Source of the DNA: Collinsella aerofaciens ATCC 25986
Lineage (GTDB): Bacteria > Actinomycetota > Coriobacteriia > Coriobacteriales > Coriobacteriaceae
DNA: 64,000 bases
Direction: 5' to 3'
Assembly (NCBI RefSeq): GCF_010509075.1
Contig: NZ_CP048433.1
Coordinates: forward strand, 2,356,001 to 2,420,000
Part shown: one piece after another, positions 1 through 64,000 of the stretch
Position numbering within the stretch: the first letter of the stretch is position 1
How the letters are laid out: each line of letters opens with the position of its first letter
Position numbers and translations under genes: made by a program
The notes under the pieces: generated by a model
Seen by the model: the letters and a program-made list of their open reading frames with translations, nothing else
Databases searched by the model: none
What the model was told of the DNA's origin: nothing

Positions 1-2
1 GG

Positions 3-98
3 CCGGTGAAGGGGCCACTGCTTGCCGGCGTTAAGCCGAGCTATCAACTTGCGGGCAAGGCCGTTCGCTACGATGTCTTGGTGCCGCCGCGTCCGTAG
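3..98 (+). CDS. C-terminal end of a truncated gene, function unknown
   Basis: An open frame runs from the window edge to a TAG at 96-98 and gives 31 residues ending in YDVLVPPRP. It stays open to the edge, so it is probably the tail of a gene that starts outside the window. The piece is too short to name a family. It is convergent with the following minus-strand gene. Confidence 0.35.
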   Translation, partial: PVKGPLLAGVKPSYQLAGKAVRYDVLVPPRP

Positions 99-146
99 CT
101 TGCGTGCGATGGCTGGCGCTCCGTCAATGCCGTGCCGATGCGGCGC

Positions 147-443
147 CTATTTCCAAGGGTGCGATGTCAGGTGCCATCCACCGCAGTATTCGCATTTGTA
201 GCAGGCCAAACCGCGCCGACCGCGGTTTTCGCAGTCGGCCATAACGGCCTCGGCCTCGGCGCGCGTGTCGTAACGGTTTTTGCGTTCACACGACTTGTAG
301 CGCCAGGCCTCATCGCGCTCGGCGTTCAGGGCGTCGCGGCGCTCGTCTTCGCGCGCAAACAGGTCGCTCATATCGCCGCCGGTAGCAGCGCCCAAAAACT
401 CGCTTTTGGCCTTTGACCAGGCGGCTCGCTTTTTGCTTCCCAT
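147..443 (-). CDS. Small zinc-ribbon-like protein
   Basis: This 98-residue protein is rich in charged residues and ends in CYKCEYCGGWHLTS, a compact Cys-x2-Cys motif with a following Trp-His that is likely to bind zinc. Another Cys pair lies upstream in the middle of the protein. An in-frame TTG lies seven codons earlier, but the purine-rich GGAGAGAGG sits just ahead of the ATG at 443, so I chose that start. The gene is divergent from the acetyltransferase at 521 and shares an intergenic palindrome with it. The family is known only by the motif, and a nucleic-acid-binding role is inference. Confidence 0.7.
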   Translation of the reverse strand: MGSKKRAAWSKAKSEFLGAATGGDMSDLFAREDERRDALNAERDEAWRYKSCERKNRYDTRAEAEAVMADCENRGRRGLACYKCEYCGGWHLTSHPWK

Positions 444-468
444 CTGCTTAGCGCCTCTCTCCAAACGC

Positions 469-498
469 TGGTATCATTGCTCAACCAAAGTGATACCA
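469..498. promoter_or_regulatory. Palindromic operator between divergent genes
   Basis: TGGTATCA at 469-476 is followed 14 bases later by its exact inverse complement TGATACCA at 491-498. The palindrome sits between two divergently transcribed genes, where a dimeric regulator could control both. No dedicated regulator gene is adjacent. Confidence 0.45.
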
Positions 499-520
499 AT
501 AAACGTGAGGTCGCCGCGTG

Positions 521-1009
521 ATGATCAGAAAAACCCTCGATACCGACATTCCCGCCGTCATGGCTATCTATGACGCAGCCCGCGCCTTTATGCGCGCACA
601 TGGCAACGCCACGCAGTGGCCCGAGGGCACGCCTTCTGCCGAGCAGCTGGCTGCCGATATCGCCGCCGATGGCAGCTATGTGTGCGAAGTCGACGGCCGC
701 GTGGTGGCGACGTTTGCCTTTTTGCCGGGCCCGGACGAGTGCTATGACGTCATTGAGGATGGTCAATGGCGCAGCGACGCTCCGTACGCCGTGCTGCATC
801 GCGTGGCGTCCGATGGCACCGTGCACGGTATCGCGGCTGCGATGTTTGCCTTTGCCAAGGAGCGTGCCGATCACCTGCGCATCGACACGCATCAGGACAA
901 CCTGCCCATGCAGGGAGCCATCGCCAAGGCCGGGTTTAAGCGCGCCGGTATCGTATATGTGTCGGACGGTACGCCGCGCGTCGCGTTTGATTGGCTGCGC
1001 GAGGCGTAA
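521..1009 (+). CDS. GNAT family N-acetyltransferase
   Basis: This 162-residue protein has the layout of a GCN5-related acetyltransferase. It starts with a beta strand and helix (IRKTLDTDIPAVMAIYDAAR) and has a central GTVHGIAAAMFAFA segment in the acetyl-CoA-binding region. A late NLPMQGAIAKAGFKRAGIVY stretch matches the usual N-x-x-x-x-x-x-x-x-x-GF signature. It would transfer an acetyl group from acetyl-CoA to an unidentified amine. GTG at 518 and ATG at 521 are adjacent; both are served by GTGAGG at 505-510, and ATG was preferred. A strong terminator follows. Confidence 0.85.
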   Translation: MIRKTLDTDIPAVMAIYDAARAFMRAHGNATQWPEGTPSAEQLAADIAADGSYVCEVDGRVVATFAFLPGPDECYDVIEDGQWRSDAPYAVLHRVASDGTVHGIAAAMFAFAKERADHLRIDTHQDNLPMQGAIAKAGFKRAGIVYVSDGTPRVAFDWLREA

Positions 1010-1043
1010 GAGCGACGCCTCATATCAATAATTCGCGCGAACG

Positions 1044-1070
1044 AAAATGGTCCCACCCGGGGCCATTTTT
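1044..1070 (+). terminator. Intrinsic terminator after the acetyltransferase
   Basis: An 11-bp stem pairs 1044-1054 with 1059-1069 (one G-T pair) around a four-base loop, and the 3' arm runs into five T residues. Confidence 0.75.
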
Positions 1071-1314
1071 GGTAAAACGCGTTGTTGTGGGGCTCGCGTT
1101 GTTATCGCCCCAGATGAGCCCGGGCAGACAAAAAGGGGAGGTGCCGGCTTTCGCAAGGCGCGAACCTACGAAAATCGCCGCGCGGCAACGCGGGGCGATG
1201 AGCTCGGTCGGGGGATAGGGCCCGCTTCGCCCGCCGGCCCGTACATTGTATCATCCAGTGTGGAGCGTGAACGCCCGTTGCCGCGTGCGATGGGCTTGTA
1301 ATAAGAGGAGAGCC
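1071..1314 (+). other. Long leader region ahead of the Tet(M)-like gene
   Basis: About 240 bases precede the GTPase gene without a convincing open frame. Several short GC-rich hairpins can be drawn, for example ATCGCC near 1173 against GGCGAT near 1194, followed by GGGCCCGC/GCCCGCCGGCCC runs. It may be an attenuator-type leader, but I do not recognise a known riboswitch. Confidence 0.3.
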
Positions 1315-3318
1315 ATGTCGAAGCAAGCGGTCGTTGGAATCTTGGCGCATGTCGATGCCGGCAAGACCACGTTGGCCGAGGCCATGCTGTTCAACGCGGG
1401 TCGCATTCGCAAGCGCGGCCGCGTGGACGATGGCGATTCGCATCTGGACACTAACGAGATCGAGCGCGAGCGCGGCATCACGATTTTCTCGTCGCAGGCC
1501 GTGCTCGACCATGGCGATACCCACGTCATGCTCGTGGATGCGCCGGGGCATGTCGATTTTTCGGCCGAGGCGGAGCGCACGTTGCGCGCGCTCGACTACG
1601 CGATTTTGGTTGTGGGCGCCAACGACGGCGTGCAAGGGCACACCGAAACCCTGTGGCGCCTGCTTGCACGCTATGGCATCCCGACGTTCATCTTCATCAA
1701 CAAAATCGATTTGGAGAATCCCGGCCGCGATGTTTTGCTGGCACAACTTGGGCAGCGTCTTTCCGAAGGATGCCTGGATGCCAACGAACTGTTGGCGGGC
1801 GGCACCGTTCAGGAGGACGCTGCTGCGTTGGACGAGGCGGCGCTCGAGGAGTTTCTTGAAGCGGGTGAGCTTTCCGTCGCAACGCTGTCACGCATGGTTG
1901 CCGAGCGCAAGCTCTTTCCCTGTTTTGCCGGCTCGGCGCTCAAGGACCAAGGCGTGGACGAGCTGCTGGATGGCATATGCGCGCTGATGCGTGAGCAGGC
2001 ATGGCTTCCGGAGTTTGCCGCGCGCGTCTATCGTGTCAGCCGCGGGGATCGCGGCGAGCGCTTGGCTTGGGTTAAAGTGACCGGCGGCACGCTGCACGCA
2101 AAACAGATGATTGGCGGACGTTCCGGTGCCGAGGCATGGGAGCAAAAGATCGACCAGGTGCGCATCTATAACGGCGAGAAATACGAGCTTGCCCAGGAAG
2201 TTGCCGCTGGCGGCATCTGCGCCGTGACGGGTCTTGCGCACGTTCGCCCGGGTGATGCCCTGGGCGCGGAGCCTGCGGGCGATGCGCCTGTCATTGCGCC
2301 GGTCCTTACCTATACGGTGCTTCCGGGCGAACACGATGTCCACGCGGTGTTCAAAGCGCTGACTGAGTTGGCGGACGAAGATCCCATGCTCGGCGTAAGC
2401 TGGAACACTCATCTTGAGCAGATTCATTTGCAGTTGATGGGCGCCGTGCAACTTGAGGTCGTGCAGCAGGTGTTGGCCGATCGCTTTGGCCTTTCGATTG
2501 CGTTTGAGCCCGGCGGTATTCTCTATAAGGAGACTATTTCGCAGCCGGTCGAGGGCGTGGGCCACTTTGAGCCGCTGCGCCACTATGCCGAGGTGCATCT
2601 GCGCCTGGAGCCGTTGCCAGCGGGTTCGGGCGTGCAGTTTGGCACCGTGGCCTCGACCGACGAGCTCGATCTTAACTGGCAGCGTTTGGCACTCACCAAC
2701 GCCATGGAGCGCGATCACCTGGGCGTGCTGACCGGCTCGCCCATCACCGATGTGCGTATTACGCTCACGGGCGGCCGTGCGCATGCCAAACACACCGAGG
2801 GCGGCGACTTTCGCCAGGCCACGTACCGCGCGATTCGCCAGGGTTTGATGCAGGCGCGTGAGGTCGGCGCGGCGGTGCTGTTGGAGCCGTGGTACCGCTT
2901 TGAGCTCGAGGTGCCGGGGGAGTGCGTGGGTCGGGCGCTCTCGGATGCTACGCGCATGGGTGCCGAGTACGAGCCGCCGACGATGGCGGGAGACCGGGCG
3001 AAGCTTGTGGGTCGCGTGCCGGCATCCGAGGTGCAGGACTATGCCCTGGAGGTAGCTGCCTACACGAGCGGTCGCGGGCATCTGTACCTGGAGTTCGCCG
3101 GCTATGCGGCTTGCCATGATGCTGAGCGCGTCATCGAGGCGGCCGCCTATGAGCCCGAGGCCGATCTGCCCAACGCGCCCGATTCGGTCTTTTGCTCTCA
3201 CGGTGCCGGTTACACGGTCAAATGGTACGACGTACCCGCCGCGGCGCACGTAAAGGTCGATTCCTCTACCTTCCGCCCCTGGCGAGCAGCAGACGCCGAG
3301 TTTTTCGGCCACATGTGA
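1315..3318 (+). CDS. Tet(M)/EF-G-like translation factor GTPase
   Basis: This 667-residue protein belongs to the EF-G-related GTPases that include the tetracycline ribosomal protection proteins. The P-loop is AHVDAGKTT at residues 11-19, followed by switch I ERERGIT, the DAPGHVDF G3 motif, and NKID as G4. Domains II, III (a split S5-like fold), IV and V follow, and the length is close to Tet(M) at about 640. Such proteins bind the ribosomal A site and use GTP hydrolysis to release bound drug or remodel the ribosome. Whether this chromosomal member gives tetracycline resistance cannot be told from the sequence. The ATG at 1315 follows AGAGGAGAGCC, and the upstream in-frame extension has no ribosome binding site. 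Confidence 0.85.
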   Translation: MSKQAVVGILAHVDAGKTTLAEAMLFNAGRIRKRGRVDDGDSHLDTNEIERERGITIFSSQAVLDHGDTHVMLVDAPGHVDFSAEAERTLRALDYAILVVGANDGVQGHTETLWRLLARYGIPTFIFINKIDLENPGRDVLLAQLGQRLSEGCLDANELLAGGTVQEDAAALDEAALEEFLEAGELSVATLSRMVAERKLFPCFAGSALKDQGVDELLDGICALMREQAWLPEFAARVYRVSRGDRGERLAWVKVTGGTLHAKQMIGGRSGAEAWEQKIDQVRIYNGEKYELAQEVAAGGICAVTGLAHVRPGDALGAEPAGDAPVIAPVLTYTVLPGEHDVHAVFKALTELADEDPMLGVSWNTHLEQIHLQLMGAVQLEVVQQVLADRFGLSIAFEPGGILYKETISQPVEGVGHFEPLRHYAEVHLRLEPLPAGSGVQFGTVASTDELDLNWQRLALTNAMERDHLGVLTGSPITDVRITLTGGRAHAKHTEGGDFRQATYRAIRQGLMQAREVGAAVLLEPWYRFELEVPGECVGRALSDATRMGAEYEPPTMAGDRAKLVGRVPASEVQDYALEVAAYTSGRGHLYLEFAGYAACHDAERVIEAAAYEPEADLPNAPDSVFCSHGAGYTVKWYDVPAAAHVKVDSSTFRPWRAADAEFFGHM

Positions 3319-3344
3319 CAAAGTGACAGTTCCTTTGTCACATG
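3312..3344. terminator. Perfect palindrome over the GTPase stop codon
   Basis: CATGTGACAAAG at 3312-3323 and CTTTGTCACATG at 3333-3344 form a perfect 12-bp stem. The GTPase stop TGA (3316-3318) lies inside the left arm. The core GACAAAG/CTTTGTC recurs at 7040-7072 and in variant form at 12004-12038, so this is a member of a dispersed repeat family that probably acts as a terminator. Confidence 0.6.
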
Positions 3345-3347
3345 CTA

Positions 3348-3377
3348 TTGGTATAACTTGGTATAAGTTGGTATAAC
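3348..3377. promoter_or_regulatory. Three tandem 10-bp iterons upstream of an AAA ATPase
   Basis: TTGGTATAAC (3348-3357), TTGGTATAAG (3358-3367) and TTGGTATAAC (3368-3377) repeat with an exact 10-bp period, about one helical turn, and end 34 bases before the ATPase start. All three sites face the same side of the helix. This fits a cooperative binding site or an operator over the promoter. Confidence 0.6.
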
Positions 3378-3411
3378 TATTGCCAGGGTTTGCCAATCCG
3401 AGGAGGCCGAC

Positions 3412-4530
3412 ATGAATCCAAATCCCTTTAAGCCAACGGCAGGCAAGCGGCCTCCGATGCTCATTGGTCGCGAGTCGGTCATCGAAGATTTCGAGGAAGG
3501 GCTCGATAACGGCGCCGGAGCGCCGGGTAGGCTCATGCTCATTACGGGAAACCGCGGCTGTGGCAAGACGGTTCTCCTACGGGAGCTGCAACGTCTAGCC
3601 AATGAGCGCGGATGGGCGGTTGTCTCCGATTCCGCTTCGCTTGGCTTATGCGATCGCTTAGCCGACGCGCTTCGCTCGAATAAACCCGTTGTGACGTCAA
3701 TGGAGCTCGGTCCGTCGTTTGGCCGGATGTCGGTCGAGGCGGCGCGAGCAAAGGGCGAGACGTTGCGAGGGCTGGTCAACGAGCGCCTCAAGAGGCTCGG
3801 TCCAGGCAAGGGCATACTGTTTGCGATTGACGAGGCGCAATCGGCGTCTATCGAGGAACTGGCGGCTCTTGCCGTTCTCTATCAGCAGGTGCTTGGAGAT
3901 CAGGATGCCACGGGCTTGTCAGATAGCGACCAGCGCGGTCTTGCGCTGGTGTTCGCCGGCTTACCCAGTATGGTTGATGACTTGCTCGAAGAGCCGAGCG
4001 TGACGTTTTTGCGCCGCGCCCAGCAGCGTACGCTGGGGGCGATATCTTTGCCCAAGGTGCGCGATTCATATATCCAGACGGTCAAAGACGCTGGTCTTTA
4101 CGTTGACGCGGAGACGGCGGACCTTGCGGCACGCAAGAGCATGGGGCATCCCTATATGGTTCAGCTGGTGGGATATTACATGTGGCGGTCTGCTGTCCGG
4201 CGTGGCTCGCAGGTCATCGAAAGGCGCGATGTCGAGGATGGCCATGCGGATGCCGTCTCCGAGTTCTACGAAGCGGTTGACGCGCCCCTGTATTACGGGC
4301 TGCGCAGTCCACAGCGCCTTTATATCGAGGCCATGGCGGTTGACGAGGGCAAACCGACGCGCATGGCGGATATCATTGAGCGCTGTGATCGTACCCAGAG
4401 CTGGGCGAGTAAATATCGCGCAAGCCTGATTCGCGAGCGCGTCATCGAGGCTGCCGGATACGGCCTCGTCCGGTTTACCGTGCCCATGCTGGGCGCGTAC
4501 GTTCGCGATCGAGTTTTATGGCATGAGTAG
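3412..4530 (+). CDS. AAA ATPase with C-terminal winged helix (ORC1/Cdc6-like)
   Basis: The 372-residue protein has Walker A GNRGCGKT near residue 46, Walker B ILFAIDEAQ near 138 and a sensor-like FLRRAQQRTLG segment. The C-terminal region (PTRMADIIERCDRTQSWASKYRASLIRERVIE) looks like a winged helix. It is a paralogue of the protein encoded at 7078-8178: both begin with an NPF.P segment and share AGLP, FLRRAQQ and QLVGY blocks. Proteins of this type bind DNA or partner proteins in an ATP-dependent way; the actual target is unknown. The ATG follows AGGAGGCCGAC. The stop overlaps the next gene, which suggests translational coupling to UvrA2. Confidence 0.8.
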   Translation: MNPNPFKPTAGKRPPMLIGRESVIEDFEEGLDNGAGAPGRLMLITGNRGCGKTVLLRELQRLANERGWAVVSDSASLGLCDRLADALRSNKPVVTSMELGPSFGRMSVEAARAKGETLRGLVNERLKRLGPGKGILFAIDEAQSASIEELAALAVLYQQVLGDQDATGLSDSDQRGLALVFAGLPSMVDDLLEEPSVTFLRRAQQRTLGAISLPKVRDSYIQTVKDAGLYVDAETADLAARKSMGHPYMVQLVGYYMWRSAVRRGSQVIERRDVEDGHADAVSEFYEAVDAPLYYGLRSPQRLYIEAMAVDEGKPTRMADIIERCDRTQSWASKYRASLIRERVIEAAGYGLVRFTVPMLGAYVRDRVLWHE

Positions 4531-7036
4531 GGTGATAAAGGTGACGGAACAGAAGATGAGCCCGCAGGCTATCGAGGTGCGTGGCGCGCGCGTTCATAAC
4601 CTTAAAGACATCGATATCGATATTCCGCTGGGAAAGCTTGTGGGCATTGCCGGCGTGTCGGGTTCGGGCAAGAGTTCGCTGGCGCTGGGGGTTCTTTATG
4701 CCGAGGGCTCGCGCCGTTACCTGGAGGCGCTCAGCACCTATACCCGCCGTCGCCTGACGCAGGCCGAGCACGCTCAGGTGGATGAGGTATTGCACGTGCC
4801 GGCGGCTCTCGCATTGCATCAGCGCCCCAGCGTGCCGGGCGTGCGTTCCACCTTTGGCACCATGACCGAGCTCAACAATAGCCTGCGTCTACTCTTTAGC
4901 CGCTGCGCCCATCACGTGTGCCCGCATTGCGGGGCGCGTGTGGAGCCGAGCCTTAACGTGGCTGCGGGCCTGTCGCTCACGTGCCCCGCATGCGGCCGCG
5001 AGTTCTACGCGCCGGGTGCCGAGGATTTGGCTTTCAATAGCGGTGGTGCATGTCCCACCTGCGGCGGCACCGGCGTTATGCATGAGGTGGACGAGGCGAG
5101 CTTGGTGCCCGACGAGTCAAAGACTATCAACGAGGGCGCGGTGCTTCCTTGGGGCACGCTCATGTGGGATCTGATGAAGCAGGTGGCCGGCGAGATGGGC
5201 GTGCGCACCGACGTGCCGTTTAACCAGCTCACGCCTCAAGAGCGCGACATCGTGTTTCATGGTCCGGCGGTTAAGAAGCACATCCTCTACGTGCCCAAAA
5301 ACGGCGAGGGCGCTACGCCACTCGACTTTACCTATTACAACGCCGTCTATACCGTCGAGAATGCGCTCGCCAAGGTCAAGGACGATAAGGGCTTAAAACG
5401 CGTTGCGCGCTTTTTGCGCGAGGGCCCATGCCGCGATTGCGGCGGCACGCGTCTCTCCGAGGCTGCGCGGCAGCCCCAGGTGCGCGGTATCAATCTGGCA
5501 CAGGCGGCGGCCATGACTTTGGGCGAGGCGATTGAGTGGGTGCGTGGGGTGCCCGCATCCTTGCCGCCCGAGATGCAGCCCATGGCAGCGGATATCTGCG
5601 ATTCATTTTTGAGCACGGCCCGTCGTCTGGTCGACCTGGGTCTCGATTACCTTTCACTCGATCGCGCCGGTGCCACGCTCTCCACGGGCGAGCGTCAGCG
5701 CGTGCAGCTCGCTCGCGTGGTGCGCAACCGATCGACGGGCGTGCTCTATGTGCTGGACGAGCCTTCGATCGGCTTGCATCCTGCCAATGTCGACGGCTTG
5801 GTGGGCGTGATGCGTGATCTGGTGGATGACGGCAACACCGTGGTTGTTGTCGACCACGACACGCGCGTGCTGGCGGAAGCCGACTATCTGGTCGAGATGG
5901 GCCCCGTTGCCGGAGCAGGCGGCGGCAATGTGATCGCCGCTGGTACGGTGGACGAGGTCGAGCAATCGCAGGGCAGTCGCATCGCGCCGTTTTTGCGCGC
6001 CGAGCCTAAGCGCTTGCGTCCGCAGGTGACTGACGAGGAAATGTTCGACCAGGGCCACATCCGCATGGCAACCGATGCCATCCATACCGTCAAGCCGCTC
6101 GAAGTCGATATCCCGCGCGGCCGTCTTGTCGCGGTGACGGGCGTTTCGGGCTCGGGCAAGACGACGTTGGTGCTCGAGACGCTCATTCCGGCGCTTAAGG
6201 CCCGGGCAGCTAGCGAGCGCCTGCCAAGACATGTGCGTTGGGTCGATGCCGAAGGCATTGCTCGCGCAAACCTGATCGACGCCACGCCCATCGGCGCCAA
6301 CGTGCGCTCGACGGTCGCAACCTATGCCGACATCCATGATGAGCTGCGCCGCGCCTTCGCCCGTACGCCCGAAGCCAAGGCAGCCGGCTACAAGGCAGGT
6401 GCCTTTAGCTACAACACTGGCACTCTGCGCTGCCCTACGTGCGATGGCACGGGCTCGATATCGCTCGACGTGCAGTTTCTGCCCGACGTCGAGATCGTCT
6501 GCCCGGCGTGTCGCGGTTCGCGTTATGCAGACACGGCTTCGCATATCCATCGCGAGGGCAAGGACGGGAGCCTGCTTACGTTGCCGCAGCTCATGGACAT
6601 GAGTGTGGATGAGGCGCTCGACGCCACGGTGGGACTCAAGAAGGTTCAGGCGCGCTTGCAGACCTTACACGACCTGGGCTTGGGCTATCTCACCTTGGGT
6701 GAGCCCACACCGGCGCTTTCGGGCGGTGAGGCACAGCGCCTTAAGCTCGCGAGCGAGATGGGCCGCGTGCAGGACGACGCCGTATTCGTATTCGACGAGC
6801 CCACGATCGGACTACATCCGCTCGATGTCCAGGTGCTGTTGAACGTGTTTGACGGCCTCGTTGCCAAGGGCGCCACAGTTATCGTGATCGAGCATGACCT
6901 CGACCTTATCCGTAACGCCGATTACGTGATTGACATGGGCCCAGGCGGTGGCGACGCCGGCGGGCAAATCGTCTGCGCCGGCACGCCGGGGGACATCGCG
7001 GCCTGCTCCAAGAGCATTACCGGACGTTATCTATAA
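4523..7036 (+). CDS. Short UvrA homologue (UvrA2-type ABC ATPase)
   Basis: At 837 residues this is about 100 shorter than housekeeping UvrA (about 940). It has two ABC modules: Walker A GVSGSGKSS and GVSGSGKTT, signatures LSTGERQRVQLA and LSGGEAQRLKLA, and Walker B motifs followed by DEPSIGLHP and DEPTIGLHP. Several CPxC pairs supply the zinc modules. The shortening falls in the first half, where canonical UvrA carries its UvrB-binding domain, so it probably does not load UvrB. UvrA2 proteins bind DNA and have been linked to damage or drug tolerance. ATG 4523 overlaps the ATPase stop; GTG 4541 and ATG 4556 are alternative starts. The chemistry is certain and the biological role is not. Confidence 0.85.
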   Translation: MSRVIKVTEQKMSPQAIEVRGARVHNLKDIDIDIPLGKLVGIAGVSGSGKSSLALGVLYAEGSRRYLEALSTYTRRRLTQAEHAQVDEVLHVPAALALHQRPSVPGVRSTFGTMTELNNSLRLLFSRCAHHVCPHCGARVEPSLNVAAGLSLTCPACGREFYAPGAEDLAFNSGGACPTCGGTGVMHEVDEASLVPDESKTINEGAVLPWGTLMWDLMKQVAGEMGVRTDVPFNQLTPQERDIVFHGPAVKKHILYVPKNGEGATPLDFTYYNAVYTVENALAKVKDDKGLKRVARFLREGPCRDCGGTRLSEAARQPQVRGINLAQAAAMTLGEAIEWVRGVPASLPPEMQPMAADICDSFLSTARRLVDLGLDYLSLDRAGATLSTGERQRVQLARVVRNRSTGVLYVLDEPSIGLHPANVDGLVGVMRDLVDDGNTVVVVDHDTRVLAEADYLVEMGPVAGAGGGNVIAAGTVDEVEQSQGSRIAPFLRAEPKRLRPQVTDEEMFDQGHIRMATDAIHTVKPLEVDIPRGRLVAVTGVSGSGKTTLVLETLIPALKARAASERLPRHVRWVDAEGIARANLIDATPIGANVRSTVATYADIHDELRRAFARTPEAKAAGYKAGAFSYNTGTLRCPTCDGTGSISLDVQFLPDVEIVCPACRGSRYADTASHIHREGKDGSLLTLPQLMDMSVDEALDATVGLKKVQARLQTLHDLGLGYLTLGEPTPALSGGEAQRLKLASEMGRVQDDAVFVFDEPTIGLHPLDVQVLLNVFDGLVAKGATVIVIEHDLDLIRNADYVIDMGPGGGDAGGQIVCAGTPGDIAACSKSITGRYL

Positions 7037-7039
7037 CCG

Positions 7040-7072
7040 AATGCGACAAAGGGACAGTCCCTTTGTCGCATT
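7040..7072. terminator. Bidirectional terminator between convergent genes
   Basis: A perfect 15-bp inverted repeat (7040-7054 against 7058-7072) surrounds a three-base loop. Its outer arms are AATGCGACAAAG and CTTTGTCGCATT. It separates uvrA2 from the convergent second AAA ATPase and belongs to the dispersed GACAAAGGGACAG family. Confidence 0.75.
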
Positions 7073-7077
7073 GATAC

Positions 7078-8178
7078 CTATTTCACGCATTGAGCTGCGA
7101 GATAGTCGCGGAAGAATGGCAATTCAAATGCGACGAGCCCTCGTCCTCGCTCCCCGATGATGCCGGCGTCTATCATGCGGCGTCGGTAGCGGGAGACCTG
7201 CTGCGGCGAACGCTTAAGGCGCTCGACAAGGTCAGCGGTGGTGGACTCTTCCTCGTCATCGAGCATGGCGATGAGGAATCGCTTGTCCTCTGCCGTGAGT
7301 TCCCGATAGGTTGCCGCGAGGATTCGGTCGTCCATCTCGTCGCGCGCGATTTTGATTCCCAGGTCAAAGTCGCGTGACGAGATTTCCTTCGAATCGCTTG
7401 TGAGGTCCCAGGCACGGTAGCCTACGAGTTGCAATAGGAAGGGAAAACCAGAGATCGAGCGAACGGCTCGATCGATTCCCTCAGCATCTGCCAGGCGATC
7501 GTTTTCCTGGATTGTGCGAATCAAGGCCTCGCGCACGTCATAGTCGGCAATGCGGCCCAGATGATATTGTTGGGCGCGGCGAAGGAACGAGACCGTCTTG
7601 TGGTTCAGTAGCGTCGATACGTTGTTGGGAAGTCCCGCCATGAGCAGAGCGACGCGTTTCCCATCGGTCACAAAGTGCTGATACGTCGCTGCGAGCTGAA
7701 TCATCTCGTTGAGTGTCGGGTCCACCTCGTCAACCGTGACGAGCAGACCGGTGCCCGCCTCGTTGAGCTGGTCGATGATGTCGCTCATGCGATAACGCCA
7801 GGTTGAGGCATCGTGAACGCGACTGACCTCGATGCTGCCGAGCGGTGCAATTCCGAGACCGGTGACTTCGAAGTGGTTGGACGGGTCGATAAGATGGCCG
7901 GCAGCACGTTTCGCCCCGAGCTCGATTTCCTCAAGCATTCCCGGGAGCGCGGTCGTCTTTACGGCAATCCAGCCGTGGGATTCCGCCCTTGTCGCGAGCG
8001 ACGACATGAGAGCGGTTTTACCGGTTCCACGCGCGCCTGAGAAGATCGAGGTTAATTCTGGGCGCCTGCGCTGGCTCAAGAAGGCACGGTCCAAATCCCG
8101 AATAATCTGTTGTCTGCCAGCGAGATGGGCAGGAACTTCGCCAAAGCTAGGGGTAAACGGGTTTTCGAGGTATTCCAC
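7078..8178 (-). CDS. Second AAA ATPase with C-terminal winged helix
   Basis: The 366-residue protein has Walker A GARGTGKT near residue 47, Walker B LLVTVDEVD, and the same AGLP, FLRRAQQYHLG and LQLVGY blocks as the protein at 3412, so the two are paralogues of equal length. The C-terminal segment (STTADLVERLKRSPQQVSRYRRRMIDAGII) reads as a winged helix. The start is GTG at 8178, preceded by AAGGAGGGCATT. The gene is convergent with uvrA2. Its promoter region carries three repeats with 20-bp phasing, so autoregulation is plausible. A role in DNA metabolism or defence is inference. Confidence 0.8.
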   Translation of the reverse strand: MEYLENPFTPSFGEVPAHLAGRQQIIRDLDRAFLSQRRRPELTSIFSGARGTGKTALMSSLATRAESHGWIAVKTTALPGMLEEIELGAKRAAGHLIDPSNHFEVTGLGIAPLGSIEVSRVHDASTWRYRMSDIIDQLNEAGTGLLVTVDEVDPTLNEMIQLAATYQHFVTDGKRVALLMAGLPNNVSTLLNHKTVSFLRRAQQYHLGRIADYDVREALIRTIQENDRLADAEGIDRAVRSISGFPFLLQLVGYRAWDLTSDSKEISSRDFDLGIKIARDEMDDRILAATYRELTAEDKRFLIAMLDDEEESTTADLVERLKRSPQQVSRYRRRMIDAGIIGERGRGLVAFELPFFRDYLAAQCVK

Positions 8179-8200
8179 AATGCCCTCCTTTAGCGTCTCG

Positions 8201-8255
8201 GGTTAATTTCATTTTATTCTAGTTAATCTCAATTAAAAACGATTAATTTCATTTC
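8201..8255 (-). promoter_or_regulatory. Three direct repeats, 20-bp period, upstream of AAA ATPase 2
   Basis: GGTTAATTTCATTTT (8201), AGTTAATCTCAATTA (8221) and GATTAATTTCATTTC (8241) are imperfect copies spaced exactly 20 bp, or two helical turns. Read with the gene they are ATGAAATTAA-like. They lie in an AT-rich stretch 22-77 bases upstream of the GTG start. Confidence 0.55.
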
Positions 8256-8415
8256 AAAGCATAAGGTTGGCGTCGTGCGTTATCGAAGCGGTGCTTGAAT
8301 AGCTTACGTTGGAGCTCGAAAATGGGTTCAACCCATTCGCGAAATTTGCACGCCCTATTGTGAGTGGGCTCTCAGATGAGCTGAAGCTGCCATCGTGCGG
8401 CTGATAGGGGCAATC

Positions 8416-9051
8416 ATGAAAAACAGAATCTATGGGTATGCTCGAGTTTCGTCAGCAGATCAGAACCTGGATCGCCAACTGGATGCGCTGGAGCGGTTTC
8501 CGGTCCAAACGAATTTGATCTATGCTGACAAAGCGAGCGGAAAGGACTTCAGGCGTCCTCAGTACCGGCGTCTTCTTCGTCGTCTGCGCGAAGGGGACGT
8601 TCTGGTGATTAAGAGTATCGATCGATTGGGTCGCGACTACCGTGAAGTTATCGATGAATGGCGTCGCCTAACGACGGACAAACGCGTTGCCATCGTGGTA
8701 CTCGATATGCCATTGCTTGATACACGCGAACAGCCCAATGGGATTACGGGGACTTTTATTGCCGACCTAGTGCTTCAAGTTTTGAGCTACGTGGCTCAGG
8801 TGGAGCGCGAAAACATAAAGCAAAGACAAGCTGAAGGTATTGCTTCGGCGCGATCACGCGGCATTCGATTTGGACGCCCAATGATCGAGCGTCCAGAAAA
8901 CTATCGCTCAGTTGTCCAATCATTTAAAGGAGGTGGGGTGACAAGGCGGGATGCTGCCGCACTATTGGGCGTTAGTCCGTCGACGTTTGATCGTTGGAGA
9001 CGGGCGGATTCAACTATTGTTGACCGCCCGCCGTTTAATCGTTCGCTTTAA
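8416..9051 (+). CDS. Serine recombinase (resolvase/invertase family)
   Basis: A 211-residue small serine recombinase. The N-terminal catalytic domain opens with YGYARVSSADQNLDRQ, with Ser12 as the nucleophile, and contains the SIDRLGRDY motif. The long helix follows (VERENIKQRQAEGIASARSRGIRFGRP), and a C-terminal helix-turn-helix contains TRRDAAALLGVSPSTFDRW. It is expected to cut and rejoin DNA at short crossover sites. ATG 8416 follows AGGGG by six bases; an upstream in-frame GTG at 8395 lacks a good site. Base composition is AT-richer than the flanks, as in the next three genes. No crossover sites were identified. Confidence 0.85.
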   Translation: MKNRIYGYARVSSADQNLDRQLDALERFPVQTNLIYADKASGKDFRRPQYRRLLRRLREGDVLVIKSIDRLGRDYREVIDEWRRLTTDKRVAIVVLDMPLLDTREQPNGITGTFIADLVLQVLSYVAQVERENIKQRQAEGIASARSRGIRFGRPMIERPENYRSVVQSFKGGGVTRRDAAALLGVSPSTFDRWRRADSTIVDRPPFNRSL

Positions 9052-9212
9052 CTAGACAATTTGATGAGGGTAGTATTCTTACGCGGGCCCGCTCCTTCCC
9101 TCAGCATTTATCCAGTTCACGCCCTTAAACCAAATAGTGCCACCGCGTTGTCAATTCGTCTGCTTTTTGACGAGGGGCTATGAGTTGCAACGTCAATCGA
9201 AGGGAAATAGTC

Positions 9213-10028
9213 ATGAAACGAAATATTACTAAAAAGATGCCCATGATGGGTTTGCTTGTTCTACTCATCTGTTCTCTGGGGTTCATTTCGGCCTGTTCAC
9301 AGAATGCTGCAAACACTGCAAAGTCTAAATATGTCGACGACAAGGCGATGAATATTATTGCTGCCGGGTTTGAGAGAAGGTCCGATGTCATTGAATCTAA
9401 TGCAAACGATGATGATCCTCATTCAACCGAGAATATCCAGGAAGCTATTGAGGCCGAAATCAAGAACGACAAGGAACTCAAGAACGCTAGGTTTAAGGAT
9501 TCTAAGATGCAACAGGACGTAATCACGTATCTGAATTTGCTTGATGACCAGCTTAAGGTGACCGAGGACTACTCGCAATCGTCTGCGGATTATTACGAAG
9601 AGTGGAATAAAGTCTACGATAAGCGATCTGCGCAGCTCAAGAAGCTTGTTGATAATTACGGGCTGGAAGTAGGGGAAAAATATAAGGATGATTTCAACGA
9701 CTTAATTAAGAATGGAAAGTCCGTAGCAGAGAAGACCCGCTATGAGGATGCCATCAACAGTTTGATTCAGGGAGCAAATTTCGAAAAATCGGATGACGGT
9801 TACGGTCTGTATACGTATACGGCGGTAGTTGAGAACACTTCTGGTATATCGTTCTCTAACGTCAGCCTGACACTTGCTCTCTATGATGCAGATGACATCA
9901 AAGCAGAGGAGACCTATGCGGACACTTCTTCGTGGGCGCCGGGTGAGAAAGTCAAGTTCGAGGCAATGTCCGATGTTGACGCTGCGCGCGTTGTCGCATC
10001 TGTTTCCAGCTACGATGTAAATAAATAA
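9213..10028 (+). CDS. Lipoprotein with C-terminal FxLYD-like domain
   Basis: The 271-residue product starts with a lipoprotein signal: positive N-terminus, hydrophobic stretch at residues 10-25, and lipobox FISAC with Cys28. The middle is charged and helical and carries many Lys, Asp and Glu. The last 90 residues contain YTYTAVVENTSG, FSNVSLTLALYD and WAPGEKVKFEA, the pattern of FxLYD domains found on Gram-positive surface lipoproteins. The ATG at 9213 follows AAGGGA, whereas the upstream GTG/ATG extension lacks one. It probably sits on the outer face of the membrane, function unknown. Codon usage is AT-rich, in keeping with an acquired island. Confidence 0.8.
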   Translation: MKRNITKKMPMMGLLVLLICSLGFISACSQNAANTAKSKYVDDKAMNIIAAGFERRSDVIESNANDDDPHSTENIQEAIEAEIKNDKELKNARFKDSKMQQDVITYLNLLDDQLKVTEDYSQSSADYYEEWNKVYDKRSAQLKKLVDNYGLEVGEKYKDDFNDLIKNGKSVAEKTRYEDAINSLIQGANFEKSDDGYGLYTYTAVVENTSGISFSNVSLTLALYDADDIKAEETYADTSSWAPGEKVKFEAMSDVDAARVVASVSSYDVNK

Positions 10029-10042
10029 GTTCTGCACGGAAG

Positions 10043-10083
10043 GGGCGGGTTAATCGGCAATGAATGGTTGACCTGCCCGTTTT
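10043..10083 (+). terminator. Probable terminator after the lipoprotein gene
   Basis: GGGCGGGTTAA (10043-10053) pairs imperfectly with TTGACCTGCCC (10068-10078) and is followed by GTTTT. Confidence 0.45.
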
Positions 10084-10242
10084 ATGCCAATTATTGAACA
10101 ACAAGTGCTGCGAACGAATGTGTATTATTTCGGATTGCAAACAACTGCCCTCGTCTAAAGACATGCTGAAAACGACAATTAAGGCATGAGGTATAACCCA
10201 CGGCAGTTTCTTAAATAACAGGGATTTTGAAAGGAATAGGGG

Positions 10243-10914
10243 ATGGATGAGATGGAGGAAGGCATGGGGGCGCTGAAAGCGAAACTCGGGAGAATTCTGA
10301 CGAAACCCAAGGTATTCATCGCGGGCTTGGCGCTTGGCGGGCTGATTGTAGCTGTACTTTTTATTAGCATCTTTAATAACGGCAAAGCTGCGGGTGCAAA
10401 AGAAGCGACCCCCAATACGCTCTCCCCGTCGGTCGTGTTTGAACGTATCGCTTCCCAGAATGAGATGGTTTCTGCATCGCAGAACTATACGATTGTCGAT
10501 AAGGTGACAGATACCAAGAGGTTTTTCGATTGGTTTGATATCCCGTTTACAGAAAACAGTTTTTGGTATCGCTATGTTGGAACCATTAAGGCGGGCGTGA
10601 ATCTCGAGACGGCAGAGATACATACAAGCAAGAAGAAGCTGACCATTACGATGGATGAGCCTTATGTAATCTCAAACACGCCGGATATGAAGAAATCGGG
10701 CGCTCTCGAGGAGCGCAACAACATCCTCAATCCCATTGAGGTCAAAGACGTCACGGCGTTTGAAGCGCAGTGCAAGGAGCGGAGTGAAAGCGAGGCCATC
10801 AAGGATGGCGACCTGCTCGAAGAGGCTCGGGTGAACGCCGAAGCAAATATCCGCGCGATGTTCAACTCGGCATTTGGCGATGAATATACGGTTGATTTCG
10901 ACTATCGGAAATAG
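10243..10914 (+). CDS. DUF4230 membrane-anchored protein
   Basis: The 223-residue protein has one membrane segment near residues 21-43 (VFIAGLALGGLIVAVLFISIF) and then an extracytoplasmic domain. That domain matches the DUF4230 pattern: ERIASQNEMVSASQNYTIV, FTENSFWYRYVGTIKAGVNL and a helical C-terminus. The function of DUF4230 is not established. The ATG follows AAGGAATAGGGG. The next gene starts nine bases after the stop, so the two are surely one operon and may form a membrane-associated pair. Confidence 0.8.
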   Translation: MDEMEEGMGALKAKLGRILTKPKVFIAGLALGGLIVAVLFISIFNNGKAAGAKEATPNTLSPSVVFERIASQNEMVSASQNYTIVDKVTDTKRFFDWFDIPFTENSFWYRYVGTIKAGVNLETAEIHTSKKKLTITMDEPYVISNTPDMKKSGALEERNNILNPIEVKDVTAFEAQCKERSESEAIKDGDLLEEARVNAEANIRAMFNSAFGDEYTVDFDYRK

Positions 10915-10923
10915 GAGGTCACT

Positions 10924-11985
10924 ATGGAGGATAAAGACGATCTAGCTGTTGTCGAAAGGGAGGAGCTGCCGCGACATAAGCAGAGTTTTGATATCCGTAA
11001 GGCCGCTGCCGGGTTGGTTGATGGCGCCGGAAGCGCGATGGCGGGCGCGGTTGCAACCGTACAGAAAGTTGCCGATGGTGCAATGCGTGCTGCAACTCCG
11101 ATGGTCGATGACGCCTTGGCAGCTATTGCTGATGCGGCCGATGGTGCGGCAGGTGCTGCTGCGGATATCGGTGACGCCGTCAACGATTGGGCATACCAGC
11201 AGCAGCTTAATAGATACAGGCCGGTAACCAAGGAGACCTATCAGAGTCCTTCATTTTATTTGCCGAATATGATTCGAATTGTTGACGGAAATGAGCGTCG
11301 GGGTATCGATGCCTGTAGGGATGCTATTGGTTGGCTGGATACCGTTAAGGGTACGCAGATTTTCAATCTTTACCGCGAGGCAATCGGGGATAGCGAATTG
11401 TCTTTCTATCCTAAACCATCTCTTTATTCCACATATTACATAGATGCTTTTGATCGGTCTCGCTTTGTTGACCTTGACTCTTATTTCGCAACCATGCAAC
11501 AAGACAAGATGGCCGAGTTGAGGCGGATTGCGTTCATGCTTGGCGCGAAGCGCTGCAAACTGGAGGTGACGGAGTACGAGGAAACTCGGCGAGGCCACCA
11601 GGTTAAGGGAAATGCCAAGGCGGGAAAGAAGGGCTCGGTTCGAATCGACGGTTCCTTGAGCGATTCAACGAGAAATGAGAAGAAAATTCTGTTTACACAG
11701 GAATTCGAGGGTGACATGGTTCCACAGCGCCCTGAGCTCCATTGGTATGCCCATGACTCAGATATTCTCTTGCTAATTGAGACGAGATGTGGTGGAGAGG
11801 ATAAAAACAAGGCGAAGAGTTATCGGGTCGAATTGAAAAGTGAAACGACCATGACCATGTCTGTATCACTTGCTATGGCTATCGACGAGGCATGCAGCAA
11901 ACTGAACATAAGGGCGAATTCGAGCCTGACAAGCCAAGCCAAGCGAGAACTCCGGCAGTCGTTTGTATTTGAAGTTGAATTCTGA
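10924..11985 (+). CDS. Unrecognised protein with Ala-rich N-terminus, operon with DUF4230
   Basis: I do not recognise this 353-residue protein. Residues 25-90 are rich in Ala, Gly, Asp and Val (for example AGLVDGAGSAMAGAVATVQ) and look like an amphipathic helical segment rather than a true membrane helix. The rest is mixed alpha/beta with many Tyr and charged residues and no Cys cluster or nucleotide motif. A long basic loop lies near residue 230 (GNAKAGKKGSVR). The ribosome binding site AGGAGGT is strong. It is the last gene before a terminator, and it shares the AT-leaning composition of the island. Confidence 0.7.
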   Translation: MEDKDDLAVVEREELPRHKQSFDIRKAAAGLVDGAGSAMAGAVATVQKVADGAMRAATPMVDDALAAIADAADGAAGAAADIGDAVNDWAYQQQLNRYRPVTKETYQSPSFYLPNMIRIVDGNERRGIDACRDAIGWLDTVKGTQIFNLYREAIGDSELSFYPKPSLYSTYYIDAFDRSRFVDLDSYFATMQQDKMAELRRIAFMLGAKRCKLEVTEYEETRRGHQVKGNAKAGKKGSVRIDGSLSDSTRNEKKILFTQEFEGDMVPQRPELHWYAHDSDILLLIETRCGGEDKNKAKSYRVELKSETTMTMSVSLAMAIDEACSKLNIRANSSLTSQAKRELRQSFVFEVEF

Positions 11986-12003
11986 CGTGAATTGCCAGCA
12001 GCC

Positions 12004-12038
12004 AAATGCGGCAAAGGGACTGTTCCTTTGCCGCATTT
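12004..12038. terminator. Terminator of the island, dispersed palindrome family
   Basis: AAATGCGGCAAAGG (12004-12017) pairs perfectly with CCTTTGCCGCATTT (12025-12038) around a seven-base loop. It is a variant of the palindrome at 7040-7072. Confidence 0.7.
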
Positions 12039-12115
12039 GATGTCAAAACCATTTTGTCAAGGACTAGAGAGTTTGAAAGTCTACCATTTCTACCTCGTCC
12101 CCTAATGGCAGGTTT

Positions 12116-12715
12116 TTACATGCCGGCAAAGTTCGTCTGGCGCAGGGCCTCGTAGAGGACGATGGCGGCGCTGTTGGAGAGGTTGAGTGCGCTGATGCGG
12201 TAGTCGTCGGGATTGACGAAGTTGCCGCAGATATCCTGCCGAAGGATGGCCTCGTGGTCGTCCTCGGTATGCCCGAGCGATTCCTCGTGGGCTTCCCAGG
12301 CCTCGGCGTTGTCGAGTGAGTCGCAATCGCGCAGCATGGGGATGCGCTCGCAGCGCTCGGGCGCCGCGGCGAGCAGCTCCTCGGGAATACCCGAGCTCTC
12401 GCTGCCAAAGACCAGGTAGTCGCCATCGCGGTAGGTACTCTGCGCATAGGTTCGGCGCGCCTTTTTGGTCAGCAGATGCAGGCGCTCGTCGGCGGGGGAG
12501 AGACCGTTACGCGCAAGGAAATCCTCCCAGCCGGCATAGGTCGTCACGTCCAAGTTTTGCCAGTAGCCCAGACCGGCGCGACGTACCGTCTTGTCATCGA
12601 GCGAAAAGCCCAATGGCTCCACCAGATGCAGATGGGCGCCGGTGACCACGCAGGTACGGCCGATATTGCCCGTATTGGCCGGAATCTCGGGTGCATACAG
12701 CACGATATTGAACAT
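12116..12715 (-). CDS. trmL: tRNA (cytidine/uridine-34 2'-O)-methyltransferase
   Basis: This 199-residue SPOUT methyltransferase begins MFNIVLYAPEIPANTGNIGR, the typical TrmL start. It carries the knot motifs LVFGSESSGIPEELL and, near the end, ISALNLSNSAAIVLYEALRQ. The enzyme methylates the 2'-hydroxyl of the wobble nucleotide in tRNA-Leu species using S-adenosylmethionine. The start follows AAGGAGATTC. The frame stays open further upstream, but that part overlaps the terminator of the preceding gene and is not coding. Confidence 0.92.
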   Translation of the reverse strand: MFNIVLYAPEIPANTGNIGRTCVVTGAHLHLVEPLGFSLDDKTVRRAGLGYWQNLDVTTYAGWEDFLARNGLSPADERLHLLTKKARRTYAQSTYRDGDYLVFGSESSGIPEELLAAAPERCERIPMLRDCDSLDNAEAWEAHEESLGHTEDDHEAILRQDICGNFVNPDDYRISALNLSNSAAIVLYEALRQTNFAGM

Positions 12716-12733
12716 GAATCTCCTTGGCTCAGA

Positions 12734-12770
12734 ACGAAAAACCACCACGAAGGGTACCTTCGTGGTGGTT
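12734..12770 (-). terminator. Terminator of the CobW-family gene
   Basis: A perfect 14-bp stem (12740-12753 against 12757-12770) with a three-base loop. Read on the minus strand it ends in a run of five T residues. Confidence 0.85.
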
Positions 12771-12810
12771 AGGCAGTTACGTGGGCGGAAAAATGCCCGC
12801 TTGGATAAAC

Positions 12811-13941
12811 CTAGGCGCGGTGCCAGTCGGTCAGGCAGGCATCGAGGGAGGCGATGAGCGCATCCTTGTCCATGTGACGGCCGATGATGCACAGGCTCGT
12901 CATGCGGTCGCCCGTCTCGTCGTCCCAAATCTGCATGATCTCGGGGTTCTCGTCGATGATCTTCTGCTTCTCGCCCTCGGGCGCTGAGTCGACAAACAGG
13001 CCGTTCTCCATCAGGCGCATCTGGTGGCCGGCCTGCTCAAACATGTAGCACATGTCCGGGTCGCCGGTCTGCCACAGCGGACCCTTGACGCGGATGACCT
13101 CGTCGGGCCACTCCTGCTCAACAAAATCGGTGAACTTCTTCAGGTCAAACGGCTTACGGCGCGAGTAAACAAAGGTCTCGATGTCGTACTCGAGCACCTC
13201 GGGGTCGTCGTGCTCCTCGGGATGCTCCATGGCATCGATCCAGGCGGCGGAGTTGTAGGCGCGCATAAAGTCGAAGCGGTCGGTATCGAGCAGCTCCTCC
13301 ATGGGAACCTCGCCGTTTTGAGCCTCGACGATCACGGCGTCCTTCTGCAGACTGCGCACGATAGCCTTGAGCTCGGCGATCTGCTCAGAGCTCACGGTAT
13401 CGGTTTTGTTGAGGATCAGCGTGGAGCAGAACTCGATCTGCTGGATGAGCAGGCTCTCGATGTCGTCCTCGTCGATATCCTCGGCCAGCAGGTCGCGACC
13501 GCCGTTGAACTCGTCGTACATGCGGGCGCAGTCGACCACGGCCACGATGTTGTCGAGCGCGAGCTTGGGCTCGCCGCCCACCTTGGCCTCGTCGCAGAAG
13601 CTCGAGATGGTGTAGGCGATGGGGATGGGCTCGCAAATGCCCGAGGCCTCGATGATGATGTAATCGAAGTTGCCCGAATCGGCGATGCCCTGCAGCTGGT
13701 TGGCCAGGTCATCCGAAAGCGTGCAGCAGATGCAGCCGTTGGTGAGCGGGATGAGGTCGTCGGTCTCGGAAAGGCCGCCGTCGGCGATGAGGCTGGCGTC
13801 CACATTGATCTCGCCGATATCGTTGACGATTACGGCGGCGCGGATACCGCCATCGTTAGCGAGGATGTGGTTGAGCAGCGTGGTCTTGCCGGCACCGAGG
13901 TATCCGGTAAGCATGATGATTTTCACGGGTTTGTTGGGCAT
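12811..13941 (-). CDS. CobW/COG0523-family GTPase, putative metal chaperone
   Basis: The 376-residue protein is a G3E-family P-loop GTPase. Walker A is GYLGAGKTT at residues 13-21, and the diagnostic metal-binding CICC is at residues 70-73 (Cys70, 72, 73). An ILNKTD guanine-specificity motif follows in the middle, and a CobW C-terminal domain comes after it. Members insert or deliver zinc, cobalt or other metals, and the metal cannot be read from the sequence. There is no His-rich tail. The ATG at 13941 follows AAAGGAGGGCAC. A long open frame exists on the opposite strand here but is a shadow. Confidence 0.88.
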   Translation of the reverse strand: MPNKPVKIIMLTGYLGAGKTTLLNHILANDGGIRAAVIVNDIGEINVDASLIADGGLSETDDLIPLTNGCICCTLSDDLANQLQGIADSGNFDYIIIEASGICEPIPIAYTISSFCDEAKVGGEPKLALDNIVAVVDCARMYDEFNGGRDLLAEDIDEDDIESLLIQQIEFCSTLILNKTDTVSSEQIAELKAIVRSLQKDAVIVEAQNGEVPMEELLDTDRFDFMRAYNSAAWIDAMEHPEEHDDPEVLEYDIETFVYSRRKPFDLKKFTDFVEQEWPDEVIRVKGPLWQTGDPDMCYMFEQAGHQMRLMENGLFVDSAPEGEKQKIIDENPEIMQIWDDETGDRMTSLCIIGRHMDKDALIASLDACLTDWHRA

Positions 13942-14027
13942 GTGCCCTCCTTTGTTAGACATGGCTTACAGTTGAATCATATGCCAAACGCCTGCTCTTA
14001 TACCCACGCGCTGGCAAATAACACAGG

Positions 14028-14369
14028 CTACTCCCAGGCTCCCCATACATCGGGGCAATAGCCGACGGTGGCCTTTTTGCCGTTACGCACGATGGGCTCG
14101 GCTAGAACCTGCTGGTTCTCGAGCAACTTGTCGAAGCGCTGGCTGGGGGTGAGGTGCTGGATGAGCGCGAGCGTCTCCTCGTCCTTGGCCTTGGGGTTGA
14201 GCAGCTTGTCGATACCGCCGACCGCCTGCATCACGCTCGTGAGCTCGCCCTTGCTCATCTCCTTTTCCTTAAGGTCAATAAACTGCACCTTAATGCGGCG
14301 CTCTTTGAAGAAGCGCTGTGCTTTCTTGGTATCGAAAGACTTTTTGGTGCCAAAAATTTGCACGTTCAT
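14028..14369 (-). CDS. ArsC/Spx-fold protein lacking the N-terminal catalytic Cys
   Basis: The 113-residue protein has the arsenate-reductase/Spx thioredoxin-like fold, with VQIFGTKKSFDTKKAQRFFKE at the start and LIQHLTPSQRFDKLLENQ later. C-terminal blocks PIVRNGKKATVGY are typical of the family. The usual Cys at the N-terminal active site is replaced (GTKKSFDT), so normal reductase chemistry is unlikely; the only Cys is near the end (GYCPDVW). It lies 17 bases downstream of the Fe-S flavoprotein gene and is probably co-transcribed with it. The start follows a weak GGCGGAA site. Confidence 0.75.
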   Translation of the reverse strand: MNVQIFGTKKSFDTKKAQRFFKERRIKVQFIDLKEKEMSKGELTSVMQAVGGIDKLLNPKAKDEETLALIQHLTPSQRFDKLLENQQVLAEPIVRNGKKATVGYCPDVWGAWE

Positions 14370-14386
14370 GTATTTGTTCCGCCGTT

Positions 14387-15010
14387 CTACCTGATGAAGT
14401 TGGTGCGCTCGCGATCGGCTTCGGGGGCTTCGATACCGGCGGCCTGTCCTGCCTCGATACAATGCAGGAGCCAGGCCATGTTCTTGCCGATGTTGCGCAT
14501 GGTGGCAAGGCCCTCGGCATCCCCATCGGCGTCGCCGGGCACGCGGCCAAACACGTTGTTCCAGTAGGTGGAAGCAACCACGGGCATTTGGTTGATGGTG
14601 AAGTACTTGTTGAGCACGTCGAAGGTCGTCGACGTACCGCCGCGACGGGCGACGGCGACGGCAGCGCCCGGCTTGTGTGCAAAGGCTTTGCCTCCGGCAT
14701 AGAATACGCGATCGAGGGCCGAAAGGATGCGCCCGCTGGGGTGCGCATAGTAGACGGGTGAGCCAAAGATAAAGCCATCTGCCTGCTCGGCGGCAGCGAT
14801 GAGCTCGTTCACCACGTCGTCGTCAAAGGTGCAGCGACCGCCAAGTTTGCCACACTGGCCGCAACCGATGCAATCGCGAATGGGCTTGGCGCCCAGCTGA
14901 AACGCCTCGGTATCAATGCCTTCGGCAATGAGCTGCTCGGCGACTTCGGCGAGTGCGCGGGCGGTGTTGCCGTTTGCCTTGGGGCTGCCATTGACCAAAA
15001 GAACCTTCAT
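14387..15010 (-). CDS. Iron-sulfur flavoprotein, NADPH-dependent FMN reductase family
   Basis: This 207-residue flavodoxin-like protein has the FMN phosphate loop NGSPKANGNT at residues 7-16. A compact Cys cluster CIGCGQC plus a fourth Cys lies at residues 47, 50, 53 and 60, as in methanogen Isf-type flavoproteins that carry a [4Fe-4S] cluster. FGSPVYYAHPSG supports the flavin site. It probably passes electrons between reduced ferredoxin-like donors and an unknown acceptor in the cytoplasm. GTG 15013 precedes ATG 15010; GGGAG spacing favours the ATG. Confidence 0.85.
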   Translation of the reverse strand: MKVLLVNGSPKANGNTARALAEVAEQLIAEGIDTEAFQLGAKPIRDCIGCGQCGKLGGRCTFDDDVVNELIAAAEQADGFIFGSPVYYAHPSGRILSALDRVFYAGGKAFAHKPGAAVAVARRGGTSTTFDVLNKYFTINQMPVVASTYWNNVFGRVPGDADGDAEGLATMRNIGKNMAWLLHCIEAGQAAGIEAPEADRERTNFIR

Positions 15011-15084
15011 CACAAACTCCCTCTGCTGTCGGTGACTTCTGCAGAGGATTATCGCACGATGGGGGAGGCGGTGTGGGCGCGGTG

Positions 15085-16614
15085 CTAATCCAGTTTGGTA
15101 CCTGGCACCTGCACGGCTTTCCCGAGCAACGCTTTGAGCTCGTTCAAAATCGAAACGGGCTGACGGTCGACGCCGTCCAGATGGAGCGTGGCCACGCGAA
15201 TGAGCGGCTGATATTCAAATGGGCCAAAGAGCACGGGCGAACCCAGGAACCGCTCGATTTCCTCTGCAATCGCATCGGTTTCTTCGGGATCAAAGTCGTC
15301 GAAAAGAGCCACGAACATCGGCCCCGTCGAGCGGAACATACGACCCTTACCGCGCGAGCATTCCACCAGACAGGCGGCACATTCTGCCAAAACGCGGTCG
15401 CCCGCATCAAAGCCAAAGCGGGCATTGACCTGAGCGATATCGTCGATTTTGATGGCGATCAAACCAGCCTTGCGCGCCACGCGACGCATTTCGCCAATGG
15501 CGTTGACCAGGGCGTGAATATCGCCCAAGCCGGTCACGGAATCGGTCGTATCTGCCAAGCTTCGGTTGATGATAATGCCCACATACATGCCGGGCTCGGT
15601 ATCGGTGCCGTCCAAGCGGTAGCCCGTGCAGTCGCAAAGCACGTATTTTCCGGTGGCATCCATTACGCGATACTGCATGTAGTGGAAGTGCCACGTGCCG
15701 TTTATCACCATGTCGAGCTCGACACGTACGTTGTCGCGGTCCTCGGGATGAACGCGGGCGAGCCACATGTCGAGTGAGTTAAAAGGGTGCTGGGAGGGCA
15801 GGTCAAAATCGCGCACGGCGTTAACCGACCATTGCGATTCTCCCGTATCGAGATTGAGGATAAACGGATAGCGCGTCTCGGAGCTCATGGAGATCGCTTG
15901 GAACACCCGGTCGTTGCAGGGAAGCTGATCGACGATTGGGCGTTGCGGCGCGTCATCGTCTTTCGGTTGCTGCACACGATGCATAAGCTTATAGCGATAC
16001 ATCTTGCGATCGGCATCCATTGTCATCTGGCGACGCGTGTCGCCAGCAAGTGGATCGACGCGCGAGCAGCCAAAGCTAAAGCTGCCGATCATGGGCGCCT
16101 TGCCACCTGAGCTCGCCTCGATCAGCCTGGTACGTACCTGCTCCAAGCGCTGCTCGAGTTCAATCTCGTTTGCGGAGAGCGAGATGAGCACAAACTCGTC
16201 TCCACCGATACGGAACAGCATCTCATCGTGCTCCATGGTTTCGGAGAGCGTGCGGCAGATGCTCAGAATATAGCGATTGCCTTCGGCGTGGCCAAACCTA
16301 TCATTGCAATGCTTGAGATGGTCGATGTCAATATAGGCGCAGGTGAAGGGGTCGCCTTTGCGCCAGAGTTGCTCGACGTGACGGTCGAATCCGTTGCGGT
16401 TGCCCAAGTTGGTGAGCGGATCGATATAGGCGTTGCGCTCAAGCAGCTGGCGCTCTTGTTGCAGGATGGCATGCGTCTTTTGCAGTTGCTCGCCAACGGC
16501 GCGTAGTTCAGCAGGCAGCGCGGCAACATCGAGTTCGGCGGTCGAGATGCCATTCGCAAGTCGCTGAAGATAGGCAATAATCGATTGCTCGCCCATGCGA
16601 TACGACTCGTTCAT
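15085..16614 (-). CDS. GGDEF-PAS-degenerate GGDEF signalling protein
   Basis: The 509-residue protein begins with a short coiled coil (residues 20-65) and an active-looking GGDEF domain (DPLTNLGNRNGFDRH, YIDIDHLKHCND, RIGGDEFV). A PAS-like segment follows (FILNLDTGESQWS to YRLDGTDTEPGMYVGII), then a second GGDEF-like domain in which the signature is lost (STGPMFVALFDDF). The first domain should make cyclic di-GMP; the second may be a sensory or binding module. No membrane segment is visible. ATG 16614 follows AAGGAGG. The remnant of an EAL phosphodiesterase gene lies just upstream. Confidence 0.85.
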   Translation of the reverse strand: MNESYRMGEQSIIAYLQRLANGISTAELDVAALPAELRAVGEQLQKTHAILQQERQLLERNAYIDPLTNLGNRNGFDRHVEQLWRKGDPFTCAYIDIDHLKHCNDRFGHAEGNRYILSICRTLSETMEHDEMLFRIGGDEFVLISLSANEIELEQRLEQVRTRLIEASSGGKAPMIGSFSFGCSRVDPLAGDTRRQMTMDADRKMYRYKLMHRVQQPKDDDAPQRPIVDQLPCNDRVFQAISMSSETRYPFILNLDTGESQWSVNAVRDFDLPSQHPFNSLDMWLARVHPEDRDNVRVELDMVINGTWHFHYMQYRVMDATGKYVLCDCTGYRLDGTDTEPGMYVGIIINRSLADTTDSVTGLGDIHALVNAIGEMRRVARKAGLIAIKIDDIAQVNARFGFDAGDRVLAECAACLVECSRGKGRMFRSTGPMFVALFDDFDPEETDAIAEEIERFLGSPVLFGPFEYQPLIRVATLHLDGVDRQPVSILNELKALLGKAVQVPGTKLD

Positions 16615-16741
16615 GATGGATAACCTCCTTGGGCGGAACAACGGTTTGTATCATATCCCCAATTCGGCTTGAATTGGGGATATGAGTTAGCCAATGGGGA
16701 CAAATGCCCCCTTCGGCGGTGGCGTTTTGCGCACGAGCGTA

Positions 16742-17038
16742 TCAGTTGTTATTGCCACCATCGAGCAATGCCTCAAAATCCTTTGCCGGCATGGGGCGGT
16801 AGTAGAGGAAGCCCTGAGCGTGGCAGGCTCCCATTTGTCGTAGCATGTTCGCCTGCTCATTTGTCTCGACGCCTTCGACCACGACCGGCAGATGGAGCGA
16901 CTGCGCCATTTCGAGCATCGATGAAATGATCTGCGTGCTGCGGCCTTGATCGCCGTCGACGGGCGCAATCTGCCAAATGTGCTTGTCGAGCGTCACCATA
17001 AAGCCGCTTTCCTCGAGTGCGGGGATATGGGTGCACAT
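16742..17038 (-). pseudogene. Remnant of an EAL-domain phosphodiesterase gene
   Basis: About 98 codons keep two separated parts of an EAL domain. The early part is IPALEESGFMVTLDKHIWQ and the late part is ISSMLEMAQSLHLPVVVEGV continuing into ETNEQ and QGFLYYRPMPAKDFE. They are joined directly by APVDGDQGRST, so roughly the middle 120 residues with most metal ligands are missing, and the EAL signature at the front is absent too. It cannot hydrolyse cyclic di-GMP. It lies upstream of the GGDEF gene on the same strand. Confidence 0.7.
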
Positions 17039-17166
17039 GCTGTGGACGGCTATTATTCGACAGGCGGTAGCGCGACGATGCGATGTTCGATGAAAATGCG
17101 ACTGAGACGATATATGTTGACGGGTATACTTGTCCCGGTTTAAAACGCAGGAACGGAGATGGTCGC

Positions 17167-18036
17167 ATGGCACAGCCGGATACGACGCACACGGTGGGGC
17201 TTGCGCTCGAGGGAGGCGGCTACCGCGGTATGTATACGGCGGGCGTGCTCGACGTTTGGATGGAGCACGGTTTGACCTGCGACCATATGGTGGGTGTCTC
17301 GGCGGGCGCGGCGTTTGGCTACAACTTTAAATCGCGCCAGATCGGCCGCGCCATTCGCTACAACAAGGCCTATTGTGCCGATAAGCGCTATGCGGGTGTG
17401 ACCAGCTGGTTGCGAACCGGTGACATGTTCAATGCCGATTTTGCCTATCACGAGGTGCCCATCGAGCGCGATCCCATCGACCTGGAGACATATCGCGCCT
17501 GCCCTATGCGGTTTACGTGCGTGTGTACCGATATCGAGACGGGCAAGGCCGTCTACCACGACCTGCCCTATGGCGACGAGCGCGATATCGAGTGGATCCG
17601 GGCGTCGTCGGCGATTCCCGTGGCGACGCGTCCCGTTGCTATTGGCGGGCATAAGTATCTGGATGGTGGCGTGGCTGATTCCATTCCCAGCGCTTGGTTG
17701 TTTGCGCAGGGGTATGACCGCAATATCGTGGTACTCACGCAGCCGGCGGGCTTTGTGAAGCAACCCAACAGCGTGATGCCCATGCTGCGGCGCGTGTTTC
17801 GTCACTACCCGGAGTTTGTTGCAGCGCTCGATCATCGGCATGAGGTCTACAATGCCACGCTCGATGACTTGGCGCGTCGTGAGGCTGCCGGCGAGGTCTT
17901 TGTGGTGCGGCCGAGCGAATCGGTGAAGGTGCCGTCGCTGTGCCGCGAGCCGGATGAGCTCGAGCGTATCTACCAGGTCGGCCGCCACGATGCGGAGGCG
18001 ACCTTGCCGGCGCTGGAAGCGTATCTGGCAGAGTAG
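17167..18036 (+). CDS. Patatin-like phospholipase
   Basis: This 289-residue protein has the oxyanion-hole motif LEGGGYRGMY at residues 14-23, nucleophile motif GVSAG (Ser45), and the catalytic Asp in YLDGGVADSIP. These form the Ser-Asp dyad of patatin lipases, which release fatty acids from phospholipids. There is no signal peptide, so it acts in the cytoplasm or at the inner membrane face. The ATG follows GGAGATGGTCGC; the in-frame extension to 17083 has no site. It is convergent with thiE across a tandem hairpin array. Confidence 0.88.
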   Translation: MAQPDTTHTVGLALEGGGYRGMYTAGVLDVWMEHGLTCDHMVGVSAGAAFGYNFKSRQIGRAIRYNKAYCADKRYAGVTSWLRTGDMFNADFAYHEVPIERDPIDLETYRACPMRFTCVCTDIETGKAVYHDLPYGDERDIEWIRASSAIPVATRPVAIGGHKYLDGGVADSIPSAWLFAQGYDRNIVVLTQPAGFVKQPNSVMPMLRRVFRHYPEFVAALDHRHEVYNATLDDLARREAAGEVFVVRPSESVKVPSLCREPDELERIYQVGRHDAEATLPALEAYLAE

Positions 18037-18058
18037 AGCAAACTGCCGTGGACTCGGC

Positions 18059-18289
18059 GGAAAGCGCATCCCGGAATCGGCGCTAAAAATGGGATGAGGT
18101 TTCCGCGAGAGGCCCGTAGCGGAAAGCGCGCCCCGGAATCGGCATCCAAAACGGGATGCAGTTTCCCCGACGGCGGATTTTGGAAACGGCGTCCCAGAAT
18201 TTGCGCCTGGAATGGGATGGGGTTTCCCAACGGAGCCGCATGCGGAAATCGCATCCCGGAATGGAGATCCAAGCTGGGATGCGTTTTCC
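18059..18289. repeat. Array of four tandem 46-bp hairpin units, 61-62 bp period
   Basis: Units occupy 18059-18104, 18121-18166, 18182-18227 and 18244-18289, all exactly 46 bp with 15-17 bp spacers. Each begins GGAAA.CGC.TCCC and ends GGGATG.GTTTTCC or GGTTTCC, so each can fold into an imperfect hairpin. The array fills the gap between convergent patatin and thiE genes. The layout resembles tandem REP/BIME arrays rather than CRISPR. Confidence 0.8.
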
Positions 18290-18333
18290 ATTGCTGAAGA
18301 TACGAGGCTGCGAATCGACTGCTCGGCCTATGC

Positions 18334-19029
18334 CTATGCCTGCTGCCAGGTGTCGACGAGCTCCTTGGCGGCGGCGTAGGGATCGTCGGCACTGCAGACG
18401 GCGCTCACCACAAAGAAGCCATCGACACCGGTTGCCTTAAGCTGCGGCAAGTCGGCCGTCTTGACGCCGCCGCCCACCACGATGGGCACGGGGCTTGCCG
18501 CGTGGAGTGCGGCCAGGTCCTCAAAGCTCTTGGTGATGATAGAGCCGTCGGCCGCGCGTCCGCAGTCGCGCTTGGTCTCGGTCTCGTGGAGTGGGCCGAT
18601 GCCCAGGTAGTCGACTAGGCTCATGTCGGCGGTCTTGACGTACTCGAGCATCTCCTCGCAACGGGCCGAAAGGCCCACGATGGCGTCGGGGCCCAGCAGC
18701 TTGCGACAGACCTCGACGGGGATGTCGCTCTGACCCACGTGCACGCCGTCGACAGCAATACCCTGCTCGCGCGCGGCAAGCACACAGTCCAGACGGTCGT
18801 CGATCAGCAGGGCGACCTGACCGGTCTTGCCGGCCTGTGCGATTGCCTGTGCGGCGTCGCCGGTCAGCGCAATGATCTCGCGGGCGCTTGCCACCTTGGA
18901 GCGCACTTGAATGCAAGTAAAGCCGGCGTCGAGTGCCTGGGCCACCACATCGCCCACGGGGCGTCCGAGCGTATTTTCGGGGCCGAGCACCAGATAGGCC
19001 GAGATATCAAGGTTGTCGCGGATGCTCAT
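18334..19029 (-). CDS. thiE: Thiamine phosphate synthase
   Basis: The 231-residue TIM barrel couples HMP-pyrophosphate and thiazole phosphate to give thiamin phosphate. Diagnostic blocks are CIQVRSKVASAREI, LLIDDRLDCVLAAREQGI, GVHVGQSDIPVEVCRKLLG, the GIGPLHETETKRD loop and PIVVGGGVK. The start codon overlaps the stop of the preceding gene (ATGA), so it is the last gene of the riboswitch-controlled thi operon. The ribosome binding site is AGGAGG. Confidence 0.93.
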   Translation of the reverse strand: MSIRDNLDISAYLVLGPENTLGRPVGDVVAQALDAGFTCIQVRSKVASAREIIALTGDAAQAIAQAGKTGQVALLIDDRLDCVLAAREQGIAVDGVHVGQSDIPVEVCRKLLGPDAIVGLSARCEEMLEYVKTADMSLVDYLGIGPLHETETKRDCGRAADGSIITKSFEDLAALHAASPVPIVVGGGVKTADLPQLKATGVDGFFVVSAVCSADDPYAAAKELVDTWQQA

Positions 19030-19367
19030 CGTGCTTCCTCCTGCTTTTTGATCTGCGCTTCCATGCGCTCGAGCTTGCCGGTCATGGTGTCGGTAAATCC
19101 GGGCCGAATATCGGCTTTGAGCACGACTTCGGTGCGGATGCCCTTGCTCGCCAACACAAAGGTTGCGTCGCGCACGACCTGCATGACCTCGTCCCAGTCG
19201 CCCTCGATCTCGGTGAACATCGAGGTGGTGCGGTTGGGGAGGCCGCTCTCGCGAATGACGCGCACGACCTCGGCGACCTCGGCGGACAGCTCATCGCCGG
19301 TGCCGCACGGGGCGATGGCCACAGCGATGAGCGTGTTCATGCCGGCATTGGTTGCGGGCTCGGACAT
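19026..19367 (-). CDS. MTH1187-family thiamin-binding protein
   Basis: This 113-residue protein belongs to the small MTH1187/YkoF-like ferredoxin-fold family (IAVAIAPCGTG, EVVRVIRESGL, TEIEGDWDEVMQVVRDA, VVLKADIRPG). Members bind thiamin or its hydroxymethylpyrimidine part. Its place between thiM and thiE in the riboswitch operon agrees with a role in vitamin salvage. It starts three bases after the thiM stop with an AGGAGG site and overlaps thiE by four bases. Confidence 0.88.
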   Translation of the reverse strand: MSEPATNAGMNTLIAVAIAPCGTGDELSAEVAEVVRVIRESGLPNRTTSMFTEIEGDWDEVMQVVRDATFVLASKGIRTEVVLKADIRPGFTDTMTGKLERMEAQIKKQEEAR

Positions 19368-19370
19368 GGC

Positions 19371-20210
19371 CTATGCCTCCTCGAGGTCGAGCTGGTTGCT
19401 GGCGATGTCCTGGGCGGTTGCGCGGTAGAGCTCGTCGATAAAGGCGACCTTAAAGCTTGCCGGGGCATCGGCGACGGCGGCGGCACGCGTGCCGGCAACG
19501 TTGTAGACGGCGGTACCGCAGACGGCGGCCGTAAACGGGTCGGCGGCGCAGGCGTACACGGCGAGCACGCCGCCCTGCGAGCAGCCGCAGCCGGTGATCT
19601 TGGACATGAGCGGGCTGCCGCCGTGGGACTTGGCCACGGTCATGCCGTCGGTGATCAGGTCGACTTCGCCCGAGACCACAACGGCGCCGCCGGTGTAGCG
19701 GGCGAGCGCCACGGCGGCATCGCGGGCGGCGTCGACCGTGTCGGTGGTATCGACACCGCGTACGCGGCTCAAATCGGCCGCCTCGCCCTCAAGACCCCAC
19801 AGGCCGGCGAGCGCGATGATCTCGGAGGCGTTGCCGCGCACGATGGCGGGCTTGTACTGCTTGAGCTCGTTTACCAACTGGGTGCGCAGGCTACCGATGC
19901 CCAGGCCCACCGGATCGAGCACCCAGGGCTTGCCGGCGTCATGTGCCGCCTTGGCCGCGCGGGGAATCGTCTGCTCGTAGATGGGGAAGAGCGTGCCCAT
20001 ATTGAGATAGATGGCGCCGCCGCCGGCAACGAGCGCCTCGCCCTCGTCGGGCAGATAGACCATGGCGGCCGATCCGCCCACGGCGAGCTGTGCGTTGGCG
20101 ACAAAGTCGATCGTCACCGTGTTGGTGATGGAGCCGGCCATCGGATTGGTGGCGTGAATCTCCTCCACGGCCTTGACCATATGTTGTTTAAGCTGTTCCG
20201 AATCAATCAC
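19371..20210 (-). CDS. thiM: Hydroxyethylthiazole kinase
   Basis: The 279-residue ribokinase-fold enzyme phosphorylates the thiazole alcohol for thiamin salvage. Blocks NPMAGSITNTVTIDFVAN, PWVLDPVGLG, RGNASEIIALAG and the catalytic GCGCSQGGVLAV loop are present. The start is GTG at 20210, eight bases after AGGAGG; the frame stays open upstream through the riboswitch but that part is not coding. With thiE and without thiC or thiG nearby, the operon looks like a salvage route. Confidence 0.92.
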   Translation of the reverse strand: MIDSEQLKQHMVKAVEEIHATNPMAGSITNTVTIDFVANAQLAVGGSAAMVYLPDEGEALVAGGGAIYLNMGTLFPIYEQTIPRAAKAAHDAGKPWVLDPVGLGIGSLRTQLVNELKQYKPAIVRGNASEIIALAGLWGLEGEAADLSRVRGVDTTDTVDAARDAAVALARYTGGAVVVSGEVDLITDGMTVAKSHGGSPLMSKITGCGCSQGGVLAVYACAADPFTAAVCGTAVYNVAGTRAAAVADAPASFKVAFIDELYRATAQDIASNQLDLEEA

Positions 20211-20232
20211 TGCACATGCCTCCTTGGCATAG

Positions 20233-20262
20233 AAAAGGGGCGCTGTGCATAGACAGCGCCCC
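20233..20262 (-). terminator. Riboswitch expression-platform terminator
   Basis: GGGGCGCTGT/ACAGCGCCCC form a perfect 10-bp stem (20237-20246 with 20253-20262) with a six-base loop. On the minus strand it is followed by TTTT. It lies between the TPP aptamer and the thiM ribosome binding site, so ligand-bound RNA should terminate here. Confidence 0.85.
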
Positions 20263-20267
20263 TGTAA

Positions 20268-20365
20268 AGGCGGCATGCTCCCTACGCCAGCATTAACTGA
20301 CAGGTTCAAAGGATTGGGCCCCATGCCCTCTCAGCCTTGTGGTTTGCACCGCCGGCACTCCCGCA
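20268..20365 (-). ncRNA. TPP riboswitch (THI element)
   Basis: Read on the minus strand the RNA opens GGGAGTGCC, contains the pyrimidine-sensing GGCTGAGAGGGCA and later CCTTTGAACCTGTCAGTTAA, and closes GCTGGCGTAGGGAGC. These are the invariant core elements of the thiamin pyrophosphate aptamer. It precedes the thiM-MTH1187-thiE operon and a terminator, so high TPP should switch the operon off. Confidence 0.95.
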
Positions 20366-20403
20366 TCGAATCTGTTGTTCCCTATACTAGCGCACCTGCC
20401 AAA

Positions 20404-20485
20404 AAGGGACAGGTTTATTTTGGCAGGTGGCAACAGGGGTGCTGTATTTTCCCAGATAAAACCTGCCAAAATAAACCTGTCCCTT
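20404..20485. repeat. 82-bp element with perfect 25-bp inverted repeats
   Basis: The left arm 20404-20428 begins AAGGGACAGGTTTATTTTGG and the right arm 20461-20485 is its exact reverse complement, with 32 bases between. No coding frame is present. It lies between the divergent thi operon and the HAD gene and shares the GGGACAG core with the other palindromes in this window. Confidence 0.8.
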
Positions 20486-20532
20486 ATTGGTAGGTCGTTA
20501 CAATGGTTACGGTGAAAATGACGGGGGGCTCT

Positions 20533-21441
20533 ATGATCAAACTTGTGCTGACCGATATGGACGATACGCTGATTCCGGCTGGACATGACGGTGTCAGCGA
20601 CTACGCCATTGAGGGTATTCATGCCATGCAGGCGGCGGGTCTGCACTTTGGTCCGGTTTCGGGTCGTCAGCCGTCCGCGATGGGCTGGATGTTCAAAAAT
20701 CGTTCCGAGTGCTTTTCGACTGGCGCGTTCTGTAACGGCCAGGTGATGTTTGTCGACGGCGAAGTAGTCGCCTCGCGCGCAATCGACAACGATGCCCTGA
20801 TGCGTTTGGCTGACTATCTGGAGCAAGAGACCGACGATACATTTCTAAAAGTCTATAGCCTGGGCGATGACTTTTGGGGCAACGATGCCTACTGCGTGAC
20901 GAGCGATCCCGAGCGTGTGTGTCGCGCTATGGAGTCGGGCGGCAATGCGTGGCTCAAAGGCGAAGAGGCTCCGTGCCGTCCCGTCGTCGATGATGCGACG
21001 GTGTTTAAGGCGAATATCTGGAGTGCCCGTTCGCGTGAGGAGCTCGCGGAGTTACGCGAGCGCGTTGCCGCTGAGGTGCCGGAAATCTCGCTTGTGTTTC
21101 CCAACAACCGCGTGCGCCTGTTTGACATCCTTCCGGCTGGTTGGGACAAGGGCTGCGCTGCGCTGGAGCTGGCGCGCGCTATGGGCATGACGCCCGACGA
21201 GGTGGCCGTATTTGGCGATTCCGATAACGATTTGCCCATGATCGATGCCGTTCCCAACTCCGTTGCAGTCGCTAATGCCAACGAGGTCGTCACGGCGGCG
21301 GCGCGCTGGCATATCGGCGCTGCGGCAGATGATGCGGTCGCCGGGGCTCTGCATCAGATTGCCGCCTGCGCCGCGACGGGGGAGATGCCGTCGTTTATGC
21401 GCCAGGTGGACGCGGCGGGTCTTGGCGCCACGAACGTCTAG
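20533..21441 (+). CDS. HAD-superfamily (Cof-type) phosphatase
   Basis: The 302-residue protein has the HAD nucleophile motif DMDDT (Asp8, Asp10), motif II in the SGRQPS region, and the late GDSDNDLPMI motif with NSVAVANA. This is the usual C2-cap Cof/YbjI-like architecture. It should hydrolyse small phosphorylated metabolites such as sugar phosphates or nucleotides; the substrate is unknown. ATG 20533 follows a GGGGGG run. The LysR gene starts ten bases after the stop, so the two are probably co-transcribed. Confidence 0.87.
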   Translation: MIKLVLTDMDDTLIPAGHDGVSDYAIEGIHAMQAAGLHFGPVSGRQPSAMGWMFKNRSECFSTGAFCNGQVMFVDGEVVASRAIDNDALMRLADYLEQETDDTFLKVYSLGDDFWGNDAYCVTSDPERVCRAMESGGNAWLKGEEAPCRPVVDDATVFKANIWSARSREELAELRERVAAEVPEISLVFPNNRVRLFDILPAGWDKGCAALELARAMGMTPDEVAVFGDSDNDLPMIDAVPNSVAVANANEVVTAAARWHIGAAADDAVAGALHQIAACAATGEMPSFMRQVDAAGLGATNV

Positions 21442-21451
21442 GGAGAACGTC

Positions 21452-22348
21452 ATGAAGCTTCAGCAGCTCAGGTATGTTGTTAAGGTTGCCGAATGCGGCA
21501 GCATCACCGAGGCCTCGCGCCGGCTCTTTGTGTCGCAGCCTTCGATTACCGCGTCGATCCGCGATCTCGAAAACGAGATGGGTGTGCACATCTTTGAGCG
21601 CACCAACAAGGGCGTCATTGTGTCCGAGGAAGGCGAGACCTTCTTGGGCTACGCGCGTCAGGTACTCGACCAGGCCGACCTACTCGAGGGCAAGTACAAG
21701 GGCGCATCCGAGCAGGTGCCGCACTTTAGTGTGAGCTGCCAGCATTATTCCTTTGCCGTTAACGCGTTTGTCGATGTAATCCGCGAGTTCGATGCCGCGC
21801 GTTACGACTTTACCCTGCGCGAGGAGCAGACCCACGAGATTATCGAGGATGTCGCGCATATGAAAAGCGAACTGGGCATCCTGTACTTATCCGAGCATAA
21901 CCGCGAGGTCATCGAGCGCATGCTGGCGGCCAACGAGCTCGTGTTCGAAGGACTCTTCTGCGCCGCGCCGCATGTCTTCGTGTGCGCCGACCATCCGCTG
22001 GCGGGCCGCTCCAGCGTGACGCTCGAGGACTTGGAAGACTACCCGTTCCTGTCCTATGAGCAGGGCAGCTATAACTCGTTTTATTATTCCGAGGAGCTGA
22101 CCTCGACCTTTGAGCGTCGCAAGAATATCCGCGTGCGTGACCGTGCGACGCTGTTCAACCTAGCTATGGGCCTTAACGGTTACACGGTGTGTTCGGGCGT
22201 GATCAGCCATGAACTTAACGGCCCCGGTATTATCTCGATTCCGCTCGATGTGGACGAGTATATGGAGATTGGCATTATCACGCGCAAAAATACGACGCTC
22301 ACGCGCTATGGGCAGGCCTATATCGACGCGATTCGTCAGCATATTTAG
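21452..22348 (+). CDS. LysR-family transcriptional regulator
   Basis: The 298-residue regulator has an N-terminal winged helix (LQQLRYVVKVAECGSITEASRRLFVSQPS, split over residues 3-31) and a periplasmic-binding-like effector domain from about residue 90. The start is ATG 21452 after GGGAGA. It precedes the MetE-like gene in the same direction with a 150-bp gap that contains an AT-rich promoter region, so control of methionine metabolism is possible but not shown. Confidence 0.88.
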   Translation: MKLQQLRYVVKVAECGSITEASRRLFVSQPSITASIRDLENEMGVHIFERTNKGVIVSEEGETFLGYARQVLDQADLLEGKYKGASEQVPHFSVSCQHYSFAVNAFVDVIREFDAARYDFTLREEQTHEIIEDVAHMKSELGILYLSEHNREVIERMLAANELVFEGLFCAAPHVFVCADHPLAGRSSVTLEDLEDYPFLSYEQGSYNSFYYSEELTSTFERRKNIRVRDRATLFNLAMGLNGYTVCSGVISHELNGPGIISIPLDVDEYMEIGIITRKNTTLTRYGQAYIDAIRQHI

Positions 22349-22500
22349 CTCACTTCGAGATATCCATGTGAGGCTGAGTCCCGCTGTTGCTCGGTATAGA
22401 AAAAACTAATAACAAACCTATATAAACATATATTTTACGATGACCACATGAGCGCCCATACTCTGTCTCGATAAAGCAACCAATGCAAAGGGAGATATCT
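22349..22500 (+). promoter_or_regulatory. AT-rich promoter region of the MetE-like gene
   Basis: The spacer contains a strongly AT-rich core around 22406-22438, including CTATATAAACATATA, and then a GGGAGATATCT ribosome binding site. LysR proteins usually bind such T-N11-A type sites, so this is a candidate target of the upstream regulator. No riboswitch fold was recognised. Confidence 0.4.
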
Positions 22501-23634
22501 ATGAGCACTTCGATTCAACCGAACGCGCCGTTTCGCGCCGATATCGTCGGCAGTTTTCTTCGTCCGCAGGCCGTGAAGGACGCCCGTGCCGCCTACGCCG
22601 CGGGCAAACTCGACGCCGCCGGTCTTAAGGCCGTCGAGGATGAGGCCATTCGCGACCTGGTGGACAAGCAAAAGGCCGCCGGCCTGCAGGTGATTACCGA
22701 TGGCGAGTTTCGCCGCAGCTACTGGCACCTCGACTTTATGTGGGGACTCAACGGCATTGAACGCCGTGCCTCACGTACGGGCTATATGTTCCACGACGAG
22801 GAGACCACGGCCGATACCGCCGTGGTGACCGGCCCCATCAGCGGCGTGAACCACCCCTTCGTCGAGCACTTTAAGTTTGTCAAGGCACTTGAGGGCGAGG
22901 GCCACGTTGCACGCCAGACCATCCCGGCGCCGATCCAGGCGTTCTCTGAGGTCACGCTCGATCGCTGCGACGGCCAGCAGGAGAGCCTGCGTGCCGTCTA
23001 TAAGACCGATGAGGAACTTGCCGACGCCATTGCAGCCGCTTATCGCACGGTGATCGCCGACTTGTACGCAGCAGGCTGCCGCAACATCCAGTTTGATGAC
23101 TGCACCTGGGGCATCTATTGCGATACCGACTTTGTGTCCAAGACCGGCATGAGCCCGGTTGACCTGCAAAAGGTGTCCGAGCTGGGTGTGGCGCTCAACA
23201 ACGCCGCCATCGATGGCAAGCCCGATGACCTGGTCATTAACACGCACGTGTGTCGTGGTAACTACCACTCTACCTATGCCTTCGAGGGCGGCTATGACCC
23301 CATCGCGCCGTACCTGTTCGCAAACGAGGATGTCGACGCATTTTACCTGGAGTTCGATACGCCGCGCGCCGGCGGTTTTGAGCCGCTGAAGTATGTTGCC
23401 CCCGGCAAGAAGGTCGTGCTGGGCTTGGTAACCACCAAGGCGGCAGAGCTCGAGAACGAGGATGTTATCGTCGAGCGCATCCGCGAAGCCGCAAAGTACG
23501 TGCCGCTCGAGAACCTGTACCTGTCGCCCCAGTGCGGCTTTGCCAGCTGCGAGATTGGCAACAAGCTGACCGAGGACGAGCAGTGGGCAAAGATCGCGCT
23601 GGTCAAGCGCATTGCCGAGCGCGTTTGGAAGTAA
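22501..23634 (+). CDS. MetE-like (C-terminal domain) methyltransferase, YxjG type
   Basis: The 377-residue protein is a single-barrel homologue of the catalytic half of cobalamin-independent methionine synthase. It starts with the GSFLRP segment. It has FDDCTWG, the zinc ligands in THVCRGN (His and Cys near residue 248), a Glu in YLEFD, and a Cys in SPQCGFAS near 345. Such short proteins transfer a methyl group to homocysteine or a related thiol; the donor is uncertain because the N-terminal folate-binding half is missing. The ATG follows AAGGGAG. Confidence 0.88.
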   Translation: MSTSIQPNAPFRADIVGSFLRPQAVKDARAAYAAGKLDAAGLKAVEDEAIRDLVDKQKAAGLQVITDGEFRRSYWHLDFMWGLNGIERRASRTGYMFHDEETTADTAVVTGPISGVNHPFVEHFKFVKALEGEGHVARQTIPAPIQAFSEVTLDRCDGQQESLRAVYKTDEELADAIAAAYRTVIADLYAAGCRNIQFDDCTWGIYCDTDFVSKTGMSPVDLQKVSELGVALNNAAIDGKPDDLVINTHVCRGNYHSTYAFEGGYDPIAPYLFANEDVDAFYLEFDTPRAGGFEPLKYVAPGKKVVLGLVTTKAAELENEDVIVERIREAAKYVPLENLYLSPQCGFASCEIGNKLTEDEQWAKIALVKRIAERVWK

Positions 23635-23757
23635 CGTTACCGTTCGCAGGTGACGGCGCGTGCGAGACATGGCGTATCACGTACAATGGTTCGGATCGTA
23701 TCGTTCGGGCAGGTTATCCGATATGCCTGATCGCCCTTCCATCATGAAAGGACCTCC

Positions 23758-23811
23758 ATGTCCCAATCCTCGACGCCCGCCGTATCTGAACTCGAGGAGA
23801 CTGTCGAATAG
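23758..23811 (+). CDS. Possible 17-residue peptide in its own transcription unit
   Basis: An ATG follows GAAAGGACCTCC and opens an 18-codon frame encoding MSQSSTPAVSELEETVE. A TACAAT box lies upstream near 23680 and a strong terminator follows at 23833-23870. No gene follows on the same strand, so it is not an ordinary leader. It may be an N-terminal relic of a lost gene or a real small peptide. Confidence 0.3.
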   Translation: MSQSSTPAVSELEETVE

Positions 23812-23832
23812 TAGTTGCGTTCAGCTAAATCA

Positions 23833-23870
23833 AAAAATGGCGCCCGTGCGTACGCGTGGACGCCATTTTT
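23833..23870. terminator. Bidirectional terminator before the esterase gene end
   Basis: AAAAATGGCG (23833-23842) pairs with CGCCATTTTT (23861-23870), with T runs on both strands. It overlaps the stop codon of the minus-strand esterase gene. Confidence 0.75.
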
Positions 23871-24582
23871 AATGCGTCAGTATCCAGTGGATGCCGCGCG
23901 CCATGCGCAGGTCAGTTTGGGCAAAATGATTGCCGGGGTTGAGCTCCAGCGTTGTTGGAATGTCACGCTCGATAAGCAGCTCTTCCATCGCGTGCGTATC
24001 GTCGAGTACGTGCCGCATCATGCGGTTGGGCGTCTTGGTTTCCTTTTTACCGAGCGACAGATAGGCAGCGTCGGGCGTAGCTGTCATCGTGCGCTCGCGC
24101 GCGTAGTCGATAAAGCCGGGGAACCACAGCGACCCCGATGCACTCGCCACGCGCTCAAAGACATCTGTTTGCCAAAGTGCCCACAGTGCAAAAAGACCCG
24201 CCAACGAGTAGCCGGCAATGCCGCGCCAGGTGGGCGGGCAGGGAAGTGATGATTCGGCCTCTGGGATTATCTGATTCAGCAGTTCATCGAGAAACTCAGA
24301 CGCCTGTCCGCCAAAGGGCTCAGCATCTCGTATAGTTCCGTCACATTCCCAGGGGCTCAGCTCGCGATTCCAATCGAGCCCTCCAATGGCGACAAGGGTG
24401 AAGGGTGGGCAGTCGAGCTCTCGGCAGCGCTCGTAGACTTCGCTACCGTCGCCCATGACAACGGGGAGGTAGATGACGGGCGCGCCTTCCGCACACTCTG
24501 AATAAACGGTTATCTGCTTATGATGCGCTTCCAAGGCAGGCTTCTCTCGGTGTTGTGATATTGACAGCCTCAATTGTCGCAC
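23869..24582 (-). CDS. Alpha/beta-hydrolase esterase (esterase D/Fes-like)
   Basis: The 237-residue protein resembles the enterobactin-esterase/IroE-like branch of alpha/beta hydrolases. It has an oxyanion region near VIYLPVVMGDGSEVY, the nucleophile elbow GYSLAG, an aspartate region in TPDAAYLSLG and the late GNHFAQTDLRMARGI containing the catalytic His. No signal peptide is visible. The annotated start is GTG 24582; a TTG about 16 codons downstream has a better-placed GAGAAG and may be the real start. The substrate is unknown. Confidence 0.78.
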   Translation of the reverse strand: MRQLRLSISQHREKPALEAHHKQITVYSECAEGAPVIYLPVVMGDGSEVYERCRELDCPPFTLVAIGGLDWNRELSPWECDGTIRDAEPFGGQASEFLDELLNQIIPEAESSLPCPPTWRGIAGYSLAGLFALWALWQTDVFERVASASGSLWFPGFIDYARERTMTATPDAAYLSLGKKETKTPNRMMRHVLDDTHAMEELLIERDIPTTLELNPGNHFAQTDLRMARGIHWILTH

Positions 24583-24605
24583 GCTGGCACGGGGGCAGAC
24601 GCTAA

Positions 24606-24644
24606 AAGAAAGGCGCGGAGCCGCTCGATGCGATTCCGCGCCTT
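24606..24644 (-). terminator. Terminator of the purine permease gene
   Basis: AAGGCGCGGA (24610-24619) pairs with TCCGCGCCTT (24635-24644). On the minus strand it ends in TTTCTTTT. Confidence 0.7.
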
Positions 24645-24671
24645 GTTGTTTTGTTTTAGCAGACTATGCCG

Positions 24672-25982
24672 TTACGCTACGAAGAAGTAGACGAGGAAGG
24701 CAAGGACTGCGATCCACATGAGCGGCTTGATCTTGGAGGCCTCGCCCTTAAAGAGCGCGACGATCACGTAGGCGATAAAGCCCAAGCCAATGCCGGCAGA
24801 GATGGAGTAGGTGAAGGGCACGCCGGCGACAATCATGAACGCCGGGAAACCCTGCGACACGTCGGACCAGTCGATCTCGGAGGCCTCGCTCATCATGAGG
24901 TAGCCGACGTAGACCAGAGCACCACAAGTGGCGGCGCTGGAAACGATGGTGACGATGGGGGAGAAGAACGCGGCGAGAATGAACAGCACGCCGGTGGTGA
25001 CGGAGGTGAGGCCCGTGCGGCCACCGTCGGCAGCGCCAGAGGTGGACTCGACGAAGGTGGTGATGGAGGAGACGCCCATGAAACCGCCCACAGCAGCGGC
25101 GGCGGAGTCGACGATCAGGATCTCCTTGATATTCTCGACGTTGCCGTCGTCGGTGAGGAACTCGCCCTGCTTGGCCACGGCCATCGCGGTGCCCATGGTG
25201 TCGAAGAAGTCACTCATGAGCAGCGAGAACGAGATGACGAGGAGCGTGGGGTCGGTAAGAACCTTGACGATGGCGGGCACGCCGCCGGCGTCGGCGATGG
25301 GGCCACCGATGCTCGAGAAGTCGAGCGGGGCGATGATACCGGTCGGGGCCTGGGTCACACCTAGGGGGATACCGGCGATGACGGCGACGACGATGCCGAT
25401 GAGCAGCGAGCCGGGGACGTTGCGGCAGGCGAGGGCGACCGTCACCAGGATGGAGATGATGCCGACGATGAAGGTGGGGGAGGTGATGTCGCCCAGACCG
25501 ACGAGTGTACCGGCGCCAGCGGTGATAATGCCGGCATCGCACAGGCCAATCATGGCGATGAACAGGCCCAGACCCACCGAGATGGCGTGACGCAGGACAA
25601 CCGGGATGGCGTCCATGATGGCCTCGCGCAGGCCACAAAGCACGAGCAGCAAGATGACGACGCCCTCAAGGAAGATAACGCTCATGGCCACGTGCCAGTC
25701 ACCGCCGCAGACGGTGGTGGCGATTCCAGCGATCATCGCGTTGACGCCTAAGCCCGACGCGCAGGCGAGCGGGCGGTTGGCGAAGATGCCCATGCAGATG
25801 GTCATGATGCCGGCGCCCAGGCAGGTGGCGCAGGCGAGCGCTCCCGCATCGATGCCAGCGCCCGAGAGCACCGCGGGGTTGACGGCGATGATGTAGGCCA
25901 TCGCCAGGAATGTTGTCAGTCCAGCGCGGAGTTCGGTCCCGATTGTGGACTTGCGCTCACTGACGTGAAAAAGTTCGTCCAT
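24672..25982 (-). CDS. NCS2-family purine permease (AzgA-like)
   Basis: This 436-residue protein has about 12-14 hydrophobic segments and the AzgA-type signatures TELRAGLTTFLAMAYIIAVNP, GLGVNAMIA and SFSLLMSDFFDTMGTAMAVA. Late GGRTGLTSVTTGVLF also fits. The family imports adenine, guanine or hypoxanthine with protons. ATG 25982 follows AAGGAAAGGG. No purine riboswitch was recognised upstream. It is divergent from the deformylase-like gene. Confidence 0.9.
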   Translation of the reverse strand: MDELFHVSERKSTIGTELRAGLTTFLAMAYIIAVNPAVLSGAGIDAGALACATCLGAGIMTICMGIFANRPLACASGLGVNAMIAGIATTVCGGDWHVAMSVIFLEGVVILLLVLCGLREAIMDAIPVVLRHAISVGLGLFIAMIGLCDAGIITAGAGTLVGLGDITSPTFIVGIISILVTVALACRNVPGSLLIGIVVAVIAGIPLGVTQAPTGIIAPLDFSSIGGPIADAGGVPAIVKVLTDPTLLVISFSLLMSDFFDTMGTAMAVAKQGEFLTDDGNVENIKEILIVDSAAAAVGGFMGVSSITTFVESTSGAADGGRTGLTSVTTGVLFILAAFFSPIVTIVSSAATCGALVYVGYLMMSEASEIDWSDVSQGFPAFMIVAGVPFTYSISAGIGLGFIAYVIVALFKGEASKIKPLMWIAVLAFLVYFFVA

Positions 25983-26136
25983 GCATACCCTTTCCTTGTT
26001 CGGCCCCGAGTTTAGGCCGATTGACACGAACGCTCCCACTATAGCCCCTTTACGACGCTGTTGTTCCTCGCATGTTGATGTTCGGCGCTTTGTGGCAGAC
26101 GGACGGTATTTTTCGCATGAAAACGTGTGGGTACCG

Positions 26137-26142
26137 TATACT
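26137..26142 (+). promoter_or_regulatory. Candidate -10 box of the deformylase-like gene
   Basis: TATACT lies 34 bases upstream of the ATG. A recognisable -35 hexamer at the usual distance is poor. Confidence 0.35.
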
Positions 26143-26175
26143 TAAGCGGTTACAACGACCCCTATGGAGGAACGT

Positions 26176-26595
26176 ATGATTAAAGAGCTTTGCCACGACG
26201 AGGCTATCTTGTCCCAGCGTTGCGAGGTTGCGACCGTCGAGGACGAGTCGGTTGCTCAGGACCTGATCGATACCATCAAGTCGCTCGACGATGCCGGCTG
26301 CCTTGCCGCCAACCAGATCGGCGTCACCAAGAAGGTCTGCGTCTATCTGGACGACGCCGGCGAGCCCCATGTGCTGTACAACCCCCGTCTGGTGTTTGGC
26401 CTGGGCGCCAGCAAGATGGAGGAGAGCTGCCTGACGCACGAGGAGGTCACCAAGTCCACGCGCTATATCAAGTGCAAGGTTGCCTTTGACCAGATTGTCG
26501 ACGGCAAGATGAAGGAGTGCCGCCGCGACTACGCGGGCTTTGAGGCACAGATGATCCAGCATATGATCGATCACTGTCTTGGAAAGTTGGTCTAA
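26176..26595 (+). CDS. Peptide deformylase homologue lacking the catalytic Glu
   Basis: The 139-residue protein is clearly of the peptide deformylase fold but its three motifs are altered. Motif I reads AGCLAANQ (GxGLAAxQ expected, Gln kept), motif II reads ESCLT (EGCLS expected, metal Cys kept), and motif III reads QHMIDH. Both metal His are kept, but the catalytic Glu of HExxH is Met. It probably binds metal but is inactive as a deformylase or works on something else. A second homologue at 33804-34214 keeps the Glu. The ATG follows GGAGGAACGT. Confidence 0.82.
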   Translation: MIKELCHDEAILSQRCEVATVEDESVAQDLIDTIKSLDDAGCLAANQIGVTKKVCVYLDDAGEPHVLYNPRLVFGLGASKMEESCLTHEEVTKSTRYIKCKVAFDQIVDGKMKECRRDYAGFEAQMIQHMIDHCLGKLV

Positions 26596-26627
26596 GGGGA
26601 CCAAAGCACCGCACTTCGTCTCTTTTG

Positions 26628-26664
26628 GCCCGGGCATGACATTGTTGTCATGTCCGGGCTTTTG
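26628..26664 (+). terminator. Terminator of the deformylase-like gene
   Basis: A 14-bp stem (26628-26641 with 26646-26659, one G-T pair), four-base loop and TTTT. Confidence 0.85.
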
Positions 26665-26726
26665 TGTTTAGCGCCTTTTTGTTTGGAGACAATGAAATTA
26701 GCAAGAACGTAAAGCTAGGAGGCGCT

Positions 26727-27692
26727 ATGTGTACGAGTATTCGATTTACCGATAATTCTGGCCACATGTATCTGGGCCGCAATCTCGACTGGAGCTTTGA
26801 CTACGGCCAACAGGTTCGCGTGATGCCGCGCGGGTTTCACATTCCGTATTCGTTTATCGACGACGCGACAGCGGCGCACGCGGTGATCGGTATGTGCATC
26901 GATTACAGGAACTACCCTATGTTCTTCGATTGCGGCAACGATGCGGGCCTCGCCGTGGCGGGTCTCAATTTCCCGGGTTATGCCGAGTATGCCGAGGGCC
27001 CTGTCGACGGCAAGACCAATATCGCGGCCTATGAGTTTCCCCTGTGGGTGGCAGCGACGTTCTCGACGGTCGATGAGGTCGAGGCCGCGCTGCGCGACAC
27101 GGTGATTGTCGCCAAATCTGCCGGAGAGGGGCTGGGCGTGTCACTGCTCCATTGGATTATCGGCGACAGCCAGCGCAGCATCGTGGTCGAGGTGATGGCT
27201 GACGGCCTGCATGTATACGACGATCCGGTTGACACCCTTGCCAACCAGCCGACCTTCCCGTGGCACATGGAAAACCTGCGCACCTATATCACCGCCACAA
27301 GCGATTTTCCGCAGACGGCGACATGGCGTGGCGCCGAGCTCAAGCCCTATGGCGCGGGCGCCGGCATGCGCGGTATTCCGGGTGACTGCTATTCGCCGAG
27401 CCGCTTTGTAAAGGCGGCGTACCTCAATGCCAATTACCCGCAAAAGGAGAGCGAGACCGAAAACGTCGTTCGCATGTTCCGCTCGCTCGAGGGAGTGGTG
27501 ATGATCGAGGGAGCGTCCAGGATGGGCGATGGCAAGTTCGAGAAGACTATCTACACCGGATGCTTTAGCGCGCGCACGGGCAATTATTACTACGCGATGT
27601 ATGGGGATCCGTCGATTCGCTACGTGAGCCTGATGGATGCCGAGGGCGCGAGCCCCGATAGGCTCGTGGTTCCCGAGCCGCGTCGTTCGTAG
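26727..27692 (+). CDS. bsh: Bile salt hydrolase (choloylglycine hydrolase family)
   Basis: This 321-residue N-terminal-nucleophile amidase starts MCTSIRF, so Met removal exposes Cys2. All residues known from the Clostridium perfringens enzyme are found near their usual places: Cys2, Arg18 and Asp21 (GRNLDW), Asn81 (GLNFPGYAEY), Asn173 (LANQPTF) and Arg226 (CYSPSRF). It hydrolyses the amide bond of glycine- or taurine-conjugated bile acids in the cytoplasm. The preference for either conjugate cannot be read. The ATG follows TAGGAGGCGCT; the frame extends upstream into the previous terminator but is not coding there. Confidence 0.9.
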   Translation: MCTSIRFTDNSGHMYLGRNLDWSFDYGQQVRVMPRGFHIPYSFIDDATAAHAVIGMCIDYRNYPMFFDCGNDAGLAVAGLNFPGYAEYAEGPVDGKTNIAAYEFPLWVAATFSTVDEVEAALRDTVIVAKSAGEGLGVSLLHWIIGDSQRSIVVEVMADGLHVYDDPVDTLANQPTFPWHMENLRTYITATSDFPQTATWRGAELKPYGAGAGMRGIPGDCYSPSRFVKAAYLNANYPQKESETENVVRMFRSLEGVVMIEGASRMGDGKFEKTIYTGCFSARTGNYYYAMYGDPSIRYVSLMDAEGASPDRLVVPEPRRS

Positions 27693-27713
27693 CTCACTGG
27701 TCCGTTGCGACAT

Positions 27714-27750
27714 AAAACGGCCTCGCACCTCTTATGAGATGCGAGGCCGT
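27714..27750 (-). terminator. Terminator of kup
   Basis: ACGGCCTCGCA (27717-27727) pairs with TGCGAGGCCGT (27740-27750). On the minus strand the stem is followed by TTTTAT. Confidence 0.75.
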
Positions 27751-27773
27751 TGTCGTCAATGGCTGGTGGCGTG

Positions 27774-30002
27774 TTAGAAGTTGGCGTCGTTGAACTGGGT
27801 GCTCTCGAGTCCGTCGAGTTGCTGTTCGGGCGTATCGGCGACGCTCTCGAGCAGCTCGGTGGGATCGACGTTCATGTCCCTACCGGCCTCGTTGCCGTTG
27901 ACCAAGTCGTCCGAGAAGATGTCGACTTCCATTTCCTCGGCCTCTTCGATCTGAACCTCGAGCGGCACCTGGGTGCGCACGAGCTTAACGGCCGGGCGCA
28001 TGCGGGCAAACAGCGGCACGTACTCGATGATGATGGCCGAGTTCTCAAGACCATACCAGCGTGCCGGGCTTCCGCAGGCGCGGCGGACGGCGTACTTGAT
28101 GGCCATCACGCGGTGGTCATTGCGGTTGATGTCCGTTTCGGGGGCAAGCATCTTGCGCAGCATGCAAAAGCGGAAGTCACCCACGTTGCCGCGTGTCTCG
28201 TAGATGGAGTAGGTGTGATGTTGCGGCGGCAGCTCGCCCGATGCCATCAAGTCGCCGACGATCTGACGCAGATAGGCGTTGACGCGCTGGTTGACCTTAA
28301 AGCCCAGGTCCAGGCGAACGCGGAAGAGGAAGTCTGTGCCAAAGGTCTCGACGGAATACTCGTGCGTATAGGGCTCATCGGTAACGTGTACGTTAATGAA
28401 CCAATATGCCTTGGCGCGCTTGGGATGCTTATCCAGGATGGAATAGAGCACGTCGCGGTCGAGCGTGAGCGGGTCGGGGCTGTTGGTGAGAAATACCAGA
28501 TTGTCAGCGAGCACGGGATAGGTCTCGTCATTGCGCAGGCGATTGAGCTGGTCGATGTACTTGGAGACGGGCAGCAGGATCGTCTGCGTGCGCTCGATGG
28601 CGGTGCCACGGCGCCACACATACATAAGGCCGAACAGCAGTGCGGCCAGGAAGATCATGACGTAGCCGCCGTCAAAGAACATGGTGAGGCACGAGGCGAA
28701 GAAGCACAGCTCAATGGCACCGAAGAGCAGGGCGAAGACGCAGGCGCCCAGCTTGTGCTTGAGAATGCCAGCGATATAGCTCGTCAAAAGCGTGGTGGTC
28801 ATGAGCATGGTCACGGTAATGGCGAGGCCGTAGGCGCTTTCCATGCGCTCGGAGTTCTGGAACAGCAGCACGATGAAGATGCAGCCGACCCACATGATGT
28901 TGTTGACGAGCGGAATATAGAGTTGACCCTTGGTGTCGCTGGGGTAGTGGATGCGCAGGTGCGGCATAAGGTTGAGGCGCGTTGCCTCGGATACCAGCGA
29001 GAACGAGCCGGTGATGAGCGCCTGCGAGGCGATGATGGCCGCCACGGCCGAAAGCACAATGGCAAAGGGGCGCAGGGGCTCGGGAAGCATCATATAGAAC
29101 GGGTTAACGATATCCATCGCGAGCATCTGGGGGTTGGAGTTATTGGCGAGTAGCCAAGCTCCCTGACCCAGATAGTTGAGGATAAGGGCCGCCTTAACAA
29201 ATGGCCAGGATGCATAGATGTTTGCCTTGCCCACGTGGCCCATGTCCGAGTAGAGTGCCTCGGCACCGGTTGTCGACAGGAAGACAAAGCCGAGCACCAT
29301 AATGCCCGAATGGTTGATGGGCGAGAACAGGAACATAATGCCGCGGATGGGGTTGAGCGCGCGCAAGATGGACAGGTTGCCGAGCATGTTGAACAGGCCG
29401 GCGCCCGCCAGGAACAGGAACCACAGCGTCATGAGCGGGCCGAAGAGCTTACCGATCGACGAGGTACCGGCGCGCTGCATGGCAAATAGGCCGCAGATAA
29501 TGATGATGGTAATAATGATGACGTTGGTCTGGCCGTCACCCAAAAGCGCATGGCCCCATTCGATGGTGCGCAGACCCTCGATGGCTGTGGTGACCGTGAC
29601 GGCGGGGGTGAGGATGCCGTCGGCAAGCAGTGCCGCACCGCCGATCATGGCGGGCAGAATCAGCCATGGTGCCACCTTGCGTACGAGGCTGAACAGGGCG
29701 AAGATGCCGCCTTCGTTGTGGTTGTCGGCCTTCATGGCGATTACCACGTACTTGACCGTGGTCACGAGCGTCATGGTCCAGATGACGAGCGAAAGCGCGC
29801 CCAGGATCATGTCCTCGCTGACGGTACCGATGCCGCCGTTGTTGGCGACGATTGATTTCATGGTGTACATGGGGCTCGTGCCGATGTCACCATAGACGAC
29901 GCCGAGCGTTACGAGCAACATGCCAGCGGAGAGGGGGATGGCGCCATGCCCGCCCTGACTATGCTGGTCTTGGAGGCTTGCCTCCAGCTTGTTGTGTGCC
30001 AC
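27774..30002 (-). CDS. kup: KUP-family potassium uptake permease
   Basis: The protein has about twelve membrane segments in the N-terminal 450 residues followed by a large cytoplasmic domain, as in KUP/HAK transporters. Family motifs include GVVYGDIGTSPMYTMKS, NHNEGGIFALFSLVR, GGAALLADGILTPAVTVTTA and STTGAEALYSDMGHVGK. It imports potassium with protons. I place the start at GTG 30002 because AAGGGAG lies five bases ahead of it. An ATG at 30020 six codons upstream (MSKGVH) is possible but has a weak site, giving 742 or 748 residues. Confidence 0.9.
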   Translation of the reverse strand: MAHNKLEASLQDQHSQGGHGAIPLSAGMLLVTLGVVYGDIGTSPMYTMKSIVANNGGIGTVSEDMILGALSLVIWTMTLVTTVKYVVIAMKADNHNEGGIFALFSLVRKVAPWLILPAMIGGAALLADGILTPAVTVTTAIEGLRTIEWGHALLGDGQTNVIIITIIIICGLFAMQRAGTSSIGKLFGPLMTLWFLFLAGAGLFNMLGNLSILRALNPIRGIMFLFSPINHSGIMVLGFVFLSTTGAEALYSDMGHVGKANIYASWPFVKAALILNYLGQGAWLLANNSNPQMLAMDIVNPFYMMLPEPLRPFAIVLSAVAAIIASQALITGSFSLVSEATRLNLMPHLRIHYPSDTKGQLYIPLVNNIMWVGCIFIVLLFQNSERMESAYGLAITVTMLMTTTLLTSYIAGILKHKLGACVFALLFGAIELCFFASCLTMFFDGGYVMIFLAALLFGLMYVWRRGTAIERTQTILLPVSKYIDQLNRLRNDETYPVLADNLVFLTNSPDPLTLDRDVLYSILDKHPKRAKAYWFINVHVTDEPYTHEYSVETFGTDFLFRVRLDLGFKVNQRVNAYLRQIVGDLMASGELPPQHHTYSIYETRGNVGDFRFCMLRKMLAPETDINRNDHRVMAIKYAVRRACGSPARWYGLENSAIIIEYVPLFARMRPAVKLVRTQVPLEVQIEEAEEMEVDIFSDDLVNGNEAGRDMNVDPTELLESVADTPEQQLDGLESTQFNDANF

Positions 30003-30101
30003 GTGGACTCCCTTAGACATCCGGTCTCTGCCAAGAGCAGTAGACCTTTATGCCATCTTTATACATATAAGAGCAGTTTGGCACATCGGGGTGTTTTAGA
30101 C

Positions 30102-30125
30102 AATAATCCCCATCTGGGGATTATT
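30102..30125 (-). terminator. Hairpin after the EamA transporter gene
   Basis: AATAATCCCCA (30102-30112) and TGGGGATTATT (30115-30125) are perfectly complementary around two bases. The T-rich tail is weak, and the hairpin lies upstream of kup, so it could also affect kup. Confidence 0.5.
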
Positions 30126-30158
30126 CATATACGCAGGTAGCATTTCAGAGCAGGGCTA

Positions 30159-31070
30159 TTAAGCACGCGCTGTCTGGGCGATGCCAGCCTTGGCGCTTGC
30201 ACGTTTGCCGGCGAGTTCGCAAAAAATCGCGCCGCCGATGATAAGCGCGGCACCCATCAGGCGGACCGGTGTTATGGCTTCGCCCAAAAGGACGGCCGAG
30301 AACACGACCGCCGAAAGCGGCTCGAGGTAGCCGACGACGGCGACGGTCTGCACGGGCAGTTTGGCGACGGCGCTAAAGTAGAGCAGGCAACCGATGCCGG
30401 TGTTGACAATGCCGAGCATGGCAACGGCGCGCCAATCAATACTGGCGGCGACACCGGTGGACAGGAATGAGGGAGCGCTCTGCGTGATGAGCGTGAGGAC
30501 CAGCGCGGTCACAAAGGCGGCGCTCACCTGGAGCGTGGAGTTCTCGAGGCCTTCGATGTGTGGCGCACCCTTGCTGGCAATGACCATCAACGCGTAGCAG
30601 AAGGCCGAGGCGATGCCGCACACGATACCTGCGATGGGCATATTGCCGCCGAGGCCTTGGGCCGCGATGAGGAAGGCGCCGCAGGCGACGGCTATGAAGC
30701 CGGTGATTTTACCACCGGTCAGCTTTTCGCCGAAGATGAGCGGGGAGAGCGCCATGACAATGATGGGGCCGCAGTAGTACAGCAGCGAGGATACGCCGAC
30801 GCCGATCGTCTGGTAGGCGCGGAACAGAAAAATCCAGCTGGCGCCCAGCGCGGCTCCCGAGAGAAGGAGTGCTGCGGCTTCGCGGGGACGAGATGGCGCC
30901 TGCAGTTTATGGCGTTGGGTGATGGCAAGGATAGTGACAAGCGAGAGGGCGCCCAAAAACGTGCGCAGTAGCACGATATCGGAGCTCGGCAGTGCGATGG
31001 CGGCGGCGATGATGCCGTTGGAGCCAAACAATAGCAATGCTGCTAAGTACGTAAACAGTCCGTTGTTCAT
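30159..31070 (-). CDS. EamA-family (DMT) transporter
   Basis: The 303-residue membrane protein has ten hydrophobic segments arranged as two EamA repeats. The first contains SSDIVLLRTFLGALSL and ends LIFGEKLTG; the second contains GYLEPLSAVVFSAVLLGEAIT, the hallmark of drug/metabolite exporters. The substrate is unknown. It is divergent from the LysR gene at 31189 and shares a perfect LysR-type box with it, so it is the likely target of that regulator. Confidence 0.85.
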   Translation of the reverse strand: MNNGLFTYLAALLLFGSNGIIAAAIALPSSDIVLLRTFLGALSLVTILAITQRHKLQAPSRPREAAALLLSGAALGASWIFLFRAYQTIGVGVSSLLYYCGPIIVMALSPLIFGEKLTGGKITGFIAVACGAFLIAAQGLGGNMPIAGIVCGIASAFCYALMVIASKGAPHIEGLENSTLQVSAAFVTALVLTLITQSAPSFLSTGVAASIDWRAVAMLGIVNTGIGCLLYFSAVAKLPVQTVAVVGYLEPLSAVVFSAVLLGEAITPVRLMGAALIIGGAIFCELAGKRASAKAGIAQTARA

Positions 31071-31100
31071 GCGCTGACATCCCCTCTATATCCGAACATG

Positions 31101-31115
31101 TTCACTATGGGTGAA
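31101..31115. promoter_or_regulatory. LysR-type box between eamA and lysR
   Basis: TTCAC-TATGG-GTGAA is a perfect T-N11-A palindrome, the standard LysR binding pattern. It overlaps the end of another palindrome, GAACATGTTC at 31094-31103. Confidence 0.6.
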
Positions 31116-31188
31116 CTGGCTTTAGAATAAAAGCGAATATAATGCATGGAAAACATGACAAAAATTCATGCAAAGGTGGAGGGGCGCC

Positions 31189-32046
31189 GTGGAAACGAAT
31201 ATTCAAAAGATGCAGGTGCTGCTCGAGACCGTGCGCGCCGGAAGCTTTACGCGTGCTGCCGAGCGCCTGAGCTATTCGCAGTCGGGCGTGAGCCGCATGG
31301 TGGGCGACCTTGAGGCAGACTGGGGTTTTAAGGTGCTTGATCGCAGCCGCGAGGGCGTGGTGCTTTCTGCCGACGGGCGGCAGGTCATGCCGGCAGTCGA
31401 GGCGTTATGCGAAGAGTTTGGCCGCCTGCAGCGACGCGTGGATGAGATGCGTGGGCTCATGCGTGGCAAAATCTGCATCGGTACGTTTTCGAGTGTGGCG
31501 ACCCACGTGCTGCCGCCGGTGATTGCGCGCTTTCGCGCCAATCACCCGGACGTCGATTATGAGTTGCTGATGGGTGATTACTCAGAGATTGAACAATGGG
31601 TGGCTGAGGGTCGTTGTGACCTGGGCTTTATCCCGCGTGAACCCCGAGAAAACGGCATGGCATCGCGGTCTTTGGTGCGCGACGAGTTGATGGCAGTAGT
31701 GCCGGCAGATTCTTTGCTTGCCACGGCGGAGGTCGTCTCTCTTGCCGATTTAGCCAACGAGCAGTTTATTCTGCTAGAACGCGGCACCGATGATGAGATT
31801 ACGCCGCTGTTCCGTCGGGCGGGACTGACGGTGTGCTCCAAGCTGTCGACCTGGGATGACTATGCGATTATGGCCATGGTCGAGGACGGCCTGGGCGTGA
31901 GCATTCTTCCCGCGCTCATCTTGCGCCGCTGTCAGTTCGATGTTGCCGTGCGTTCGCTCGAGGGACATCCCCATCGGCAGATCAATGCGATATATCGCAC
32001 GGCTGACGTTTCGCTTGCCGCCGCTCGATTCCTTGAATACCTCTAA
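31189..32046 (+). CDS. LysR-family transcriptional regulator
   Basis: The 285-residue protein has the LysR winged helix (IQKMQVLLETVRAGSFTRAA then LSYSQSGVSRMVGDLE) and the effector domain beginning at GKICIGTFSSVATHVLP. The start is GTG 31189, six bases after GGAGGGG; the frame extends to an upstream ATG at 31168 without a good site. Divergent orientation to the EamA exporter and the T-N11-A box between them suggest that it controls that exporter and itself. Confidence 0.88.
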   Translation: METNIQKMQVLLETVRAGSFTRAAERLSYSQSGVSRMVGDLEADWGFKVLDRSREGVVLSADGRQVMPAVEALCEEFGRLQRRVDEMRGLMRGKICIGTFSSVATHVLPPVIARFRANHPDVDYELLMGDYSEIEQWVAEGRCDLGFIPREPRENGMASRSLVRDELMAVVPADSLLATAEVVSLADLANEQFILLERGTDDEITPLFRRAGLTVCSKLSTWDDYAIMAMVEDGLGVSILPALILRRCQFDVAVRSLEGHPHRQINAIYRTADVSLAAARFLEYL

Positions 32047-32105
32047 ACGCGTACACGCCATTGTCCGCTTTGGGCAAATCTCGGAGTCCGGTACATTTTC
32101 TTATG

Positions 32106-32190
32106 AAATTGAACTTTCGAATGAGGTGCCGCGCTATACTGCTTGCTAAATTGAACCCAGGTTCAATTCGTGTTCTATAAATTGAACTTT
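32106..32190 (+). promoter_or_regulatory. Operator cluster and promoter of the XRE-aminotransferase gene
   Basis: Two identical AAATTGAACTTT copies (32106-32117 and 32179-32190) flank a perfect palindrome AATTGAACC-CA-GGTTCAATT (32149-32168). A TATACT -10 box lies at 32135-32140, between them. All contain the half-site AATTGAAC, so a dimeric regulator can bind here, most likely the XRE domain of the encoded protein. Confidence 0.65.
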
Positions 32191-32208
32191 GCCAGCAAGG
32201 AGGTTCTA

Positions 32209-33729
32209 GTGGCCCAAGAGACGTTTAGCGATCGCCTGCGACAGACTATGTCCAATCGCGACGTTCGCCAGTCGGACGTAATCCGCGCATCGGAGATGCT
32301 CGGCAAAAAACTCGGCAAGAGTCAGATGAGCCAATATGTGAGCGGCAAGACGATCCCGCGGCGCGATGTGGCTGAGCTGCTCGCCCGTATTTTGGAGGTC
32401 GATGTTACCTGGCTGCTCGCCGGCGACGCCGATCAAGGCGAGGCATCATCACCCCGCAACGATTCCAAGCCCGAACCCCATCCCTCAGCTCAAATTGCAA
32501 GGAGCACCACCATGCGTACTTTTTCTAAATCCACCAAACTCGACAACGTCCTGTATGACGTGCGCGGTCCCGTCGTCGACGAGGCCGCCCGTATGGAGGA
32601 CGAGGGCGAGCGCATCCTCAAGCTCAATATCGGCAACCCGGCGCCCTTCGGTTTCCGCACACCCGATGAGGTCATCAAGGACATGCGCCAGCAGCTGCCC
32701 GACTGCGAAGGCTATTCCAACTCGCGTGGCCTGTTCTCCGCGCGCAAGGCAATCATGCAGTATTCGCAGATCAAGGGCCTGCCCAACGTTCAGATGGAGC
32801 ATATCTACACGGGCAACGGCGTGTCCGAGCTCATTCAGCTTTCGATGAACGCGCTGCTCGACAACGGCGACGAGATTCTGATCCCCAGCCCCGACTATCC
32901 GCTCTGGACGGCGTGCGCAACCCTTGCCGGCGGTCATCCCGTACATTATCTGTGTGATGAGCAGGCGGATTGGTATCCCGACTTGGAGGATATGGAGTCC
33001 AAGATTACGAGTGCGACCAAAGCCCTCGTCATCATCAACCCCAACAACCCCACGGGTTCCGTCTATCCGCGCGAGGTGCTCGAGGGCATCGTCGAGATTG
33101 CGCGCAGGCATCAGCTGATGATCTTTGCCGATGAGATCTACGACCGCCTGTGCATGGACGGCTACGAGCACGTCTCGATTGCCTCGCTCGCCCCCGACCT
33201 GCCCTGCGTTACCTTTAGCGGTCTGTCCAAGTCTCACATGATTGCGGGCTATCGTATTGGCTGGATGGTGCTTTCGGGCAACCAGCGCTGCATGAGCGAC
33301 TTCATCATGGGCATTAACATGCTCTCCAACATGCGCCTGTGCTCCAACGTGCCGGCTCAGTCGATCGTTCAGACGGCACTCGGTGGTCATCAGTCCGTTA
33401 ACGACTACATCCGTCCCGGCGGCCGTGTCTATGAGCAGCGCAACTTTGTGTATGAGGCGCTCAACAAGATTGACGGCATCTCGGTGGTTAAGCCGCGTGC
33501 GGCGTTCTACATCTTCCCCAAGATGGATGTGAAGAAGTTCAACATCACCGATGACGAGCAGTTCGCCCTTGACCTGCTGCACGAGAAGAAGATCCTGATC
33601 ACGCGCGGCGGCGGCTTCAACTGGGCTGAGCCCGACCACTTCCGCATCGTGTACCTGCCGCGCATGGAAGTACTCAAAGAGTCCCTCGAAGACCTCGCCG
33701 ACTTCTTTGACCATTACCGCCAGTCGTAG
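32209..33729 (+). CDS. XRE-type HTH fused to an AlaT-like aminotransferase
   Basis: The 506-residue product joins an N-terminal Cro/CI-like helix-turn-helix (about residues 1-75, QSDVIRASEMLGKKLGKSQM, SGKTIPRRD) to a complete fold-type I aminotransferase (about residues 102-506). The enzyme part resembles alanine transaminase AlaT, with KLNIGNPAPFGF, INPNNPTGSVY and the PLP lysine in SGLSKSHMIAGYRIGW. It would interconvert alanine/pyruvate and glutamate/2-oxoglutarate. The GTG start at 32209 follows AAGGAGGTTCTA. MocR proteins are also regulator-aminotransferase fusions, but theirs use a GntR helix, so this is a different arrangement. An internal start at 32512 could produce the enzyme alone. 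Confidence 0.82.
   Translation: MAQETFSDRLRQTMSNRDVRQSDVIRASEMLGKKLGKSQMSQYVSGKTIPRRDVAELLARILEVDVTWLLAGDADQGEASSPRNDSKPEPHPSAQIARSTTMRTFSKSTKLDNVLYDVRGPVVDEAARMEDEGERILKLNIGNPAPFGFRTPDEVIKDMRQQLPDCEGYSNSRGLFSARKAIMQYSQIKGLPNVQMEHIYTGNGVSELIQLSMNALLDNGDEILIPSPDYPLWTACATLAGGHPVHYLCDEQADWYPDLEDMESKITSATKALVIINPNNPTGSVYPREVLEGIVEIARRHQLMIFADEIYDRLCMDGYEHVSIASLAPDLPCVTFSGLSKSHMIAGYRIGWMVLSGNQRCMSDFIMGINMLSNMRLCSNVPAQSIVQTALGGHQSVNDYIRPGGRVYEQRNFVYEALNKIDGISVVKPRAAFYIFPKMDVKKFNITDDEQFALDLLHEKKILITRGGGFNWAEPDHFRIVYLPRMEVLKESLEDLADFFDHYRQS
32500..32514 (+). promoter_or_regulatory. Internal ribosome binding site and start within the fusion gene
   Basis: AAGGAGCACCACC ends in an ATG at 32512 in the same frame. 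The resulting 405-residue protein would begin MRTFSKSTKLDNVLYDVRG, exactly where stand-alone AlaT proteins begin. The enzyme may therefore be made both fused and free. Confidence 0.6.
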
Positions 33730-33752
33730 GGGATAGAAACTCCGCACTATGA

Positions 33753-33792
33753 AAAGCTCCCTGCAGTTGTTTTGCTGCAGGGAGCTTTCTTG
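33753..33792 (+). terminator. Terminator of the fusion gene, also usable by the convergent gene
   Basis: A 14-bp perfect stem (33753-33766 with 33775-33788), with a T run on the plus strand and an A run ahead of it that serves the minus strand. Confidence 0.85.
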
Positions 33793-33803
33793 AATCGGCG
33801 GAA

Positions 33804-34214
33804 CTAAATAACAATCCCGTTGCAGTGGTCGATTTCGTGCTGGATGACCTCGGCGGTGTAGCCCGAGAAGTTTTTGATGCGGTGGACGAAGTTCTCGTCC
33901 AAATACTCCACCTTAATGCGGCGATAGCGGGTACAGGGACGCTCGCCGATCAGCGAGAGACATCCTTCGCTCGTCTGATAGGCATTGACCTGCTCAAGAA
34001 TTTGAGGGTTGTACATCAGGAGCGCCCTGTTGCCGTCCTTTACGCAGATGATGCGTTTGCGCACACCGATCATGTTGGCGGCGAGCCCCACGCACTCGTG
34101 TTCATGTTCGTGGAGCGTATCCAGGAGGTCTTGCCCGGTCACGGCGTCGTCGGGCCCCGCGTCTTCGGAAGGTAGACGCAAAAAGAACTCGGATTTCATG
34201 ATGGGCTTAATCAT
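33804..34214 (-). CDS. Peptide deformylase-family protein (Clostridium-type)
   Basis: The 136-residue protein has motif II EGCLSL and motif III QHEIDH intact, so both the metal ligands and the catalytic Glu are present. Motif I reads GLAANMIG, with Met where canonical enzymes have Gln, as in a common group of short Gram-positive deformylase homologues. It could remove formyl groups from nascent peptides or act on related substrates. It differs from the homologue at 26176, which has lost the Glu. The ATG follows GAGGAGCCCGCC. Confidence 0.85.
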   Translation of the reverse strand: MIKPIMKSEFFLRLPSEDAGPDDAVTGQDLLDTLHEHEHECVGLAANMIGVRKRIICVKDGNRALLMYNPQILEQVNAYQTSEGCLSLIGERPCTRYRRIKVEYLDENFVHRIKNFSGYTAEVIQHEIDHCNGIVI

Positions 34215-34419
34215 GGCGGGCTCCTCATGTCTTATGCTTTCGTGGACTTTTAATAATAGCGCGGAAGGAAAGCTGCGCGTCCGCGTTACAATCTTTCAAC
34301 GTTGGACCATGTTGCCAGATTCGTCGTGTACGGCGTCTGGCGTAAGTCTAGGGCTCATTTTTCGCCCTGGACCGTTCCTCTGGGGCGATGCGACTGTCGT
34401 TCCAAGAGGAAGGAAATGC

Positions 34420-35835
34420 ATGGGGAGCAAATCTCAGCAACAAGTTCAAGTAACGCCATCGGCCTCTGCGGCGATTCTCGTCGTAATGTATATTGCAGCC
34501 TTTGTTGCCGCGTTTAACGAGAACATCATTAACGTGGCGTTGCACGACATTATGGCAGCCTTTTCGGTGAGTGCCACCACGGCACAGTGGCTCGTCTCGG
34601 GCTACATGATCGTGACGTCGATTTTTACGGCCATCATGGCCTTCCTGTCCGGCCGTTTCTCGACGCGCAAGCTGTTGTTTTTCGCATGCGGATGTATGGT
34701 CGCCGGCGAAGTCCTGTGTCTGATCGCTCCGTCGTTTAGCGTTTTGCTGCCAAGTCGTATTTTGCAGGCTGCGGGATCGGGCATCTTGTTTCCGCTCATG
34801 ATGAACGTGGTGCTGTCTTGCGCCCCGCGCGAGAAGCTCGGTCTGTATCTGAGCCTGGGTGGTGCCTGCATTACGCTAGGGCCGGCGTTTGGACCTGTGA
34901 TCAGCGGTCTTATGTGCACGTTGTTTGGCTGGAGGGCGGTGTTCGTAGTGCCGCTGGTGGCCGGCATTGTGGTCGCTGCGGCGGGCGTAAAGCTTGTTCA
35001 GAATGTCGGAGAGCGCTCGAACACCACGCTTGATATTCTGTCGGTTGTTTTGCTCGCCGCCGGCATTACGGCATTTGTGTATTCCGTAGGCGAGTTCTCG
35101 ACCAATCTGATTGCCGGCATCGTGACGCTTATCGCCGCCATTGTGCTGCTCGGCCTGTTTGCGGCCCGCCAGCTCAAACTCGAGCATCCGGTGCTTAACG
35201 TGCGTCCCATGGCGAGCGTTCGTTTTTGGCCTGCGTGCCTGCTTGTGGTGGTGTCGATGATGACAACGTTCTCGATGAGTGTTTTGTTGCCGCTCTATTT
35301 TGAGGGCACATACGGCATGACCGCACTTGTTGCGGGCCTGCTCATTTTGCCGGCAATTGCCTGCAACGCCGTGACCTCGATTGTGGGCGGACGCGTGATG
35401 GACGCCCGTGGCGCATGGCCGCTGCTGCCGGTCGGCTTTGCCCTGATTGCCGTGGGGCAGACTGCAATCTCGATGACGGCGGCAAGCATGAACATCGGCG
35501 TTGTCGTGGCACTGACCGTTGTAGTGTATGCCGGAGTCGGTTTGGTGCTGAGCCCCTCGCAGACGGCCGGCTTGGAGACGCTGCTTGCCGCTGAACATCC
35601 TCGCGGAACGGCATTGCTCAACACGTGGAACATGATTGCCGCATCGTTTGGCCCGTCGCTGTTTATCGGCCTGCTCTCGAGTTCTGCGGCGACTGCCGGC
35701 GCCGCTGGCATTGCGACCGACGTTACCCAAGCGATTGGATTTGCAGCTGCCGTGCGCGTGGCGGCTGTAATTGCCGTGGTCGGGTTCGTGACATCGCTGG
35801 TGTACGCTCGTCGCGAGTCACACATGTCGCATTAA
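34420..35835 (+). CDS. MFS multidrug exporter, DHA2-like
   Basis: The 471-residue membrane protein has about 14 hydrophobic segments. Near the start it has NVALHDIMAAFSVSATTAQWLVSGYM, and in the first half FLSGRFSTRK and ILQAAGSGILFPLMMNV, typical of EmrB/QacA-type drug exporters driven by protons. The true start is ATG 34420 after AGAGGAAGGAAATGC; the open frame extends 137 codons further upstream but there it overlaps the divergent deformylase gene and is not coding. The substrate is unknown. Confidence 0.87.
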   Translation: MGSKSQQQVQVTPSASAAILVVMYIAAFVAAFNENIINVALHDIMAAFSVSATTAQWLVSGYMIVTSIFTAIMAFLSGRFSTRKLLFFACGCMVAGEVLCLIAPSFSVLLPSRILQAAGSGILFPLMMNVVLSCAPREKLGLYLSLGGACITLGPAFGPVISGLMCTLFGWRAVFVVPLVAGIVVAAAGVKLVQNVGERSNTTLDILSVVLLAAGITAFVYSVGEFSTNLIAGIVTLIAAIVLLGLFAARQLKLEHPVLNVRPMASVRFWPACLLVVVSMMTTFSMSVLLPLYFEGTYGMTALVAGLLILPAIACNAVTSIVGGRVMDARGAWPLLPVGFALIAVGQTAISMTAASMNIGVVVALTVVVYAGVGLVLSPSQTAGLETLLAAEHPRGTALLNTWNMIAASFGPSLFIGLLSSSAATAGAAGIATDVTQAIGFAAAVRVAAVIAVVGFVTSLVYARRESHMSH

Positions 35836-35987
35836 TGTGTGCACATAGATTCTGCAGCTAGATTGGATGGCGACACCATAAACTAATGGACGTTTTGCCG
35901 AGAGGCATGAATGTTTAAAGCGCAAAGAGTGCGCGACGGGCCCCGCGAATGGGGCGATGATGCCCGAGAGGGCCAAGAAGGAGTCTC

Positions 35988-36899
35988 ATGTCCGAGAACG
36001 AAGAGATCATGAACGAGACCGAGAACGAGACCATGGCTGCCGAGGTTGAGGCAGTCGAGACCGTGGAGACCGAAGCTTCCGAGGTTGAGGCTGCTGACGA
36101 GGTTTCCGCCGAGGAGGAGGCCGAGGTTGTCGAGGCCGCCGTTGATTACGATGACGAAGAGCTGATGGACAAGATGCAGAAGGCCGCCCGCCTGCTGCGT
36201 AGCCGTCGCTTTGCTATTTCTAAGGAGGAGGAGGCCAAGGCCGAGCGCATGGCGAACATCGAGCGCGCCATCAAGCTTCTTGACCTCAAGCCCAAGATGG
36301 AGCAGAAGGAAATGTCCGACCTGCTGGGCATGCGCCTCCGTGAGCTCGATGGCCTGATGGCCGAGGCCGAGGCTGCCGATCTGGTCGGCCGCATCGACGA
36401 CGCCGAGGGCGATATGCGCAAGATCGTCGTCTTCGCTGCCGAGGATGCCGCTGAGGGCCTGGTCGAGCTTGCCAACAAGAAGGAGAAGCTCCTGCCCGAG
36501 CTTTCTTACGAGGAGGCCACCGAGCTGATGGCCGCTCTCGATAAGGTTATCGCTCCGCTCGTCGCCATGGGCCTGGACGAGGACCGCGGTCCTCGCGGCG
36601 GCCGTGACGATCGCGGTGGCCGTGGCGGCGACCGTGGCGGTCGCGGCGGCTTTGGTGATCGCGGTGGCCGTGGCGGCGACCGTGGCGGTCGCGGTGGCGA
36701 TCGCGGTGGCCGCGGCGGCTTTGGTGACCGTGGCGGCGACCGTGGCGGTCGCGGCGGCTTTGGCGGCAACCGTGGTGGCTATGGCGATCGCGGTGGCAAC
36801 GGCGGCGGCTTCGGCGGCAACCGTGGTAACGACCGCCACGGTCGCGGCGGCGACCGTGGCGGCCGCAACGGCGGCGGCTTCCGCGGCAACCGTTTCTAG
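35988..36899 (+). CDS. Winged-helix-like protein with a long RGG-repeat tail
   Basis: The 303-residue protein has three parts. An acidic Glu/Ala/Val-rich segment covers residues 1-55. A helical domain over 55-200 has the look of a MarR-like winged helix (MEQKEMSDLLGMRLRELDGL, AAEAADLVGRID). A tail of about 95 residues contains roughly 18 RGG tripeptides mixed with Asp, Phe and Asn. RGG tails in other proteins bind RNA and promote condensates. The start follows AGAAGGAGTCTC. The repeats make the DNA itself tandem and very GC-rich, and an open frame on the other strand is an artefact. The exact role is unknown. Confidence 0.8.
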   Translation: MSENEEIMNETENETMAAEVEAVETVETEASEVEAADEVSAEEEAEVVEAAVDYDDEELMDKMQKAARLLRSRRFAISKEEEAKAERMANIERAIKLLDLKPKMEQKEMSDLLGMRLRELDGLMAEAEAADLVGRIDDAEGDMRKIVVFAAEDAAEGLVELANKKEKLLPELSYEEATELMAALDKVIAPLVAMGLDEDRGPRGGRDDRGGRGGDRGGRGGFGDRGGRGGDRGGRGGDRGGRGGFGDRGGDRGGRGGFGGNRGGYGDRGGNGGGFGGNRGNDRHGRGGDRGGRNGGGFRGNRF

Positions 36900-36902
36900 G
36901 GG

Positions 36903-36929
36903 GTTACGCGGTTCTACGAACCGCGTAAC
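36903..36929. terminator. Perfect 12-bp hairpin after the RGG gene
   Basis: GTTACGCGGTTC and GAACCGCGTAAC are separated by TAC. It lies three bases after the stop; there is no clear T run. Confidence 0.5.
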
Positions 36930-36942
36930 TAGTTGACGCTGC

Positions 36943-37042
36943 GCGCCCACCAGAGCGACAACTTGTCATTCAAAGAGGACGGCATGACCAGAAGGTCTAT
37001 GCCGTCCTCTTTTCATGTCAATTTGTTCGCTCTGGTGGGCGC
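36943..37042. repeat. 100-bp nested palindrome beside the IS110 end
   Basis: The outer arms GCGCCCACCAGAGCGA (36943-36958) and TCGCTCTGGTGGGCGC (37027-37042) are perfectly complementary. The inner arms AAAGAGGACGGCAT (36972-36985) and ATGCCGTCCTCTTT (36999-37012) are perfect too. The whole can form one long hairpin. It ends eight bases before the terminal repeat of the insertion sequence. Confidence 0.8.
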
Positions 37043-37063
37043 TCGCTCATATGACCCAATCCG

Positions 37064-37325
37064 CTGTCAAGAGCCACAATGGCCCCGCCGACCGCTTGCA
37101 ATCGGTCGGCGGGGCCTGCCGTTAACCCGTCCCGGTCCGCCCCCGGCATGTCATCGACGCCTTCGGCTCAGTCTCATATCCGCGGATACCGTTCTGTCGG
37201 CCCGCACTCCATTCCTTCGGCGGGGTTCCCCAACTCTGTCTAGGCGCATGCGGAGGGCTCCGCGCGCACAGCGAAATAGGGGGTGTCCCCGAAGGCCGCC
37301 CGGCTCGCCGGGACGGGGGCCATGT
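37064..37325 (-). ncRNA. Non-coding end of the IS110-type element, candidate bridge RNA
   Basis: About 260 bases downstream of the transposase carry no coding frame but contain stems, for example GGCCCCGCCGACCG (37081-37094) with its complement (37103-37116). IS1111 relatives encode their target-guiding RNA in this end. Assignment rests on position and structure only. Confidence 0.35.
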
Positions 37326-38151
37326 CTATTCCGCGCCCTCCCGGCACATCATGCCGAGGGCCCAGAGCCACCTCACGAGCTCGGCCGCGGTGGCCGCGTT
37401 GGCCTTCGCCGCGGGCATGCCGCGGGCGAGCATCTCCTCGCGCCGCCGCAGGAGCCGCTCGGACCCCTTCCTCCCGTGCATCCTTATCTCGAGGGGCACG
37501 CCCGTGTCCCTCGGCATGAGCTTCGGCTGGTGCCGTGCCGCGGCGTAGCACCATGAGCCCTCAACGGCCAGCTTCCTCACGAGCGCGTTGCCCGCGCCGC
37601 TGATGCCTCCGAGCCGCACGGAGTCGCCGCTCGACCTCTGACTCGGCGCGAGGCCGAAATAGGCCGTGACCTGCCTTCCGGAACGGAACCTCGTGAAGTC
37701 GCCGACCTCGGCCGAGAAGGCCGCGGCCAGCGCGAAGGCGCAGCCCTTGATCGACTGGAGGGCGGCCACCTCCGCGGCGATCGGGCTGGCATCCACGGCG
37801 GCCCTGTACTCGGAGAGCAGGTCCGCCCGGGCCTCCGCCGCGGCCTCGACCTCGTTCCTCAGGGCGGCGAGCGTCCGAACCCCGCCATCGTCCTCCGGCC
37901 TGGCCTTGTCGAGCCACCTCAGGAAGTCGTAGGTCCAGTACTTCCTCGGGTTGCCGGCGGGCGTGGTGCCGCCGTAGACGAACCCCCGCCTTGCGAGGAA
38001 GGCGAGCAGCCGCTGCTTGGCGGTCGCCAGGCGCGCGGTCGCCCCGTCGTAGGCGCCGGCGAGGTCCCTGATGCCCTCGACCTCGGGGGAGGGGACCCAT
38101 ACGGGGGAGATGTCGTGGGCGAGTATCGCCTTGGCCATCCTGGCGGCGTCG
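37326..38151 (-). pseudogene. IS110-family transposase, C-terminal part
   Basis: This part carries the C-terminal transposase domain of the IS116/IS110/IS902 type (LQSIKGCAFALAAAFSAEVG, FGLAPSQRSSG, ISGAGNALVRKLAVEGSW). It resumes at codons for DAARMAKAIL immediately after the IS21 insertion. Joining it to 40413-40708 restores one frame of 373 residues without any other lesion, so the insertion is the only defect. Alone it lacks the catalytic DEDD domain. Confidence 0.85.
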
Positions 38152-38300
38152 TGTTAGCGCTAATCTAAAATTAACCACTTTCGCAAACGCATCTCGCCGA
38201 ATGCGCTAACGCGCTTTCGCCGACCCCGCTAACGTACTTTCACCAACTGCGCTAACGGAACTATGCTCCGATCGGGTATCCGACCCGGGAGGAGCGGGAT
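38152..38300. repeat. Left-end transposase-binding repeats of the IS21
   Basis: After the terminal repeat the left end holds GCTAACG at about 38202, 38228 and 38252, each with a nearby TTTCGCC- or TTTCACC-like block. The right end has matching GGTGAAA and CGTTAGCG blocks at 40315-40345. Confidence 0.65.
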
Positions 38301-39533
38301 ATGGAGCGAAACGTAATGGGAGAGCTGAACGTCTACAGGGGGTCCGGCGCGAAGCCGAACTTCAGCGAGATCGCGAGGAGGCACGGCATGGACCGGCACA
38401 CGGTCGCCAAGTACTGGCGGGAGGGCGAGGCCGCCGCCGACGGGAGGTCCGCGAGGGGCAGCGCCTTCGACCCGCTCGAGGAGGTGATCCGCGCGAAGGC
38501 CCAGCTGCCCGGGATGACCAAGATGGCCGTGTACGCGTTCCTGCGCGAGGGCCGCGGGGAGGGGCTGCCCGGGTACGGCGCCTTCACCGCATGGTGCCGG
38601 GGCCGCGACGTGCCCTTCGGGGGTGTGGGCGGCCGCGAGCCGCACCCGCGGTTCGAGACGCCCCCGGGCAGGCAGCTGCAGTTCGACTGGAAGGAGGGCA
38701 TGAGGCTCGTCGACTCGGAGGGCGAGGTCTTCGAGTTCAGCGTGTTCACCGCGACGCTCGGCTATTCCCGGAAGCACCGCTTCATACCGGTCAGGAGCCG
38801 CACGCTCGACGACCTGCTGTCCTGCCTGCTCGCCACCTTCACCCGCCTCGGCGGCGTCCCGGAGGAGTGCATCACGGACAACATGTCGTGCCTGGTGACC
38901 GTCTCGGGCCGCAGGAGGACCAGGCAGGAGAGGGCGTGGCGGTTCGCGCGGGAGGCCGGCTTCGAGCTCAGGCTCTGCGCGCCGCGCTCGCCGCAGACCA
39001 AGGGCAAGGACGAGTCGGCCAACCGCTTCCTGAACCGCCTGCTCGCCTACGGCGGCGAGTTCACCGGGTGGAGCGGCCTCGCCGAGGCGGTGGCCCGGAT
39101 CGAGGCCCAGGCAAACTCGGAGCCGAACCGCACCACCGGCCTGCCGCCTGACGCGCTGTTCATGCGGGAGAAGGAGAGCCTGCGACCCATCGGGAACCTC
39201 CGTCTCCTCGAGTCGATGGTGGGCGACGTGAGCGTCCAGACCGTCCCGCCGACCATGCTCGTCAGGGCCGCCGGCAGGGAGTGGTCCGTGCCCAGGCGCT
39301 GCATCGGCCGGCGCGTGAGCGTCATAGCGATGCCCGGCGGCCAGGTCGTGGTGAGGATGGCCGGCGAGGAGGTCGCCGTCCACGACGCCGCGTCCGGGCC
39401 GTCGAGGCCCATCAACTACGACCCCGACCACTATGGGCAGGCCCTCGAGGGGAAGCGCGGCCTGGCCGACGCGGACATCGCCGAGGCCGCGCGCGCCAAC
39501 CTCGCGCTGCTCGACTCGCTCGGAGGGGCGTGA
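38301..39533 (+). CDS. istA: IS21-family transposase IstA
   Basis: The 410-residue transposase has an N-terminal helix-turn-helix (FSEIARRHGMDRHTVAKYWR) and a DDE-type integrase core: QFDWKE, CITDNMS and a KGKDESANRF glutamate. A C-terminal DNA-binding region follows. The start follows GGAGGAGCGGGAT. It overlaps istB by a TGATG junction, indicating coupling. The gene appears intact. Confidence 0.9.
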   Translation: MERNVMGELNVYRGSGAKPNFSEIARRHGMDRHTVAKYWREGEAAADGRSARGSAFDPLEEVIRAKAQLPGMTKMAVYAFLREGRGEGLPGYGAFTAWCRGRDVPFGGVGGREPHPRFETPPGRQLQFDWKEGMRLVDSEGEVFEFSVFTATLGYSRKHRFIPVRSRTLDDLLSCLLATFTRLGGVPEECITDNMSCLVTVSGRRRTRQERAWRFAREAGFELRLCAPRSPQTKGKDESANRFLNRLLAYGGEFTGWSGLAEAVARIEAQANSEPNRTTGLPPDALFMREKESLRPIGNLRLLESMVGDVSVQTVPPTMLVRAAGREWSVPRRCIGRRVSVIAMPGGQVVVRMAGEEVAVHDAASGPSRPINYDPDHYGQALEGKRGLADADIAEAARANLALLDSLGGA

Positions 39534-40306
39534 TGGGCGCCGTCGCGGAGGGTAGCCCCTCGATCAGGGCGCAGGCGAACCTCTCCGCGCTCGGGCTGCA
39601 CGAGATGGCGGCGTCCCTGCCCGACTACGTGAGGATGGTCGCCGCGGGCGAGCGGGGCTTCGCCTCCGCCCTCGAGGAGATGACGCGCGTCGAGGTCGCC
39701 GCCCGGGAGGTCAGGATTACCAGCCAGCGCATACGGTCGTCGGGGTTCCCCTACGTCAAGGGGCTGGCGGACTTCGACTGGGACTTCCAGCCGTCGGTCC
39801 CGCGCGCCGAGATCGAGGAGCTCGCGACCCTGAGGTTCGTCGAGCGGGCCGAGAACGTCCTGTTCGTGGGGAGCCCCGGCGTGGGCAAGACGCACCTCGC
39901 CGTCGCGCTGGGCATCGAGGCGGTCAGGGCGGGGCGCGAGGTCAGGTTCGTGGACTGCGCCCGGCTCGTCGAGGACCTGGAGGACGCCTCGTCGCGCGGC
40001 ATCCTCAAGAAGAGGCTCAAGTACTACGCCCACTCGAGGCTGCTGATCATCGACGAGCTCGGCTACCTCGACGTCGGTAGCGCGGGCGCGGACCTGCTGT
40101 TCCAGCTGATATCGACGCGCTACGAGCAGCGCTCGACGATCATCACCACCAACGTGGGGATCAGCGGCTGGGGCAGGGTGTTCGGGGACGACGTGGCGGC
40201 GAGCGCGATCGCGGACAGGGTGTGCCACCACTGCCACCTGGTCAAGATAACGGGCAGGTCCTACAGGCTGAAGGACCTGCCGAGGGACGGTCCCGTCAAG
40301 CCGTGA
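39533..40306 (+). CDS. istB: IS21-family helper ATPase IstB
   Basis: The 257-residue AAA+ protein has Walker A GSPGVGKTH and Walker B LLIIDELGYL, and starts with the short ANLSALGLHEMA helix typical of IstB. It assembles on DNA and selects the target for IstA. The ATG at 39533 overlaps the istA stop and follows GGAGGGGCG; the open frame upstream belongs to a shadow of istA. Confidence 0.92.
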   Translation: MGAVAEGSPSIRAQANLSALGLHEMAASLPDYVRMVAAGERGFASALEEMTRVEVAAREVRITSQRIRSSGFPYVKGLADFDWDFQPSVPRAEIEELATLRFVERAENVLFVGSPGVGKTHLAVALGIEAVRAGREVRFVDCARLVEDLEDASSRGILKKRLKYYAHSRLLIIDELGYLDVGSAGADLLFQLISTRYEQRSTIITTNVGISGWGRVFGDDVAASAIADRVCHHCHLVKITGRSYRLKDLPRDGPVKP

Positions 40307-40412
40307 CCGGAATCGGTGAAAATACGTTAGCGCAACCGGTGAAACCGCCTTTGCGCGAACGGCACGCCTGTTTAGCGAAACTGGTGAAAAATAGATTGAC
40401 GCTAACACGTCG

Positions 40413-40708
40413 TTCCTGTCGTTCTTGGAGGCCGAGTCGGCGGCCGACCTGGGGATCTTCGAGACCGCGGCGACGACGCACTCGACGCCGAGCCCGGCGA
40501 GCTCCCGCTGCGGGGCGAAGCCGAGATAGCCGCTCTCGTAGGCCGCGAGCGACGGCCCGGGGAACCCATCCATCCACCCGGCGATCTCGCCCCAGGGGTT
40601 GCCGGGGAACCTCCTCGTCACGGCCTCGCCGGTGTCCGCGTCGAGGGCGCAGACGGTGGTCGACCTCAGGTGGACGTCCATCCCGAACGCGGTAGAATAC
40701 TTTGGCAT
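40413..40708 (-). pseudogene. IS110-family transposase, N-terminal part
   Basis: The N-terminal DEDD half starts MPKYSTAFGMDVHLRSTTVC and keeps the first Asp (GMDVH), the Glu in AYESGYLG and the Asp region KNDRND, where the IS21 insertion interrupts it. The ATG follows GGGAGGCTCCC. It is translationally cut short by stop codons in the IS21 end. Confidence 0.85.
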
Positions 40709-40881
40709 GGGAGCCTCCCAACCTCGTTGCGGCGCGGCTGCGCCTATGGCACTTCAACATCATTGTCGCAGCCCCGACCCGCGGTCACGAGCGGGGGCTC
40801 CTATCTTTTTAGTGCCCTCGGATTGGGTCATAGTGTCTGTCGGTACCAAAACATCGGCATCCCCAAGGAATCATTTGTACC

Positions 40882-40951
40882 AAAAAATGAGAGTGATAAT
40901 CTCCCGGTATGAGCCCATATTCATGCTCAAGGTGGGAGATTATCCACTCTC
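40882..40951 (-). terminator. Terminator of the pdxST operon
   Basis: A 17-bp stem (40889-40905 with 40934-40951, one bulged base) is followed on the minus strand by ATTTTTT. Confidence 0.75.
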
Positions 40952-40974
40952 GTTTCGCTTGTTGATTTCGATGC

Positions 40975-41562
40975 CTACATTTGTAGGAACAGTTCGTGGA
41001 GGCGGGTGTCTTCGTCGAGTTCGGGGTGGAAGGTTACGCCGAGCTGGTTGCCCTGGCGGGCGGCGACGATGCGCCCGTCGACTTTCGCTAAGGCCTTGGC
41101 GTCGCCGTGGACCTCGACGATTCGGGGCGCGCGGATAAATGTCAGCGGCACTTCACCGTCGATGCCGGCTACCTGCCCCTTGGTTCGAAAACTGCCGAGC
41201 TGCCTGCCGTAGGCATTGCGCTCGACAAGTACATCCATGGTTGCCAAACGCGGCGTGCCCTTATCGTCATGGGCGGCAAGGTCGTGAGCCAGCAGAATCA
41301 GGCCGGCGCAGGTGCCCAGGACGGGCATGCCTTCAGCGATACGGGCACAAAGCTCCTCGAGCACGCCCAACTCATCAAGCAGCTTCCCTTGAACGGTAGA
41401 CTCGCCGCCGGGAAGTACCAGACGGTCAAAGTCCTGCTTCAAATCAGCCGCCTGCCTCAGCTCAATACAACGTGCGCCCAGCTCGGACAGCCTCGCCTCG
41501 TGCTCGGCAAAAGCACCTTGGACCGCCAGCACGGCGACCGTTTGGTCTGCATAATCGCTCAT
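40975..41562 (-). CDS. pdxT: Pyridoxal 5'-phosphate synthase, glutaminase subunit
   Basis: The 195-residue class I glutaminase has nucleophile Cys85 in GTCAG, the VLPGGEST oxyanion block near residue 50, and the His-Glu pair in FHPELD. It makes ammonia from glutamine and channels it to PdxS. It follows pdxS by 20 bases in the same operon, with AAAGGATCG as the ribosome binding site. Confidence 0.95.
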   Translation of the reverse strand: MSDYADQTVAVLAVQGAFAEHEARLSELGARCIELRQAADLKQDFDRLVLPGGESTVQGKLLDELGVLEELCARIAEGMPVLGTCAGLILLAHDLAAHDDKGTPRLATMDVLVERNAYGRQLGSFRTKGQVAGIDGEVPLTFIRAPRIVEVHGDAKALAKVDGRIVAARQGNQLGVTFHPELDEDTRLHELFLQM

Positions 41563-41582
41563 GTGCGATCCTTTCTGCTGGA

Positions 41583-42473
41583 CTAGCGTCCGCGCTCCTC
41601 CATGATAATCTCGATCTCGTCGGCGTTGATGCCCACCATGGCCTCGCCCAGGTCCTCCGAAAGCTCGGCAATGAGCTTGGCATCGGTGAAGTTGGCCACG
41701 GCCTTGACGATGGCGGCTGCGCGCTTGGCGGGGTCGCCGCTCTTAAAGATGCCCGAGCCGACAAAGACGCCTTCGGCGCCCAGCTGCATCATCAGCGCGG
41801 CGTCGGCGGGGGTCGCTACGCCGCCGGCGGCAAAGTTCACGACGGGAAGCTTACCCGTGGCATGGACCTCACGCACCAGCTCGACCGGAACCTGCAGCTG
41901 CTTGGCTGCCTCAAAGAGCTCGTCGTCACGCAGGGCAACAACGTCGCGGATCTGCTTTTGGATCTTGCGCATGTGGCGCACGGCCTGGACCACGTCGCCC
42001 GTGCCCGGCTCGCCCTTGGTGCGGATCATCGTGGCGCCTTCGGCAACACGGCGCAGCGCCTCGCCCAGATCACGGGCGCCGCAGACAAACGGCACGTCAA
42101 ACTGGGTCTTGTCGATGTGATAGACGTCATCGGCAGGGGAGAGAACCTCGGACTCATCGATGTAGTCGATCTCGATGGCCTGCAGGACCTGCGCCTCGAC
42201 AATGTGGCCGATGCGGCACTTGGCCATAACAGGGATGGAGACGGCCTCCTGGATGCCCTTGATCATCTTGGGGTCGCTCATGCGCGAGACGCCGCCCGCG
42301 GCACGGATATCGGCCGGAATGCGCTCGAGTGCCATGACGGCGCAGGCGCCTGCCTCCTCGGCGATGCGCGCCTGCTCGGGTGTGGTGACGTCCATGATGA
42401 CGCCGCCCTTGAGCATCTGCGCGAGCTCGCGATTGAGTTTGACGCGATCGGCCTTGCTGGTCTGTTCTGCCAT
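41583..42473 (-). CDS. pdxS: Pyridoxal 5'-phosphate synthase, synthase subunit
   Basis: The 296-residue TIM-barrel enzyme builds PLP from ribose 5-phosphate, glyceraldehyde 3-phosphate and ammonia. It has the conserved [38 protein letters not shown] and [18 protein letters not shown] blocks. ATG 42473 follows AAGGGAGCAACC; a longer frame to 42515 lacks such a site. It is first in the pdxST operon, divergent from pdxR. Confidence 0.96.
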
Positions 42474-42560
42474 GGTTGCTCCCTTGGTTGGCATGTGCAT
42501 TGCTTGACGGAACATCCTATCGGGGAGCTGGGTATGGCGAAATACTCAGTTTTCAAGATA

Positions 42561-42610
42561 ATAACAAGGTCAGACTAATACCAGATTGAATGGCTTAATA
42601 AGGTCAGGTG
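42561..42610. promoter_or_regulatory. PdxR-type operator, two direct repeats
   Basis: AAGGTCAG occurs at 42566-42573 and again at 42600-42607, 34 bp apart in the same orientation, preceded by AT-rich AATAAC and TTAAT. Direct repeats between pdxS and a MocR gene are the normal PdxR site design. Confidence 0.6.
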
Positions 42611-42618
42611 ATAGGCTC

Positions 42619-44058
42619 ATGCTTGACTACAATTTGGAAAAACGCGGCGAAGCATCGCTTTATGAGTATGTTTACCAGAAAATTCGAGATGATATTGTTG
42701 CTGGACGTATTGCGGCGGGGGAGCATCTTCCGTCTAAGCGCGCCTTTGCCAGTCATCTGGGAATCAGTGTCATTACCATCGAGAATGCATATAGCCAGTT
42801 ACTTGCCGAGGGCTATATTTGCTCAATGCCGCGTCGTGGCTACTACGCTTGCGAGCTTCCGGATGCACCGGTTTTGGCTTCGGCTGCGGAGGGCATCGAC
42901 CGAGATGCCGCCTCTGCGGGTCCCAGCGCGCATGATGTCAACGGACAGGTCGAGCGATTCGATGCACTTTCTCCTTCCGCTTTGGAGGCGGCGCGGCTTT
43001 GGCAAAGCGCACTACGGGCGACGCTGGCATCCGAAGATGAGCGCGAAATCTTTTCGCCCGCACCGGCGCAGGGCACCGCTCGGCTGCGACGCGCAATTGC
43101 TCACCACCTGCGTGGGACAAGGGGCATGAATGTCGATCCCAATAACATTGTTATCGGCGCGGGCGCCCAGCTGCTCGATACCATGTTGGTTCAGTTGCTT
43201 GGCGCTGACAAGGTGTATGCCGTTGAGGACCCGGGCTATTTACGTCTGACGCGCATCTATCAGGCTATGGGCTGCAAAGTTCGACATATCCCGTTGGATG
43301 ATGAGGGCGTGGACTTGAGCGCTCTGCAGAAAACCGGGACCGATGTACTTCATCTGATGCCGTCCCATCAGTATCCGACCGGCCTTGTGACGAGCATTGC
43401 GCGGCGCTATGCGCTTCTGAGCTGGGCCGCCGAGCGACCAGGTCGGTATCTCATCGAAGATGACTTTGATTGTGAGTTTCGCCTTGCCGGGAAGCCGATT
43501 CCCGCGCTCGCGTCGATCGATGCCGCCCAGTCGGTTATCTACACCAACACGTTTTCGAAGAGCCTTTCATCGGCGTTGCGTTTGGCGTACATGGTGTTGC
43601 CCGATGAGTTAATGGAGCGGTTTAGGCGCAACCTTGGTTTCTACGCCTCGTCGGTGAGCTCTGTTGATCAGGTCGCTTTGGCGCGTTTGCTGGAATCGGG
43701 TGATTACGAGCGACATGTGAACCGCGTGCGCGTTCGTGCTCGCGAGGCGCGTGATGGCCTGATGGCGCTTGTGCGGAAGGTATTTCCGGCAGGAGAGGTC
43801 TCGATCGAGCATGCAGACGCGGGCCTTTACTGTATCGTGGTTGCGGAGCGTGGAGCGGGCGGAAGCTCTTTTGTGCGGGCCCTCACGCGCTCGAGTATCC
43901 CTTTTGTCGATATCAGTGACTGTTATTGGTGTGCCGATGGCGCATCTGTCCCTGAAAACTCAAGTCAAATTCTTGTTCAGTATGACGATTTGAGTCCAAA
44001 AGCGCTAAATACCTTGGAATCGCAGCTAATGGGAGCACTCTGCAACCTAAGTGAGTAG
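42619..44058 (+). CDS. pdxR: MocR-family regulator PdxR
   Basis: The 479-residue protein has a GntR-type winged helix (KIRDDIVAGRIAAGEHLPSK, LGISVITIENAYSQL) and a fold-type I aminotransferase-like domain. The PLP lysine lies in TNTFSKSLSSALRLAYMV. PdxR senses PLP and activates pdxST. ATG 42619 is preferred over an ATG at 42586. The final codons CTA AGT GAG TAG are supplied by a 122-bp repeat, so the original C-terminus was probably different. Confidence 0.9.
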   Translation: MLDYNLEKRGEASLYEYVYQKIRDDIVAGRIAAGEHLPSKRAFASHLGISVITIENAYSQLLAEGYICSMPRRGYYACELPDAPVLASAAEGIDRDAASAGPSAHDVNGQVERFDALSPSALEAARLWQSALRATLASEDEREIFSPAPAQGTARLRRAIAHHLRGTRGMNVDPNNIVIGAGAQLLDTMLVQLLGADKVYAVEDPGYLRLTRIYQAMGCKVRHIPLDDEGVDLSALQKTGTDVLHLMPSHQYPTGLVTSIARRYALLSWAAERPGRYLIEDDFDCEFRLAGKPIPALASIDAAQSVIYTNTFSKSLSSALRLAYMVLPDELMERFRRNLGFYASSVSSVDQVALARLLESGDYERHVNRVRVRAREARDGLMALVRKVFPAGEVSIEHADAGLYCIVVAERGAGGSSFVRALTRSSIPFVDISDCYWCADGASVPENSSQILVQYDDLSPKALNTLESQLMGALCNLSE

Positions 44059-44168
44059 GCTTTTGGAACTTTGGCGACCAGGCAGTTTTGTAACAAGCTA
44101 TCTACCTGCGGTTTTGAAAAGCAGGATGACCGGGCTGCTCGGGATGTTCAAAAAAGTCTACTCACTTG
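44047..44168 (+). repeat. Long-hairpin element, copy A (122 bp)
   Basis: It starts CTAAGTGAGTAGGCTTTT and ends AAAAGTCTACTCACTTG, with an internal TACCTGCGGTTTT. The ends are inverted complements and more pairing continues inside. Its first bases encode the last residues and stop of PdxR. Copies B and C share length, ends and core. Confidence 0.85.
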
Positions 44169-44349
44169 TCGCGCAAAGCTTCTGCATGAGAAAAAATGGG
44201 GTTTTCAACAGAACTTCGTCCAGCTCTCGGCAAGCTTTTGGCCAGTTGGGGAGGGCTGTTGAAAACTTGGCAGTCCGTTCGGCACCATTTTTGGCGCGTT
44301 CGCGCCAATGCGTGACTGACTGGGTTGAAATTCGTGTTTTCCTGTGCCT
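44169..44349 (+). other. Spacer between copy A and the AbiEi/DUF559-like gene
   Basis: No gene is visible. It contains an 11-bp perfect inverted repeat GTTTTCAACAG (44201-44211) and CTGTTGAAAAC (44256-44266) and presumably the promoter of the following gene. Confidence 0.4.
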
Positions 44350-45477
44350 ATGAAAGATCTACTTTGTGACATATCGGCTTTTAGGTACTGGCGTTTGCCC
44401 CCTCAGGTCCGCGCTCTGTGTCCGCCGCTTCCACGACCGGAAGAAGACCGGCAGCGATATGATCTCGCCCGCAACCCGACGGCTGCGGTCGCGCTCGGTT
44501 TTCCGTTGTATACATTGGTTCAGACGAGAAACAAACGGACTTGTCCTACCAGCATTAGGCAGCGGCTGTTCCTTGGTGAGCCCCCCAGGGAATCCGTGCT
44601 GGAAACGGAGCATGGATTTTTGATTACGTCTCCTCTACTGACGGCATTCATCATGTCGCGGCATCTGACGGATCTTCAGCTTCTTTTGGTATTGGCGGAG
44701 ATGTGCGGCTTGTTTGCGGTGTGCGCTCTGCCGGCGGCACTTGAGGCGGAGCTTACGCGTGCAATTGATTCGGGCGCGATTTCGACAACGTTCGGTTGGG
44801 AGCGCTGCCCGTCCGAGGGCGGCACCGCCTCAAATTTATGGCGTCGAGACGCTTTGGTTTTGGGCGGAGACCTTGACCGTTTTTGTTCAGATGTTTGCGG
44901 GATGCGTTACGGCAATAGATTTATGGCGGTATCGCAACTCGTTCCATTGGGTGCCGCGTCGCCTTTTGAGGTTGAGGCGTATTTGTTGCTTGGACTGCCG
45001 CGATCCTTGGGAGGCGAAGGGTTTTGCGGCATAGAACTCAATGTCGAAGTGACGTTAAGCACAAGTGCTCGAGCGATTGTTGGAAAGTCCCGTGTGTATA
45101 TCGATCTACTTTTGTCTTCGCCGGACGGCAGACGACAGGTGGCCATTGAATGTCAGGGAAAGGCCTCGCACGGACGCGCAGGGGATGGCTTGCGTGACGC
45201 TGACCGCATGACGGCCCTTCAGGCCATGGGCTACGATGTGCTTCTCCTGACACACAGACAGATATCCGATGAGGATAGATTCCGCGCGATCGTTAAGGCC
45301 GTATACAGGATGCTCGATGCTGAATATCGTGATAAAAGCTCAGATGAGCAAAGGGCCGAGGCATTGCTCCGGTCTGAACTATTTGTTGACTGGACAAAAT
45401 TGGGAGTAATCGACGGAAAGATGCCCGCTAGACACAAAATGGCTCGATCGTGGACGGCTGCGGTTCTAAGTGAGTAG
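44350..45477 (+). CDS. Orphan AbiEi/DUF559-like protein with PD-(D/E)xK-type domain
   Basis: The 375-residue protein looks like an actinobacterial AbiEi-antitoxin/DUF559-type protein. The N-terminal half contains FLITSPLLTAFIMSRHLTD, resembling the VTSPxRTLxDLAR block. The C-terminal 120 residues have SPFEVEAYLLLG, a YIDLLL aspartate, the VAIECQGKASH strand and RDADRMTALQAMGYDVLLLT, which fits a Vsr/PD-(D/E)xK nuclease fold. No toxin gene is adjacent. It is bracketed by repeat copies A and B, and its last codons and stop (LSE-TAG) come from copy B. GTG 44344 and ATG 44350 are both possible starts. Family assignment is by pattern only. Confidence 0.6.
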   Translation: MKDLLCDISAFRYWRLPPQVRALCPPLPRPEEDRQRYDLARNPTAAVALGFPLYTLVQTRNKRTCPTSIRQRLFLGEPPRESVLETEHGFLITSPLLTAFIMSRHLTDLQLLLVLAEMCGLFAVCALPAALEAELTRAIDSGAISTTFGWERCPSEGGTASNLWRRDALVLGGDLDRFCSDVCGMRYGNRFMAVSQLVPLGAASPFEVEAYLLLGLPRSLGGEGFCGIELNVEVTLSTSARAIVGKSRVYIDLLLSSPDGRRQVAIECQGKASHGRAGDGLRDADRMTALQAMGYDVLLLTHRQISDEDRFRAIVKAVYRMLDAEYRDKSSDEQRAEALLRSELFVDWTKLGVIDGKMPARHKMARSWTAAVLSE

Positions 45478-45588
45478 ACTTTTGGCACTTTGGCGACCAA
45501 GCCGTTTTGCAACAAGTCATTTACCTGCGGCTTTATAAAGCAATATGGGTGGTGTGCTCGGCAAGTTCCAAAAAGTCTACTCACTTAG
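45466..45588 (+). repeat. Long-hairpin element, copy B (123 bp)
   Basis: It starts CTAAGTGAGTAGACTTTTGG and ends CCAAAAAGTCTACTCACTTAG. The pairing continues inward (ACTT on the left, AAGT on the right). It has the same orientation as copy A, 1,419 bp downstream. Confidence 0.85.
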
Positions 45589-45656
45589 TTTTTGACGAGA
45601 AGCCGATGCCGAAGGCGGTCCTATTTCAGGGCGTTAACAAGTTCGTGAGGCACGAA

Positions 45657-45685
45657 AAAGGCCCGAACCAATACGGTCCGGGCCT
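45657..45685 (-). terminator. Rubrerythrin terminator
   Basis: AGGCCCGAACC (45659-45669) pairs with GGTCCGGGCCT (45675-45685); on the minus strand it ends in TTTTT. Confidence 0.8.
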
Positions 45686-45719
45686 CATCGAGCTTGAGGT
45701 TATGTCTCAGGCGGTTGGC

Positions 45720-46280
45720 TTAGCCAAAGTAGCGCTTGAGCAGGCCGGCGAAAGCCTTGCCGTGGCGGGCCTCGTCGCGAGCCATCTCGTGCACGGTGTC
45801 GTGGATGGCATCGAGGCCGGCGGCCTTGGCACGCTTGGCAAGATCGGTCTTGCCGGCGGTGGCGCCGTTCTCGGCCTCAACGCGCATCTCGAGGTTCTTC
45901 TTGGTGGAGTCGGTCACGACCTCGCCCAGGAGCTCGGCGAACTTGGCGGCATGCTCGGCCTCCTCGTGGGCAGCCTTTTCCCAGTACAGGCCGATCTCGG
46001 GATAGCCCTCGCGATGAGCGACGCGAGCCATGGCCAGGTACATACCGACCTCGGAGCACTCGCCCTCAAAGTTGGCGCGCAGGTCGGCAACGATGTCCTC
46101 AGAGACACCCTCCATCTTGGCGACGCCCACGACGTGCTCAGCGGCCCACTCGAGCTGGCCCTCCTCCTGCTTCAGGAAACGAGAACCGGGAACGCCGCAC
46201 TGGGGGCACTTAAAATCCTCGGGCAGCTGGTCGCCGTCGAACTCTTCCACATAACCGCAAACGGGGCAAACAAACTTCAT
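45720..46280 (-). CDS. Reverse-type rubrerythrin (NADH peroxidase)
   Basis: The 186-residue protein has an N-terminal rubredoxin domain (CPVCGY and CPQCGVP) followed by a ferritin-like di-iron domain. Glu/His motifs include [23 protein letters not shown] and [13 protein letters not shown]. This order is reversed compared with classical rubrerythrin and is typical of peroxide-detoxifying enzymes in anaerobes. ATG 46280 follows AAAGGATCGAATC. It acts in the cytoplasm and takes electrons from NADH through a reductase. Confidence 0.9.
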
Positions 46281-46536
46281 GATTCGATCCTTTCGATCGA
46301 TGGCGATTGCGCGCTCGTCCGGTCCCGTAAGGGCCCTCTCCGGACGTGCGTCTTGACGAGTTCTATTATCCATAAATGCAACCAAATGTGAAGCCTATTA
46401 GGAATGATTTTTAATAAAACAATTTTGAGATATGAAGATGTTGATTGATTAACGATTGGCAGGCCGTCTTTGACCGCCGCTGAGTACAATCGGGCGAGCA
46501 AATGTTGACCTATCAACAAATGAAGGAGTTTCCTTT

Positions 46537-47757
46537 ATGCATCTAGCCCGTCGTGCCTGGTGCCGAACATATCAGACGGTTTTTCGCATTGCATTGCCGA
46601 TCCTGCCCTATACCGAGCCGCGCATTTTAGAGCATGCCGAGGATGTGCCCGCGGTGCTTCAAAAGCGCTCGATCCAGAAGGTCCTTATCGTGACGGATCC
46701 CGGCATTGCCCGTCTGGGGCTCACGGCACCGCTCGAGACGGCGCTCGCATGCAGGGGGATTGGCGTTACGGTCTATGCCGAAACGCGTGCGAACCCCACG
46801 GTCTCAAACGTGGAAGAAGCGGCGTCCCTGTATCGAGAGCGCGCCTGCCAGGCCATTATCGGCTTTGGCGGTGGCTCGGCCATGGACTGCGCCAAGGGTG
46901 TGGGGGCGCGCATTGCGCAGCCAAACAAGCCCATCAATAAGATGCGCGGGCTGCTGCGGATTCATCGTCGTCTGCCGCTGCTCATTGCCGTTCCCACCAC
47001 GGCAGGCACGGGAAGCGAGGTCACGCTTGCGGCGGTAATTACCGATGACGAGACGCACTACAAGTACCCCATTAACGACTTTGTGCTTATCCCGCGCTTT
47101 GCGGTGCACGACCCTGAGTTTACGCGCGGTCTGCCCGCCTCCATTACGGGGCGGACGGGCATGGATGCCCTGACGCATGCCGTCGAGGCGTTTATCGGGC
47201 GAAGTACTACGCCCTATACGCGCAAGATGGCGCGACAGGCGGTGCAGCTCATCCACGACAATTTGCTCGAGGCCTATGAACATGGCGACAACATGCGTGC
47301 ACGTCGCAATATGCTTTCGGCTGCGTATAAGGCGGGCGTTGCGTTTACCCGCTCCTATGTCGGATATGTGCATGCCATCGCGCACAGTCTGGGCGGCCGA
47401 TACGGAATTCCGCACGGTTTGGCCAACGCGATCATCCTGCCGCACATGCTTCGCGCTTATGGTGACGCCGCCGCCCCCAAGCTTGCCGATCTTGCTCGCA
47501 TGGCGGGCATTGCGCCGGCTACCGCGCAGGACAGTCTTGCGGCCGAGGCCTTTATCGATTGGGTCGACCGCATGAACGAGGCCCTGGGAATCCCCAAATA
47601 TGTCTCGGGTATTCGCCGCTCCGATATTCCGCAAATGGCGGCCCATGCCGATGCCGAGGCCAATCCCCTGTATCCCGTTCCGCTTCTAATGGATCGCTTG
47701 GAGCTCGAGCATATGTACGAAGTCGTTGCGGGTGGTATGTTTGAGGGCGAGAACTAG
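46537..47757 (+). CDS. Iron-containing alcohol dehydrogenase
   Basis: The 406-residue protein has the NAD-binding FGGGSAMDCAKGVGA and VPTTAGTGSEVT blocks. The metal-binding part is GMDALTHAVEAFIG followed by VGYVHAIAHSLGGRYGIPHGLANAIILPHM, with Asp and three His. It reduces an aldehyde or oxidises an alcohol with NAD(P). The aldehyde dehydrogenase follows eight bases later, so the two probably act in one pathway between alcohol and acid. Confidence 0.9.
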   Translation: MHLARRAWCRTYQTVFRIALPILPYTEPRILEHAEDVPAVLQKRSIQKVLIVTDPGIARLGLTAPLETALACRGIGVTVYAETRANPTVSNVEEAASLYRERACQAIIGFGGGSAMDCAKGVGARIAQPNKPINKMRGLLRIHRRLPLLIAVPTTAGTGSEVTLAAVITDDETHYKYPINDFVLIPRFAVHDPEFTRGLPASITGRTGMDALTHAVEAFIGRSTTPYTRKMARQAVQLIHDNLLEAYEHGDNMRARRNMLSAAYKAGVAFTRSYVGYVHAIAHSLGGRYGIPHGLANAIILPHMLRAYGDAAAPKLADLARMAGIAPATAQDSLAAEAFIDWVDRMNEALGIPKYVSGIRRSDIPQMAAHADAEANPLYPVPLLMDRLELEHMYEVVAGGMFEGEN

Positions 47758-47765
47758 GAGGGTCT

Positions 47766-49145
47766 ATGAACACCGAGGAAATTGCGCGCATTGTCGGCGA
47801 TCAGCGCGCCTACTTTAAGACGCACGCCACGTTTGATGTCGATGCTCGACGTCGTGCGCTCGTGGGTTTACGCGATGCGGTGCGTGCCCATGAGGCCGAT
47901 ATTGCCCATGCGCTCAAGACCGATTTGGGAAAGTCGCATGACGAGGCCTATATGTGCGAGATCGGCACGTCGCTTTCCGAGATTCGACATCAGATCGCTC
48001 ACGTGGCTCGGTGGAGTCGTCCGCGCCTGCGTCCGTGCGATCTCGCTAACGCCGTGAGCGCGTGCAAAACGCAAGCCGTGCCCTATGGCGTCACGCTCAT
48101 CATGGCTCCGTGGAACTACCCGTTTTTGCTAACACTCGAGCCGCTCGCCGGCGCCCTTGCCGCGGGCAATACCGTGGTCATCAAGCCGAGTGCCTATGCT
48201 CCGGCATCGAGCGCGGTGCTCAAGCAAATCTGTGAAGAGGCATTTGATCCGCGCCTGGTGACGGTTGTCGAGGGCGGGCGCGCCGAGAACGAAGCGTTGC
48301 TCGATGAGTGCTGGGACAAGATCTTCTTTACCGGTAGCGTTCCGGTCGGCAAGCTCGTCATGGAGCGCGCAAGTAAAAACCTTACGCCCGTGACGCTTGA
48401 GCTGGGCGGAAAGAGTCCCTGTATCGTGGATGCGACGGCAAACTTGAAGGTTGCGGCACGGCGTATCGCCTTTGGTAAGTGGCTCAACGTGGGGCAGACC
48501 TGCGTGGCGCCCGACTACCTACTGGTCGATGCGCGCGTGCACGATGAGCTGCTGGACCTTATCAAGGAGGAGGCCCGCCGTATGTTTGGCGAGCATCCGC
48601 TCGATAACGAGGATTACGGGCATATCGTCAACGCCAAGCATTTTGCGCGCGTGCGCGGGCTGATCGATCCCGATAAGGTCGTGCTTGGAGGCACCGCGCG
48701 GGAGACTTCGCTGAAGATCGAGCCGACGATTTTGGACGGCGTGACCCCCGATGACGCCGTGATGCAGGAGGAGATCTTCGGTCCCATCTTGCCGGTGCTG
48801 ACGTTTGAGAGCCTAGACGAGGCCGAAGCGTTTATTACGGATCGTCCGACGCCGCTGGCTCTGTATATCTTTAGCCAGGATCGCGCAGTTCAGCAGCGCT
48901 TCGTGCGTTACGTGCCCTTTGGCGGCGGCTGCGTCAACGACACGATTATGCACTTGGCTACGAGCCATATGGGCTTTGGTGGCATGGGTGCGAGCGGTAT
49001 GGGGCAGTACCATGGACGCGAGAGCTTCGATACGTTTAGCCACAAGAAGAGCATCGTGAACAAGGCAACGTGGCTGGACGTGCCATTCCGCTATGCTCCT
49101 TACGCAAGCTGGAAGCACAAGTTCGTGCGCATGTTTGTGCATTAG
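47766..49145 (+). CDS. Aldehyde dehydrogenase, class 3-like
   Basis: The 459-residue NAD(P)-dependent enzyme has APWNYPF, NTVVIKPSAYAPASSAV, FFTGSVPVGKLV, the catalytic Glu in TLELGGKSPC and the catalytic Cys in GQTCVAPDY. The length and lack of an N-terminal extension match class 3 family members. Its C-terminus is short and basic rather than clearly membrane-spanning. The ATG follows AGGAGGGTCT. It is the second gene of an operon with the alcohol dehydrogenase. Confidence 0.9.
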   Translation: MNTEEIARIVGDQRAYFKTHATFDVDARRRALVGLRDAVRAHEADIAHALKTDLGKSHDEAYMCEIGTSLSEIRHQIAHVARWSRPRLRPCDLANAVSACKTQAVPYGVTLIMAPWNYPFLLTLEPLAGALAAGNTVVIKPSAYAPASSAVLKQICEEAFDPRLVTVVEGGRAENEALLDECWDKIFFTGSVPVGKLVMERASKNLTPVTLELGGKSPCIVDATANLKVAARRIAFGKWLNVGQTCVAPDYLLVDARVHDELLDLIKEEARRMFGEHPLDNEDYGHIVNAKHFARVRGLIDPDKVVLGGTARETSLKIEPTILDGVTPDDAVMQEEIFGPILPVLTFESLDEAEAFITDRPTPLALYIFSQDRAVQQRFVRYVPFGGGCVNDTIMHLATSHMGFGGMGASGMGQYHGRESFDTFSHKKSIVNKATWLDVPFRYAPYASWKHKFVRMFVH

Positions 49146-49153
49146 AAAAGGGC

Positions 49154-49191
49154 GCAGGTAATACGAACAAGTGTTCCTATTACCTGCATTT
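49154..49191 (+). terminator. Terminator of the dehydrogenase operon
   Basis: GCAGGTAATACGAACA (49154-49169) pairs with TGTTCCTATTACCTGC (49172-49187) with one mismatch, then ATTTT. Confidence 0.75.
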
Positions 49192-49250
49192 TGCGTTAGA
49201 CTACTGTTATGGAGCACGGATGGGCCAACTCCCTTTAGAAGGGATTTGGT

Positions 49251-49334
49251 ATGAACGTAAGCGATGTTATTTCGTTATTGGCGTTGTTGATTGCGGCTAT
49301 CGAACTCGGTCTGTTTATCGGCCGAATGAAATAG
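49251..49334 (+). CDS. Possible 27-residue holin-like type I toxin
   Basis: An ATG follows AGAAGGGATTTGGT and opens a frame for MNVSDVISLLALLIAAIELG followed by LFIGRMK. One hydrophobic helix spans residues 7-24 with a basic end. This is the design of the small holin-like toxins of Gram-positive bacteria. The downstream region holds short GC hairpins: GCCG/CGGC at 49334-49362, then GGCA..ACCCG with CGGGTGCC at 49394-49418. In type I systems these positions hold terminators or antisense RNA. It is isolated from any larger gene. Confidence 0.45.
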   Translation: MNVSDVISLLALLIAAIELGLFIGRMK

Positions 49335-49570
49335 CCGCCCCCGCGTAAGCGAAGACGGCCACTTCTCACGATGAAAACGTGTATCGGAGTTGGCAAGACC
49401 CGCGGCAACGGGTGCCATCCGTGTTCCTATCTTATCTGCAAGCGTTCTGTCGCGCAAGCGTTGAGGCAAACGATTGAAGGACGCAGACAGGATGTATTTG
49501 TGTCCGCATGGGACCGTAGACTTCTCAATAAGGTTACACACCGGTTTATCCGGCCGTTAGAGGAGCTGCT
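49335..49570 (+). other. Non-coding stretch between the small peptide and the HIRAN gene
   Basis: No convincing gene is visible. The first 85 bases contain the two small hairpins noted for the toxin candidate. The remainder leads to an AGAGGAGCTGCT ribosome binding site. Confidence 0.4.
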
Positions 49571-49897
49571 ATGTACGAGCCTTCACGTGTTCTTCTGTCA
49601 TTTCACATTGCAGGATTTCAGTATGCCGATGGCGCCTTGGTCCTGGGCGATCTTAAAGCGGGCGATAAGCTGACGCTGTGTGCCGAGCGCGATAATCCCC
49701 ATGACCCTGAGGTGGTTGCGATTTATTACGGCAACACCAAGCTTGGCTATGTTCCGGGAAACGAGGTCGGCCCGCTGTCCTTGATGATGTATTACGGCCA
49801 CGAGGACGTATTTGAGGCCCGCGTGCAACAGGTTGCCCCCGAGCGCAGCCCGTGGCATCAGGTGCGCGTTGGGCTCTATGTGGTGGATGCTCGCTAG
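49571..49897 (+). CDS. HIRAN-domain protein
   Basis: The 108-residue protein is almost entirely a HIRAN domain. It has FHIAGFQYADGALVLGDLK, the LTLCAERDNPHDPEVVAIYY block, and GYVPGNEVGPLSLMM. HIRAN domains bind DNA ends or stalled forks in larger proteins, while stand-alone versions are common in bacteria and poorly studied. The ATG follows AGAGGAGCTGCT. The next small gene begins 18 bases after its stop. Confidence 0.85.
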   Translation: MYEPSRVLLSFHIAGFQYADGALVLGDLKAGDKLTLCAERDNPHDPEVVAIYYGNTKLGYVPGNEVGPLSLMMYYGHEDVFEARVQQVAPERSPWHQVRVGLYVVDAR

Positions 49898-49915
49898 TCG
49901 GCAAGGGAGGCGGCC

Positions 49916-50095
49916 ATGTTTGATGACGACGACCTATTCAATCTGACAGACGATTCGTTTGAGTGGGATCTGCTACTCGATGACGATGAGTTGGAGCAGG
50001 ATCGTAGGAAACGGCAGGGCAAGAAAGCTCAGGGTGACGCTTCGAAAAAGCAAGACAAACGCCGTCGAGGTCTGTTCGGCGGGCTCTTTGGCTAA
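49916..50095 (+). CDS. 59-residue charged protein with GLFGGLFG end
   Basis: A GGGAGGCGGCC site precedes an ATG opening a frame for 59 residues. The first 29 are very acidic (MFDDDDLFNLTDDSFEWDLL), the middle is Lys/Arg/Gln-rich, and the end is RRRGLFGGLFG. No family is recognised. The spacing suggests co-transcription with the HIRAN gene. Confidence 0.65.
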   Translation: MFDDDDLFNLTDDSFEWDLLLDDDELEQDRRKRQGKKAQGDASKKQDKRRRGLFGGLFG

Positions 50096-50161
50096 CCGAC
50101 GCGCCAGAGCGTCTGTATACTAGGCACGTGTTAGACGCGTTGCGAAATGAGGACACAGACG

Positions 50162-50707
50162 ATGATGTGGTTTACCGCCGACCTGCACCTGGGCGATACG
50201 AATATCTTGCACGATATGGATCGGCCGTTTGATTCGGTCGAGGAGATGAACCGCAAGGTCATCGATGCCGTCAATGAGTGCGTAGCGGCGGACGACCGTC
50301 TCTATATCTTGGGAGACTTTACCTATCGTTTGCCCCTGGCGGAGGCGGTGCGCCTGCGCGAGCGTATCGAATGCCAGAACGTGACGCTCATTCGTGGTAA
50401 CCATGACGGCGACTGGGAAGATCCCGACGTACCGCAGATTTGGGAAGACGTGCGCGATTACCTGGAGATTGCTCCCGGTTACGCCAAAGGCCATCGCCTG
50501 GTAATGAGCCACTACCCCATGCTCAGCTGGAACGGCAAGGCACGTGGCGCCATTATGCTGCATGGGCATATCCACAGCAGGGGTGACCGCACCAACGCAC
50601 GCAACCGCGATCGCGAGCGTCCCATTTATCGCTACGATGTGGGCCTCGACGCCAACGACTACAAGCCCGTAAGCCGAGACCAGATCCTGAATTTCTTTGG
50701 ACTGTAG
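50162..50707 (+). CDS. Metallophosphoesterase (YfcE/MPE-like)
   Basis: The 181-residue protein has the calcineurin-like metal motifs in order: FTADLHLGDTN, YILGDFTYR, LIRGNHDGDW, MSHYPML and LHGHIHSR. These form a di-metal centre hydrolysing phosphoesters. The domain is minimal, with no membrane or extra domain. ATG 50162 follows GAGG at a good distance; ATG 50147 is also open. The substrate is unknown. Confidence 0.88.
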   Translation: MMWFTADLHLGDTNILHDMDRPFDSVEEMNRKVIDAVNECVAADDRLYILGDFTYRLPLAEAVRLRERIECQNVTLIRGNHDGDWEDPDVPQIWEDVRDYLEIAPGYAKGHRLVMSHYPMLSWNGKARGAIMLHGHIHSRGDRTNARNRDRERPIYRYDVGLDANDYKPVSRDQILNFFGL

Positions 50708-50715
50708 CTCGCAAA

Positions 50716-50741
50716 CCGCCACGAAGGGGACAGGCACCTTT
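50716..50741 (+). repeat. Left half of a palindrome split by the IS3 insertion
   Basis: CCGCCACGAAGG then GGACAGGCACCTTT ends at the insertion. The missing right arm TTTGTGGCGG lies at 52206-52215 beyond the element. Rejoined, they form a hairpin of the GGGACAG family. Confidence 0.65.
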
Positions 50742-50786
50742 TGAACTGCGTCCCGAATCTTGGCCTTCTTTTATTAGAAGCGAACA

Positions 50787-51698
50787 CTAGGACGCTTTCA
50801 ATAGCCGTTTCCGAAACTCCACCGGGGTGAGGCCGCCGAGCGCCACCTGGCGACGCCTCGTGTTCCAATGCACGACGTAGGCGTCGAGGTCCCTCTTGAA
50901 GGACTCGAAGTCGGCCCACTCGACGCCCCTGAAGAACTCGTCCTTGAGATGCCCGAACACCTGCTCCGTCGCCCCGTTGTCTAGGCAGTTGCCCTTTCTC
51001 GACATGCTCTGCCTGGCGCCGTGCCTCCTGAGCTCGCCGGTCCACCTAGGGTGCTGGTACTGCCAGCCCATGTCGCTGTGGACGATCGGCGAGGCCCCGG
51101 CCGGCATTCTCGCGAACAGGCGCCTGAGCACCTCCTCCTGCTGGGCCATGTCCGGGCTCGTCGACACCGACCAGGAGACGATCTCCTTCGTGCAGAAGTC
51201 GTAGACCGGGGCGAAGTACGCCTTGCCCCAGGGCTGCCTGAATTCCGTGACGTCGGTCCCGAGCTTCTCCCACGGGGCGCCCGCGCGAAAGTCACGCGCT
51301 ATCAGGTTGTCGAATCTCTCGCCGACCGGGCCGCGGTAGGAGTTGTAGCGATGGTAGTCGGTCTCCCGGCGGATGCCGCAGCGGATGCCGAGCTCCCGCA
51401 TCATCTTGAGGACCGTCTTGTCCGCTATCCTCGCGCCCAGCTCGGCCCTCAGGCACATCGCTATCTGGCGGTGGCCGCACCCGTTCGCCGTCCTCGAGAA
51501 GATCTCGCGCACGGCCTCCCGGAGCTCTGGCCGGGTCGCTCTCGGCGGGTGCGCTACGGCATAGTGGTAGCTCGACGGCGCGAGCCGCGCGGCCGCGAGC
51601 AGGTCGCATAGGCGGTGGTGCCCTGAAAGGGAGGCTACGACCTGGGCTTTCTCCCAGTTTGAGAGCTCTTCTCCGCTTTCAGGGCTATCGATTTTTTT
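50787..51698 (-). CDS. IS3-family transposase, orfB part (frameshift product)
   Basis: This frame encodes about 303 residues of the catalytic half. It has an HTH region (LREAVREIFSRTANGCGHRQ) and an rve integrase core with LGTDVTEF, IVHSDMGWQYQ and the final Glu in NGATEQVFGHLKDE. It has no evident start of its own. It is expressed by a -1 shift at A-AAA-AAA (51692-51698), giving a junction AYLKKIDSPE between orfA and orfB. Confidence 0.85.
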   Translation of the reverse strand, partial: KKIDSPESGEELSNWEKAQVVASLSGHHRLCDLLAAARLAPSSYHYAVAHPPRATRPELREAVREIFSRTANGCGHRQIAMCLRAELGARIADKTVLKMMRELGIRCGIRRETDYHRYNSYRGPVGERFDNLIARDFRAGAPWEKLGTDVTEFRQPWGKAYFAPVYDFCTKEIVSWSVSTSPDMAQQEEVLRRLFARMPAGASPIVHSDMGWQYQHPRWTGELRRHGARQSMSRKGNCLDNGATEQVFGHLKDEFFRGVEWADFESFKRDLDAYVVHWNTRRRQVALGGLTPVEFRKRLLKAS

Positions 51699-52144
51699 AG
51701 ATACGCCACCTGGGCCTCGAGTTTGCGCACGCGCTCCTCGAGCTCCCGCTCGCGCGTCCGCCCCCCGGGGCCCTCCGGCCTGCCGCGGCGTCCCGGCTCG
51801 AGCGCCTCCGGCCCGCCCTCGCGGTACAGCCTGCACCAGCGGTCGAGCGATGTGGCGGCGGCGATGCCGAAGCGGGCCATCGCCTCCGACCGCGGCATCC
51901 CCTCGTCCACGACGGCCCTCGCGACGGCGAGCTTGGTCTCCATGTCGTAGGTCCTGCGGCTCTCGCCCATCCCGATCAGCCCCTTCCTCCCGGTTGCCCG
52001 GTACGCGTAGAGCCATTTTCTCACCGCCGGGGCGGGAACGTCGAGCTTCTTGGCCGCGAGTTCGAAGCCGAGGCCGGCCTCGAACAGGTCGGCGGCGCGT
52101 GCCCTCATCTCGCGACCGTATCTTGCCTTCTTCCTGCGGGGCAT
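51635..52144 (-). CDS. IS3-family transposase, orfA
   Basis: The 169-residue protein has two helix-turn-helix units (FELAAKKLDVPAPAVRKWLY and RSEAMARFGIAAATSLDRWC) and a C-terminal leucine-zipper-like coil (RELEERVRKLEAQVAYLKK), as usual for the IS150 group. The ATG 52144 follows GGGAGGCATCGGAA. The open frame continues upstream opposite the DUF2130 gene but that part is an antisense shadow. Confidence 0.87.
   Translation of the reverse strand: MPRRKKARYGREMRARAADLFEAGLGFELAAKKLDVPAPAVRKWLYAYRATGRKGLIGMGESRRTYDMETKLAVARAVVDEGMPRSEAMARFGIAAATSLDRWCRLYREGGPEALEPGRRGRPEGPGGRTRERELEERVRKLEAQVAYLKKSIALKAEKSSQTGRKPRS
51692..51698 (-). promoter_or_regulatory. Programmed -1 frameshift site of the IS3
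   Basis: Seven consecutive A residues on the minus strand read CTA-AAA-AAA in the orfA frame, giving the canonical A-AAA-AAA slippery heptamer. A shift leads straight into the orfB frame. Confidence 0.75.
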
Positions 52145-52312
52145 TTCCGATGCCTCCCTTTTCTCGAACCTTAATTTCAAAGTCCAAGAAATGGGATGCA
52201 GTTCATTTGTGGCGGTTCTGGCGCCGTTGCCATTCTGGCAGCGGCGCCTATTTTGTCCGCGCGGCGCGGTAGAGTGTAGCCGGTTGATATTTGCGTCCAT
52301 CGAGGAGCTGCT

Positions 52313-54070
52313 ATGAACGAGATCAAGTGCCCGCATTGCGGCGAAGTTTTTAAGGTCGATGCATCCGGCTATGCGGATATCGTCAAGCAGGTGCGCGATG
52401 CCGAGTTCTCGCGCGACCTGGATGAGCGTGTGAAGGCAGTCCAGCGTGAGGGTGAGCAGGCGCTGGAGCTTGAGCGCTCGCGTTCGACGGCTGCCTTGCA
52501 ACAGGCAAAGTCTCAGCGCAATGCCCAGCTTGTCGAGCAGAAGAACACTGCGGATCAGAAACTGGCGCAAGAGGTTGCCAAGCGCGATGCTGAGCTTGCC
52601 GAGCTGCGCGCTAAGCTCGAGGGCGCTGCCGCAGAGCGCGAGAGTGCAAGCCGGCGTGCGGCGGTTGAGGCTCGTGCCGATGTCCAAAAGGAGAATGTGG
52701 AGCTCCAGCGCGAGATCGACAATTTGCGTGCACAGCTGGGACGCAAAGATGACGAAGCAAAGCTTGCCGAAGCCGCGGTACGCAATGCGACTCAAAATGA
52801 CCTCGCCGCGCGCGATGCTCAGATTGCGGAGTTGCAGGCAAAGCTTGCCGCCGCAGATAAGGCTCAAGAAATGGCACTCGCAACTGCTGCGGCCGAGGCG
52901 CAGCGTAAGCTCGAGGCTGCGCAAAACGAAGCGAATCGTAAGCTTTCCGATTACCAGACAGAAGTGCGTGAGAAGTTCTCGAATGCTAAGACTCAGTCCG
53001 AGCGCGAGGCCGAGGGCCTTCGTGCACAGCTTCGTGAGCAAGAACTTTCTGCAAAAATGGAGCTGTCGAAGGCGGTCGCCGCGGCGGAGCGAGAGCGCGA
53101 TGAGGCGCGTGCCAAACTGACGAGCGAGCTGGCGGTGCGCGATTTTCGCGAGGAACAGGTCAAAGCGGCACACGAGCTCGAGCTTGCGCAGGCCAAGCGT
53201 GCGAGCGATGACCTGATTCGCTATAAGGATGAAGAGATCGAGCGCCTTAAGGACATGAAGGTCCGCCTGTCCACCAAGATGGTGGGCGAGTCGCTCGAGC
53301 AGCACTGCGAGACCGAGTTTAACCGTCTGCGCATGACGGCGTTTCCTAACGCGTACTTCGAGAAGGATAACGATGCGTCCGAGGGCACCAAGGGCGACTT
53401 TATCTTCCGCGAGTGCGACGCAAGCGGTAACGAGGTCATTTCGATTATGTTCGAGATGAAAAACGAGAACGATGAGACCGCGACCAAGCACAAGAACGAG
53501 GACTTCTTTAAGAAACTCGACCACGATCGCCGCCAAAAGGGCTGCGAGTACGCGGTGCTCTGCACGTTGCTCGAACCCGAGAGCGAGCTTTACAACGCCG
53601 GCATCGTGGACGTGAGCTATCGCTACGAGAAGATGTACGTGATTCGCCCACAGTTCTTTATTCCCATGATCACGCTTCTTCGCAACGCCGCCATGGGTTC
53701 GCTTCGCTATAAGCAGGAGCTGGCGGAGTACAAACAGCAGAATATCGACGTTACGAACTTCGAAGCCAAGATGGAGAAGTTCAAGAATGATTTCGGCCGC
53801 AACTACGAGATCGCGAGCCGCAAGTTCCAAACGGCGATCGATGAGATCGACAAGACGATTAGCCACCTGCAGAAAACCAAGGAGGCGTTGCTGTCCTCCG
53901 AGAACAATCTGCGCCTAGCCAACAAGAAGGCGGACGATCTTACCATTCGCAAGCTCACGTGGGGCAACAAGACCATGAAGGCCGCGTTTGACGAGGCGCG
54001 CGGGGCTGCGACAGAGACAAACGATGAGCCAGCCGAGGCGGATTCGTATGAGGTCGAGGGTGCCGAGTAA
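52313..54070 (+). CDS. DUF2130 coiled-coil protein
   Basis: The 585-residue protein starts with a zinc-ribbon half ([13 protein letters not shown]). It continues with a coiled coil of about 300 residues rich in Ala, Glu, Arg and Gln. It ends in the DUF2130 domain ([73 protein letters not shown]). The DUF2130 core has a D...ExK pattern (GDFIF and FEMK) suggesting a nuclease-like fold. Function is not established. The ATG follows GAGGAGCTGCT. The IS3 ends about 107 bases upstream and may have altered its promoter. Confidence 0.85.
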
Positions 54071-54089
54071 GGCATAGCGTATAGCGCAA

Positions 54090-54127
54090 AAGCGGGGCCG
54101 CTGGCTATATTGCCAGCGGCCCCGCTT
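54090..54127. terminator. Strong bidirectional terminator
   Basis: A perfect 16-bp stem (54090-54105 with 54112-54127) lies between the convergent DUF2130 and helicase genes. Confidence 0.85.
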
Positions 54128-54149
54128 CGTTTCGTTCCAGTATGTTCGG

Positions 54150-56831
54150 CTAGTCCTCGAGCAGGTCCTCGATAAAGCCGACGCGGTAGTTTTTGAAGAT
54201 GACCTCGCCGCCGTCTTGCGTGGCGTCCAGATCGACATCGCCCATGATGCCAAAATCGTGGTCGCCATCCTCGTCGGCAAAGATCTGGTGCACGTGCCAT
54301 ACGTGCGCGGTCTTCTCGTCGGACTCGTCAATGGAAAACATCGCGGCGCTGCGGGCATCTCCGTCGGTGAGGATTTCCTCGTGCTGCTCGTGGTAAGCGT
54401 CGAGTGCTTTTTGCCAGCGGATCTCGCTCATGCCCCAGTCGTCGTCGAGCTCGCCCAGGTCGCGAACGTGCTCGCGGGCGGCAAGGGTCACGCGGCGGAA
54501 GAGCGCGTTGCGCACCAATAGCGTGCAGCCGCGACGGTCCGCCACGACCTCGTCGATGCCCTGCGGCGGCGCAGCATCGAGGGCTGTCGGGTTGCCGGCG
54601 TTCTCCCACTCATCCACCAGGCTCGAGTCCACCGAGCGCACCACAAAGCCCAGCCACGAGATAATGTCGCGCAGGCGCTCGTCGCGCTTCTCGATGGGCA
54701 CGGTGCGGTCGAGTGAACGGTAGGCCTCTGCCAGGTAACGCAGCAAAATGCCCTCGGAGCGGGCGATGCCGAGCTTTTGGATATAGCCCTTAAAATCGCT
54801 CGCGCTTTCCAGCATATCGCGCAGGACGCTCTTGGGAGAGAGCTGGTAGTCGTTGGCCCAGGGTACTTCCTGGCAGTACTTGTCGAAGGCGGCATCGAGC
54901 AAGTCCTCGAGCGGCTTTTCGTAGGTGACATCCTGGATGCGCTCCAGGCGTTCCTCATAATCGACGCCGTCAGCCTTCATTTCGGCCATCGCGCGGTCGC
55001 GCGCGGCGCGCTCCTGTGCGCGCAATACCTGCTTGGGATCCTCGAGCGTTGCCTCGACCATCGAGATCAGATCCATGGTATAGGTCTCGCTCTCGGGGTC
55101 GAGCAGCTCCAACGCGGCAAGCAAGAACGGCGAGAGCGGCTGATCGAGCGCGAAGTCCTCGGGCAGATCGACCGTCAGTGCATAGTCGATGTCTGGTGCG
55201 GCGTCAGTCGGGGCGTCGGGTGCGGGCGGCACCTCGGTGCGAACGACGACGCCGGAATCGATGAGTGTGGCGAAGATTTCATCGGCGCGAACCTCGAGCT
55301 TGGCCTTTTCCTCGGGGGTCTGCAGGCTCGTCTCGATGAGGTCGTGTACGCGGGCACGGGCGTCGCCGCCCTGCTCGACCACGCTAATCACCATGGAGTG
55401 CGTGATGCGCAGGCGCGGCTTGAGCGTCTCGGGTTGAGTCTCGATCAGGCGCTCAAAGGTCTGCTTGTTCCAGGTGACAAAGCCCTCGGGGGCCTTTTTC
55501 TTTTTAATCTTACGGAGTTTTTTGGGGTCGTCGCCCGCCTTGGCCATAAGCTTGGCATTCTCAATCTCGTGCTCGGGTGCCTCGGCAATCACCATGCCCT
55601 CGGTATCGAAGCCCGAGCGACCGGCGCGACCGGCAATCTGATGGAACTCGCGGGCGCGCAGACGACGCATCTTGTAGCCATCGAACTTGGTGAGCGCGGT
55701 GAGGACCACGGTATGGATGGGTACGTTGATGCCGACGCCGAGCGTATCGGTGCCGCAGATGACGGGCAGTAGGCCCTGCTGCGCCAGGCGCTCGACCAGC
55801 AGACGATAGCGCGGCAGCATGCCAGCATGGTGCACGCCGACGCCGCAGCCAAGCAAGCGCTTGAGGATCTTGCCAAAGGCCGTCGAGAAGCTCGTTCCCT
55901 TTGCCGCTTCTTTGATGGCCTCGCGCTGCTCTTTGCTGGCGATGCCAAAATTGGCGAGCGACTGTGCCGTCGCAAGGGCGGCATCCTGGCTAAAGTGCAC
56001 GATATAGAGCGGGGCCTCGCCGCGGCGCATGGCGAGCTCGACTGTGCCTTCGAGCGAGGTCGTCACATAGTCGTAGCTCAGCGGCACGGGGCGCGGGGCA
56101 TCGACGACCAAGTCGCAGGTAGCGCCGGTGTGTTCCTCGAGCGAGGCGGCGATCGCGGTGACATCGCCGAGCGTGGCGCTCATGAGCATAAACTGCGTGT
56201 GGGGCAGGGTGAGCAGCGGCACCTGCCAGGCCCAGCCGCGGTCGGGGTCGGCAAAGTAATGGAACTCGTCCATGGCCACGCAGCCCACATCGGCGTCCTC
56301 GCCCTCGCGCAGCGCATCGTTGGCAAGGATTTCGGCCGTGCAGCAGATGACGGGCGCCTTGGTGTTGATATGCGTATCGCCGGTGATCATACCGACGTTA
56401 TCGCGGCCGAGGACCTGCACCAGGTCGAAGAACTTTTCGCTGACCAGGGCCTTGATGGGGGCCGTGTAATAGCAGCGCTTGCCCTGCGCCATGCCCATAA
56501 AGAGCATGCCCAGCGCGACGAGCGATTTACCCGATCCGGTCGGTGTGCCCAAAATGACGTGATTGCCGGCTGCCAGGTCCATGAGGGCCTCTTCTTGGTG
56601 ATCCCATAGCTCAATGCCGCGGTCGCTCGTCCATTCAAAGAAGCGTTCGAAGGCCTGGTCGGGCGTGAGCCACGGTTCGGGCTCACTGCCGTCCTCGGGC
56701 TCCCACCAGGTGGGGGAGAGCGCACCGAGCGAACCGAACTCTGCCTCGGTTCCCGTGCCGCCCGAAAATGAGCTGGCAGCGCCGGCGCCGGAGACGGTGC
56801 TGGCGGCGGTATCTGTCGTGGTCTGTGCCAT
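54150..56831 (-). CDS. Superfamily 2 helicase, DUF3516/Ski2-like
   Basis: The 893-residue helicase has Walker A GTPTGSGKS, motif II MDEFHYFAD, motif III LMSATLG, motif V GTDTLGVGINVP and motif VI QIAGRAGRSG. All are in the N-terminal 450 residues, as in Ski2/Mtr4-like enzymes. The C-terminal half matches the DUF3516 region, with INTKAPV upstream and LRYLAEAYRSLDRTVP, DDWGMSEIRWQKALDAY further on. Related actinobacterial proteins are thought to unwind RNA or DNA. A disordered Gly/Ser/Ala stretch covers the first 30 residues. The ATG at 56831 has a moderate GAGAGAAAG site. Confidence 0.88.
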   Translation of the reverse strand: MAQTTTDTAASTVSGAGAASSFSGGTGTEAEFGSLGALSPTWWEPEDGSEPEPWLTPDQAFERFFEWTSDRGIELWDHQEEALMDLAAGNHVILGTPTGSGKSLVALGMLFMGMAQGKRCYYTAPIKALVSEKFFDLVQVLGRDNVGMITGDTHINTKAPVICCTAEILANDALREGEDADVGCVAMDEFHYFADPDRGWAWQVPLLTLPHTQFMLMSATLGDVTAIAASLEEHTGATCDLVVDAPRPVPLSYDYVTTSLEGTVELAMRRGEAPLYIVHFSQDAALATAQSLANFGIASKEQREAIKEAAKGTSFSTAFGKILKRLLGCGVGVHHAGMLPRYRLLVERLAQQGLLPVICGTDTLGVGINVPIHTVVLTALTKFDGYKMRRLRAREFHQIAGRAGRSGFDTEGMVIAEAPEHEIENAKLMAKAGDDPKKLRKIKKKKAPEGFVTWNKQTFERLIETQPETLKPRLRITHSMVISVVEQGGDARARVHDLIETSLQTPEEKAKLEVRADEIFATLIDSGVVVRTEVPPAPDAPTDAAPDIDYALTVDLPEDFALDQPLSPFLLAALELLDPESETYTMDLISMVEATLEDPKQVLRAQERAARDRAMAEMKADGVDYEERLERIQDVTYEKPLEDLLDAAFDKYCQEVPWANDYQLSPKSVLRDMLESASDFKGYIQKLGIARSEGILLRYLAEAYRSLDRTVPIEKRDERLRDIISWLGFVVRSVDSSLVDEWENAGNPTALDAAPPQGIDEVVADRRGCTLLVRNALFRRVTLAAREHVRDLGELDDDWGMSEIRWQKALDAYHEQHEEILTDGDARSAAMFSIDESDEKTAHVWHVHQIFADEDGDHDFGIMGDVDLDATQDGGEVIFKNYRVGFIEDLLED

Positions 56832-56952
56832 GTGTTTGCTTTCTCTCGCGATTGTCCGCCAACTATTATGGCGTAGCGGCGGCGTGGGGTGCCAGCGCGC
56901 GAGAAAATGCAGGAAATGGGCGTTCTGCCCAGCCGTTTAGTGTAGTCGCTAG

Positions 56953-57075
56953 CTAAGTGAGTAGACTTTTTGCGATATTGCGAGCACATCGCTTTTGCGC
57001 AAGGGTTCTACCTGCGGTTTTATGTTTCGCTATGCGGGCTGTGCTTGGCTATTGCAAAATAGTCTACTCACTTAG
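56953..57075 (+). repeat. Long-hairpin element, copy C (123 bp)
   Basis: It starts CTAAGTGAGTAGACTTTTTG and ends AATAGTCTACTCACTTAG, with the shared TACCTGCGGTTTTA core. The arms pair further inward (GCGATA..GC.AGCACA with TGTGCT..GCTATTGC), in different bases from copies A and B. It lies between the helicase promoter and the end of trmB. Confidence 0.85.
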
Positions 57076-57140
57076 GTTTGAGGGCCGTTCGCTGGCGCCT
57101 ATTTGCGCTTGTTTGCCAACGCCGCGACCATCAGAAGCCC

Positions 57141-57980
57141 CTAGGACTCTTGCGGTAGACGCTTCTTGCCCTTGCGGGCACGGTTTCTAAAGTTCTCGAC
57201 GGCCTCTTCCATGCCCAGAGGCACATAGGCGAGCTCATCGAGGTTATCGGGCAGGTAGCAGGCTAGGCTTTGCTCCTGCGCGCGGCCCGCCGCGAGCTGT
57301 TCATCGCTGGGCTGCGCTCCAGGTGTGGCGCAAATGCCATAGACGGCGGCACCCATCTCGCGCGTGCGGCGCTCGTACTCGGTCTCGGGATGCTCGGGAT
57401 GGTCGCGGCGGACGTCGTCGCTTACCCAAAGCGTATCGTAGCCGGCCGCGGCAAACTGTCCCAGGGCGTAATCGCGCAACGGCTTGCTATCGGTGCGCAG
57501 CGTGACGGTAGCGCCGGCTGAAAAGAGCGGGCGGTAGAGCATCAGATGGTCGACATGGACGAGTCGTTTTTTAGCGTACTTGGCCTTGGGCTGCGGCGTG
57601 GGAAAGTTAATGGTGATGGCATCGAGCTCGCCTGCGGCAAACAGCTGTGGCAGCGATGCGGCGCCTCGGGGCAGGACGAGTGCGTTGGATAGCCCCTGTT
57701 CGCAGATTTTCTGCGCGGCATAGGCGATGCAGATGGGCTCCTGGTCCATGCCGATAAAGAGGGTGTCGGGCTCGCGGTGGGCGCGCTCGACCAGATAGGT
57801 TCCCTTGCCACAGCCAAGATCCAGGTGAAGGTGTTCGAAGGGCTTGCTGCCAGCTGGCGCGCAAGCCTCGCGCCAATCTCCGGCATAAGCCTCGGGGTTC
57901 GTCTCGATCGCATCGGCGTAGCGCTCCAGGCGCTCCTCGAGCACAAAGTTCTTAGGCGTGCGAACGTGGACGGCTCCCAT
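57141..57980 (-). CDS. trmB: tRNA (guanine-N7)-methyltransferase, TrmB-like
   Basis: The 279-residue protein has the SAM motif LDLGCGKGTYLVERA and the FIGMDQEPICIAYAAQKICE block of TrmB. The usual DPWPKKRH motif is changed to NFPTPQPKAKYAKKRLVH. It should methylate G46 of tRNAs. A C-terminal tail (about residues 200-279) ends in a basic RARKGKKRLP. The ATG follows AAGGAGCCTC. Confidence 0.87.
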   Translation of the reverse strand: MGAVHVRTPKNFVLEERLERYADAIETNPEAYAGDWREACAPAGSKPFEHLHLDLGCGKGTYLVERAHREPDTLFIGMDQEPICIAYAAQKICEQGLSNALVLPRGAASLPQLFAAGELDAITINFPTPQPKAKYAKKRLVHVDHLMLYRPLFSAGATVTLRTDSKPLRDYALGQFAAAGYDTLWVSDDVRRDHPEHPETEYERRTREMGAAVYGICATPGAQPSDEQLAAGRAQEQSLACYLPDNLDELAYVPLGMEEAVENFRNRARKGKKRLPQES

Positions 57981-58036
57981 GAGGCTCCTTGGTCATAAAT
58001 GCGAAACGCATGGCCGCGCGTTCCGTCAATGGGTTG

Positions 58037-58060
58037 AAAAGGGCGGGCATAGATTGCCCG
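58037..58060 (-). terminator. Hairpin after the methyltransferase gene
   Basis: CGGGCA (58044-58049) and TGCCCG (58055-58060) form a short stem followed on the minus strand by CCCTTTTC. Confidence 0.5.
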
Positions 58061-58097
58061 AAAGATGTGGTGCGGCTCGGCGGCGAGTCGTCGGTGC

Positions 58098-58970
58098 CTA
58101 CAGGCGCTTGAGAATCACATAGCGGTTGAGCTCGCCGCTACGACCGTCGGCATGGAAGCGCTCAAGCTCGCGCACGGGGACCTCGCCGCTCTTGTAGAAC
58201 GTACGGACGCCGCGCACCAGGTCGGTGATCTGCTGATCGTCAAAGTGATGGCAATAGCGGTAGGCGTGGCGGTCGTTTTGCCAGCCAATGAGGTGGTCGC
58301 CGGCTTCAAACTGCGCGGAATCGTAACCCTCAAACGGCGGGGTGAGCTCGGCGCGGGCTTCGGCTCGAACGGCCTTGCGCGCCATGCGCTCATCGTTCAT
58401 GAACTCCCAAAAGCTGATGGCGATGATGCCGCCCGGGCTCGTTTGCCGCACCAGGGCGTCGAGCACGCGTACGCGGTACTCGCACGACGGCACGTGGTGC
58501 ATAAAGCCAAAGCAGACCGAGATATCGGCGAGCGGGGCGTCGAAAAGCACGTCGGGCGTCTCGGCGGGGTTGAGCTTCATGAGGGCGTCGAGCACGTCGA
58601 GTTCCTGGAAGTGCAGGTTGGGAATGCGCAGGGCGTGACCGTGCGCATCGATAGCCAAATCCTGACACGAGTCAACACCATAGAACTCAAACGGGCAGCT
58701 GGCATCTGCCGAGGGGTTTGCGCCGTCGACGCCCTTGGCGGCAAGTGCGCCGCCGGCGGCAAAATTCTCGAATCGCATATTGCCGCAGGCAAGATCGAAG
58801 ACGCGGACGGGATGCTCGATCGTGGCGACGTCGAGCTGTTCGAGCGCAATGTCCATGGTGCGCACCCAGCCGGGCCACGGGGCCTGGCGCGTATCGGAGA
58901 AGGAGGCGGAGTGCTCGCGATAGAACGTGTTGTTGAGCTGGATGAGCGATGAGGCGAAATCGCGGTTCAC
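58098..58970 (-). CDS. Class I SAM-dependent methyltransferase
   Basis: The 290-residue protein has the Rossmann motif VRVFDLACGNMRFENF, a DISVCFGFMHHVPSCEYR region and the family-specific start NRDFASSLIQLNNTFYREHS with ASFSDTRQAPWPGW. That start maps to GTG 58970, preceded by GGAGGGAG, and not to the ATGs further upstream. The substrate is unknown. Confidence 0.8.
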   Translation of the reverse strand: MNRDFASSLIQLNNTFYREHSASFSDTRQAPWPGWVRTMDIALEQLDVATIEHPVRVFDLACGNMRFENFAAGGALAAKGVDGANPSADASCPFEFYGVDSCQDLAIDAHGHALRIPNLHFQELDVLDALMKLNPAETPDVLFDAPLADISVCFGFMHHVPSCEYRVRVLDALVRQTSPGGIIAISFWEFMNDERMARKAVRAEARAELTPPFEGYDSAQFEAGDHLIGWQNDRHAYRYCHHFDDQQITDLVRGVRTFYKSGEVPVRELERFHADGRSGELNRYVILKRL

Positions 58971-59237
58971 GGCGCGGAACTCCCTCCGTTGGCGGTGCGG
59001 AATAAACAGTACGACCATACTACCGTTAACGCCGCAACGGGGACAACCGAGCCGTGGGTCATTGCTTTGTTTGGACACATTTCCGCAGCTCATATGTGCC
59101 CGCAACCGCCGGTTGTCAAAAATCTCACTAGAATAGGTGGCATGCTTTTGGCGGTGGCGGATAGATTTTTAACTGTGCAAGGCGCCTTAAGAACAAAAAC
59201 GGTCCGGCGGCACGGCTGGCATCACATAGGAGGAACC

Positions 59238-59954
59238 ATGAATGTAGAAACTGCGCAGCGGCTCGCCGACCTTCGTCGCAGCAAGGGTTTTAGCCAAGAA
59301 GGGCTGGCGCGAAAGCTGGGACTGTCGCGCCAGGCGGTCAGTAAATGGGAGCGCGCGGAGAGCTCGCCCGATACCGAGAACCTGATCTCGCTCGCCAAGC
59401 TCTATGGTGTGAGTCTGGACGAGCTGCTCAATCCGAGCGATGAGATTGAGGACGATATCGAGTTTGAGAACGAGGACCGCGCTCGTCAGCGCGAGGCCGA
59501 GGCGGCAGAGCGCGCACGCACCCATGAGGCGGCGGCACGAGCTACCGAGGCGGCAACACAGGCGAGTGACGCCGCCGCCAAGGCGGCGCAAGCGGCAAGC
59601 TGGAGTGCACAGGCCGCCAATGCCGCTACGGCGCAGGCGACGAGTGGCACCGCGGTTGGCTCGACTCCGGTGAAGGGTCCGTTCCAGTCGTTCCCGTATT
59701 GGGCCGTGTGCTGGCTACTGTTCTTTTTGCTGATGTTCCTGTTTGGTGCCGGCCCCTTTGCCGCGCTGATCTTCTTTACGATTCCCATCTATCACTGGGT
59801 AGCGCGTGCGCTCGATGGCGATTGGGCGCGCGGGGATATTCAGGTTGGTCCGGCATCGGCGGTCGCTAGGGCTCAGAATGTTTCCGCTCCGGTTGATACT
59901 GACGTGGCTACCGCGACTACCGCTGAGCCGATTGCCAAAGAGGGTGGTGAATGA
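59238..59954 (+). CDS. XRE-type regulator with C-terminal membrane segments
   Basis: The 238-residue protein has a helix-turn-helix at residues 5-60 (LRRSKGFSQEGLARKLGLSR, VSLDELLNPSDE). A long Ala/Glu/Arg-rich helical linker follows at 75-140, then two hydrophobic segments at about 152-190 (YWAVCWLLFFLLMFLFGAGP, AALIFFTIPIYHWVA) and a disordered tail. It is probably a membrane-tethered transcription factor. The ATG follows AGGAGGAACC. The stop overlaps the next start, so the two are coupled. Confidence 0.85.
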   Translation: MNVETAQRLADLRRSKGFSQEGLARKLGLSRQAVSKWERAESSPDTENLISLAKLYGVSLDELLNPSDEIEDDIEFENEDRARQREAEAAERARTHEAAARATEAATQASDAAAKAAQAASWSAQAANAATAQATSGTAVGSTPVKGPFQSFPYWAVCWLLFFLLMFLFGAGPFAALIFFTIPIYHWVARALDGDWARGDIQVGPASAVARAQNVSAPVDTDVATATTAEPIAKEGGE

Positions 59955-60850
59955 TGAAGCTTTCGCATGAATCCAAGCTGCGCCTGGGCGTCGGCATCGG
60001 AGCGTTTGTGCTCATCATCGGACTTGTCTTTGGCATTTCGCGGACTTTGATTCATTTTGATGGCCCGTGGGACCTCGACGATGTTGTATCCGGCTTGTCT
60101 GGTATGGACGATGCGGTTGACGAGGACGATCTTTTGGATGGCGGTAACTATTCCGCTCGGCCTCAGCAGCTTTCGAGCACGACTTTTGATGCCGATGAGT
60201 TCCGCTACCTCGATTTCGATATCAATGCGGCTTCGGTGGACGTCAAGGTTGTTGATGGCAACAAGGCTCGTGTTATCGAGCGGGGGCGCGTTGCCAAGGG
60301 TATGGATGCCTCCAAGGCCGCGACGCAAAACATCGCATCCGTCGAGGACTCGACGCTCAAGGTTTCCCAGTTTGGAAGTGATGACGATAAGGCAATCGAT
60401 CGCTCAGTTACGGTCGAGCTGCCGCGCCGTGTTGCCGAACATCTGAAGGGAGTCAACGCGCACGTGGGCTCGGGTGATCTGCAGATCGTCGGTGTCATCT
60501 GTGACGGTTTCGACCTTTTCCTGGGTGCGGGAGATGTAGAGTTTACGGGCAGCGTGACTGATGCGCTCAGCGCTGAGGTCGGTTCGGGCGATGTGACGTT
60601 CGAGCTTTACCAGGCCCCCGCGAAATCGATGGACGTGAGTGTGGACTCGGGCGATGTGGAGATGACGGTTCCGAACTCTACGGGCTTTAAGGCGAGCCTC
60701 ACCTTGGGCAGCGGCGACTTCGAGAGCGATTTCCTTCCGCTTGGCTACGACGGCGAGACCATTTTGAATCTTGAATTCGATAACGGTGACAAGTCTGCCA
60801 CGTATCGTTTTGAGGTCGGTTCGGGCGACATGTCGTTTGATTCGGAGTAG
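59951..60850 (+). CDS. DUF4097-type membrane-anchored beta-strand protein
   Basis: The 299-residue product has one membrane helix at residues 10-30, then an Asp/Gly-rich linker and a beta-solenoid-like domain. The domain holds six repeats built on GSGD: GSGDLQI, GAGDVEF, GSGDVTF, DSGDVEM, GSGDFES and GSGDMSF. This is the DUF4097 pattern. It probably sits outside the membrane. Coupling to the membrane-bound XRE regulator suggests a sensor-regulator pair for envelope conditions, which is inference. Confidence 0.8.
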   Translation: MMKLSHESKLRLGVGIGAFVLIIGLVFGISRTLIHFDGPWDLDDVVSGLSGMDDAVDEDDLLDGGNYSARPQQLSSTTFDADEFRYLDFDINAASVDVKVVDGNKARVIERGRVAKGMDASKAATQNIASVEDSTLKVSQFGSDDDKAIDRSVTVELPRRVAEHLKGVNAHVGSGDLQIVGVICDGFDLFLGAGDVEFTGSVTDALSAEVGSGDVTFELYQAPAKSMDVSVDSGDVEMTVPNSTGFKASLTLGSGDFESDFLPLGYDGETILNLEFDNGDKSATYRFEVGSGDMSFDSE

Positions 60851-60897
60851 TGAGGCAGACGAAAGCCTAGGCGAAGATATAGACGCGCTGTTTGATG

Positions 60898-60935
60898 AAG
60901 GCGCCGAAGCCGAGATCGGCTCCGGCGCCTTTGCC
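60898..60935 (+). terminator. Terminator after the DUF4097 gene
   Basis: AAGGCGCCGAAGCCGA (60898-60913) pairs with TCGGCTCCGGCGCCTT (60916-60931) with one mismatch. It ends just ahead of the Elp3 gene. Confidence 0.7.
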
Positions 60936-60949
60936 TTTACAATGGGGAC

Positions 60950-62857
60950 ATGGAACAGATTATCTTGAACATACTCGAGGCCCTGCGTCGCGGCGAGACC
61001 GTGGACGACAAAGCGCTCGTCAAACTGATACATGCTGAGGCGCGCCGTGAGGGTGCCGACAAACGCGATTTGGCCAAGCGCCGTCTGCTGCCGTTCTACC
61101 AGCGGGTAAAACGTGAGGAGCCGGCTCGTTGGGCTGGGTGGAATGTCGATTCCGATCTGGAACGTCAACTGCTGCAGGTGCTGCGTATGAAGCCGCGCCG
61201 AACGGCCTCGGGCGTGGCGACCATTACCGTCATCACCAAGCCGTGGCCGTGCTCGGGCGATTGTCTGTTTTGTCCCAACGATCTGCGCATGCCCAAAAGC
61301 TATCTGCACCCTGAGCCGGCATGCGCCCGTGCGGAGCAAAACTGCTTCGACCCGTATCTGCAGGTGAGCGCTCGCCTGACCGCGCTTTCGCAGATGGGTC
61401 ATGCGACCGACAAGATAGAGCTCATTGTGCTCGGTGGCACCTGGAGCGACTATCCGGAAGGCTATCAGACGTGGTTTATGTCGGAGCTCTTCCGCGCGCT
61501 CAATGACGATGCCGTGGCTGGTGTGGCGGCTAACCCCATGTTGGCGCGTCCGGGCATCAGCCGTGTCGAGGCAGGGCGTCTACTCGATGACGCTCCTGCC
61601 GATGCCTTGCCGCCGGTGGTAACAGAGCGCCGTGAGAGCTATCGGGCTGCCGGCATTGCGACAGACGAGGCCGAGCTCGCTGCCGGCGTTGCCGACGAAC
61701 AGGAGCGCGTGGATGCTGCCGTGGGTGGCTATAACCGCGCGGTGCGTCGTCTGTACGGTCCCGGTACGCCGTGGGGCGAGGTTGCCGAGTGGCAGACCGC
61801 CACGATGGAGGAGCTTGAACGTCAGCAGCGCATCAACGAGACGGCGAAGCATCGCGTGGTGGGCCTCGTTATCGAGACGCGCCCCGATGCCGTGACGCCA
61901 CAGGCGCTTACGCTTATCCGCCGCCTGGGTTGCACCAAGATTCAGATGGGCATCCAGAGCCTCAACCAGCACCTGCTCGATATCAACGAGCGTCGCGTTT
62001 CGGTGGCGCAGATCGAGCGGGCGTTTTCGCTTGCACGCCTGTTTGGCTTTAAGATCCACGCGCATTTTATGCTCAACTTGCTGGGCGCCACGCCCGAAGG
62101 GGACAAGCGCGATTACGAGTGCTTTATGACCGAGAGCGCCTTTATGCCCGACGAGGTCAAGGTCTACCCGTGTGCGCTCATCGAGGGCTCGCGTCTGGTG
62201 GGCTGCTATGAGCGCGGCGAGTGGCGTCCCTATACCGAGGAAGAGCTGCTCGATGTGCTGGCCGACGACATCGTGGTGACGCCGGCGTTCTGCCGCATCA
62301 GTCGCATGATCCGCGATTTTAGTTCCGATGACATCATGGTGGGCAACAAGAAGCCCAACCTGCGTCAGCTCGTCGAGAATCGCTTGGCGGCTCGTGGAGA
62401 AGGCGCAGTGGTGCGCGAGATTCGCTATCGCGAGATCAGCACGGCGGGTGCCGACTTGGATGAGCTATCTCTTGATGAGGAAGTGGCGTACGAGACGCCG
62501 GTGACTTACGAGCGCTTTTTGCAGTGGGTGACGCCGCAGGGCAAGATCGCGGGCTTTTTGCGGTTGTCGCTGCCCGATCGCGCTTTTGTTGCCGCGCGTG
62601 CGGGTGAGTTGCCGACGACGCCGGACGAGGCGATGATTCGCGAGGTGCACGTGTATGGCATGGCGGCACGCGTGGGCGACCAGGGCCAGGCGACGCAGCA
62701 TCACGGGTTGGGGCGTTTGCTCGTGGAGCGTGCGTGCGAGATTGCCCGGGATGCGGGTTATGCACGTATCAACGTGATAAGCGCGATTGGCACACGCGAG
62801 TACTATCGCCATCTTGGATTTTATGACCATGGCCTTTATCTGCAAAAGGAGCTCTAG
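60950..62857 (+). CDS. Elp3-type radical SAM/acetyltransferase tRNA modification enzyme
   Basis: The 635-residue protein combines a radical SAM domain with a C-terminal GNAT domain. The [4Fe-4S]-binding Cys are at 101, 105 and 108 (PCSGDCLFCPN). Further Elp3 blocks are LGGTWSDYPEGYQTWF, IETRPDAVTPQAL, GCTKIQMGIQSLN and KIHAHFMLNLLGATPEGD. The C-terminus has REVHVYGMAA and HHGLGRLLVERACEIARDAG. It should form cm5U-type modifications on wobble uridine of tRNA. The start ATG at 60950 has a GGGG site. Confidence 0.92.
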   Translation: MEQIILNILEALRRGETVDDKALVKLIHAEARREGADKRDLAKRRLLPFYQRVKREEPARWAGWNVDSDLERQLLQVLRMKPRRTASGVATITVITKPWPCSGDCLFCPNDLRMPKSYLHPEPACARAEQNCFDPYLQVSARLTALSQMGHATDKIELIVLGGTWSDYPEGYQTWFMSELFRALNDDAVAGVAANPMLARPGISRVEAGRLLDDAPADALPPVVTERRESYRAAGIATDEAELAAGVADEQERVDAAVGGYNRAVRRLYGPGTPWGEVAEWQTATMEELERQQRINETAKHRVVGLVIETRPDAVTPQALTLIRRLGCTKIQMGIQSLNQHLLDINERRVSVAQIERAFSLARLFGFKIHAHFMLNLLGATPEGDKRDYECFMTESAFMPDEVKVYPCALIEGSRLVGCYERGEWRPYTEEELLDVLADDIVVTPAFCRISRMIRDFSSDDIMVGNKKPNLRQLVENRLAARGEGAVVREIRYREISTAGADLDELSLDEEVAYETPVTYERFLQWVTPQGKIAGFLRLSLPDRAFVAARAGELPTTPDEAMIREVHVYGMAARVGDQGQATQHHGLGRLLVERACEIARDAGYARINVISAIGTREYYRHLGFYDHGLYLQKEL

Positions 62858-63736
62858 ATGAACAAGCCGAGTGTTTCTGCCGGCGTCGTTGCCGGCGTTG
62901 CCCTGGGAGCCGCGGCGCTTGGCGCAGCCGCCGTCGCTGTTCGCGCTGCCTGTTTGCAGGTCGCGCGTACCCGCAACGGGCTGGCGCGTGTGAAGCGTGT
63001 GCACGACGAGAGCGGTGACGAGGTCCGCGTGCTCGTGCAGGGCGGCGTCTACCAAAGCGCAAGCTACGTTGGCGAGCGTTGGGCAGAGCCCGTCTTTGCG
63101 TACTATCGTGCGTTTGACGACGTGTTTGAGTCCGAGGATGCGATGCGCGATGCTTATGGTCACGGCATCAACCGCATGCTTGTGCTGGGTGGCGGCGGGT
63201 TTGCCTATCCCAAGTTCGCGCTGATGTCGCACGAGGGCTTGCGCATGGACGTCATCGAGTATGACGGAGAGATTACGCGCCTGGCGCGCCGCTGGTTCTA
63301 CCTAGACGAGCTGGAGCGCGCGGTGGGCGATCGCCTGCGGGTGATTACCGCCGAGGCGCGTTCGTACCTGGGCGTGACGAGCGTGGGCCATCGCCGTTAC
63401 GACGTGGTCGTGAGCGATTGCTTTGGCGGTGCCGAGCCCGTACGCGAGCTGGCGACGGTTGAAGCGTTGCGTTTGGTGCGGGGCAGCCTAAATGTCGGTG
63501 GCGTCTACGTTGCCAATATCGTGAGCGCAAGCGAGGGGAGCGATGTGACGTTCCTGCGCGATTGCGCTGCCACGGCACTCGAGGTATTCGCCCACGTCTG
63601 GGTGGTCCCCTGTGGCGATGCGGAGTTCGGCGGCGAGGAAAACTACCTGCTCATCGCCAGCGACGGCAACTACGCCTTTGCCGAAGCCGTGCCCTTCGAC
63701 ACCGACTTCCTCGGCACCGTCCTTCACGACAAATAG
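62858..63736 (+). CDS. Spermidine synthase-like methyltransferase-fold protein
   Basis: The 292-residue protein starts with a hydrophobic Ala/Val/Gly-rich segment (residues 8-30) that may anchor it to the membrane. The rest resembles spermidine synthases: MLVLGGGGFAYPKFAL, MDVIEYDGEITRLARRWFYL and VVVSDCFGGAEPVREL. It may be a polyamine aminopropyltransferase or a related methyltransferase-like enzyme. The ATG follows AAGGAGCTCTAG directly after the Elp3 stop, so the genes are coupled. Confidence 0.78.
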   Translation: MNKPSVSAGVVAGVALGAAALGAAAVAVRAACLQVARTRNGLARVKRVHDESGDEVRVLVQGGVYQSASYVGERWAEPVFAYYRAFDDVFESEDAMRDAYGHGINRMLVLGGGGFAYPKFALMSHEGLRMDVIEYDGEITRLARRWFYLDELERAVGDRLRVITAEARSYLGVTSVGHRRYDVVVSDCFGGAEPVRELATVEALRLVRGSLNVGGVYVANIVSASEGSDVTFLRDCAATALEVFAHVWVVPCGDAEFGGEENYLLIASDGNYAFAEAVPFDTDFLGTVLHDK

Positions 63737-63762
63737 GTCTCCCCGTCCCAAAAAGACTGGTC

Positions 63763-64000
63763 TTAGGCGTGGTCGCGCCAGCCGAGAACGCGCTGCTTCA
63801 TGCCCTCTATGTCGAGCACGCCTTCGGCAAAGCCCTTGCGCACGAGCTCTTCTGGAACGAATTCGTCGTACCGATCAAAGTAAGGCACCTCGCCGGGATA
63901 GACGAGGTCGATGGGGTCGAAGTCTTTCTCGGCTTCGGCGGCGAGCACTTCAAAGAACGTCTCCTCGTCGGTCTTCATTTTAAACTGCATAAAGTACGGG
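63763..64000 (-). CDS. C-terminal part of a gene running off the window
   Basis: The frame is open to the window edge (PYFMQFKMK...) and ends at 63763 with 79 visible residues. They are acidic and aromatic, with DLVYPGEVPYFDRYDEFVPE and a final KQRVLGWRDHA. The apparent ATG at 63990 is probably internal. No family could be named with confidence. Confidence 0.5.
   Translation of the reverse strand, partial: PYFMQFKMKTDEETFFEVLAAEAEKDFDPIDLVYPGEVPYFDRYDEFVPEELVRKGFAEGVLDIEGMKQRVLGWRDHA

Follow-up and report, generated by a model that had tools for sequence, protein, structure and literature searches.

A probable family of REP/ERIC-like intergenic repeats in Collinsella and its relatives, with a core that is a target of an IS110-family element

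Introduction

In REPs the repeat itself forms the end and the spacer can vary freely, with GTAG as a hallmark. The ERIC/IRU sequences of Enterobacteriaceae are imperfect palindromes of ∼127 bp that lie between genes and have no known transposase; MITEs are short, with terminal inverted repeats and no coding capacity; and the attC sites of integrons combine conserved outer boxes with a variable centre. Insertion of IS elements into REPs and attC sites is known from the available parts of PMC1525189 and PMC11187229.

The repeat described here is like the REP/REPIN-RAYT systems, as the accessible part of PMC2817692 presents them, in being intergenic, multicopy and palindromic, in having species-specific types and in serving as a target of IS110/IS1111 elements. 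It differs from them in having a conserved core and boxes in its middle, in a fixed geometry, and in its number, with 21 matches in its own genome where REPs usually exceed 100. With ERIC/IRU, compared by description, it shares its size, imperfect palindromy and intergenic position, but it has many end types around one core. Like the MITEs it is short and non-coding, with inverted ends common to the copies in a genome, whereas no cognate transposase was found, no target duplication was seen at the loci compared, and it is the interior rather than the ends that is conserved across species. Relative to attC the arrangement is reversed, with variable outer ends and a conserved centre.

In the literature on Collinsella and the Coriobacteriales, the supplementary tables of PMC8040213 aside, no description of such repeats, of the end 16-mer or of the core 12-mer was found; PMC8040213 and PMC7771070 deal with palindromic candidate RNAs and with insertion sites in general, and the portions of them available do not name the element. 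The repeat family, which occurs in Collinsella and related gut bacteria, is apparently undescribed, and the element is probably a new REP/ERIC-like repeat that is mobile but non-autonomous. Our preferred reading, to which we give a probability of about 0.55, is that these are palindromic, intergenic, non-autonomous mobile repeats of the order, REP-, ERIC- or MITE-like in kind, which are predicted to act as duplex sites for protein binding and whose core is a target of IS110 insertion.

Results and Discussion

Copies in the window

The window is the whole stretch of DNA that was analysed, 64,000 nucleotides from Collinsella aerofaciens ATCC 25986. Three copies of the element lie in it, each running from AAGTGAG to CTCACTT over exactly 119 bp; they share inverted ends of 16 bp and, at the centre, the core ACCTGCGGTTTT. 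Copy A (44049–44167, +) is at the 3' end of a GntR/aminotransferase (pdxR-like) gene (42586–44058). Its left terminal inverted repeat, AAGTGAGTAGGCTTTT, occupies 44049–44064 (+) and the right one 44152–44167 (−); the inner boxes are at 44075–44082 (+; element positions 27–34, CGACCAGG) and 44134–44141 (−; positions 86–93), and the conserved core, ACCTGCGGTTTTG (positions 56–68), is at 44104–44116 (+). Copy B (45468–45586, +) is at the 3' end of the open reading frame at 44344–45477 (+), with terminal inverted repeats at 45468–45483 (+) and 45571–45586 (−) and the core ACCTGCGGCTTTA at 45523–45535 (+). Copy C (56955–57073, +) has a trmB-like gene (57141–57980, −) on one side and a DUF3516 helicase gene (54150–56831, −) on the other; its terminal inverted repeats are at 56955–56970 (+) and, with one mismatch, 57058–57073 (−), and its core, ACCTGCGGTTTTA, at 57010–57022 (+) is the place at which the orthologous copy in genome G017 is split by an IS110-family element. 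The genes preceding A and B take their stop codons from these copies. The 377-aa reading frame that A and B flank gives a weak match to the nuclease model REase_MTES_1575, under the curated cut-off, and has no match in NCBIfam or PADLOC.

An earlier note on this DNA had described three copies of a long hairpin with shared ends and core, and these are real: the end pattern AGTGAGTAG-N85..114-CTACTCACT has three matches in the window and none in 100 shuffles. The element itself is 119 bp long, B and C reaching the 123 bp first given for them if the CT/AG outside is counted. The core TACCTGCGGTTTT is present in A, B and C, with one mismatch in B; searched for alone with two mismatches allowed it is not above chance, three occurrences being reached in 10 of 100 shuffles. 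All three copies fold better than shuffled sequences on both strands (z −2.4 to −6.4). A scan for terminator-like and promoter-like sites around A and B, the terminator part of which covers short loops only, found nothing at the elements, and copy B has no match in a phage collection.

Identity between the window copies is 82% for A and B, 65% for A and C and 71% for B and C, with spacer identities of 74%, 43% and 52% respectively. A and B lie 1.4 kb from each other and could well have arisen as a local duplicate pair. A single large duplication as the source of all copies, the case named at the outset as fatal to the idea, is ruled out by the A-C and B-C identities and by inter-class spacer identities of 38–48%.

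Members and geometry of the family

The exact end pattern yields five copies, A–E, in the host genome (2.46 Mb, three contigs), D (C1:884583–884701) and E (C1:2019712–2019830) having ends as in A–C. The strict pattern is matched in 22 of the 43 genus genomes, and a looser version finds 108 copies, spread over 22 of the family's 65 genomes and every one within the genus. A pair-aware model (R1) gives 114 matches of at least 95 bits in the genus, counted from the list, which puts the exact-pattern copies at ∼95% of class A–F copies.

Eighty copies, extracted from 59 loci and the window, sort by their shared flanks into classes A/B, C, D, E and F, and are 119 bp long in 75 cases, 118 bp in two and 120 bp in three. 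The constancy of length is taken from these 80 because the ungapped alignment A3 (47 copies; an earlier alignment, A2, minus the two unrelated rows L138 and L151) contains 119-bp copies exclusively. In A3 the ends occupy positions 1–16 and 104–119, the inner boxes 27–34 and 86–93, the left one reading GAGCAC or GACCAC, and the centred core, ACCTGCGGTTTTA, positions 56–68. Mean identity among class representatives is 96% in the ends, 92% in the core, 76% in the boxes, and 48% and 38% in the spacers. A phase-variable inverton was considered and is ruled out, the orientation of the core relative to the flanks being constant within every class across the 80 copies.

The nearest relatives of the copies are their neighbours, at 1.4 kb for A/B, ∼3 kb for D/D', ∼8.4 kb for E/E' and 4–14 kb for F/F', and the neighbour pairs inspected point in the same direction; class C is without a neighbouring partner. 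Copy number among related carriers ranges from 2 to 9, IS splitting and contig ends accounting for part of this, and copies only 27 bp apart exist in other genomes.

Base pairing and matched ends

From inner arm bases that differ between copies and stay paired, the earlier note had concluded that selection acts on a folded RNA or single-stranded DNA. Over 46 distinct copies, an ungapped hairpin of 35 pairs is 76.8% paired, a value as high being found in 481 of 500 shuffles. With the inner arm shifted by one base its pairing is 53.6% (0 of 500 shuffles as high) and its covariation score 0.257 against 0.162; on inspection by eye it is classes C and B alone that agree well. This signal counts for the earlier reading, but little weight can be put on five or six lineages. 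The inner-arm pairing first described for B and C is present in these copies; the compensation is not general over the 46. Within the C. aerofaciens complex, deviations of the ends from consensus affect one arm in 22 cases and both arms in one, so that gradual base-pair compensation is not seen there, and positions 30 and 90 form a C·C mismatch in 22 of the 46 copies. Rfam has no match for the elements in the window at gathering scores and, for seven loci at E up to 1, returns weak microRNA hits alone, far under the gathering scores. The statement that the element matches no REP is too strong, the element being REP/ERIC-like (intergenic, multicopy, palindromic and an IS110 target).

Elsewhere in the window there are a TPP riboswitch (Rfam RF00059; 20262–20372, −) and another long palindrome (ACCTGCCAAAAAGGGACAGGT...; 20394–20495). 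A palindrome of the ACCTGCCAAAAAGGGACAGGT type also lies beside E' in G001, G023 and G030, and one is an off-core IS110 target in G031.

More distant relatives were collected with R1, which includes the end pairs and favours palindromic ends. It scores in 40 of the 43 genus genomes, and a renewed search of 16 chosen from the 43 found relatives in all 16; its match counts, such as the 26 in G016, include both strands. The matches are mostly 117–123 bp long; seen outside this range were four of 128, 129, 129 and 140 bp and a partial one. Sixty were reduced to 52 by dropping seven second-strand duplicates and one weak match. The core is the same in these 52 (51 from other genomes), which have an inner box GAGTAGAC...GTCTACTC; their ends are quite different. 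Alignment A5 joins 49 of them to six copies from the C. aerofaciens complex, making 55 copies from 11 genomes. It contains 27 distinct left 10-mers, and comparison of end with end gives 27 mismatches in 660 positions. Its 16 end pairs are 93.3% paired against 57.4% in shuffles; double-changed cells number 300 against 82, and the covariation score is 0.90 against 0.22 when shuffled and at most 0.22 when slid, all of which are biased figures because the copies came from the pair-aware R1. The inner boxes are 80.4% paired against 74.9%, with none of 500 shuffles as high.

Because R1 holds the end pairs, a second model, R2, was built from the interior only, without pairs or ends, and trained on the interiors of the R1 finds. 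The matched-ends test used 34 of 36 R2 matches (30 loci; L274 was left out as near-identical to L273), seven of which had belonged to the R2 training set. In these copies, whose ends played no part in their selection, the two ends match in 34 of 34, each over at least 12 of 16 bases at a shift of 3 or less, with a mean of 15.15 bases and zero shift in 32; the 34 are not independent cases, since many have an end type in common. By the same rule, left ends set against the right ends of other genomes average 8.1 bases, and 126 of 1112 such pairs reach 12, for the most part owing to end types common to related genomes. Inside single genomes there are end subtypes with differences at two or three matched positions in both arms, as with TAGGGGAC/TAGAAGAC in G041 and AAATAGG/AAATGTG in G012. 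The arms are therefore kept matched far beyond the window, and between species the ends differ yet still match. Covariation, proposed as a check on the first description, is found in the inner arm, above shuffles, and between end types, but not in the ends or the whole hairpin among close relatives.

Paired half-sites of a DNA-binding protein would give the 22 to 1 ratio of single-arm end changes, the mismatch at 30/90 and the fixed spacer length. Taken together, the frozen type-specific ends with their single-arm deviations, the spacers whose length is fixed while their sequence is free, and the displacement of one box by 10 bp from one element type to the other (see below) fit a duplex complex better than a stem. 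The principal alternative is an RNA or single-stranded DNA hairpin, whose long stem would show the core loop to an RNA-binding protein or HUH-type enzyme, pairing being selected while the arms drift. We regard it as possible but doubtful. The pairing of ends between types, even if drawn from a biased search, the matched ends of all 34 copies found without them, the inner-arm and box pairing beyond every shuffle and the better-than-shuffled folding all speak for such a hairpin, as do the matched subtypes inside genomes; both these subtypes and the matched replacement of whole ends from type to type fit a hairpin, or else copying from arm to arm, of which template switching is a form. It accords poorly with ends that are frozen (96% identity) within the species complex and depart from consensus in one arm at a time, with the C·C mismatch, with unpaired spacers of fixed length and with the lack of an Rfam match. 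The one-armed changes, the 30/90 mismatch and the fixed-length unpaired spacers mean that selection on a folded RNA or single-stranded DNA is not singled out, and we favour double-stranded protein-DNA recognition over a folded RNA, ranking duplex recognition first and the hairpin second.

A second type, solitary cores and distribution

Six of the 21 R2 matches in the host genome belong to family 1, namely A–E and one at C1:1184959. Twelve (L306–L317) represent a second, longer type, whose ends read, for example, CAAAACTATGCCGGTTTACTACG and whose box is GACCAT...ATGGTT; the last three (L318–L320) are partial and hard to assign. The arm-to-arm span of the second type is 150–162 bp in ten copies and 132 bp in L306, the right arm being lost in L311. 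The second type is just as rigidly spaced: its end motif lies 55 bp from the core in 12 of 12 copies (at most one mismatch allowed) and its core 53 bp from the right motif in 10 of 11 (54 bp in the other), with the left box at −38 and the right box at +30 in 11 of 12 each. The family 1 boxes start at −28 and +31; relative to these, the left box of the second type is displaced outward by 10 bp, roughly one turn of the helix, and the right box lies within 1 bp of its family 1 position. The second-type copy in L309 has no match in a plasmid collection.

The 12-mer ACCTGCGGTTTT occurs 22 times in the genome, 6 times on the forward and 16 on the reverse strand, and its reversed control does not occur. 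Sixteen occurrences are in the copies above, one is in apparent coding sequence and five are solitary. One solitary core (L345, G000 C1:1957710) lies beside what appears by eye to be part of a tRNA (ACCTGCGG...CCGCAGGT), which recalls an integrase attachment site. Upstream of E' (L069/L031/L076), in the extra sequence of the filled locus, is a second core without ends (GTTTTACCTGCGGTTTTTATAAAATC in G023).

Copy numbers in the R2 distribution survey are lower bounds, because at most 15 candidates were scored per genome. At E 0.01 or better R2 matches 169 of 297 genomes of the order Coriobacteriales, including all 43 of the genus and 63 of the family's 65 (counted from the list); outside the family the matches are mostly weak, about ten genomes being better than 1e-6. 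A phylum-wide draw at 0.001 gives matches in 16 of 296 genomes, 13 of them in the order, and the three outside are partial and near 7e-4. By this sequence-only model the repeat is sparser in the order outside the host's family. Against named genomes, the exact pattern has 112 matches in 96 stretches, 98 of them with the core and all of these in records of Collinsella (C. aerofaciens and other Collinsella). Thirteen core-less matches in other bacteria are simple repeats of the AGTGAGTAGTGAG type or unrelated palindromes and were set aside, as was a single unrelated match in a viral contig; the fourteenth core-less match is a Collinsella copy with a changed core.

Gene setting and presence or absence

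Gene context was read with an in-house gene caller based on codon usage, which overlooks atypical genes, among them the reading frame at 44344–45477. None of the 21 matches in the host genome lies in a called gene; 11 are between tandem and 6 between convergent genes, 4 are unclassified and none is between divergent genes; of the window's 41 intergenic gaps, 12 are of the divergent kind. The 52 diverged copies lie between tandem genes in 28 cases, convergent in 15 and divergent in 8, with one unclear.

Copy A, the 377-aa reading frame and copy B are jointly missing in G001 and G005. There the pdxR-like gene continues to a stop codon of its own, some dozen bp short of the next terminator-like palindrome, and its last ∼200 bp also differ. 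E' is missing in G000, G007 and G025 along with ∼250 bp beside it, the loci differing by ∼366 bp, and C is missing in G011 inside a longer deletion. An empty C site in G017 was wrongly called, C being present but split by the IS110 element. The comparison of empty with filled sites that the earlier note had proposed gave no clean 119-bp difference, excision or target duplication at the E', D', A/B and C loci.

That the element is instead an immobile regulatory or architectural site of the host, such as a bidirectional terminator, a protector of mRNA 3' ends or the site of a chromosome-organising protein, seems to us unlikely. Such a site would account for the shared flanks, fixed length and strong conservation, for the position beyond gene ends and, in several classes, between converging genes, and for the stop codons supplied by A and B. 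It would not lead one to expect copy numbers that vary from 2 to 9 between related carriers (in part because copies are split by an IS or cut off where a contig ends), the many types of end within a genome or copies 27 bp apart, and the short-loop scan scored no terminator-like site at either A or B.

Insertion sequences in the core

In G017 the IS cuts copy C between ACCTG(C) and GGTTT. Its left end has 22 matches in six of 42 genus genomes, and the left flanks place 20 of these 22 insertions inside an element core, which by eye, on the left half, is of the AAGTGAGTAG type in four, the AAGTGCGGGG type in one and the second type in 15. The left flank of the two off-core insertions ends in TTTCCTG. 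Right flanks are readable in five, all GGTTT, many matches being at contig ends. The coding sequence of the copy in G025 matches DEDD_Tnp_IS110 (PF01548) and Transposase_20 (PF02371). The conserved core is a precise insertion target of this IS110-family element. The left non-coding end of the IS contains CACTGACCTGCTG and, beyond a short stem, CAAATCCGACC; these two segments appear to resemble the core halves, in the orientations that a bridge RNA would need, with one base of the second half misfitting.

A second IS, with a Mutator-type transposase (PF00872), is inside copy A in G023. The second-type copy L311 (G000 C1:1412166) is cut by apparently the same Mutator-type IS, judged by its end sequence, and both insertions are ∼20–30 bp beyond the core. 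By eye, two reading frames of the window resemble those of other IS elements, an IS21-type helper ATPase (39431–40306) and an IS3-type transposase (50787–52187).

The IS110 insertions, in which an element with a DEDD transposase gene of the IS110 family uses one position in a repeated palindrome, are like the IS110/IS1111 insertions into REP and attC sites for which ISPpu9, ISPpu10 and ISPa11 (PMC1525189) and ISPa11, ISKpn4 and IS621 (PMC11187229) are the examples. They differ in that the target here is the centre of a Collinsella repeat family.

Y1 transposases

Y1_Tnp genes are present in 52 of 64 family genomes, with four in the host genome. Twenty Y1 loci from 10 genomes, chosen from more than 100 matches, were read with 1.5 kb flanks, and an associated transposase, which the first description had proposed looking for, was not found among them: no R2 element adjoins any of the 20 except for one chance-level match at E 0.1. 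Six of the loci, in genomes other than the host's, carry other palindromes, of GGGGAC or GTCCC type, which are perhaps a separate REPIN system. Three Y1 genes of G000, L373, L371 and L372 (C1:673928, 706838 and 809643), are RAYT-sized at 282, 282 and 348 aa, with no inverted repeats listed beside them. Seven genomes (G014, G016, G022, G024, G042, G044 and G046) have at least 15 R2 matches each and no Y1_Tnp match.

The conserved core of the element sits in its middle, unlike the free spacer of REPs. That the element is a REPIN, a REP doublet with its ends as REPs, driven by a RAYT (Y1 HUH) transposase, is the weakest reading and highly improbable, for although Y1_Tnp genes are widespread, CTAC/GTAG tetranucleotides occur in the ends and boxes and IS insertion into REPs is known (PMC1525189, available part), the 20 loci do not show a RAYT gene flanked by two inverted copies of the element, six of them carry other palindromes, and a RAYT is not present in seven genomes where the repeat abounds.

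Proposed mechanism and implications

The reading that we prefer is that the element is a mobile, double-stranded protein-DNA site. A putative type-specific recombinase or transposase would bind the half-sites at both ends, and a conserved partner may bind the inner boxes and core, whose spacing, on this proposal, would be fixed because they are so bound. Copies would spread rarely and locally and then be inherited, and the IS110 element would exploit the abundant core as a landing pad. Several points count against a mobile duplex site. No enzyme sharing the ends was found, nor a clean empty site with a duplication; the matched subtypes of two or three bases within genomes are what a hairpin constraint would explain directly; and the inner-arm covariation, the folding on both strands and the position of 8 of 51 classifiable diverged copies between divergent genes are also contrary.

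A more speculative proposal, which we put forward tentatively, is a new kind of mobile or architectural repeat of the order, in which core and boxes, spaced with helical rigidity, would form one nucleoprotein platform. Its matched ends would be exchangeable, with at least 20 types, each presumably having its own recombinase; its cores would be landing pads for RNA-guided IS110 elements; and it could mark a cassette boundary, with A, gene and B coming or going together.

Collinsella and related bacteria are common inhabitants of the gut. Occupied by IS110 in 20 of 22 insertions, the core offers a natural and readable set of targets for RNA-guided recombination. Ends that match but can be exchanged, set around a middle that is rigid and conserved, raise a well-defined question, whether the ends are protein half-sites or a hairpin.
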